IMG/VR virus record: IMGVR_UViG_3300025818_000145
Location: 1 to 27,007 of that record
Origin: a virus
Direction: 5' to 3' (one strand)
Length of the DNA: 27,007 nt
In this document: piece by piece, positions 1 through 27,007 of the stretch
How the letters are laid out: each line of letters begins with the position of its first letter
How positions within the stretch are numbered: position 1 is the first letter of the stretch
The notes under the pieces: model-generated
Database searches by the model: none
The model's input: only the letters and a program-made list of their open reading frames with translations
What the model was told of the DNA's origin: nothing
Made by a program: the position numbers and the translations under genes

Positions 1-1
1 A

Positions 2-285
2 GGTAATCAAGGACATCAAGGACATCAAGGTGATACGGGTGCACAAGGAGATGTTGGTGCACAAGGTAATCAAGGACATCAAGGACATCAAGGTGATACT
101 GGTGCACAAGGTAATCAAGGACATCAAGGACATCAAGGTGATACCGGAGCACAGGGAAATCAAGGATATCAAGGTGATACTGGAGCACAGGGTAATCAAG
201 GACATCAAGGTGATACCGGAGCACAGGGAAATCAAGGTTATCAAGGCGATGATGGTGCTCAAGGATTCCAAGGTGAAGCTGGAGG
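2..285 (+). repeat. Tandem collagen-coding repeat
   Basis: Short tandem DNA units built from GGACATCAA, GGTAATCAA and GGTGATACNGGNGCACAA recur in phase with the codons, giving periods of 9, 36 and 45 bases. The array encodes the Gly-X-Y part of the collagen-like protein. Such near-identical units are prone to slippage, so copy number probably varies between relatives. The array also opens a long spurious ORF in another frame. Confidence 0.85.
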
Positions 286-994
286 TGGAGGCGGCGGTGG
301 TGGATTTGACACCGGAATCACAACCTCTGCTTATGCTTCTTCATCGGATGATATTGATGGATTCACTGCTATTGGTGTCACTTTCCCGGCAACTGCAAGT
401 AAGAGATATGTCATTGAAAGTGTGCACATCACAAATGTGACAGCAAGTGATTTGTATGTGACCACTAGAATGGATTATGATGGTGGACAGAATGTTCCAA
501 TTACGAATAAAATTATTGTTCCTTATCAAGGTGCACTAGAAGTTGTTGATCAACCACTGGTCGCAAATCCATCAGACAATCTTCGTTTTGCTTCTTATGC
601 TGGTCTCGGAACTAATCCTGCAGGAGTTGCAAATGGTCTTGATTGTTGGATTACATATAAGCAAGATGATGCAACGGATTATATTGGAATCGGTTCAAAT
701 ATTACTGCAACCACAGATCAAACAGTCTTTACTTCTGTCACTAATCCATCAGTAATTAATACGATTGTGCTTGCAAATTATAGTGATACTGTAGATGTTG
801 ATGCATCTATTTCTATTTTCAGAGGTGGTTCTGTTCGTGTTGGATATCTGGCATATAATCTTACGATTCCTCAAAACAGCAATGTTCAGATTCTTCCAAG
901 ACAAAAGAGAATCGAAGCCACTGATACAATTGTTGCCACAGCATCAGTTGCAAATGCTTTAACTGTGAATGTTGCAGGCAAATATATAACCTGA
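2..994 (+). CDS. Collagen-like tail fibre/virion protein, C-terminal part (5' end outside window)
   Basis: The reading frame is open from base 2 to the TGA/TAA region at 994, so the gene begins upstream of the window. An apparent GTG start at 422 is only an internal codon. The first ~95 visible residues are a strict Gly-X-Y collagen-like repeat (GNQ, GHQ, GDT, GAQ triplets), followed by an eight-glycine run and a beta-rich C-terminal region of about 230 residues. Collagen-like stalks joined to globular heads are typical of phage fibres and form trimers. The visible repeat contains no proline or lysine, so stability would come from Gln/Thr/Asp/His triplets rather than hydroxyproline. The C-terminal region seems to hold two similar beta units (about 398-600 and 752-991), each ending in a 'D-[NT]-[LI]-x3-A-S' pattern. 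The call as a structural fibre is an inference from architecture and neighbours. Confidence 0.8.
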   Translation, partial: GNQGHQGHQGDTGAQGDVGAQGNQGHQGHQGDTGAQGNQGHQGHQGDTGAQGNQGYQGDTGAQGNQGHQGDTGAQGNQGYQGDDGAQGFQGEAGGGGGGGGFDTGITTSAYASSSDDIDGFTAIGVTFPATASKRYVIESVHITNVTASDLYVTTRMDYDGGQNVPITNKIIVPYQGALEVVDQPLVANPSDNLRFASYAGLGTNPAGVANGLDCWITYKQDDATDYIGIGSNITATTDQTVFTSVTNPSVINTIVLANYSDTVDVDASISIFRGGSVRVGYLAYNLTIPQNSNVQILPRQKRIEATDTIVATASVANALTVNVAGKYIT

Positions 995-1021
995 TATAAT
1001 TAGAATATTTGATTTGAATAT

Positions 1022-1600
1022 ATGTTTAATATTAAACAGGGGGATATTTTTCCTACCAGGTTTTATAGTGTAGATATTTTTGAGCACGATGAAAATCAAA
1101 AATATAAAAACTTTTTGATTGATATGTCGAAAAAGACACCCGGAACTGTGAGGAGTAATCGTGGTGGGTGGCAGAGTGAAACAAATTTGTGGGAACATGA
1201 AGTATTCAAACCACTACTAGAAAAGACGACGGCAATTACTCAAAGTATTATTGAAAATTTATCAAAGAATCGTCCACAGATGGTGATTCGTTCAATGTGG
1301 GGTAATATAAATCCAAAAGGTGGAATGAACTTTACCCATGTTCATCCATCTGGCTGGATGAGTGGAGTTTACTATATACAATTGCCACAGGGAACAGATG
1401 TAATTAACTTTGAGGATCCAAGACCTGCAAGAATGATGGATTTTCAAATGTCTTGTATTGTGAACGATGAATACTTTGCACACAATCCTAAAGTTGGTGA
1501 ACTGCTTTTGTTTCCTTCTTGGCTTCCACACTTTGTTCTTCCAAATACATCTGATGAAGAACGAATTTCAATCTCATTTAATATCGAACTAATAGTATGA
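1022..1600 (+). CDS. Putative 2OG-Fe(II) oxygenase (TIGR02466-like)
   Basis: This 192-aa protein matches the TIGR02466/2OG-FeII_Oxy_5 pattern of phage-borne 2-oxoglutarate/iron dioxygenases. The double-stranded beta-helix signature is visible: T105-H106-V-H108-P, then 'SGVYYIQLP', then 'FEDPRP', and a second metal-side histidine in 'WLPHFVLPN' (H170), with R181 placed to bind 2-oxoglutarate. It would hydroxylate an unknown substrate; a protein or glycan of the virion or host is the usual guess. It follows the collagen-like gene by 27 bases, and its stop overlaps the next start (ATGA at 1597), so the two are probably translationally coupled. No clear ribosome binding site precedes the ATG. Confidence 0.8.
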   Translation: MFNIKQGDIFPTRFYSVDIFEHDENQKYKNFLIDMSKKTPGTVRSNRGGWQSETNLWEHEVFKPLLEKTTAITQSIIENLSKNRPQMVIRSMWGNINPKGGMNFTHVHPSGWMSGVYYIQLPQGTDVINFEDPRPARMMDFQMSCIVNDEYFAHNPKVGELLLFPSWLPHFVLPNTSDEERISISFNIELIV

Positions 1601-2256
1601 GCGTTTTAATTGCACTGCCTTGTTATGGTGGAATCGTTAGTGATAAGACTGCCAAAGGGTTATTTAATCTTGGAAAAGAATTAAGAACAAATCAAATTGA
1701 TCATGGATTAATCACTCTGGCAAATGAGAGTTTGATTACCAAAGGTCGGTCAAGAATTGCCAACTTCTTTATCAATAACACACAATATGAATATGTAATG
1801 TTTATTGATGCGGACATTGGATTTGAACCACAAGATGTATTAAAACTTTTATCATATCAAAGAGATATTGTTTGTGGAGCTTATCCTATGAAGAGTATTC
1901 CATTACAATACAATTATAATATTTCACAACCACCATTAGCAGAGGATGGATTGATTAAGATTGATAGTATTGGATTTGGGTTTGCTCTTATTCACCGTAG
2001 AGTTTTTGATAAAATTCGTGAGAACTATGAGGATTTAAAATATACTCCTTCACTGGGACACTCATCTTATCCAATCACAGAAGCAGAATATCATAATTCA
2101 TATCATTATTTTAATGAACTCAAAAAAGATATGGCATTCTTACCAGAGGATTTTTCATTCTTTGAGAGAGCAAGTAGTGTTGGATTTACATCATGGTTAG
2201 ACACAAGTATTAAATTGTGTCATGTTGGTTCTCATGTCTTCCAGGAGAATAAATAA
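1597..2256 (+). CDS. Small GT-A-fold glycosyltransferase-like protein
   Basis: This 219-aa protein has an N-terminal beta strand (MSVLIALPCYGG), an 'ITKGRSRIAN' segment, and a DXD-type metal/sugar-nucleotide motif in 'VMFIDADIGFEP' (D71-A-D73), followed by 'SIGFGFALIHRRVFDKI'. These are features of compact GT-A glycosyltransferases found in marine T4-like phages. It would transfer a sugar from a nucleotide donor; the acceptor is unknown. The gene overlaps the upstream oxygenase by 4 bases, which suggests paired expression. It is shorter than typical bacterial GT2 enzymes and has only the catalytic core. The last codons overlap a late-promoter-like octamer that would serve the next gene. Confidence 0.72.
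   Translation: MSVLIALPCYGGIVSDKTAKGLFNLGKELRTNQIDHGLITLANESLITKGRSRIANFFINNTQYEYVMFIDADIGFEPQDVLKLLSYQRDIVCGAYPMKSIPLQYNYNISQPPLAEDGLIKIDSIGFGFALIHRRVFDKIRENYEDLKYTPSLGHSSYPITEAEYHNSYHYFNELKKDMAFLPEDFSFFERASSVGFTSWLDTSIKLCHVGSHVFQENK
2248..2255 (+). promoter_or_regulatory. T4-like late promoter motif AATAAATA
   Basis: This octamer matches 7 of 8 positions of the T4 late consensus TATAAATA and lies 21 bases before the start of the 640-aa kelch-like gene. It overlaps the TAA stop of the glycosyltransferase gene. Confidence 0.5.
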
Positions 2257-2276
2257 AAAAAATAGTGTACTGATAA

Positions 2277-4199
2277 ATGTCTGGAGTTTTTGGTTTATCG
2301 GATGTAAGAACGGAGCAAATAGATAGAACCTGGCCAGAATTTACGAATTATGGTTATTTTGTTGGTGGTGTAGCTCCTCCTGGATTTGCAGAGTCACGTA
2401 TTGATCGATTTGAGATAGCAACGGAAACAATAAGTCAACCACCTAACTTTAGTCAGTATAGCTCTGGTCAAGCAATTTCGGATGCTGTAGAAGCTTCTTC
2501 ATCAGAATATGGTTATATTGCTGGAGGTGATAATAGAGGAGGTAGTCCTGCAGCGAGAAGTTATATACGTAGAATTGATTTTTCACACGAACTTGATAGT
2601 GTTGTAGGGATCACACAAATTCCTGCCACACTACCTGCGAATCAGGACAACATGGCATCAATTTCCACCCCACAATATGCATATTTTGGTGGTGGTGCTG
2701 CTCCTTATGTGTGTAATATTCATAGACTTGAATTCTCATCAGAAACAATGTCTACAGATGCTTCAAATCTCACACAAAATAGAGGATTTCTTGCAGGTGT
2801 ATCTGGTTCTCAATATGGATATTTTTGTGGAGGATTTTCCACTCCACCTCCAACCAGACATTCTACAATTGATAGGATGGATTTTTCTACAGAAACTGGA
2901 AGTGTTCCTCCTGTTGAAGGTCAATTGACAGTTGGAAGAAGTCACCTCAATTCTTTTGAGAGTTCAGAACATGGTTATATTGTTGGTGGTTTGACACCGG
3001 TTGTTTGTACCGTTGACCGATTAGATTTTTCTTCAGAAACTGTTGCGGCAACTACAGGAGTACCTGAAATAATAGCGGCAGGAATAGATTTTTCTGTTAA
3101 AGAATATGGTTATATTGGTGGTAATGGCCCAGGAGCAAAATCCACTATCTATAGATTTGAGTTTTCATCCGAAACATTTTCAGCACCAGGAGCAATTTTA
3201 AGTAGTGTGAGGGGTTATGGTTCTGGAGTTAGAGACAGTAGTCGTATAAAACCAAATTCACTGAAAGGAACTGATATTGATGGAGTTCCTATTTCCAGCA
3301 CTTATGGATATTTTATTGGTGGTTTTTCTTTTAGTACTCCACCTCCGGTCACTAGTTATCACACTACTATTGACCGCATCAATTATTCTACCGAAACTGT
3401 ATCGTCTAATATATCTCCTAGAGGATATTTATCTTCACCAGGAAGAAATGGTGCAGGAGCAGTATCTAATTTCAATTATGGGTATGTTGCTGGTGGACTT
3501 TCTCCAATTAAAACAACAGTTGAAAAGATGGATTTTACTAATGAAATTACATCATTACCGGGAAATAATTTATCTCAAGCAAGAGCATATTTAGCAGGAG
3601 TTTACAATAATAATTATGGATATTTTTGTGGAGGATTCCATCCAACACCAGCATATTATAGCACTATTGATCGTATTGATTTTTCTACAGAATCTGTATC
3701 AACTCCTCCGGTAAAAATGAATAATGAATTGAGTATACCTAATGGTGGAACCGTATTTAATCCAAGTTATGCATATATAACTGGATTTAACGGATATGTT
3801 TGTACTATTGACCGATTAGAATTTTCTACAGAAACAATGGTAGAACCATCCCAGCAATTAACTAGAGCGGCTTTGGGTTTTGGTACATTGCAGAATTCAA
3901 ATTATGGTTATTTTTGTTCTGGAAGAACTTCACCAACTGTGCGTCCGGCAGTCATAGATCGTATGGATTTTTCAAATGAAACTGTAAGTTCACCTATTGG
4001 CAATGTGTCTCAAGCAAGACCGGGTTTAGCAGGAGTTTACAATAATAATTATGGTTATCTTGGTGGAGGAGAAATACCACCACTTAGTCCTGATTATGTC
4101 TGTACAATTGACCGATTAGAATTTTCAAATGAAACAGTATCGGAACCAAGTTCAGAATTGACAAGAAGTAGAAGCAATGCCAGAGGCCTCTCAAACTAA
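2277..4199 (+). CDS. Kelch-like 12-repeat fibre protein, paralog 1
   Basis: This 640-aa protein has a short N-terminus (MSGVFGL...WPEFT) and then 12 repeats of 45-58 residues. Each begins with a [N/E/Q/S/T]-Y-G-Y-[FIV]-x-G-G motif and contains '[ST]TIDR[LIM][DE]FS[ST]ET'. The order GG, then D-x-[FS]-[ST]-x-E-T, then an Arg near 'LTQAR', resembles kelch blades, so two six-bladed beta-propellers are plausible. Repeats 1-6 and 7-12 are divided by a linker around residues 325-342 with 'GTDIDGVPISS'. Its repeats are more diverged from each other than those of the other two paralogs. Neighbours suggest a receptor-binding or adhesion structure. The fold and role are inferred; no enzyme motif is visible. 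The start is the ATG at 2277, with no obvious Shine-Dalgarno. Confidence 0.75.
   Translation: MSGVFGLSDVRTEQIDRTWPEFTNYGYFVGGVAPPGFAESRIDRFEIATETISQPPNFSQYSSGQAISDAVEASSSEYGYIAGGDNRGGSPAARSYIRRIDFSHELDSVVGITQIPATLPANQDNMASISTPQYAYFGGGAAPYVCNIHRLEFSSETMSTDASNLTQNRGFLAGVSGSQYGYFCGGFSTPPPTRHSTIDRMDFSTETGSVPPVEGQLTVGRSHLNSFESSEHGYIVGGLTPVVCTVDRLDFSSETVAATTGVPEIIAAGIDFSVKEYGYIGGNGPGAKSTIYRFEFSSETFSAPGAILSSVRGYGSGVRDSSRIKPNSLKGTDIDGVPISSTYGYFIGGFSFSTPPPVTSYHTTIDRINYSTETVSSNISPRGYLSSPGRNGAGAVSNFNYGYVAGGLSPIKTTVEKMDFTNEITSLPGNNLSQARAYLAGVYNNNYGYFCGGFHPTPAYYSTIDRIDFSTESVSTPPVKMNNELSIPNGGTVFNPSYAYITGFNGYVCTIDRLEFSTETMVEPSQQLTRAALGFGTLQNSNYGYFCSGRTSPTVRPAVIDRMDFSNETVSSPIGNVSQARPGLAGVYNNNYGYLGGGEIPPLSPDYVCTIDRLEFSNETVSEPSSELTRSRSNARGLSN
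2346..4199 (+). repeat. 12 kelch-like protein repeats (6+6), paralog 1
   Basis: Twelve degenerate units of about 135-175 bases were counted by eye from the YGY-x-GG motifs, six on each side of the GTDIDGVPISS linker near base 3267-3300. Identity between units is low at the DNA level compared with the two downstream paralogs. Confidence 0.75.
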
Positions 4200-4200
4200 C

Positions 4201-4208
4201 ACTAAATA
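4201..4208 (+). promoter_or_regulatory. T4-like late promoter motif ACTAAATA
   Basis: A [A/C]TAAATA octamer lies in the gap after the kelch-like gene and ends 21 bases before the ATG at 4230, the same spacing as several other genes here. Confidence 0.5.
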
Positions 4209-4229
4209 ATCAAAACTACATTATTGTAT

Positions 4230-5867
4230 ATGAAGTCCGGAGCAACTGAAAGTTCTTTTTATTATCTTGCTCAACATTATACTTTTCCAGAGAATGTTGA
4301 TGTTAAGAGAACGACGAATGAAATTATAAAGTCCAATAAACAGTATAAAATTATCTGGGCTCATGATAATTGTGACCAGATGGGACACAAAGACCTTCCA
4401 CAATATGTGAATAAAATTGATGGCATTGTTTGTGTTTCGAACTGGGAACGAGAGCAGTATATAAAGTATAAAAGAGCACCAGCAGAGAAACTTCATGTAA
4501 TTCCAAACGGAGTTCATGATATGTTTCGTCCTTCTGGAAAACCAAAATCAAAAACTTGTATCTTTTTTTCTGCACCACATAAAGGAGTTGCACCTTTAGT
4601 TCCAATTTGGAAGGAAGTTATTAAACATCATCCAGATGCAAAACTCAAAGTGTTTTCTTCGATGTCTCTTTATGGTGATATTCAACCAGGAGAAGGTGAC
4701 AATGAAACAATCACAGGACCAAATGGATTAGAGCCATCACCATTTATTTCTGTTTATAAAGAACTTCAGAAACTTCCTGGTGTTGAGTATTCACCTTGTA
4801 TTGATCGTGAAGAGTTGCTACCTCATATTCAGGATGCAGCTTTTTATATTCATCCCAATGTTTGGGAGGAAACTTTTTGTGTATCATTAGCAGAAGCAAT
4901 GTCTTGTGGATGCTTTCCAATAACAACAGACATGGGAGCACTTCCAGAAACGGCAAATGGAATTGGAAAGTTTATTCCAATGTCAGGAAAAAACACACCA
5001 AGAGGATGGATACCTGACGAAACATTTCATAAAAACTTTGCCGAAGAAATGATTCGTGCTTTTCATTTCTTTGATGTTGCAAGAGATGAATATTATCAGG
5101 CATCAGAACTGATATCAAATTATGCAATAGAAAATTATAATTGGAAAAGAGTTGCTGGACTGTGGAAAAGTTATATTGAAAAGTATGATGATTATTATGA
5201 AAGATTTTCCGAAATCTTAATGACTCCATATGATCATATTGATTATCTCTATCAGATGAAGTATGAGCAATCAATAAATCCAAAAGTGATTTATGATATT
5301 GGTTCCAATTGTTTGCACTGGTCAAAGGTTGCACAAATGGTATGGAAAGATTCTAATATTTTTCATGTTGATGGATATGACCAATTCGAATCTCTCTATA
5401 AAAATAAGAAAGTTAATTATGCCATTGAGGTATTAAGTTCAGTAGATGATAAAGTTGTAACTTATTTTCAGAATGCCAGAAATCATGGAGGGTGTTCTTA
5501 TTATGAATTAAACTATAAGGATTTTCCTTATAATCAAAATGCATTTAGAAATCAACATTACTCTGAAGTTAAGAGAAGGACAAAGACTTTAGATACTCTA
5601 ATCAGAGAGAAAGGATGGCCAAAACCTGACTTGATTAAGATGGATGTTCAGGGATGTGAATTAGATATTATCAAAGGTGCTGTTAGTGCTATTAAATATT
5701 GTCCGAATATTATTCTTGAGTTGCAAAACAAAGAGTATATGAAAGGTGCTCCAATGAGAGATGAAGTCATTTCTTATATGAAATCGATTGGATATGTTCT
5801 GTCTTCACACTTTACACAAAACTCATCTGATGCTGATGGAGATTATCACTTCTCCAAACATAAATAA
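4230..5867 (+). CDS. Glycosyltransferase (GT4-like) fused to FkbM-family methyltransferase
   Basis: The ATG at 4230 gives 545 aa; an in-frame TTG lies two codons upstream. The N-terminal ~340 residues look like a GT-B retaining glycosyltransferase of family 4 type: 'DGIVCVSNWERE', 'VIPNGV', and the donor-binding E-x7-E motif in 'WEETFCVSLAEAMSCG' (E214 and E222), then 'TDMGALPE'. From about residue 350 the protein is an FkbM-type SAM-dependent methyltransferase with the SAM loop 'YDIGSN' (D356-N360) and the signature 'IKMDVQGCELDIIKGA' (D472-V-Q-G-C-E477). One polypeptide could therefore add a sugar and O-methylate it or a neighbouring group. The acceptor is unknown; fibre proteins or the host envelope are candidates given its place between two kelch-like genes. 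The N-terminal Rossmann half is short compared with bacterial GT4 enzymes. Confidence 0.82.
   Translation: MKSGATESSFYYLAQHYTFPENVDVKRTTNEIIKSNKQYKIIWAHDNCDQMGHKDLPQYVNKIDGIVCVSNWEREQYIKYKRAPAEKLHVIPNGVHDMFRPSGKPKSKTCIFFSAPHKGVAPLVPIWKEVIKHHPDAKLKVFSSMSLYGDIQPGEGDNETITGPNGLEPSPFISVYKELQKLPGVEYSPCIDREELLPHIQDAAFYIHPNVWEETFCVSLAEAMSCGCFPITTDMGALPETANGIGKFIPMSGKNTPRGWIPDETFHKNFAEEMIRAFHFFDVARDEYYQASELISNYAIENYNWKRVAGLWKSYIEKYDDYYERFSEILMTPYDHIDYLYQMKYEQSINPKVIYDIGSNCLHWSKVAQMVWKDSNIFHVDGYDQFESLYKNKKVNYAIEVLSSVDDKVVTYFQNARNHGGCSYYELNYKDFPYNQNAFRNQHYSEVKRRTKTLDTLIREKGWPKPDLIKMDVQGCELDIIKGAVSAIKYCPNIILELQNKEYMKGAPMRDEVISYMKSIGYVLSSHFTQNSSDADGDYHFSKHK
5859..5866 (+). promoter_or_regulatory. T4-like late promoter motif CATAAATA
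   Basis: This octamer overlaps the TAA stop of the GT-FkbM gene and lies 32 bases before the next ATG, which also has an AGGAG ribosome binding site at 5890-5894. Confidence 0.5.
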
Positions 5868-5898
5868 AAAAAATTGAACTGATATCTATAGGAGTTCT

Positions 5899-6744
5899 AT
5901 GTCAAATAATTATAAAGAAATTGCTCTTGCAAAATCCGATGAAGTTCTTGATGAGAGTAATGAATTTATGCTCAAGGTTCTTGCGGAGTGTGATCGTTGG
6001 AAAGAATCTGAAAGAGAACTTGCACAAGGAAGGTCAAACTTCCAGATTGAAAAGTTTATCGTTCATGATAATTTTACCATTCCATCAGCATTCAAAGCTG
6101 CAATTATCAACCGCAAGTCTGTGGCAGAGAACCTTCTAAATGGAATTCAGGATGCAAAGAAAATTGTAAGAGAGTTTCATTATAAGTGGGAAGGTAAAGA
6201 TAAAACTCAACCAATCTGGTGGAAGAATCGTGAAGGTGGTGAAGACCTTTGTTGGTATGATATTGATGAATTCAATTTTCATCGTTTTATTGATGGATTG
6301 AATGCTGGATTCAAAGCACAGACAACTGAACTTGAATTCTTTGATAAATTGATTGAAAGATTAATCGAATTGAACGGTGGTCATCCTCCAACAAAAGAAG
6401 AATTTGATGCCGATCAACCAGTTTATTGGGAAAGAAGATTTGCCAACCAGGCTCTTGATGAACTTCTTGCTGCACAAACAGGAGTCTCTGGTGGTAATAT
6501 TCGTTCTATGAGAAGAGCAACCGCACCAACAGTTCTTGAGGATGATGTGAATCGTATTAAGGAAGGCTATGCAGATCCAAGCAATTCAATCGCATTCCTT
6601 GAGAGTCTTCAGAGACATGTTGCTTCTGGTATTGAGGAAATTAGTGGACTATCAAATAATATTCTTCAAGGAAGAAAGGAGCAAACAAAACAATTAAGTG
6701 AGGAAAAAGTTTCGTTATTTAACGAAGAACTTCGCAAAAAATAA
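5899..6744 (+). CDS. Hypothetical helical protein between kelch-like genes
   Basis: I do not recognise a named domain in this 281-aa protein. It is rich in charged residues and predicted by eye to be mostly alpha-helical, with likely coiled-coil stretches at about 1-45 and 235-281. The middle is rich in tryptophan and aromatic residues ('PIWWKNREGGEDLCWYDIDEF'). No signal peptide or membrane segment is seen. It has one of the better Shine-Dalgarno sites in the region (AGGAG five bases before the ATG) and a late-promoter octamer upstream, so good late expression is likely. It ends 4 bases before the next kelch-like gene, which has no promoter motif of its own, so the two are probably co-transcribed. 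It could be a fibre-associated structural or chaperone protein; this is a guess from position only. Confidence 0.7.
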   Translation: MSNNYKEIALAKSDEVLDESNEFMLKVLAECDRWKESERELAQGRSNFQIEKFIVHDNFTIPSAFKAAIINRKSVAENLLNGIQDAKKIVREFHYKWEGKDKTQPIWWKNREGGEDLCWYDIDEFNFHRFIDGLNAGFKAQTTELEFFDKLIERLIELNGGHPPTKEEFDADQPVYWERRFANQALDELLAAQTGVSGGNIRSMRRATAPTVLEDDVNRIKEGYADPSNSIAFLESLQRHVASGIEEISGLSNNILQGRKEQTKQLSEEKVSLFNEELRKK

Positions 6745-6748
6745 GTAA

Positions 6749-8602
6749 ATGCCATCAGATGTTTTTGGGTTAGATGTAGTTTATGATAGACAGGTCGATT
6801 CTAATTGGCCAGAGTCTGCGAATTATGGTTACTTTGGTGGTGGTATTGCTCCACCTTTTGTTTGTACAATAGACCGCATAGATTTTTCTAGTGAAACTGT
6901 ATCGGAACCAAGTAGTGAATTAACTCAAGCAAGATATCTGTTAGCAGCAGTTTCTAATTCTAATTATGGTTACTTTGGTGGTGGTTATGCTCCACCACCT
7001 TTTGTTTGTACAATAGACCGATTAGATTTTTCTAGTGAGACCGTAACAGCACCAAGTAGTAATTTAACTCAAGCAAGAAACGGTTTAGCGGCAGTTTCTA
7101 ATTCTAATTATGGTTACTTTGCTGGTGGTTTATTTAATTCATCTTATCTTTGTACAATCGACCGTATAGATTTTTCTAGTGAAACTGTATCGGAACCAAG
7201 TAGTGAATTAACTCAAACAAGACAGGGTTTAGCAGCAGTCTCAAATTCTAATTATGGATACTTTGCTGGTGGTACAGCTCCACCTTTTGTTTGTGCCATT
7301 GACCGACTAGATTTTTCTAGTGAGACTGTAGCAGTGCCACCAGTAGGAGATCAATTAACTCAAGCAAGATATCAATTAACAGCAGTCTCAAATTCTAATT
7401 ATGGATACTTTGCTGGTGGTACAGCTCCACCTTTTGTTTGTACCATTGACCGACTAGATTTTTCTAATGAGACTGTATCGGAACCAAGTAGTGAATTAAC
7501 TCAAGCAAGATATATTTTAGCAGCAGTCTCAAATTCCAATTATGGTTACTTTGCTGGTGGTAGTGTTCCAGCTATTGTTTGTACCATTGACCGTTTAGAT
7601 TTTTCTAATGAAACTGTATCGGAACCAAGCAGCAACTTAACTCAAGCAAGAAGTTATTTAGCGGCAGTTTCTGATGGAAAATCAATAAACGCAAAAGGAG
7701 TTAAAAAAGGAACTGATGTTAATGGAGTTCCCATCTCTAGCACTTATGGATACTTTGGTGGTGGTGATGCTCCAGGTGTGGGTGTAGTATGCACCATTGA
7801 TCGTATTGATTTTTCAAATGAAACGACATCAGTTCCATCAGTTGATAATCAATTAAGTGCTGCGAGGGATGATTTAACGGCAGTTTCTAATTCTAATTAT
7901 GGATATTTTGCTGGTGGTTTTTCTCCACCTTTTATTTGTACTATTGACCGTTTAGATTTTTCTAACGAAATTACATCAATACCAAGTAGTCAATTGACTA
8001 GAAAAAGGGGAGATTTATCATCACTCTCTAATTCAAATTATGGTTATTTTGGTGGTGGTGCTAATCCACTCAGTACTTCTACTGTTGATCGTATAGATTT
8101 TTCAAATGAAACTGTATCTGAACCTAGTTCAGATTTAACTCAAGCACGGCATGAACTTGCGGCAGTATCTAGTTCTAGTTATGGATACTTTGCCGGAGGA
8201 AATCCCCTTCGTAGCACGATTGATAGATTAGATTTTTCTAATGAAACTATAATTGTCCCTCCAGTAGGAAATCATTTACCACAGGCTAGATCATTATTAT
8301 TTGGAGTTTCTGATTCTAATTATGGTTACTTTGCTGGTGGTTCTCCTCCAGCACATTCTACTGTTGACCGTTTGGATTTTTCTAATGAGACTACATCAGC
8401 TCCATCACCAGAATTAGGAACGACAAGATTAGGACTTTCTGGAGTTTCTAATTCTAATTATGGTTACTTTGCTGGTGGAGATAATCCTTCCATTGGCTTT
8501 CTCAGTAGTTTTGATCGCATAGAATTTTCTACTGAGACTATTTCAGCACCAGCAAATAATTTACCTCAACCAAGAGGTACTTTAGCAGGAGTCTCAAACT
8601 AA
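6749..8602 (+). CDS. Kelch-like 12-repeat fibre protein, paralog 2
   Basis: This 617-aa protein has the family N-terminus (MPSDVFGL...WPESA) and 12 very regular repeats of about 47 residues of the form 'NYGYFAGG-x5-8-CTIDRLDFSNETVS', then 'EPSSELTQAR', then 'LAAVSNS'. Repeats 1-6 and 7-12 are divided by a linker containing 'KGTDVNGVPISS' (about residues 319-331). The arrangement predicts two six-bladed kelch-type propellers. Repeats of the first half are close to identical, including silent sites. A 63-base segment at 7448-7510 is identical to segments in paralog 3. The cysteine before TIDR recurs in most units and could support disulphides or metal binding, but this cannot be told from sequence. 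The start has no clear ribosome binding site; coupling to the gene ending at 6744 is likely. Confidence 0.77.
   Translation: MPSDVFGLDVVYDRQVDSNWPESANYGYFGGGIAPPFVCTIDRIDFSSETVSEPSSELTQARYLLAAVSNSNYGYFGGGYAPPPFVCTIDRLDFSSETVTAPSSNLTQARNGLAAVSNSNYGYFAGGLFNSSYLCTIDRIDFSSETVSEPSSELTQTRQGLAAVSNSNYGYFAGGTAPPFVCAIDRLDFSSETVAVPPVGDQLTQARYQLTAVSNSNYGYFAGGTAPPFVCTIDRLDFSNETVSEPSSELTQARYILAAVSNSNYGYFAGGSVPAIVCTIDRLDFSNETVSEPSSNLTQARSYLAAVSDGKSINAKGVKKGTDVNGVPISSTYGYFGGGDAPGVGVVCTIDRIDFSNETTSVPSVDNQLSAARDDLTAVSNSNYGYFAGGFSPPFICTIDRLDFSNEITSIPSSQLTRKRGDLSSLSNSNYGYFGGGANPLSTSTVDRIDFSNETVSEPSSDLTQARHELAAVSSSSYGYFAGGNPLRSTIDRLDFSNETIIVPPVGNHLPQARSLLFGVSDSNYGYFAGGSPPAHSTVDRLDFSNETTSAPSPELGTTRLGLSGVSNSNYGYFAGGDNPSIGFLSSFDRIEFSTETISAPANNLPQPRGTLAGVSN
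6821..8602 (+). repeat. 12 kelch-like protein repeats (6+6), paralog 2
   Basis: Units average about 141 bases. Repeats 1-6 are strongly conserved in DNA, for example 'CTAATTATGG', 'CTGGTGGT' and 'ACTCAAGCAAGA' in nearly every unit. Repeats 7-12, after the linker at about 7700-7740, are more diverged. Confidence 0.82.
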
Positions 8603-8605
8603 ATA
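8598..8605 (+). promoter_or_regulatory. T4-like late promoter motif ACTAAATA
   Basis: The octamer is formed across the TAA stop (8600-8602) of paralog 2 and ends 21 bases before the paralog 3 ATG. An AAGGA ribosome-binding-like sequence lies at 8612-8616. Confidence 0.52.
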
Positions 8606-8626
8606 CAACATAAGGAAATAGATATC

Positions 8627-11197
8627 ATGCCATCAGGAGTATTTGGTTTAGAAAAAACATATAAGAAGCAAAGAAAAAAAGATTGGCCAGAGTCTGCGAA
8701 TTACGGTTATTCTGTGGGAACCACAAATCCTACACTTGCACCACCAACTGGAGGAGCTTGTATTATTGATAGACTGGATCTTTCTACAGAAGTTGTTTCT
8801 AGTCCTGGATCAATTGCGAATTATACTTATGCCATGTTTGACATGTCATCCCTAATTGGTAGGAATTATGGATATCTTGTCGGTGGAAAATCTCCATATA
8901 GTGCTGGTGTTCATTGTACAATAGTAAGACTTGATTTTTCAAATGAAACTTTTGAGGATATTGGTACTCATTTAAATTCATCTAAACAATGGACTTCTAG
9001 TGTCAACAGTCCGGAATATGGATACGTTTGTAGTGGTAGAGTTCCAACTCCAGCAGACATATCTACCATAGATAGATTGGATTTTTCTAGTGAAACTTTA
9101 ACGTCTTCACTATCCAATCTTACGACATCTAGAACAAATGCTGGGTCAACTTATTCGACACAATATGGATATATTGCTGCTGGTTTTGATGGCACATCTA
9201 ATGTTGCTACAATAGATCGATTTGATTTTACCAACGAATCATCATCTGTGATTTCTGGAACATTAAATAATCCAGGCAGAACCGGATTATCTCAACATAT
9301 ACAAAGTCAGAGTTATGGATATGTTGCTAGTGGCAGTTCATCTTATCCCACCGTAGTGGATAAAATTGATTTTTCAAATGATAGTTTTTCAAGAACAACA
9401 GATATAACTGTAGGAAGAGGTTCTGCTGGAGGAGCATCTACTTTAAATTATGGATACTTATTGGGAGGTATGTTTCCATATCGTTCTGATATGGATAGAA
9501 TAGACTTTTCAACGGACAGTGTATCAACACCTTCTTCAACACAAACTTTGAATAATAGGGGAGGTTCTACAGTAATTGCGGGTGGAATAAACAAGAGTGC
9601 AAAATCAAGAAGATATTTTCTTGATGTTGATGCTGTCCCTATAGGAAATGCTACTGGTTACTTTGCTGGTGGTGGTGCTCCGGCTGTTGTTTGTACAATC
9701 GACCGTATAGATTTTTCTAATGAGACTGTATCGGAACCAAGTAGTGAATTAACTCAAGCAAGATATCAGTTAGCAGCAGTCTCAAATTCGAATTATGGGT
9801 ACTTTGCTGGCGGTTTTGCTCCACCTCAAGTTTGTACAATAGACCGATTAGATTTTTCTAATGAGACTGTATCAGCACCAGGTAATGATTTAACTCAAGC
9901 AAGACAGTATTTAGCATCAGTCTCTAATTCTAATTATGGTTATTTTGGTGGTGGTGCTACTACTCCATCTTATGTTTGTACTATTGACCGATTAGATTTT
10001 TCTAATGAAACTGTATCAGAACCAAGTAGCAATTTAACTCAAGCAAGAAATCAATTAGCAGCAGTCTCAAATTCGAATTATGGTTACTTTGCTGGTGGTG
10101 GTCCAGGTAATGTTTGTACTATTGACCGACTAGATTTTTCTAATGAGACTGTATCGGAACCAAGTAGTGAATTAACTCAAGCAAGAACTGCTTTAGCAGC
10201 AGTCTCTAATTCTAATTATGGATACTTTGCTGGTGGGTGGGCCCCACCTCAACTTTGTACAATAGACCGACTAGATTTTTCTAATGAGACTGTATCGGAA
10301 CCAAGTAGTGAATTAACTCAAGCAAGAAATGGTTCAGCAGCAGTCTCTAATTCTAATTATGGATACTTTGCTGGTGGTGCTACTCCATCTTATGTTTGTA
10401 CTATTGACCGACTAGATTTTTCTAATGAGACTGTATCGGAACCAAGTAGTGAATTAACTCAAACAAGATATACTGCAGCAGGAGTCTCTGGTGGATGGGC
10501 TACTGCACCATCAATCGGACCAAGATCTGGACCAAGAACATCTGTCAATCCTGGTGGTGAAGGTGGTGGAGGTGGTGAAGGTGGTGGAGGTGCATCATCA
10601 CAAATGACATTTAAGTATTATGGTTATGGATCAAATACGGGAACTTTATCCGTTCACTGGGCACCAGGACCACCCACTTCTAATACAATCAGTGCCGCAC
10701 TTCCATTTACTGCCGATGGTTCAACAGTAACATCAATCTCCGGACAAACGCATCCAGGACCAGGACAAACTTGGAAATCTGCTACTGTAGATTTAAGTCC
10801 ATTATCACCGAGCACCGGACACTTTGTATTTAAATATCGTACTGGAACAAGTTTTAGAGGAGACTTCCAACTTGATGATATGGAATTCACACACTCTGGA
10901 GGAACTGATGATTTAGATCCGGATTTGAAGAGAACTGCATCAACCGATAATTGGCAAAAATGGAATGCTGGCCCACCAGCAACATACAATACATCTTTCT
11001 TTTCTAATGTGACAGTTTCAACTTCTGCTCCTGGTGGATGGAACTATGATGCCGGAGGAACACCATCTGGTTCTACTGGAACGACATCAGACTCTGATGG
11101 GAGTCCAACTGGATATTACATCTATGCAGAAACTTCTTCACCAAACTATCCACAGAAATATATGTGGTTGAGAACTGCAACTCCGGTTACGATTTAG
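8627..11197 (+). CDS. Kelch-like 12-repeat fibre protein with MAM-like C-terminus, paralog 3
   Basis: This 856-aa protein shares the family N-terminus (MPSGVFGL...WPESA). Repeats 1-6 (about residues 25-345) are diverged. Repeats 7-12 (about 345-622) are almost identical to each other and to the first half of paralog 2, which suggests a chimera formed by recombination. A Gly-rich linker (about 640-657, GGEGGGGGEGGGG) leads to a C-terminal domain. Residues ~659-755 resemble the second half of a MAM-type jelly-roll ('GTLSVHW', 'TWKSATVDLSPL', 'GDFQLDDMEF'). Residues ~770-856 resemble a first half ('SPTGYYIYAETSS', 'YMWLRTATPV'). This would make it the largest adhesin-like protein in the window, with a distal carbohydrate- or protein-binding domain. 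The function is inferred. A ribosome-binding-like AAGGA precedes the ATG. Confidence 0.77.
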   Translation: MPSGVFGLEKTYKKQRKKDWPESANYGYSVGTTNPTLAPPTGGACIIDRLDLSTEVVSSPGSIANYTYAMFDMSSLIGRNYGYLVGGKSPYSAGVHCTIVRLDFSNETFEDIGTHLNSSKQWTSSVNSPEYGYVCSGRVPTPADISTIDRLDFSSETLTSSLSNLTTSRTNAGSTYSTQYGYIAAGFDGTSNVATIDRFDFTNESSSVISGTLNNPGRTGLSQHIQSQSYGYVASGSSSYPTVVDKIDFSNDSFSRTTDITVGRGSAGGASTLNYGYLLGGMFPYRSDMDRIDFSTDSVSTPSSTQTLNNRGGSTVIAGGINKSAKSRRYFLDVDAVPIGNATGYFAGGGAPAVVCTIDRIDFSNETVSEPSSELTQARYQLAAVSNSNYGYFAGGFAPPQVCTIDRLDFSNETVSAPGNDLTQARQYLASVSNSNYGYFGGGATTPSYVCTIDRLDFSNETVSEPSSNLTQARNQLAAVSNSNYGYFAGGGPGNVCTIDRLDFSNETVSEPSSELTQARTALAAVSNSNYGYFAGGWAPPQLCTIDRLDFSNETVSEPSSELTQARNGSAAVSNSNYGYFAGGATPSYVCTIDRLDFSNETVSEPSSELTQTRYTAAGVSGGWATAPSIGPRSGPRTSVNPGGEGGGGGEGGGGASSQMTFKYYGYGSNTGTLSVHWAPGPPTSNTISAALPFTADGSTVTSISGQTHPGPGQTWKSATVDLSPLSPSTGHFVFKYRTGTSFRGDFQLDDMEFTHSGGTDDLDPDLKRTASTDNWQKWNAGPPATYNTSFFSNVTVSTSAPGGWNYDAGGTPSGSTGTTSDSDGSPTGYYIYAETSSPNYPQKYMWLRTATPVTI
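8699..10491 (+). repeat. 12 kelch-like protein repeats (6+6), paralog 3
   Basis: Units 1-6 are diverged and units 7-12 (from about 9650) are near-identical. A 63-base stretch beginning GACCGACTAG is identical at 10124-10186 and 10265-10327, and at 7448-7510 in paralog 2. A further copy near 10406-10468 differs at one base. Confidence 0.82.
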
Positions 11198-11198
11198 A

Positions 11199-11206
11199 AC
11201 TAAATA
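11199..11206 (+). promoter_or_regulatory. T4-like late promoter motif ACTAAATA
   Basis: The octamer directly follows the stop of paralog 3 and lies 28 bases before the ATG of the oxygenase at 11235. Confidence 0.5.
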
Positions 11207-11234
11207 TTTTTAAAGATTGAGAAATTGAGTTTGA

Positions 11235-11894
11235 ATGAATCATTTACTTGGTAATATCCTTATTCAACCAAATGTTGTGACAAAGGAAGGATGTAAATAT
11301 CTCACAGAATATGTAAAGAAGGCACCCAAAATGAGGATGGGTGTTTATGATGCCGAAAAATCAAATGAAACAAAAAAGGATGAATCAAAAGTAGATCCAA
11401 ATGTAAGAGATGTAGAGTGTGCCGATATACAACCAATCATGGCAGACGTTAAATCTCTTTATGATGATATGGTATATAATGTCATCAATCCTTTTTATGA
11501 CTTTTATATCAACGATAGTGAAGTTCCCCAGTTTTTATATTATAGGGAAGGAGGACACTACAAACCTCATTATGATGGTGAAGCCTTATGGGTAAATCCT
11601 GATGGAACAAAGCAATGGAAAAAATCTATTGATAGAGATATTTCTACTGTTTTATTTTTGAATGATGATTTTGAGGGTGGAGAGTTTGTATTTCCAAAAT
11701 ACAGAATTCGTATTAAACCAGAACCAGGCCTTCTGATCGCATTTCCATCAACACATCATTATCTGCATGGAGTAGAACCAGTTAAATCTGGTGAGAGAAT
11801 CGTCAGTGTTTGTTGGATGAGAGTAAAAGGAGTTCCAACAAAGGATGAGCAAGATAAACAGATTGCAGATAAATATGGAATAGAGGTCTATTAA
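11235..11894 (+). CDS. 2OG-Fe(II) oxygenase, prolyl-4-hydroxylase-like
   Basis: This 219-aa protein has the full facial triad of the prolyl-4-hydroxylase-type 2-oxoglutarate dioxygenases. The H-x-D motif lies in 'GGHYKPHYDGE' (H112, D114) and the distal histidine in 'HHYLHGVEPV' (H178). R188 in 'SGERIVSVCW' is placed to bind the 2OG carboxylate. 'DISTVLFLNDDFEGGEFVFP' is the typical strand between them. Length fits a stand-alone catalytic domain. The substrate is unknown: a prolyl/lysyl residue of a structural protein is one possibility, though the visible collagen-like repeat has neither residue. It sits between the largest kelch-like protein and a tail-assembly chaperone-like gene. Confidence 0.88.
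   Translation: MNHLLGNILIQPNVVTKEGCKYLTEYVKKAPKMRMGVYDAEKSNETKKDESKVDPNVRDVECADIQPIMADVKSLYDDMVYNVINPFYDFYINDSEVPQFLYYREGGHYKPHYDGEALWVNPDGTKQWKKSIDRDISTVLFLNDDFEGGEFVFPKYRIRIKPEPGLLIAFPSTHHYLHGVEPVKSGERIVSVCWMRVKGVPTKDEQDKQIADKYGIEVY
11868..11875 (+). promoter_or_regulatory. T4-like late promoter motif GATAAATA (inside upstream gene)
   Basis: The octamer lies within the 3' end of the oxygenase gene, 25 bases before the ATG at 11901. Its sequence and spacing fit the other late promoters, but the same string also occurs in coding DNA elsewhere (14852, 14932), so chance is possible. Confidence 0.35.
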
Positions 11895-11900
11895 TTTAAA

Positions 11901-12455
11901 ATGACACAACTTTTAAAACATTATTGGGTAGATAGGGATAATACCAGTGTCTTTGCAATTTCTTCATCAATGTGGAGTCGTCCCAGATTTGGATATGTGG
12001 CTCCTAATATCGCAGGTCTTGAGATCGTTCATAGAATAACTGATAGTAATGGTATTCCTTTTTGCTTATCGACTTGCCCCGATGATACTACCATCACAGA
12101 AGAAGATGGTCTTGAAATTCTGACTCAAGCAGAATGGGATGCAGAAATTGCTACTTATGATACCGCACAAGAAACAAAAAGATATGTTGAGGTAAGAAGT
12201 ATTCGAGATAAACTTCTGTCCGAGACTGATTGGATTGTCACAAAATCGTTGGAGACAGGTGTTGCTCTGTCATCAGAATTTACAACCTGGAGAACTGCTT
12301 TAAGAAATCTTCCAAATGGTTCTGAATTTCCACTTACTCTTCCTGATGCACCAGTTGCAGTTTCTGTAAGTAATGCAGAATATCTGGCACAAGTAACTCA
12401 AATTCCGATGATTAATGATCCAAATGTTGTGGAAGAAGAATTACCTGGTGAGTAA
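11901..12455 (+). CDS. Phage tail assembly chaperone-like protein
   Basis: The C-terminal part of this 184-aa protein contains 'RDKLLSETDWIVTKSLETG', then 'FTTWRTALRNLP' (about residues 97-138), the recognisable Phage_tail_APC-type pattern (R-x-x-LL-x-x-[ST]DW, then W-x-x-[YA]-R-x-x-LR-x-[LI]P). Proteins with this motif accompany tail fibres and are thought to help fibre or tail assembly. The N-terminal ~90 residues ('KHYWVDRDNTSVFAISS', 'ILTQAEWDAEI') look like a small fibre-interacting domain. It ends tail to tail with the minus-strand oxygenase, overlapping it by 15 bases (12441-12455), so no intergenic terminator is possible there. The motif match is good; the chaperone role here is inferred from the fibre-rich neighbourhood. 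Confidence 0.68.
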   Translation: MTQLLKHYWVDRDNTSVFAISSSMWSRPRFGYVAPNIAGLEIVHRITDSNGIPFCLSTCPDDTTITEEDGLEILTQAEWDAEIATYDTAQETKRYVEVRSIRDKLLSETDWIVTKSLETGVALSSEFTTWRTALRNLPNGSEFPLTLPDAPVAVSVSNAEYLAQVTQIPMINDPNVVEEELPGE

Positions 12456-13022
12456 GGAATAACACTTCTCATTTCTATCATAAGCATAGTCAGCATACTC
12501 ACCATTCTTTCTGACATAGTGTAGAAAGAGTTGCATAAACCTATCGTTCTTATGTGTTCGTAGTGGTGACCTCCAGTGAGGAACGATAGTTCCAAGATAT
12601 GCAACACCATGTCCAACAGGTGTCACGACCTCTCTACGCTTCCCTGTGAGGTCTTTAAGTTTAATAGGCCACTCTGCATCACCACAGATATTCATCGTTA
12701 CAGAGACCTCACAGGAGGGTCTGTCAGTGTGACAATTCATCCATCCTTTATTATGATATGTTGTAGTAAACCAATATGATGGAATGAGTTCCTCTCCAAG
12801 TAGTTCTTCAAGAATAGGTTTCATTCTCTTCACAACAAATGTGGAGGACTCTGGAGCATAACAACACATCACATTTCCTCTTTCAGGATCATAATGAGTT
12901 TTAAGACCTCCAAGATCATGAATTGCACCCATTAGATTCTGATATTTAATTTGTATTGCTTCTTGTTTACTAATAATGTCTGGTATATAATGCCAACCTT
13001 TCTTTGCAAATGATGAAGTCAT
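12441..13022 (-). CDS. 2OG-Fe(II) oxygenase-like protein on the opposite strand
   Basis: This is the only convincing minus-strand gene in the window (193 aa). It shows a 2OG-Fe(II) dioxygenase layout: H-x-D in 'WMNCHTDRPSCEVSVTMNI' (H98, D100), 'PVGHGVAYLGTIVPHWRSPL' carrying the distal histidine (H149), and Arg residues nearby (R151 or R161) before 'FMQLFLHYV'. Conserved W/P spacing ('AEWPIKL') supports a jelly-roll fold. Its 3' end overlaps the 3' end of the plus-strand chaperone-like gene by 15 bases. A TCTAAATA late-promoter octamer reading leftwards sits 20 bases before its ATG, so it can be expressed late despite its orientation. The lone inverted orientation suggests insertion as an independent cassette. 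The substrate is unknown. Confidence 0.8.
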   Translation of the reverse strand: MTSSFAKKGWHYIPDIISKQEAIQIKYQNLMGAIHDLGGLKTHYDPERGNVMCCYAPESSTFVVKRMKPILEELLGEELIPSYWFTTTYHNKGWMNCHTDRPSCEVSVTMNICGDAEWPIKLKDLTGKRREVVTPVGHGVAYLGTIVPHWRSPLRTHKNDRFMQLFLHYVRKNGEYADYAYDRNEKCYSLLTR

Positions 13023-13023
13023 A

Positions 13024-13031
13024 TATAAATT
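13024..13031 (+). promoter_or_regulatory. Possible late promoter TATAAATT
   Basis: One mismatch from TATAAATA, 34 bases before the ATG at 13066. A TATAAT hexamer at 13038-13043 has no convincing -35 partner. Confidence 0.25.
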
Positions 13032-13042
13032 TCATGTTATAA

Positions 13043-13050
13043 TATTTAGA
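13043..13050 (-). promoter_or_regulatory. T4-like late promoter TCTAAATA on the minus strand
   Basis: The plus strand reads TATTTAGA, so the minus strand reads TCTAAATA, the same octamer found before the tail tube gene (23553). It ends 20 bases upstream of the minus-strand ATG at 13022. Confidence 0.5.
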
Positions 13051-13065
13051 AAAATCTTATTGATT

Positions 13066-14307
13066 ATGAATTATAAGTTTAGCATTATCACCCCAGCACA
13101 CAAAAAAAATCCATACCTTGAAGAACTTTATGATAGTATTTTGGCACAAACATATTCAAATTGGGAATGGGTTCTTTGGTTGAACAATCATTTAAAAGAG
13201 CATAATATATCAGAAAGAATTAGGAATGATGATAGGGTAAAGATTTTCAGGACAGAAAATACCTCAAAAAATATTGGATATCATAAACATCATGCGTTTC
13301 ATAAAGGAACGGGTGATGTTCTGGTTGAAGTTGATTATGACGATATGATTACTTCAAATTGTTTAGAAGAATTGAATAAAGCATATCAAGATGAGAATAT
13401 TGGATTTGCATACAGTAATGCTATCCAATATAACATGAAAAAGGAATTTATTCCATATAATCCGGCCCATGGTTGGTCATATTCGAAAGTCAAGTTTCGT
13501 GAAGAAGAAAGATATGTAATGAATTCTTGGCATCCAAGTAGTCATAGTCTTTCATTTATTTGGTATGCTCCAGATCATGTGAGGTCTTGGAGATCTGATT
13601 TATATAAAAAAGTTGGAGGACATAATCAAGAACTTGAAATATGTGATGATCATGAATTAATGATAAGGACATATTTAAATACAAATATGTATTTTATAGA
13701 AAAACCGCTTTATGTTTATAGAGTAACTGGCAACAATACTTATTTGAAAAAAAATTCACAGATTCAAAAAGAAACTGTAAGACTTGCTTATGAGAATGTT
13801 TATGCTCTTGCTGAACATGATGCTGAAAAAAATAATTTACTAAAAGTAGATCTTGGTGGAGGTTTATACCCCAGGGAAGGATATATGACAATCGATCAAC
13901 ATGATGCGGATATCATTTGTGATTTAAATGATGGAATTCCTCTTCCAGATAATAGTGTTGGAGTTTTGAATGCCAGTCATGTGATTGAGCATTTGAGAGA
14001 TCCAATTAAAACAATGAGAGAGATACATCGGGTTCTTGCACATGGTGGTTGGGCTTTAATTGAAGTTCCTTCTACAGATGGACGCGGGGCATGGCAAGAT
14101 CCGACTCATGTGAGTTTTTGGAATGAACATAGTTTTTGGTATTATACTGACAAGAGTAAAGCAGAATTTATTAGGAATAAAGATATTAGATTTCAATCAT
14201 ATCGCCTAGATACATGGGAAATGTCTCCCCATATTCCTGTTGTTACCACAAATTTAGTTGCAATTAAAGAAGGTGGAAAAAGACTTCCAGGTATTTTAAA
14301 TATTTGA
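13066..14307 (+). CDS. GT2 glycosyltransferase fused to class I SAM methyltransferase
   Basis: The ATG at 13066 gives 413 aa starting 'MNYKFSIITPAHKKN', a classic GT2 first strand; an in-frame TTG lies two codons upstream. 'DSILAQTYSNWEWVL' and the metal-binding 'VDYDDM' (D90-Y-D92-D93) support a GT-A inverting glycosyltransferase over residues 1-~250, with 'DDHELMIRTY' as the likely catalytic-acid region. From ~258 the protein is a Methyltransf_11-type domain: 'VDLGGG' (261-266), 'LNASHVIEHLRDP' and 'REIHRVLAHGGWALIEVPS'. This is the second glycosyltransferase-methyltransferase fusion in the window, built from different families than the one at 4230. It probably builds a methylated sugar on an unknown acceptor. 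It ends one base before the next gene's ATG. Confidence 0.85.
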   Translation: MNYKFSIITPAHKKNPYLEELYDSILAQTYSNWEWVLWLNNHLKEHNISERIRNDDRVKIFRTENTSKNIGYHKHHAFHKGTGDVLVEVDYDDMITSNCLEELNKAYQDENIGFAYSNAIQYNMKKEFIPYNPAHGWSYSKVKFREEERYVMNSWHPSSHSLSFIWYAPDHVRSWRSDLYKKVGGHNQELEICDDHELMIRTYLNTNMYFIEKPLYVYRVTGNNTYLKKNSQIQKETVRLAYENVYALAEHDAEKNNLLKVDLGGGLYPREGYMTIDQHDADIICDLNDGIPLPDNSVGVLNASHVIEHLRDPIKTMREIHRVLAHGGWALIEVPSTDGRGAWQDPTHVSFWNEHSFWYYTDKSKAEFIRNKDIRFQSYRLDTWEMSPHIPVVTTNLVAIKEGGKRLPGILNI

Positions 14308-14308
14308 T

Positions 14309-14899
14309 ATGAATTATTTTTTAAAGAATCAAAAACTCAATGAGTCTCCAAGTCCAACATTATGGGTTGTAGATAATTTTTATGATGATCCACATTCTAT
14401 TAGAAATTTTGCATTGGAACAAAATTTCATTTCTGACAGTGGATATAAAGGAAAGAGAACTGAACATCAATATGAAATTCCTGGAACAAAGGAAAGATTT
14501 GAGATGATTATGAATAAAAAAATTACTGGATGGACAGACACATATACAATGTGTGGAAGATTTCAGTATTGCACTTGTGAAGACCCATTAGTATATCATG
14601 CAGATTATCAAAGATGGGCCGCTACTGTTTACCTAACACCAGATGCTCCGTATGAGTGTGGAACATCTTTACTTGCACATAAAGAAACAAGGATTAGGCA
14701 TGTTAGTGTTGAAGGATCTGATGTAATTTGGTCTAAAAAGTTTTTAGATCCTACACCTTGGGATCATATTGATGTTGTTGGCAATGTTTTTAATCGATTA
14801 GTCATATGGGATGCAAAGTGCCCTCATGCTGCGTCTAAATATTTTGGATATGATAAATATGACTCTAGATTATTCCATATGTTCTTTTTCGACACTTAA
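14309..14899 (+). CDS. DUF6445-like putative 2OG-Fe(II) oxygenase
   Basis: This 196-aa protein matches, from memory, the DUF6445 pattern found in marine phages and proteobacteria: 'VVDNFYDDPHSIRNFAL', 'GRFQYC', 'VYLTPDAPYECGTSLLAHKET', 'DPTPWDHIDVVGNVFNRLVIWDA' and 'RLFHMFFFD'. An H-x-D pair (H97, D99 in 'VYHADYQRWAA'), a later histidine (H173 in 'CPHAASKYFG') and an arginine (R187) follow the facial-triad order of 2OG-Fe(II) dioxygenases. Catalytic activity is therefore likely but not established by sequence alone. It begins one base after the GT2-methyltransferase gene, so the two are probably co-expressed. Confidence 0.75.
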   Translation: MNYFLKNQKLNESPSPTLWVVDNFYDDPHSIRNFALEQNFISDSGYKGKRTEHQYEIPGTKERFEMIMNKKITGWTDTYTMCGRFQYCTCEDPLVYHADYQRWAATVYLTPDAPYECGTSLLAHKETRIRHVSVEGSDVIWSKKFLDPTPWDHIDVVGNVFNRLVIWDAKCPHAASKYFGYDKYDSRLFHMFFFDT

Positions 14900-14904
14900 A
14901 GGCA

Positions 14905-16491
14905 ATGAGTTCTCTTCAAGAAAAATGGTCAGATAAATATAAAAAGAGTATTGACTGCAATAACCCAAAGGGTTTTAGTCAGAGAGCTCACTGCCAGGGT
15001 CGCAAAAAGAAAATGAGTGAAGAAAAAAAAGATCACGAATATTCTATGGCTAGGTCAGAATTAAAGACCGTAGCAAGTGCTGTTAAACGTCTTCAAAAGA
15101 AGATGGGTAAAAAAGGTGAGGGTAATTTACAAGCCTGGGTTCAATCTAAAATTACTAAAGCAGCAGATTACATTGATACTGCAGCAGATTATGTTACTAA
15201 CGAAGAAACGAAAAGTGGTGATAGTTCTTTGCGTGACTGGTTTAGCAAGAGTCGCTCTTCTGATGGCACCCCTGGTTGGGTTCAACTGGGCGGCAAGTAT
15301 GCAGGAAAACCCTGTGCAAAGCAACCAGGTCAAACAACCAAACCCAAGTGCGGTTCTTCAAAAATGAAGCGTAATCTTTCTAAAGATGAGGAAGAAGCAG
15401 CTTTTAGACGCAAGAATCGAAAAGATCCAAATCCAGATAGAAAAGGGAAGGCAATTAACGTGAAAACAGAAGAAGCAATGATCGAAGCAGCAGGTGAAAA
15501 AGATGCTTGTTATCATAAAGTAAAATCTCGTTATAAGGTTTGGCCTTCTGCATATGCTTCTGGGGCTTTAGTTAAGTGCCGTAAAAAAGGTGCTGCTAAT
15601 TGGGGAAATAAAACTAAAAAAGAAGAAATTGACCTCGGTGAAAAGTGTTGGCCTGGTTATGAGAAAAAAGGTATGAAAAAAATGTTTGGAAAAAAATATC
15701 CAAATTGTGTCAAAAAAGAAGGATATGAATTTTCTAATTGGAGAGACGATTTCAAGGCAACTGAATATGAGTTTATTGACCTCATCAAACCAGAACCTTG
15801 GAAATCAGTAAAAGAAGAATGTGGTGTTCAAAGATATTGTCCAAAATGCAAAAAGAATGAATTAAGAACCGAATGTAAGTATGGTGGTCACTATTGGGAT
15901 ATGTTCTCAAAACCAGCATCTTTAGCACCAGAAACTCCAGAGGATTTTGTACCATCAGAATCATCTGATGGTGGTGGTGACATTGGTGAAGCAGTAAGAG
16001 TTCCACAAAGAACTGGAAATATAATTGTGGTAACTTTGAGTTGGAGAGGAAAGTTTTACATGATTAAGTTGTTCTTCCCACAAATTACAAAACCAAGTAG
16101 AAAAGAAGTTCAAGACCAAATTGAAAAAGTCTATCCCGGTTCAAAAGTAAATACCTATTATGTAACTGATTACAAACCAGGGGAGCAATTGCTTTATGTG
16201 TCTGAAGAAGAGGTTGATGAAGATTGGCAATCTGTAAATCGCAAAGACAAAACCGATGGTTTAAGTCAAAAAGCAGTTGATGCCTATCGCAGAGAGAATC
16301 CAGGTTCAAAACTGAAAACTGCAGTTACTAAAAAACCATCAAAATTGAAAGCAGGTTCTAAAGATGCAAAGCGTCGCAAGTCGTTCTGCTCAAGAATGAG
16401 TGGTATGAAGAAGCGTCTCACTTCTGCTAAAACTGCTAGAGACCCAGATTCCAGAATCAATAAAGCCCTCCGTCGTTGGAACTGTAACTAA
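14905..16491 (+). CDS. Lys/Cys-rich multi-module virion-associated protein
   Basis: This 528-aa, strongly basic protein looks like short modules strung together, each seen in other marine phage or giant-virus proteins. They are: an N-terminal 'KYKKSIDCNNPKGFSQRAHC' block (about 11-31); a helical segment (45-100); a 'WFSKSRSSDGTPGWVQLGG' block with paired cysteines (about 112-150, DUF5872-like from memory); a 'RYKVWPSAYASGALVKC' block (about 209-235); a 'CWPGYEKKGMKKMFGKKYPNC' type block split by lysines; a C-x2-C...C cluster near 312-325; a 'WRGKFY...YPGS' domain (about 375-435) also found in the next gene; and a C-terminal 'KRRKSFCSRMSGMKKR...RRWNC' block (489-528). The charge suggests DNA contact or packaging inside the capsid. 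This is inference; no enzyme motif is seen. The start is ATG 14905, after AAAGG. Confidence 0.7.
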   Translation: MSSLQEKWSDKYKKSIDCNNPKGFSQRAHCQGRKKKMSEEKKDHEYSMARSELKTVASAVKRLQKKMGKKGEGNLQAWVQSKITKAADYIDTAADYVTNEETKSGDSSLRDWFSKSRSSDGTPGWVQLGGKYAGKPCAKQPGQTTKPKCGSSKMKRNLSKDEEEAAFRRKNRKDPNPDRKGKAINVKTEEAMIEAAGEKDACYHKVKSRYKVWPSAYASGALVKCRKKGAANWGNKTKKEEIDLGEKCWPGYEKKGMKKMFGKKYPNCVKKEGYEFSNWRDDFKATEYEFIDLIKPEPWKSVKEECGVQRYCPKCKKNELRTECKYGGHYWDMFSKPASLAPETPEDFVPSESSDGGGDIGEAVRVPQRTGNIIVVTLSWRGKFYMIKLFFPQITKPSRKEVQDQIEKVYPGSKVNTYYVTDYKPGEQLLYVSEEEVDEDWQSVNRKDKTDGLSQKAVDAYRRENPGSKLKTAVTKKPSKLKAGSKDAKRRKSFCSRMSGMKKRLTSAKTARDPDSRINKALRRWNCN

Positions 16492-16799
16492 TGAAAAGTT
16501 TTAAACAATTTTTAACCGAAAGCATCACCATCAATGGTGATTTCAATGGAACTCTCAATGTAGGAGGTTCTCAACCAGAACAGGCACAAGAGTCATTCTT
16601 TGCCGATGTTGTCTGGGAAGGTAAGTTATACCGTCTTGAAGTAGAAGGTAAAATGCTTTCCAAAAATGAATTGGCAGAGCAGATTCAAGGAGAATATCCA
16701 GGTGCAATTGTTCATCAAATTTATCCAGGAAATTCTCCTTCTTCAAAAATCAAAAACGCACAAAGATATCAACCAGAAAGATTAAGTTGGAGTGACTAA
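16491..16799 (+). CDS. Small protein with T4 internal-protein-like capsid-targeting N-terminus
   Basis: This 102-aa protein begins 'MKSFKQFLTE|S'. This parallels the capsid-targeting peptide of T4 internal proteins and Alt (MKTYQEFIAE, cleaved after Glu10 by gp21), including the [LI]-x-E cleavage rule. Predicted processing after E10 would leave a mature ~92-residue protein starting 'SITINGDFNG'. Residues 36-75 ('FFADVVWEGKLYRLEV', 'LAEQIQGEYPGA') resemble residues ~375-413 of the preceding 528-aa protein, so the two share a small domain. It overlaps its neighbours on both sides through TAATG junctions, indicating tight translational coupling. Predicted fate: enters the prohead core, is trimmed, stays in the capsid or is injected. 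The domain's function is unknown. Confidence 0.75.
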   Translation: MKSFKQFLTESITINGDFNGTLNVGGSQPEQAQESFFADVVWEGKLYRLEVEGKMLSKNELAEQIQGEYPGAIVHQIYPGNSPSSKIKNAQRYQPERLSWSD

Positions 16800-18361
16800 T
16801 GGCTCAGTGGAATAAAACTACACAAGATTACCTCAATCAAGAGAGAAGTCTATTTGAGGTTTACATGTGTGCCGACAGATACGGCAACATTGATGGGTGC
16901 AATGGAACTGCGAGTGGTAGTGGTGCATTTGGAGAACAAATTGTATCTCAAATCACCCCAGTCCTTCAACTTGATGGTCTGTATGGTTTAAACTCAGATA
17001 GATTTGAACTCTACTCATTTGGTACTGGTAGCACTAGTGATGCTAATAATTTGATGACTACATCAACAGGAACTGGTGCTTATGGTTATGGAGTTGTTCG
17101 TTCTAAAAGATCTGTAAGATATCGTCCAGGACAAGGTGCTCTCGCAAGATTCACAGCACAGTTTTCTGGTATTGCAACAGGATATACACAAAGAGCAGGA
17201 TTCTTCACACAAGAGCAAGCACTTCAAGTTGGATACAGCACTGAAGGAAGGTTTGGTATTCTTCGTGAGAATGGTGGTAAAGCTCACATTCATAGATTTA
17301 CTATCACAACACCTTCAAGTGGCACAGAGAATATAACAGTCACTCTTGCTGGTGTCGCATCCACAGTTACTATTGGATCAGGAACAACAACACAAAACGC
17401 AACTGGTATTGGAACTCATACTTATGCTGGTTGGATTGCCGACTATAAGAATGGTTATATTGATTTCTTATCCACAAGCGTCGGTCCAAAAACAGGCACA
17501 TTCTCTATTGTAAGTAATGGTGACCTGGTAGCTACATCAACAACTTCTCAAACAGGTGTAAATCATACAAGCAACTGGACATATCAAGAGGACTGGAACT
17601 TTGATACGATGACTGGTGTTGGTGGCACCACCAATCCATCAGGAGTTACATTAGATCCAACCAAACTGAATGTATACCAAATCAACTTCCGTTGGTTGGG
17701 TGCTGGTGAGATGAGATTTGCTATTGAAAATCCCACAACGGGAGATATGATGCCCGTTCATCATATTCACTATACAAACAGGAATAATACTGTTCATTTA
17801 GATAATCCATCACTCAAGATTGGATATGTGGCTGCCAATCTGGATGGTAATACTGGTGCTGGTGTAACAGTCTCTGGCGCATCTATGATGGGTGCGATTG
17901 AAGGTGTTATTAATACCACAACCCTTCCAATCGGTGCCTTTAGAACAAAGACTGGTGGAATGAATAGTACTGGCACAAAATTCCACCTGATTACCATTAA
18001 GGGCGGTATGATTGTCAATAACAAAATTAATACCAGAGAACTTATAGTAAAGAAAATTAGTGCTCTAACAACATCGGCAGGAACAGCACCTTGTTTTATC
18101 TATCTGTATATTGATCCAATAACAGCAGATCCTTTAGATTTCACACCTCTTGGAAATGCTTCTTCATATTCAACAACTGATACAACAATCACTGGTGGAG
18201 ATCCAGCAGCAGTTTTTTGTGTTACATCGGGTGCTCCAGAAACAATTGATCTTGATGAGTTGAGAATTGTTTTACCACCACAAAGACTATTCACGCTAGC
18301 AATTTCTTCCAGTGCTGTTCTACAAAATGCAGATGCTGCAATAACATTTGTTGAGGATTAA
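16799..18361 (+). CDS. Putative beta-rich virion structural protein
   Basis: This 520-aa protein is poor in charged residues and rich in Gly, Thr, Ser and Asn, typical of beta-structured virion components. Recognisable stretches such as 'WNKTTQDYLNQERSLFEVYMCADRYGNI', 'VRSKRSVRYRPGQGALARFTAQF' and 'NVYQINFRWLGAGEMRFAIENP' recall conserved structural proteins of marine T4-like phages, from memory, but I cannot assign a T4 gene number. 'YRPGQGALARFTAQFS' with the later 'W-x-GAGEMRF' suggests a jelly-roll lectin-like core of ~300 residues, followed by a second beta domain. It starts within the TAATG junction of the capsid-targeted protein and lies directly upstream of the terminase, where T4 has gp16. 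It does not look like gp16. Confidence 0.65.
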   Translation: MAQWNKTTQDYLNQERSLFEVYMCADRYGNIDGCNGTASGSGAFGEQIVSQITPVLQLDGLYGLNSDRFELYSFGTGSTSDANNLMTTSTGTGAYGYGVVRSKRSVRYRPGQGALARFTAQFSGIATGYTQRAGFFTQEQALQVGYSTEGRFGILRENGGKAHIHRFTITTPSSGTENITVTLAGVASTVTIGSGTTTQNATGIGTHTYAGWIADYKNGYIDFLSTSVGPKTGTFSIVSNGDLVATSTTSQTGVNHTSNWTYQEDWNFDTMTGVGGTTNPSGVTLDPTKLNVYQINFRWLGAGEMRFAIENPTTGDMMPVHHIHYTNRNNTVHLDNPSLKIGYVAANLDGNTGAGVTVSGASMMGAIEGVINTTTLPIGAFRTKTGGMNSTGTKFHLITIKGGMIVNNKINTRELIVKKISALTTSAGTAPCFIYLYIDPITADPLDFTPLGNASSYSTTDTTITGGDPAAVFCVTSGAPETIDLDELRIVLPPQRLFTLAISSSAVLQNADAAITFVED

Positions 18362-18374
18362 AAGGAGTTTTGTT

Positions 18375-19253
18375 ATGAGTGACGTATATCTTGGCAATCC
18401 ATTATTAAAAAAAGCAAATACTGCGATTGAATTTACTCAAGAACAGATTGAGGAGTTTATTAAATGTCAGAGTGACCCAGTATATTTTGCAAAAAATTAT
18501 GTGAAGATTGTGACTCTTGATAAAGGATTACAACCTTTTGAGTTATACCCATTTCAAGAAAAGTTAGTTAATAACTTTCATAATAATAGATTTAATATCT
18601 GCAAGATGCCACGGCAGACAGGTAAATCAACAACTGTGGTTTCTTTTCTTTTACACTATGCAGTATTTAATGATAATGTCAATATAGGCATTCTAGCAAA
18701 CAAAGCTGCAACCGCAAGAGAACTTCTTGATAGGTTACAAACTGCATACGAGAACTTACCAAAGTGGATGCAGCAAGGTATCATAGCATGGAATAAAGGT
18801 AGTTTGGAGTTAGAAAATGGCAGTAAGATATTGGCAGCTTCTACATCTGCAAGTGCTGTCCGAGGCATGTCGTTCAATATCCTCTTTCTCGACGAATTCG
18901 CCTTCGTCCCTAATCACATCGCTGACTCCTTCTTTGCATCTGTTTATCCTACTATTACTTCTGGTAAAAGCACAAAAGTCATCATAGTTTCAACGCCACA
19001 TGGTATGAATCATTTCTACCGTATGTGGCACGATGCGGAAAAAGGTAAGAACGAATATATTCCCACAGATGTTCATTGGTCAGAAGTTCCAGGTAGAGAT
19101 TCTAAATGGAAAGAACAGACTATTGCAAACACATCAGAGCAGCAGTTTAAAGTTGAGTTTGAATGTTTGGATGGAAATACATCGATTGAAATTTTAGATG
19201 AGAATAATACCATTCAAAAAATTTCAATGGAAAACTTATATAAACGGTTGTGA
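18375..19253 (+). CDS. gp17 (N-half): Terminase large subunit, N-terminal ATPase half fused to split N-intein
   Basis: The chosen ATG at 18375 follows an AAAGGAG ribosome binding site (18361-18367) and gives 292 aa; an in-frame TTG upstream is less likely. Residues 1-263 are the ATPase half of a T4 gp17-type packaging motor: Walker A 'PRQTGKST' (79-86), Walker B 'NILFLDEFAF' with D173 and E174, and the coupling motif 'IIVSTPHG' (203-210). After 'FKVEFE' the protein switches at C264 to 'CLDGNTSIEI' and ends '..MENLYKRL', a 29-residue N-terminal intein fragment (block A). It then stops, so the nuclease domain is missing here and is supplied by the gene at 19844. Trans-splicing would join E263 to C104 of that protein to give 547 aa, a normal length for marine T4-like gp17. 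ATP-driven packaging of DNA into the prohead through the portal (gene at 24208) is the expected role. Confidence 0.9.
   Translation: MSDVYLGNPLLKKANTAIEFTQEQIEEFIKCQSDPVYFAKNYVKIVTLDKGLQPFELYPFQEKLVNNFHNNRFNICKMPRQTGKSTTVVSFLLHYAVFNDNVNIGILANKAATARELLDRLQTAYENLPKWMQQGIIAWNKGSLELENGSKILAASTSASAVRGMSFNILFLDEFAFVPNHIADSFFASVYPTITSGKSTKVIIVSTPHGMNHFYRMWHDAEKGKNEYIPTDVHWSEVPGRDSKWKEQTIANTSEQQFKVEFECLDGNTSIEILDENNTIQKISMENLYKRL
19164..19250 (+). other. Split intein, N-terminal fragment (29 aa)
   Basis: Begins at the nucleophile Cys (codon 19164-19166) and carries the block-A pattern C-x-D-G-x-T. It ends before block B, much earlier than conventional split inteins such as DnaE or gp41-1, whose N-fragments are about 90-120 residues. 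The 'LYKRL' ending resembles the N-fragment of the AceL-TerL intein as I recall it. Confidence 0.85.
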
Positions 19254-19264
19254 GTTTTTTGGAT

Positions 19265-19272
19265 TATAAATA
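19265..19272 (+). promoter_or_regulatory. Perfect T4 late consensus TATAAATA before the homing endonuclease
   Basis: All eight positions match the T4 late consensus, but the motif ends only 9 bases before the ATG at 19282. A transcript from it would be nearly leaderless, unlike the usual ~20-base spacing here. Confidence 0.4.
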
Positions 19273-19281
19273 ATTAAAAAA

Positions 19282-19851
19282 ATGTATTATATTTACTTTC
19301 TTAAAGACTTGGATGGAAAAGTCAAATATGTTGGACAGACTCAAAATTTAGATTCTAGAAGAAGAGAACATAAAAGAAATAAACCACCACATAAATTTGA
19401 AATAAGTGAGCAGATAGATATTTCAGAAAAAGCAAAAGAAGCAGAAATTTTTCATATAGAAAAATTTGATACTTTTAAAAATGGATGGAATAAATCTACT
19501 GGTGGAGAAGGATTTGATGACTACGAAAGAAAAGGAATTGGTGGAGCAAAAAAGGGAACTATTCCTTGGAATAAAGGAGTCAAAAATTGTTTCTCTGAAG
19601 AGACTATAGAAAAAATGAGCAATTCTAGAAAAGGTAGAGTTTTTAGTAGAAAAATAAATGACGATCAAATAAGAGAGATAAGGAAACTATATAATGAAAA
19701 ACCAGAATTACAAAATGTCGGTGCAATTATGAAAAATGGTAAAAGATTATCATATATTCAGGCATTTTGTAAGGAATATGCAAAAGATTATAATTTAACT
19801 CCACAAGGGATAAAAAGAATTATTTTAAAGGAATGCTGGACAAATGTTTAA
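19282..19851 (+). CDS. Free-standing GIY-YIG homing endonuclease with NUMOD3-like motif
   Basis: This 189-aa protein starts with a GIY-YIG nuclease domain: 'YYIYFLKD' (2-9) supplies the GIY strand, 'KYVGQT' (15-20) the YIG strand, R26-R28/H30 the conserved Arg/His region, E53 or nearby the metal-binding Glu, and 'GWNKSTGGEG' (68-77) the N-x-x-GG motif. A NUMOD3-like DNA-binding motif follows ('FSEETIEKMSNSRKGR', about 104-119). A helix-turn-helix-like C-terminus comes last ('YIQAFCKEYAKDYNLTPQGIKRI'). It should cut intein-free terL alleles and drive copying of the insertion. It has no in-frame connection to either intein fragment. Its end overlaps the start of the downstream terminase half by 8 bases, so that half may depend on translation of this gene. 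The base composition is visibly more AT-rich than that of the flanking terminase. Confidence 0.88.
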   Translation: MYYIYFLKDLDGKVKYVGQTQNLDSRRREHKRNKPPHKFEISEQIDISEKAKEAEIFHIEKFDTFKNGWNKSTGGEGFDDYERKGIGGAKKGTIPWNKGVKNCFSEETIEKMSNSRKGRVFSRKINDDQIREIRKLYNEKPELQNVGAIMKNGKRLSYIQAFCKEYAKDYNLTPQGIKRIILKECWTNV

Positions 19852-20152
19852 ACTTAATAAAAATATTAAAGTAAAAACTCCTAGTGGATTTAAATATTTT
19901 TCTGGAATTCAAAAAGTTTACAAACCATTTTATCATTGGATAATATTTGATGATGGAACAGAAATAAAATGCTCTGACAATCATTCTTTTGGGAAAGAAC
20001 AAATAAAAGCATCAATGATTAAAGTTGATGATTTTTTTCAGGGGAAAAAAGTAGTTTATAATGAAATAGTAGAAGAAGAAATATACCTTTATGACTTACT
20101 TGATGTTGGTGAAGATAATCTTTATTTTTCAAATGGAATAATATCTCACAAT
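19844..20152 (+). other. Split intein, C-terminal fragment (103 aa)
   Basis: Carries the rest of the Hint fold: 'GIQKV' and 'WIIFDDGTEIKCSDNHSF' (block B, S44-x2-H47), then 'IYLYDLLDVGEDNLYFSNG' (block F), and 'IISHN|C' (block G, H102-N103, +1 Cys104). With the 29-residue N-fragment it makes a complete mini-intein of about 132 residues without an internal endonuclease. Confidence 0.88.
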
Positions 20153-21007
20153 TGTGAGTTTCTAGGGTCTGTTGATACACTTATTGCTCCTAGCAAATTG
20201 AGAAGTTTAATTTATGATCATCCTAAAGTAAGAAATAAAGGTCTTGATGTTTATGAAGACCCCAAAAATGACCACGACTATTTGATGACAGTTGATGTTG
20301 CTAGAGGAGTGAGTGAGGATTACTCTGCATTCGTAGTTACTGACATAACAGAATTTCCACATAAAGTAGTTGCAAAGTATAGAAATAATGAAATCAAACC
20401 AATGCTATTTCCGAATATCATATATGAAGTAGCAAAAAATTATAATGGAGCCTATATTCTTTGTGAGGTAAATGATATTGGAGATCAGGTTGCAAGTATT
20501 CTTCAATATGATTTAGAGTATCAAAATCTTCTCATGTGCTCAATGAGAGGAAGAGCTGGTCAAATTGTTGGTCAAGGATTTTCTGGAAAGAAAACTCAAC
20601 TGGGAGTTAAGATGTCCAAGACCGTAAAGAAGGTTGGGTCATTAAACCTCAAGACAATGATTGAGGAGGATAAATTAATCTTCAATGACTATGAAATTAT
20701 TTCGGAACTTACAACTTTTATCTCAAAACATAACTCATTTGAGGCTGAAGAAGGGTGTAATGATGACCTTGCAATGTGTCTTGTTATCTATGCATGGTTG
20801 GTAGCACAAGACTACTTTAAGGAACTTACTGATCAAGATGTTCGTAAGAGATTATATGAGGAGCAGAGAAATCAAATTGAACAAGACATGGCACCATTTG
20901 GGTTTATATCTGATGGTCTAGATTCAAATTCATTTGTGGATGCTGAAGGTGATCGATGGTACACTGATGAATATGGTGATCGTTCATATATGTGGGATTA
21001 CCTTTAA
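19844..21007 (+). CDS. gp17 (C-half): Split C-intein fused to terminase large subunit nuclease half
   Basis: This 387-aa protein begins with 103 residues of C-intein ending H102-N103. It continues at C104 with 'CEFLGSVDTLIAPSKLR', the natural continuation of the terminase. The RNase H-like nuclease domain is complete: D151 in 'MTVDVARGVSEDYSAF', E208 in 'ILCEVNDIGDQ', and D307/D308 in 'GCNDDLAMCLVIYAW' correspond to the three acidic residues of T4 gp17. These cut the concatemer during headful packaging. The ATG at 19844 lies inside the 3' end of the endonuclease gene, with AAAGGA at 19827-19832, so coupled translation is likely. The 284-residue C-extein plus the 263-residue N-extein reconstitute the motor. 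The stop overlaps the next gene (TAATG at 21005-21009). Confidence 0.9.
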   Translation: MFKLNKNIKVKTPSGFKYFSGIQKVYKPFYHWIIFDDGTEIKCSDNHSFGKEQIKASMIKVDDFFQGKKVVYNEIVEEEIYLYDLLDVGEDNLYFSNGIISHNCEFLGSVDTLIAPSKLRSLIYDHPKVRNKGLDVYEDPKNDHDYLMTVDVARGVSEDYSAFVVTDITEFPHKVVAKYRNNEIKPMLFPNIIYEVAKNYNGAYILCEVNDIGDQVASILQYDLEYQNLLMCSMRGRAGQIVGQGFSGKKTQLGVKMSKTVKKVGSLNLKTMIEEDKLIFNDYEIISELTTFISKHNSFEAEEGCNDDLAMCLVIYAWLVAQDYFKELTDQDVRKRLYEEQRNQIEQDMAPFGFISDGLDSNSFVDAEGDRWYTDEYGDRSYMWDYL

Positions 21008-21243
21008 TGGATTTAGATGGTCAAATAAAACTTGGTCATTTACTTTTAAATGATAGGAGATGTAGAATATGTGGAGAAACTAAAAATTTAATAGAGTCAT
21101 TTTATAGAACCAGAAAAGATAGAGGAGCTGTAGCATCGTCATATTCATATGAATGTAAAGACTGCACAAAGCAAAGAATAAAGAAACAGAGAAAAAAAAT
21201 TAACTCAATATCTAAAATTAAAGACGTATATCCCGATTGGTAG
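21007..21243 (+). CDS. Small zinc-finger-like protein
   Basis: The ATG at 21007 overlaps the terminase stop (TAATG) and gives 78 aa; an in-frame GTG at 20992 is less likely. Two C-x2-C knuckles (C19/C22 in 'CRICGE', C50/C53 in 'CKDC') are 27 residues apart and followed by a lysine/arginine-rich tail ('KQRIKKQRKK'). This resembles the zinc site of recombination endonuclease VII and of many small phage proteins. The D-H and Asn catalytic residues of endonuclease VII are not visible, so nucleic-acid or protein binding is more likely than cleavage. Its coupling to the terminase suggests a possible packaging-related role, which is only an inference from position. Confidence 0.65.
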   Translation: MDLDGQIKLGHLLLNDRRCRICGETKNLIESFYRTRKDRGAVASSYSYECKDCTKQRIKKQRKKINSISKIKDVYPDW

Positions 21244-21281
21244 CGTTCACGTCGAACTTCCCCAGTGTAAATTTGCTTTTT

Positions 21282-21289
21282 AATAAATA
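21282..21289 (+). promoter_or_regulatory. T4-like late promoter motif AATAAATA (tail sheath)
   Basis: Lies in the 81-base gap before the tail sheath gene, 35 bases from its ATG; GGAGAG at 21315-21320 is the ribosome binding site. The rest of the gap shows nothing recognisable. Confidence 0.55.
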
Positions 21290-21324
21290 TTTTTTAGATA
21301 AACTGAAAAAATACGGAGAGAAAA

Positions 21325-23544
21325 ATGGCAACTCCTCAATTATCTCCCGGAGTACTTACGAGAGAGGTTGACTTAACAGTAGGAAGAGTTGATAATGTTT
21401 TAGATAATATTGGTGCTATTGCAGGTCCTTTCCCTATTGGTCCAGTCGATTTTCCTATCGATATTGCTACGGAACAAGACTTAATCAATGTTTTTGGAAA
21501 ACCTCTTTCAACAGATGCTCAATATGAATACTGGATGAGTGCATCCTCATTCTTGTCATATGGAGGAGTTCTGAAAGTTGTAAGATGTGGAGATGAAGAC
21601 CTCAACAATGCAAATGCCGGTGTTGGAATTGCATCCACTAATGCACTTCAAGTTCTTAACTATGATGACTACAGTGCAAATCACTATGAGGCAACTAATT
21701 TTACATATGCTGCAAAAAATCCAGGTTCATGGGCGAATGGATTAAAAGTTTGCACAATTGATGACTTTGCAGACCAAACTATTGGAATTAGCACTGTAAG
21801 TCCGCTACTTGCCGGTGCTCAAATTGGATATGGTGTTACCGCAGGTATTTCAACTACTCTTGCTGGAGTTGGTACAGAATCTACGCTTGGTGGTTACCTC
21901 AAAGGAATTATCGTAGGAGTTACCACAGATGGTACAAATGGCAATTCAACGATTGATGTAAAGATTGTTTCAAGAGTTTCTGCTGGTGGAACTGAAACAG
22001 CAATAACATATGCAGAAGGTTCTCCGACCAGATCTTTTGATACTTCGGATGAATTGTATTTTGTTAATAATTCTGGTATTAATACTGGATTATCTGCGGA
22101 TGTTGGAGCATACACACCAGCTACTTCTGTTGATTGGTATGATCAACAAGTCTTGACTTTAGAAAATGCCACGATTTTCTGGAAAACTATTGCACCAAGA
22201 CCAATAACCAATCAATATGTATTGGATAGAAATGGTAAAGGTGATGGATTACACCTTGCAGTTGTTGATGACTATGGACTAGTTACCGGCAATCAAGGAA
22301 CACTTATTGAAAAGCATGTTGGCCTTTCAAAAGCACTTGATGCGGTTTCAACAGTAAATGCACCACAAAAAATATATTACAAGCAGTATATTGCAGATTT
22401 CTCTGCCAATGTTTATGCTGGATATAATCCATCACAAGCAGAAGATACATATCATGGTACTGCACCAAGAGCTGTTGGATTCTCTACAGATTTTACTGCA
22501 GTAACAACAGGAAATGGTTTGTGGGGACAAACAGCACAAGATATAACATTCTCTGCAATTGGAAATGTAACATACTCTCTTGCTGGTGGTGAAGATTATT
22601 CTTCCGGTGTTCCTGAATCTGGATCAAATGGTAGAATGAAGGCAGATTTGGGCCAATTAATGTCTGCTTATCGTCTTTTCAGTAATAGAGACGAAATTGC
22701 GGCGGATTATTTAATCATGGGTCCTGGAGGTTCTACTGTATTTGAATCACAAGCAAAAGCAAATCAACTTATCTCTATTGCAGAAGAAAGAAAGGATTGT
22801 ATAGCAGTCATTGGTCCTCACAGAACAGATCTTGTTGGCCAAACAAACACAACGACTCAAACTAATAATCTTATCAGATACTTTGGTGATATAAATTCTT
22901 CATCATATGCAGTATTTGATAGTGGTTATAAGTACACATATGATAGATTCAATAATGAGTTTAGATACATTCCAGTCAATGCTGATATTGCTGGTTTAAT
23001 GTGCCGCACAAATATTACGGCATATCCTTGGTTCTCTCCTGCTGGACAGCAAAGAGGCATTATTAATAATGCCATTAAACTTGCATATAATCCAAATAAA
23101 GCACAAAGAGATCAACTTTATCCTAAGAGAGTTAACTCCATTATCACCAAACCTGGTGTAGGAACAATGCTTTTTGGAGATAAAACTGCTCTTGGTTATG
23201 CTTCTGCTTTTGATAAAATTAATGTTCGTCGTCTTTTCATCACAGTTGAACAGGCACTTCAAAGAGCTGCTGAAGCACAGTTATTCGAACTTAATGATGA
23301 ACTGACAAGAGCTAACTTCAGAAATATCATTGAACCTTATCTCAGAGATATTGAAGCTAAGAGAGGAATTTATGGATTCCTTGTTGTATGTGATACAACA
23401 AACAATACTCCAGATGTCATTGATAACAATGAATTTAGAGCAGACATCTTTCTGAAACCTGCCAAGTCTATTAATTATGTAACACTCACTTTTGTTGCAA
23501 CTCGCACAGGAGTAAGTTTTGAAGAAGTAGCAGGTAGAGTTTGA
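21325..23544 (+). CDS. gp18: Tail sheath protein gp18
   Basis: This 739-aa protein matches T4-like contractile sheath subunits. The N-terminal 'LSPGVLTREVDLT' and 'IGAIAGPFPIGPV' and the segment 'YEYWMSASSFLSYGGVLKVVRC' are characteristic. The conserved C-terminal region includes 'VEQALQRAAEAQLFELND', 'RANFRNIIEPYLRDIEAKRGIYGF' split around the helix, and 'FLKPAKSINYVTLTF'. It is somewhat longer than T4 gp18 (659 aa), with the extra length in the middle, probably in the surface-exposed domains. It polymerises around the tail tube and contracts at infection. It is followed by gp19 and gp20 in T4 order. It has a strong Shine-Dalgarno and a late-promoter motif. Confidence 0.95.
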   Translation: MATPQLSPGVLTREVDLTVGRVDNVLDNIGAIAGPFPIGPVDFPIDIATEQDLINVFGKPLSTDAQYEYWMSASSFLSYGGVLKVVRCGDEDLNNANAGVGIASTNALQVLNYDDYSANHYEATNFTYAAKNPGSWANGLKVCTIDDFADQTIGISTVSPLLAGAQIGYGVTAGISTTLAGVGTESTLGGYLKGIIVGVTTDGTNGNSTIDVKIVSRVSAGGTETAITYAEGSPTRSFDTSDELYFVNNSGINTGLSADVGAYTPATSVDWYDQQVLTLENATIFWKTIAPRPITNQYVLDRNGKGDGLHLAVVDDYGLVTGNQGTLIEKHVGLSKALDAVSTVNAPQKIYYKQYIADFSANVYAGYNPSQAEDTYHGTAPRAVGFSTDFTAVTTGNGLWGQTAQDITFSAIGNVTYSLAGGEDYSSGVPESGSNGRMKADLGQLMSAYRLFSNRDEIAADYLIMGPGGSTVFESQAKANQLISIAEERKDCIAVIGPHRTDLVGQTNTTTQTNNLIRYFGDINSSSYAVFDSGYKYTYDRFNNEFRYIPVNADIAGLMCRTNITAYPWFSPAGQQRGIINNAIKLAYNPNKAQRDQLYPKRVNSIITKPGVGTMLFGDKTALGYASAFDKINVRRLFITVEQALQRAAEAQLFELNDELTRANFRNIIEPYLRDIEAKRGIYGFLVVCDTTNNTPDVIDNNEFRADIFLKPAKSINYVTLTFVATRTGVSFEEVAGRV

Positions 23545-23552
23545 TAATATTA

Positions 23553-23560
23553 TCTAAATA
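23553..23560 (+). promoter_or_regulatory. T4-like late promoter motif TCTAAATA (tail tube)
   Basis: Ends 19 bases before the gp19 ATG; an AAGGAGG ribosome binding site lies at 23565-23571. It overlaps a 12-base AT palindrome (GATAATATTATC, 23543-23554) at the end of gp18. Confidence 0.55.
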
Positions 23561-23579
23561 AAAAAAGGAGGAAAAATCA

Positions 23580-24179
23580 ATGGCAACTTCAAGACCCAAT
23601 CAATCTATCTCTCAATTTAAATCGGCTCTAATTGGGGGTGGAGCCCGTCCAAATCTATTTGAAGTGGAATTGGCAACTTTCCCAGATGCTGCTGTAAATG
23701 CAGCCTGGGATCCAAACAACTTTAGATTTATGTGTAAAGCGGCAAATCTTCCTGCTTCGAATATTGCTTCAATCGATGTTCCATTTAGAGGAAGAATTTT
23801 CAAAGTTGCTGGAGACAGGACAATTGATACTTGGACTGTAACAGTAATTAATGATGAGAATTTTGCTGTTAGAAATTCGTTTGAGCAATGGATGCAAGGT
23901 ATTGCTAGATTGGAAAATAATCTAGGAGCAACAGATCCATCAGCATATATGGCAAATGCTAAAGTATTCCAACTTGGAAGAGGTCAAACCTCATCAAGTC
24001 GTGACAGTTCTGGAGAATCAAATACAGTATTAAAAGAGTATGAATTTATTGACATTTTCCCAACAAATATTTCTGCAATTGATCTTTCATACGATTCCAC
24101 AGACACAATTGAAGAATTCACCGTAGAATTCCAAGTTCAGTCATTTAGTCTTGCTGGAGCAGGTAGCCCCAACGGTTAA
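23580..24179 (+). CDS. gp19: Tail tube protein gp19
   Basis: This 199-aa protein has the T4 gp19-like tube fold signature: 'GARPNLFEVEL', 'FMCKAANLPASNIASIDVPF' (about 50-69), 'GRIFKVAGDRTIDTWTVTVI' (71-90) and 'FAVRNSFEQWMQGI' (95-108). It is slightly longer than T4 gp19 (163 aa). It stacks as hexameric rings inside the sheath and forms the DNA conduit. The Shine-Dalgarno (AAGGAGG) is the best in the window, matching the high copy number needed. It lies between sheath and portal as expected. Confidence 0.95.
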   Translation: MATSRPNQSISQFKSALIGGGARPNLFEVELATFPDAAVNAAWDPNNFRFMCKAANLPASNIASIDVPFRGRIFKVAGDRTIDTWTVTVINDENFAVRNSFEQWMQGIARLENNLGATDPSAYMANAKVFQLGRGQTSSSRDSSGESNTVLKEYEFIDIFPTNISAIDLSYDSTDTIEEFTVEFQVQSFSLAGAGSPNG

Positions 24180-24185
24180 TAAATA
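24178..24185 (+). promoter_or_regulatory. T4-like late promoter motif AATAAATA (portal)
   Basis: Overlaps the last two bases of the gp19 stop codon and ends 22 bases before the gp20 ATG. Confidence 0.52.
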
Positions 24186-24207
24186 AGTAAAAAGTTCAAA
24201 ATAAATT

Positions 24208-25869
24208 ATGGCAAAACTGTTTGGGTTTTCGATAGAGGATACAGAACCTCTATCACCTTCATCGGTTTCCCCCGTTCCTCCAAATAACGAGGACGGGGTT
24301 GACCATTATATGAGCAGTGGATTTTTTGGATCCTATGTTGATATTGAAGGTGTATATAGAACCGAATATGATTTAATAAAAAGATATCGTGAAATGGCAC
24401 TTCACCCAGAATGTGATAGTGCCATTGAAGATATTGTAAATGAAGCTATTGTTTCTGATACTAATGATACTCCTGTTGAAATTGAACTTTCTAATTTAAA
24501 TGCAAGTGATGGTATAAAGAATAAAATAAGAAAAGAATTCAAACATATTTTAAATCTTCTCGATTTTGATAAGAAATCTCACGAAATTTATAGGAATTGG
24601 TATATTGATGGTAGAATTTATTATCATAAAATTATAGATTTAAAAAATCCTCACGAAGGAATACAAGAATTACGGTATATTGATGCAATGAAAATGCGTC
24701 ATGTACGCCAATCTAAAAATACTGAAAAAGAAAATAGAAGTCCTATAAATCTGAGAAGCAATGATCCAATGGATTATAAGTTTCCAGAAATTGAAGAGTA
24801 TTACATTTACAATCCAAAAGGAACATATCCGACTGGAAATATGAATGCAACTGGCGCAAGTCAGGGAATCAAAATTGCAAAAGATGCAATCACGTATTGC
24901 ACTTCTGGTCTTGTAGATAGAAACAAAGGTTCGGTTCTTTCATATCTTCACAAATCCATCAAATCTCTCAATCAACTTCGAATGATTGAAGATTCTTTGG
25001 TAATCTACAGATTATCAAGAGCACCAGAACGTAGAATTTTTTATATTGATGTTGGCAATTTACCTAAAGTAAAGGCAGAACAATATCTTCGCGATGTCAT
25101 GATGAGATATCGCAACAAACTTGTATATGATGCAAACACTGGAGAGATTCGCGATGACAAAAAATATATGGCAATGCTCGAAGATTTTTGGCTTCCTAGA
25201 AGAGAAGGAGGAAGGGGAACAGAAATCTCAACTCTGCCAGGAGGCCAAAACCTTGGAGAAATTACTGATATTGAATACTTTAAGAAAAAATTATTCAGGT
25301 CCCTTAATGTTCCCCCATCAAGAATGGATGGAGAAGGTGGGTTTAACTTGGGGAGATCTTCTGAAATCTTAAGAGATGAACTCAAATTTACAAAATTTGT
25401 TGGAAGATTGAGAAAGAGATTCTCAAATATGTTTAATGATATGTTGAGAACTCAATTGATTCTCAAAAATATTATTACTCCAGAAGATTGGGAGGTTATG
25501 AGTGAGCACATTCAATATGATTTCCTTTATGATAATCACTTCTCCGAATTAAAAGAAGCTGAGATTATGAATGAAAGATTGGGTATGGTTGCAACCGCAG
25601 AACCATATGTTGGTAAGTATTTCTCTCAAGATTATGTAAGAAGAAAGATTCTTCGTCAAACAGACATTGAAATTTTAGAGCAAGATAAATTAATTGAAAA
25701 AGAAATCAAAGATGGAATTATTCCAGATCCAAGTATTCCAATTGATCCACAAACAGGTGCTCCATTAGATTCTAATGCATCAATGGATTTGGGACAACCT
25801 GTAATGGAACCGGAAATTGATGCATCGTCAGTGGAAGCTCCTGAAATGCCCAAGGGCGGGGAAATATAA
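24208..25869 (+). CDS. gp20: Portal vertex protein gp20
   Basis: This 553-aa protein is the T4-type portal, close to the T4 length (524 aa). Diagnostic stretches are 'LIKRYREMALHPECDSAIED' near the N-terminus, 'RAPERRIFYIDVGNLPK' (271-287), 'LPRREGGRGTEISTLPGGQN' (329-348) and 'LFRSLNVPPSRM'. Gene 20 is the region commonly used for cyanophage phylogeny, so this gene could place the virus among marine myoviruses. It forms the dodecameric ring at one capsid vertex, docks the terminase, and starts prohead assembly together with the core. The C-terminal ~40 residues are acidic and proline-rich. The TAA stop is part of the next late promoter. Confidence 0.95.
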   Translation: MAKLFGFSIEDTEPLSPSSVSPVPPNNEDGVDHYMSSGFFGSYVDIEGVYRTEYDLIKRYREMALHPECDSAIEDIVNEAIVSDTNDTPVEIELSNLNASDGIKNKIRKEFKHILNLLDFDKKSHEIYRNWYIDGRIYYHKIIDLKNPHEGIQELRYIDAMKMRHVRQSKNTEKENRSPINLRSNDPMDYKFPEIEEYYIYNPKGTYPTGNMNATGASQGIKIAKDAITYCTSGLVDRNKGSVLSYLHKSIKSLNQLRMIEDSLVIYRLSRAPERRIFYIDVGNLPKVKAEQYLRDVMMRYRNKLVYDANTGEIRDDKKYMAMLEDFWLPRREGGRGTEISTLPGGQNLGEITDIEYFKKKLFRSLNVPPSRMDGEGGFNLGRSSEILRDELKFTKFVGRLRKRFSNMFNDMLRTQLILKNIITPEDWEVMSEHIQYDFLYDNHFSELKEAEIMNERLGMVATAEPYVGKYFSQDYVRRKILRQTDIEILEQDKLIEKEIKDGIIPDPSIPIDPQTGAPLDSNASMDLGQPVMEPEIDASSVEAPEMPKGGEI

Positions 25870-25872
25870 ATA
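25865..25872 (+). promoter_or_regulatory. Perfect T4 late consensus TATAAATA
   Basis: All eight bases match the T4 late consensus. The motif contains the stop codon of gp20 (25867-25869) and ends 22 bases before the ATG of the small core-like gene. Confidence 0.6.
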
Positions 25873-25894
25873 CTACTAGTTTTTATTAAACAAT

Positions 25895-26065
25895 ATGGAT
25901 GATCTTTTAGATTTAATTGCTTCTGGTGAAAAACAATCTGATGTGAGTTCTGCTATCAAAGATATTTTATATACAAAAGCAGCAGCAAAAGTCGATTCTA
26001 TCAGACCTGATGTTGCAAATTCTTTTTTTGATAATGTAGAAACAGAATCGGAAGCAGAAGAATAA
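25895..26065 (+). CDS. gp67-like: gp67-like prohead core peptide (56 aa)
   Basis: A short complete ORF lies in the gap after the portal gene: 'MDDLLDLIASGEKQSDVSSA', then 'IKDILYTKAAAKVDSIRPDV', ending in an acidic tail ('NVETESEAEE'). T4 gene 67 occupies this slot and encodes a small acidic prohead core protein beginning 'MEGLIEAI', with the same layout of a helical N-terminus, a conserved 'I-x3-[IR]-x2-[VI]-A-x2-F' segment and an acidic tail. This version is shorter (56 versus 80 aa) with a shorter acidic tail. It is preceded by a perfect late promoter. It probably joins the scaffold core and is degraded by gp21. Similarity was judged by eye from memory of the T4 protein. Confidence 0.72.
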   Translation: MDDLLDLIASGEKQSDVSSAIKDILYTKAAAKVDSIRPDVANSFFDNVETESEAEE

Positions 26066-26071
26066 TAAATA
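26064..26071 (+). promoter_or_regulatory. T4-like late promoter motif AATAAATA
   Basis: Overlaps the last two bases of the preceding stop codon and ends 25 bases before the ATG at 26097. Confidence 0.5.
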
Positions 26072-26096
26072 ACTATTAAATGAATTTCTAAAAAAA

Positions 26097-26366
26097 ATGG
26101 CAAGAATATTAGTCTCTGCTGCTGAAGTAGATATCACAGCAGGTGTTGCAAATTCTACCACTGTGAATAATGCCAGATTCGTAAGAATTTATAATAATTC
26201 TGGAGGTGTGGCAACTTTGTATGTTCAAGATGCAGGTTATAATGGAATTGGTTCTGTTTCCATTAAAGATGGTGCAGTTGAAGTAATTGAAAAGCATCAA
26301 GAAGATACAATTTATTTTGATGGAAGTGGGACAATTAAAGCAGCAAGAATAGGTATCACCGCATAA
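26097..26366 (+). CDS. Small beta-rich protein in the gp68 slot
   Basis: This 89-aa protein begins 'MARILVSAAEVDITAGVANS' and continues 'ARFVRIYNNSGGVATLYVQ', 'GSVSIKDGAVEVIEKHQEDTIYF' and 'IKAARIGITA'. The alternation of hydrophobic residues suggests a single small beta-sandwich. The 'R[IV]xNNSG...V...G...E.I.K...D.I' layout recalls phage decoration or contact proteins and loosely the beta units at the end of the collagen-like protein. T4 has gp68, a core protein, at this position, but no sequence resemblance to gp68 is visible. It is probably a minor capsid or decoration component; this is inferred from location. It has its own late-promoter motif and no strong ribosome binding site. Confidence 0.65.
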   Translation: MARILVSAAEVDITAGVANSTTVNNARFVRIYNNSGGVATLYVQDAGYNGIGSVSIKDGAVEVIEKHQEDTIYFDGSGTIKAARIGITA

Positions 26367-26372
26367 AAATCA

Positions 26373-27007
26373 ATGAAACTAATCAGAGAAGAAATCGAAA
26401 AGGTTGAAGTTGTTACTGAGAGTGTGAATGGTAAAAAGACCTTGTTTATTCAAGGACCCTTTTTACAGACCGAAAAAGAAAATAGAAATCACAGAGTTTA
26501 TCGTAGACCTGTGATGGAACGTGAGGTAAAAAGATATACCGAATCTTATATTAATAAAGGTCGTGCTCTTGGTGAATTAGGCCATCCCGATGGTCCAACT
26601 ATCAATCTTGATCGGGTTTCTCATAAAATTGTTTCTCTTGAGCAAAAGGGAAATGATTTTCATGGGAAAGCACAAATCCTTTCAACACCAATGGGAAAGA
26701 TTGCAGAATCTCTTCTTAAAGAAGGTGTGACACTTGGAGTTTCTTCTCGTGGAATTGGTTCTTTAAAAATGTCCAAAGAAGGATGGTCTGAAGTTGGTGA
26801 AGATTTTATGTTAGCAACTGCTGCTGATATTGTTGCCGATCCTTCTGCACCCGATGCATTTGTTTCGGGAATTATGGAAGGAAAAGAGTGGGTTTGGGAA
26901 GGTGGAATTCTTCGTGAACAACTCGCAGAAAAAACTTACAAGAGAATTAATACACTTGTAGACCAGAAAATACTTGAGGAACATAAATTGGATTTGTTTA
27001 ACAATTT
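26373..27007 (+). CDS. gp21: Prohead core protease gp21 (3' end outside window)
   Basis: The frame is open from ATG 26373 to the window edge (211 residues visible). It matches the T4 gp21 / herpesvirus-assemblin-like serine protease family: 'GELGHPDGPTINLDRVSH' contains the catalytic His (H71), 'LKEGVTLGVSSRGIGSL' the Ser (S124 or S125), and 'AADIVADPSAPDAFV' a likely third residue (D152 or D156). T4 gp21 is 212 aa, so this version is at least as long and still open. It matures the prohead by cutting core, internal and capsid proteins at [LI]-x-E sites. The protein at 16491 carries such a site after Glu10. The gene starts 6 bases after the preceding stop. Confidence 0.93.
   Translation, partial: MKLIREEIEKVEVVTESVNGKKTLFIQGPFLQTEKENRNHRVYRRPVMEREVKRYTESYINKGRALGELGHPDGPTINLDRVSHKIVSLEQKGNDFHGKAQILSTPMGKIAESLLKEGVTLGVSSRGIGSLKMSKEGWSEVGEDFMLATAADIVADPSAPDAFVSGIMEGKEWVWEGGILREQLAEKTYKRINTLVDQKILEEHKLDLFNN

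Follow-up and report, generated by a model that had tools for sequence, protein, structure and literature searches.

Beta-propellers of the kelch type from eukaryotes and poxviruses usually bind intracellular proteins. Kelch proteins have also been described in phages: in phage CBB, the kelch protein CBB_552 was found in the virion (PMC5259590), and the function of jumbo phage kelch proteins is given as unknown (PMC7760394). In cyanophages, a kelch-repeat gene of P-HM2 is absent from the co-isolated P-HM1 (PMC3037559). The only isolated relative of the proteins analyzed here is found in S-SKS1 (SWZG_00001 and the SWZG_00287-00291 region), in which the kelch proteins are annotated only as hypothetical; the corresponding family, PHROG 19111, has its function listed as unknown.

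The window (i.e. the whole stretch of DNA analyzed, a viral fragment of 27 kb) belongs to a T4-like cyanophage, a virus of ocean cyanobacteria; the portal protein shows 80-86% identity to its counterparts in the Synechococcus phages S-SM2, Bellamy, and S-SCSM1. It encodes three kelch proteins, distinguished by the class of their N-terminal tag (R, D, or K), in the following arrangement:

2..994, + strand: collagen-like tail fibre, 3' part, the upstream end of the cassette (PF01391, E 2.4e-13; PHROG 5073, tail fibre)
2277..4199, + strand: kelch double-propeller protein, tag class R, 640 aa (PHROG 19111, E 1.9e-106); tag 2277-2345, propeller 1 2346-3239, linker 3240-3299, propeller 2 3300-4196
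4224..5867, + strand: glycosyltransferase and FkbM methyltransferase (Pfam), adjoining the companion and a conserved neighbour in most loci
5899..6744, + strand: conserved companion protein, 281 aa, directly 5' of the class D kelch gene
6749..8602, + strand: kelch double-propeller protein, tag class D, 617 aa (Pfam kelch models, AlphaFold, Foldseek); tag 6749-6820, propeller 1 6821-7675, linker 7676-7741, propeller 2 7742-8599
8627..11197, + strand: kelch double-propeller protein, tag class K, 856 aa (unit count, unit HMM, Pfam MAM-like domain); tag 8627-8698, propeller 1 8699-9577, linker 9578-9649, propeller 2 9650-10489, C-terminal extension 10490-11194
11235..11894, + strand: 2OG-Fe(II) oxygenase-like protein, conserved in order as the neighbour downstream of the kelch genes (S-SKS1 homologues annotated as 2OG-Fe(II) oxygenase)
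11901..12455, + strand: tail-fibre assembly chaperone-like protein (PF16778, 30.8 bits, cut-off 26.6; PHROG 4912, tail fiber assembly, E 5.5e-27)

We consider it probable that the three kelch proteins are modular adhesins, i.e. receptor-binding heads, docked on the virion by their tags and equipped with exchangeable propellers.

A first, sequence-only reading of this DNA had counted exactly 12 repeat units in each of the three proteins, arranged as six units, a linker, and six units. The open reading frames are present, and an independent unit HMM returned 12, 12, and 12 units at the same positions; the units are about 45-58 aa long, and a longer interval occurs only after unit 6 (66, 68, and 68 aa in classes R, D, and K, respectively). 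That reading had also placed a YGY-x-GG motif in every unit; the unit is indeed unmistakable, but the literal string is missing from some copies (YAYFGGG, EHGYIVGG, NYGYSVGT, ATGYFAGG). The linker motif it assigned to the first two proteins is there (GTDIDGVPISS and GTDVNGVPISS), the linker of the class K protein being different (YFLDVDAVPIGN), and the common N-terminus (MSGVFGL, MPSDVFGL, or MPSGVFGL, plus WPE[FS]) occurs in all three proteins. What it had overlooked is the 235-residue C-terminal extension of the class K protein, which comprises a Gly-rich hinge and a MAM-like domain (approximately 10604-10894; 34.4 bits against a Pfam cut-off of 26.4), a candidate second binding domain. The extension is present also in a related contig (L013), with 92% DNA identity.

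In profile searches against kelch families, the class D protein scores above the curated thresholds of two kelch models from Pfam (PF24681, 69.7 bits, cut-off 50; Kelch_3, PF13415, 53.5 bits, cut-off 22), the class R protein scores 29.3 bits, below the Pfam kelch cut-off, and the class K protein has no Pfam kelch match. The latter two join the kelch superfamily because PHROG 19111 and the unit HMM are common to all three proteins. Matches to the Pfam SpdB family were rejected as spurious, as they cover only a glycine-rich stretch of 12-24 residues at the unit start. The best sequence match of the class D protein in the PDB is SAKe6FR, a designed six-bladed kelch protein. The proposal of two six-bladed beta-propellers per chain, for which structure prediction had been suggested as a check, is supported by the AlphaFold model of the class D protein (built on 28 window and locus sequences; mean pLDDT 85): its 48 strands form 12 four-stranded blades, closed into two rings of six, with a pTM of 0.52 that leaves the mutual orientation of the rings unfixed. 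In a Foldseek search, one class D ring matched Keap1, KLHL proteins, and SAKe6 with TM scores of about 0.9 (up to 0.93 on the target) and an rmsd of about 2 A. The model of the class K protein reached a pLDDT of 46.7 and does not confirm the propeller rings. The Gly-Gly doublet that follows strand 2 in kelch blades is found in 32-33 of the 36 window units and in 96% of units family-wide. On the other hand, the conserved Tyr and Trp that follow the doublet are not found; the aligned positions of the phage unit hold Leu/Ile (IDRLDF) and Val/Thr. The phage unit is a divergent kelch-like blade, so named on fold and profile rather than on the classical consensus.

For the family as a whole, the closed-ring fold is supported by the number of units. 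Scans of viral contigs revealed 33 loci with the class D protein as the query and 80 loci with its upstream neighbour. Among 104 non-redundant full-length tagged kelch open reading frames, 94 have a unit count that is a multiple of six, namely 6 (n=2), 12 (76), 18 (13), or 24 (3). The ten exceptions are broken or truncated genes, very divergent proteins (in which the unit HMM probably misses a unit), and two open reading frames from one contig (L063). The spacing between units 6 and 7 is 58, compared to 48-49 elsewhere, and extra intervals follow units 6, 12, and 18. Under a null model uniform modulo six, 94 of 104 has a probability of about 3e-61, but the sequences are related; following clustering at 60% identity, 28 of the 30 groups retain multiples of six (26 with a modal count of 12, one with 6, and one with 18). 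Distant relatives (L113-L125) have single-propeller proteins with exactly six units in 32 of 32 cases; most of these begin with a different, glycine-rich N-terminal tag, and such tags are shared from contig to contig. Counts of this kind are required by a closed six-bladed ring and would not be seen in an open repeat array. In L063, the class D gene (7412-9919) has 16 units, compared to 18 in the closely related L064 (2734-5535): two blades are absent in frame from the middle propeller, between near-identical stretches. This may be either a real deletion, which would leave a four-bladed remnant, or an assembly collapse. No confirmed relative turned up in GTDB genomes, in a single scan that used the family alignment and one degenerate pattern and is thus a weak search for a cellular origin.

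Variation within the units is concentrated at a few positions. In the 18 most similar window units, the codons following GG and following AR show a nonsynonymous difference of 0.71-0.95 and a synonymous difference of 0.01-0.11. In the scaffold codons, by contrast, the amino acid seldom changes and synonymous differences are frequent. The same columns are the most variable ones family-wide (600 units). In a HMMER alignment they pair with Tyr525, Gln530, and Ser555 of Keap1 (numbered by our own chain offset); Ser555 and its repeat equivalents are reported peptide-contact residues of Keap1, and the top side that carries them also holds Tyr525 and residue 530 (PMC12266349). In 17 close orthologous pairs the excess is modest: 5.0% of loop residues changed versus 1.8% of scaffold residues (2.8 times, p 6e-6), and the nonsynonymous to synonymous ratio of the loops was not significantly higher (p 0.19). 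Tail-region proteins that are hypervariable at a fixed set of codons recall the targets of diversity-generating retroelements. Nevertheless, no reverse transcriptase (PF00078) was found in the window and 12 related records (0/13, several of them fragments), in a search that detected the positive controls, and the variable codons include changes of all kinds, beyond those derived from adenine, so that this explanation is largely refuted and hardly credible.

Three classes can be told apart by the N-terminal tag, which is about 22 residues long: R (..FSL/FGL..VRTEQ; window protein 2277), D (DVFGL..VYDRQV; 6749), and K (GVFGL..VYKKQV; 8627). Among the contigs that show three tagged genes, R, D, and K occur once each in 32, and no contig with tagged kelch genes was found to contain two D copies. 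The one-of-each pattern is broken by an extra, truncated R copy in L084-L089 and by a few tags that our patterns could not class. The extra R gene encodes the tag and a single unit (95 aa) and is apparently a decaying copy. Within these loci, the tag HMM matches kelch open reading frames only. The suggestion that the N-terminus serves for attachment is supported indirectly, by a conserved segment that comes in three classes, once per phage, and stays constant while the propellers swap. The companion is separated from the D gene mostly by 4-8 nt, or overlaps it slightly (in open-frame coordinates). In the window it is preceded by the separate glycosyltransferase/methyltransferase gene, and in distant relatives (L041, L044, L113-L125) it is fused to a glycosyltransferase (606-632 aa). 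The fusion suggests a functional link of glycosylation with the kelch genes, and makes it a reasonable guess that the fibre or the kelch proteins are modified. The companion's match to ferritin-like proteins is weak (E 0.0057, below the cut-off).

The clearest view of propeller evolution comes from closely related loci. In L036, five flanking genes are 96.6-98.2% identical to those of the window at the DNA level. In the class R gene, propeller 1 is 93.8% and propeller 2 is 63.3% identical; the corresponding values for class K are 97.6% and 67.4%, and in class D the propellers are 57.5 and 68.3% identical and the tag 93.1%. Identity falls at gene position ~1030, where propeller 2 starts. A third locus, L013, has the same flanks with a different exchange pattern. 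Between phages that are ~97% identical in the flanks, single propellers have been replaced wholesale, and the breakpoints fall at the linker. A direct mosaic is found in the R gene of L029, which is 100% identical to L023 up to nt ~1000 and 96-100% (~99%) identical to L022 from nt ~1036. Most relatives are metagenome contigs, but the key chimaeras recur in separate assemblies: a gene with the length and unit pattern of the L029 R gene is present in contigs from three datasets (L029, L031, L032). Many pairs of loci with a 99-100% identical companion have propellers just 29-72% identical at the protein level. Propellers also cross tag classes, with identity of up to 94% (propeller 1 of the L077 D protein and propeller 1 of the L079 R protein). 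The kelch proteins share with phage receptor-binding proteins and tail fibres a conserved N-terminal part, here the putative attachment tag, and an exchangeable distal part.

It could be argued that the variable propellers arise mainly by neutral recombination of repeats, in which blades are amplified and genes converted with no selection for new binding. In all lineages, beta-propellers are continuously built anew by amplification of a single blade (PMC9218822), and the near-identical units and the two-blade loss in L063 relative to L064 agree with such a process. However, the concentration of nonsynonymous change in a few loop positions against mostly synonymous differences in the scaffold, the persistence of counts that are multiples of six, and replacement that follows propeller boundaries make this explanation quite improbable.

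The genomic neighbourhood points to the tail. The order of collagen-like fibre, kelch genes with glycosyltransferase and companion, 2OG oxygenase, and tail-fibre assembly protein is widely kept, and the kelch genes share with those of receptor-binding proteins and tail fibres a tail-fibre-region location with an assembly chaperone as neighbour. In the window the cassette lies upstream of gp17 (large terminase); in S-SM2, Bellamy, and S-SCSM1 the gp16-gp17 interval contains tail-fibre and virion protein genes. The kelch genes lie between gp15 and gp17 in contig G005 and near baseplate and tail-fibre genes in S-SKS1. In contig G001 the cassette is far from gp17, hence it is not bound to a single fibre locus. 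The genes around the kelch cassette and the collagen-like fibre include several encoding 2OG-Fe(II) oxygenase-like proteins (1022-1600, 11235-11894, 12441-13022 on the - strand, and 14309-14899), which could hydroxylate fibre proteins. Farther downstream, the large terminase is encoded in two open reading frames (18348-19253 and 19844-21007) with a GIY-YIG endonuclease frame (19282-19851) between them; at their ends, inspection by eye suggests a short N-part and a C-part of an intein, and the arrangement resembles the known split TerL inteins AceL-TerL and GOS-TerL.

We propose that in each chain the docking tag leads into two closed six-bladed kelch propellers with the linker between them, and that class K has the MAM-like domain in addition. 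The R, D, and K tags would dock the three proteins at three different positions of the virion, probably on the tail fibres or the baseplate, and the hypervariable loops on one face of each propeller would bind molecules of the cyanobacterial surface. Specificity may then change either by recombination that replaces a whole propeller between the conserved tag and linker, or by substitution in the loops. That the three kelch proteins bind receptors is a well-motivated inference.

Two other functions have to be weighed against this proposal. The proteins may decorate the virion, as whiskers or as lectins of the capsid or tail surface, and mediate loose sticking to cells, particles, or mucilage rather than act as primary receptor-binding heads. 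In favor of this, phage CBB, a phage with tail whiskers on its virion, has kelch proteins, of which CBB_552 was found in the virion (PMC5259590); several of the BFVD entries matched by kelch fold bear the name virion structural protein; and the cassette encodes a collagen-like fibre as well as the MAM-like domain, a second candidate for adhesion. Yet the cassette adjoins a tail-fibre assembly chaperone and sits in the tail-fibre interval of relatives, and determinants of specificity would be expected to show just such replacement of individual propellers; we regard decoration as unlikely. Alternatively, the proteins may stay outside the virion and act in or on the infected cell, for instance by binding many host proteins or by blocking receptors against superinfection. 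Intracellular protein binding would be usual for kelch propellers of eukaryotes and poxviruses, and glycosyltransferases and 2OG oxygenases are among the neighbours. We give this possibility little credence, as the conserved tag classes, the location among late structural genes, the tail-fibre chaperone neighbour, and the cassette-like replacement fit adhesins better.

The adhesin reading can be extended to a natural combinatorial binder platform with three fixed docking slots on the virion (R, D, and K), each holding 2-4 interchangeable six-bladed propellers that are traded between phages and between slots by recombination; the arguments for and against this extension seem to us evenly balanced. 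If it is true, propellers traded at the conserved tag and linker would allow a phage to display six or more independently evolving binding faces. The genes bear on an open question, namely how abundant marine T4-like phages change their host range. Here, one propeller, a discrete and countable unit, is the candidate determinant of specificity; its exchange between near-identical phages can be followed in the sequence, and the residues predicted to make contact can be named, which turns the evolution of host range into a testable question about modules.

The sequence-only reading knew of no described phage receptor-binding system of this kind. For the exact arrangement this holds in the open-licence literature searched, where neither triplicate sets of tagged multi-propeller proteins nor an exchange of propellers was found described; it does not hold for phage kelch proteins as such, which are known and include the CBB virion protein (PMC5259590). 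The closest system, S-SKS1, has the K, R, and D tags, the companion, the unit, and the linker position of the window, with kelch proteins ~49-56% identical to those described here. Its record (L010) differs in that frameshifts interrupt two of the three kelch genes and one gene extends past the end of the record; the frameshifts fall inside repeat units and may be either sequencing errors or real on/off variation. The jumbo phage proteins (CBB_550/552/554, PhiPA3, and Erwinia phage pEa_SNUABM_12) share the six-bladed kelch fold, including a PhiPA3 "virion structural protein" that matches the window proteins by fold, but are only 14-21% identical in sequence, and the accessible portions of their descriptions mention neither tag classes nor double propellers nor propeller exchange. 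P-HM2 likewise has a kelch gene that differs between closely related cyanophages, mentioned only as a non-shared gene; its protein was not detected by tblastn as a relative of the window proteins. The kelch domain of Keap1 and the designed SAKe6 have the same fold, and their binding face corresponds to the hypervariable phage positions, but they are single propellers, eukaryotic or designed, and the classical Tyr/Trp pair is replaced in the phage unit. The highly repetitive bacterial propellers (WRAP, VCBS, and others) show recent blade amplification, disrupted copies, and a suggested role in recognition; they are mostly cellular, and the tag-and-slot layout and whole-propeller exchange are not described for them in the accessible text (PMC9218822). 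The kelch set of the window is a natural counterpart of the designed symmetric kelch binders. Kelch proteins in phages are already known; the triplicate, exchangeable, multiples-of-six design is a new form of them.

Follow-up and report, generated by a model that had tools for sequence, protein, structure and literature searches.

A probable T4 internal-protein-type capsid-targeting leader on a conserved cyanophage protein and on a varied set of marine T4-like phage proteins

The window analyzed here is the whole of a viral contig of 27,007 bases (IMG/VR record IMGVR_UViG_3300025818_000145), from an ocean virus infecting cyanobacteria. On its plus strand, the ORF of interest occupies positions 16491-16799, from ATG to TAA, and encodes 102 aa with the N-terminus MKSFKQFLTESITING; the product translated from these positions opens with MKSFKQFLTESITINGDFNG. 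TAATG overlaps join it to both neighbors, between the upstream stop and its own start and between its own stop and the downstream start. The upstream gene (14905..16491, plus strand) encodes 528 aa matching phrog_727 and DUF6321, and its counterpart in S-SCSM1, SSCSM1_29, carries a virion protein label. The downstream gene (16799..18361, plus strand), whose start overlaps the ORF stop, encodes a phrog_1645 virion structural protein and is followed by genes for a gp17-type terminase, gp18/gp19-type tail proteins (names assigned from position and sequence), gp20 (Portal_T4) and gp21 (Peptidase_S77). The gp21-type prohead protease gene (26373..27005, plus strand; PF03420, E 9e-32) is truncated by the window end; its presence in the same window, stated in the original prediction, is thereby borne out. 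The context of the ORF is conserved, with an upstream homologue in 78/88 loci and a homologue of the downstream structural gene in 64/73.

Some other features of the window deserve mention. The gp17-type terminase gene is broken across 18348-21007: its first ORF closes with what looks like the start of an intein (CLDGNTSIEIL), the ORF at 19282-19851 encodes a freestanding endonuclease-like protein (MYYIYFLKDLDGKVKYVGQT, GIY-YIG-like by eye), and the ORF at 19844-21007 begins with an intein-like C-part that has SHNC at its end. We take this region to resemble the 'fractured gene' arrangement of split inteins. Positions 2277-11197 encode three proteins of repeats like SNYGYFAGGxxPPxVCTIDRLDFSNETVSEPSSELTQAR, which are beta-propeller-like, and a collagen-like repeat protein lies at 2-994.

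The first ten residues of the ORF product, MKSFKQFLTE (16491..16520, plus strand), form a leader of the T4 capsid-targeting type, as judged from comparison with T4, a permutation control and family conservation. Both T4 ipII and ipIII begin with ATGAAAACATATCAAGAATTTATTGCCGAA, that is MKTYQEFIAE, as verified on the T4 record. Compared with IPII/IPIII, the ORF leader is identical at M1, K2, F7 and E10, with conservative pairs at S/T3, F/Y4, Q/E6 and L/I8. According to a T4 review, packaging needs no more than these ten residues, of which 4 and 7 serve targeting and 8 and 10 serve processing, and gp21 cleaves after [LI]-x-E (PMC9026906). MKSFKQFLTE agrees with the T4 leader at all of these constrained positions (hydrophobic 4 and 7, [LI] at 8 and E at 10). 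The original prediction had called a 102-aa ORF with this leader, aligned it position by position with MKTYQEFIAE and read the [LI]-x-E rule in it; the ORF is real, the alignment holds wherever T4 is constrained, and the rule is kept by L8 and E10. When all six frames of the window were searched with a broad regular expression, requiring at least 30 residues to the stop, the ORF start was the single match. The leader was also considered as a general feature of the upstream gene, and this was ruled out, as 6/106 distinct upstream N-termini match, some of them possibly fragments or members of different families.

T4 itself has a further gene of this kind. Gene 61.1 (54 aa; NC_000866 18966-19130, locus L320) begins MKTFKEFIKE, a perfect leader of the capsid-targeting type, and its body (GTTSGAVVNKGPEQIPKKK), Gly-rich with Lys at the end, resembles small leader-tagged marine proteins. 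Judged from its sequence, its product is possibly a T4 internal protein that has been overlooked.

The ORF belongs to phrog_1742 (E 9e-41), a PHROG without assigned function, and has no Pfam match at E <= 1. With tblastn, homologues were found in 135 records of phages, each named as a cyanophage; alignments start at residue 1 in 60/60 among the matches listed, and the close orthologues in S-CAM9 and S-SKS1 share about 80% identity with the ORF product. A homologue is absent from the complete genomes of Syn9, S-PM2, S-SM1, P-SSM2, HTVC008M and S-CREM2, which suggests that the protein is not universally needed. F4, F7, E10 and Ser11 are present in 48/48 unique homologues from one subset of homologue loci, in which the start filter required F/Y/L at 4 and F/Y/L/I at 7 and left E10 and S11 unselected. 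By region, pN/pS is lowest in the leader (0.215), compared with 0.349 in the spacer, 0.313 in the body and 0.538 in the tail, in a homologue set partly found via leader patterns, where the invariance of F4 and F7 is partly selected. In one homologue (L147), eight inserted residues follow MKNFKEF and bring with them a further [LI]-x-E|S site; this homologue keeps both the targeting end and the LSE|S site directly before the body.

Past the leader, the [LI]-x-E|S rule and AF2 pLDDT predict a new N-terminus at Ser11 and a flexible spacer, SITINGDFNGTLNVGG... (residues 11-33; 16521..16589, plus strand). This is followed in the AF2 model by a folded beta-beta-alpha-beta domain, that of phrog_1742 (residues 34-80; 16590..16730, plus strand), and then by a C-terminal tail with an RY-P--L-W motif conserved in the homologue alignment (residues 81-102; 16731..16796, plus strand). 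The model is modest (mean pLDDT 72.6, pTM 0.47), with residues 10-31 disordered (pLDDT <50) and a confident domain at 34-80. The upstream gene holds a second beta-beta-alpha-beta copy (residues 359-422; 15979..16170, plus strand), and the two domains are paralogous (hhalign prob 94, E 1.4e-7). Foldseek likewise places the ORF domain in DUF6321 proteins, including an S-SCSM1 virion protein.

The leader pattern recurs far beyond chance. In ten complete genomes of T4-like phages, [FYL]4-[FY]7-[LIVMF]8-E10 is found at 21 ORF starts, whereas the mean is 0.47 matches over 5040 rearrangements of these residue classes, and no other rearrangement reaches 21; the runners-up (17, 15 and 12) also occupy positions 4, 7, 8 and 10, with classes that overlap. 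Three of the 21 belong to T4 (ipII, ipIII and gene 61.1), and among the ten genomes S-PM2 and HTVC008M have no match at ORF starts. A DNA pattern for MK-x-F-x-x-F-[LIMF etc.]-x-E gave 16 matches forward and 0 reversed in 12 phage records. Of 12 such matches in named records, 11 coincide exactly with the start of an annotated gene, and the remaining one starts an unannotated 111-aa ORF in S-SKS1.

A search for the leader on other marine phage proteins, proposed along with the original prediction, found it on many. Two scans of viral contigs were used, each returning at least 120 stretches, the first fixing MK-x-F-[KEQ]-[EQ]-F-x-x-E and the second just MKTFK[EQ]F followed by a hydrophobic residue, with Glu10 not required. 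Together they gave at least 220 leader places, at least 211 of which encode 45 residues or more; grouped by the similarity of their bodies, these proteins form at least 85 clusters, including a chained one of 95 (the count covers the fetched loci of both scans, an earlier step having covered 80/120 scan-1 loci). Among the scan-2 matches listed, Glu occupies position 10 in 94/118, with position 9 spread over many residues. Proteins resembling SAM lyases are the commonest family (23/118 among these matches listed); with this family removed, Glu10 is found in 72/95 of the scan-2 matches listed, and S/A/G follows it in 39/72, against 22.6% in bodies. Among the matches listed, Glu10 is the majority residue in 47/65 clusters, and 30/95 leaders outside the SAM-lyase family depart from the strict [LI] rule by having Met or Phe at position 8. 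The preference for E10 and a small next residue is the trace expected of selection for cleavage by gp21. A gp21-type protease is encoded in 9/15 large leader-bearing contigs; the S77 protease was rejected as a strict companion of the leader, since the other six are without it, possibly as fragments.

The bodies behind the leader are diverse. Sixty leader proteins, hand-chosen and mostly longer cluster members, were compared with Pfam and PADLOC. Pfam matches included cytidylyltransferases (3), an ART-PolyVal ADP-ribosyltransferase, S-adenosylmethionine lyase, zeta toxin, glucosaminidase, a lytic transglycosylase domain, and methyltransferase and acetyltransferase domains, several of them below the curated cut-off (for example, the last two). 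PADLOC matched only one type II restriction enzyme among these 60. On one contig of 14,224 bases (L192), four different genes with leaders lie within 3 kb of each other, a possible cargo cassette. Several small proteins that are leader-tagged or virion-detected (L097, L107, L134, L301, S-CREM2 gp160 and SSCSM1_97) contain a motif like (A)PxNxVGTGxxxGxxPxAGxDP, which resembles the cyanophage major capsid protein just past its predicted cut (S-CREM2 gp145, APTQAVGADGFTGAAAPGGPNAGFDP). Another post-leader module, like LGLxxDGHGGWYDxxGEFVAKT, is common to several virion enzymes, its bearers being S-CREM2 gp12 and gp14, SSCSM1_91, PSSM2_194 and the unannotated S-SKS1 ORF at 73234 (minus strand). 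In S-CREM2 gp12, annotated as Cas9-like, a leader-like LRFASFMAEA lies at residues 17-26 and not at the start.

Association of the leader with virions was drawn from published data for S-CREM2, S-SCSM1, S-SZBM1 and S-SM1. In S-CREM2, 52 of the 219 CDS are virion-detected (Table 3, PMC10665884), and the leader regular expression marks six: gp6 (SAM lyase), gp13, gp14 (kinase), gp136, gp154 (cytidylyltransferase) and gp175. All but gp175 are virion-detected, that is 5/6 versus 47/213 of the others (Fisher p=0.003), with an expression widened after the N-termini of gp136 and gp154 had been seen; its strict T4-like form gives 4/4. Setting structural proteins aside lowers p to 0.0003, with the 32 predicted structural ORFs of the paper taken as removed. 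The gp6 protein has a SAM hydrolase annotation and a match to the SAM lyase family as well. In S-SCSM1, one of two leader CDS is labeled a virion protein (48 labels were counted in the record, 45 by the paper), and in S-SZBM1 1/4 regex-positive CDS is in the virion list of 30. Pooled over these three proteomes, 7/12 leader CDS are detected against 2.3 expected (p=0.003). S-CREM2 gp175 and some of the S-SZBM1 matches look like chance matches. The cytidylyltransferase/NMNAT is both leader-tagged and virion-detected in 4/4 cases (S-CREM2, S-SCSM1, S-SZBM1 and, as T4-GC190, S-SM1), with a nine-residue leader, MRFRQFIIE|A, in S-SZBM1.

By its pattern, its spread, its preference for Glu10 and a small next residue, and its association with virions, identification of the leader as a T4-type capsid-targeting sequence is supported. 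Given 21 matches against 0.47, the 85 body clusters and the enrichment among S-CREM2 virion proteins, cyanophages very probably use such a sequence, and the ORF protein very probably carries one. For the S-CREM2 proteome, its authors left undecided whether enzymes in virions were packaged or contaminants, and the leader is unmentioned in the available part of their paper (PMC10665884). A literature search for leader strings, in a corpus lacking bioRxiv and holding few subscription journals, gave no match, and one combining capsid targeting with cyanophages gave, in the parts available, only the T4 review, with one cyanophage mention (PMC9026906).

For the ORF protein itself, virion data come from two orthologues, SSCSM1_30 (leader MKTFKQFMSE|S, whose Met at 8 departs from the strict [LI] rule) and SSZBM1_191 (MKSFKSFLSE|S). 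Neither is among the reported virion proteins of S-SCSM1 and S-SZBM1 (0/2), nor is the adjoining, leader-tagged SSZBM1_192 in the S-SZBM1 list; their neighbors SSCSM1_29, SSCSM1_31 and SSZBM1_190 are reported in virions. An abundant 87-aa virion protein of S-SZBM1 was considered as the orthologue and rejected, as it is SSZBM1_195. S-CREM1 also encodes an orthologue, and the record stretch examined carries no virion labels; the available part of the S-CREM1 report gives only 14 proteins detected in virions. The original claim that the ORF product is a packaged protein is predicted from its T4-type leader and not supported for this protein itself: orthologues are missing from 2/2 virion proteomes, which by the refuting condition of the original prediction, absence from virions, weighs against packaging, but weakly because a mature protein of 92 aa is easily missed. 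The protein would be either scarce, small and missed, or active in the prohead and then lost from it.

Altogether, we put at roughly 70% the probability that the ORF leader is a T4 internal-protein-type capsid-targeting sequence and that the protein is loaded into the prohead and clipped after Glu10. The protein would be made with the head genes; hydrophobic residues 4 and 7 of the leader would bind the prohead core, and gp21 would cut after Glu10 ([LI]-x-E|S), for which, as for packaging, the odds appear good. The 92-residue product would begin at Ser11, with the flexible spacer preceding the small beta-beta-alpha-beta domain, and the mature domain may act inside the prohead or head, possibly together with the large upstream protein. 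Such a role is the likeliest one, because the domain is duplicated in a neighboring protein whose S-SCSM1 counterpart is virion-detected. Delivery to the host is possible and less supported.

A neighboring reading is that the protein, brought into the prohead core by its leader, is an assembly factor there, like T4 gp67/gp68, that is mostly lost on maturation and not delivered. Conservation in a head-gene block and in 135 cyanophage records, unlike the varied cargo bearing the leader elsewhere, points in this direction, as do the domain shared with the large neighboring protein and the absence of orthologues from 2/2 virion proteomes. However, the protein has a single good cleavage site, since at its other [LI]-x-E (LAE|Q, residues 61-63) the next residue is not a small one, and six complete genomes do without a homologue, so that we hold this reading to be tentative, at somewhat less than even odds. 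That the leader has some other role, in membrane or partner binding or as a translation start context, with its T4 likeness convergent or incidental, would be consistent with a short, amphipathic N-terminus, with cleavage of cyanophage leaders being predicted only, and with the chance-like matches in S-CREM2 (gp175) and S-SZBM1. This appears improbable against the selection of Glu10 and a small next residue far above background, the position-permutation control, the enrichment among virion proteins and the gp21-type protease in 9/15 large leader-bearing contigs.

The original prediction also saw in the ORF product a possible anti-defense or takeover factor. This part is unsupported, and conservation in the head-gene block fits assembly at least as well; delivery or anti-defense by this protein is a guess. 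In its most specific form, the mature domain would be ejected with the DNA as a virion-delivered host factor and bind, for example, RNA polymerase like T7 Gp2. Other leader-tagged proteins do resemble injected effectors, and T7 Gp2 provides the top three chains in Foldseek against PDB (4lk0_M prob 0.99, TMt 0.69) and ranks first in VIA-align (Z 4.6, rmsd 2.4, 49 aligned), with phage RNAP inhibitors in BFVD at E 0.03-0.04. However, no PDB structure matches the ORF domain at E <= 0.001, phi29 p6 is tied in VIA-align (Z 4.5), and the next-closest structures, ribosomal proteins and phycobilisome linkers, indicate a common small fold. Searched against PDB sequences, the ORF profile gave no Gp2 chain at E <= 10 and 7 weak matches, the first ones designed-protein repeats and none useful. 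With no Pfam match either and orthologues undetected in 2/2 virion proteomes, a delivered host factor is hardly likely, and a function was not adopted from a Gp2-like fold that is weak and tied with unrelated small folds.

The main result is the tagged repertoire across marine T4-like phages rather than the single ORF. It is fairly probable that in these phages the leader serves as a general address code for capsid cargo, readable from the sequence by itself, sharing its loading mechanism with T4 and tagging an exchangeable arsenal for the next host, of which the ORF would be a conserved member. This arsenal would comprise SAM lyases acting against restriction, ADP-ribosyltransferases, zeta-toxin-like kinases, cytidylyltransferases, cell-wall enzymes and a large remainder. 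The idea of anti-defense or takeover finds its evidence in these other leader-tagged proteins (SAM lyase, ADP-ribosyltransferase and zeta-toxin-like), and an anti-defense role is plausible for the SAM lyases. If the address code is real, the capsid cargo of marine T4-like phages, including likely anti-restriction enzymes, would be predictable from ten residues, and orphan proteins such as the ORF protein and T4 gene 61.1 would gain a location. The leader also offers a direct test of whether the S-CREM2 enzymes are packaged or contaminants, as cargo should begin just past Glu10.

Compared with known systems, the ORF protein shares with T7 Gp2 a similar size and, in the predicted model, the beta-beta-alpha-beta arrangement, but the two have no sequence match and the structural similarity is no better than to phi29 p6. 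To our knowledge, T7 Gp2 carries no capsid leader. S-CREM2 gp6, gp14 and gp154, S-SM1 T4-GC190 and the S-SCSM1 NMNAT bear the same type of leader as the ORF; these enzymes are virion-detected, whereas the ORF has no enzyme match and its orthologues are undetected. The ORF protein differs from T4 IPII/IPIII in having Phe instead of Tyr at position 4, in a body from a beta-beta-alpha-beta family of cyanophages that is paralogous to part of a neighboring virion protein, and in being conserved in the head-gene block, with packaging and cleavage predicted only. With T4 it shares the ten-residue N-terminal leader, with K2, an aromatic residue at 4, F7, [LI]8, E10 and a small residue just past the predicted cut, and in both cases the phage that encodes the leader protein also encodes an S77 prohead protease.
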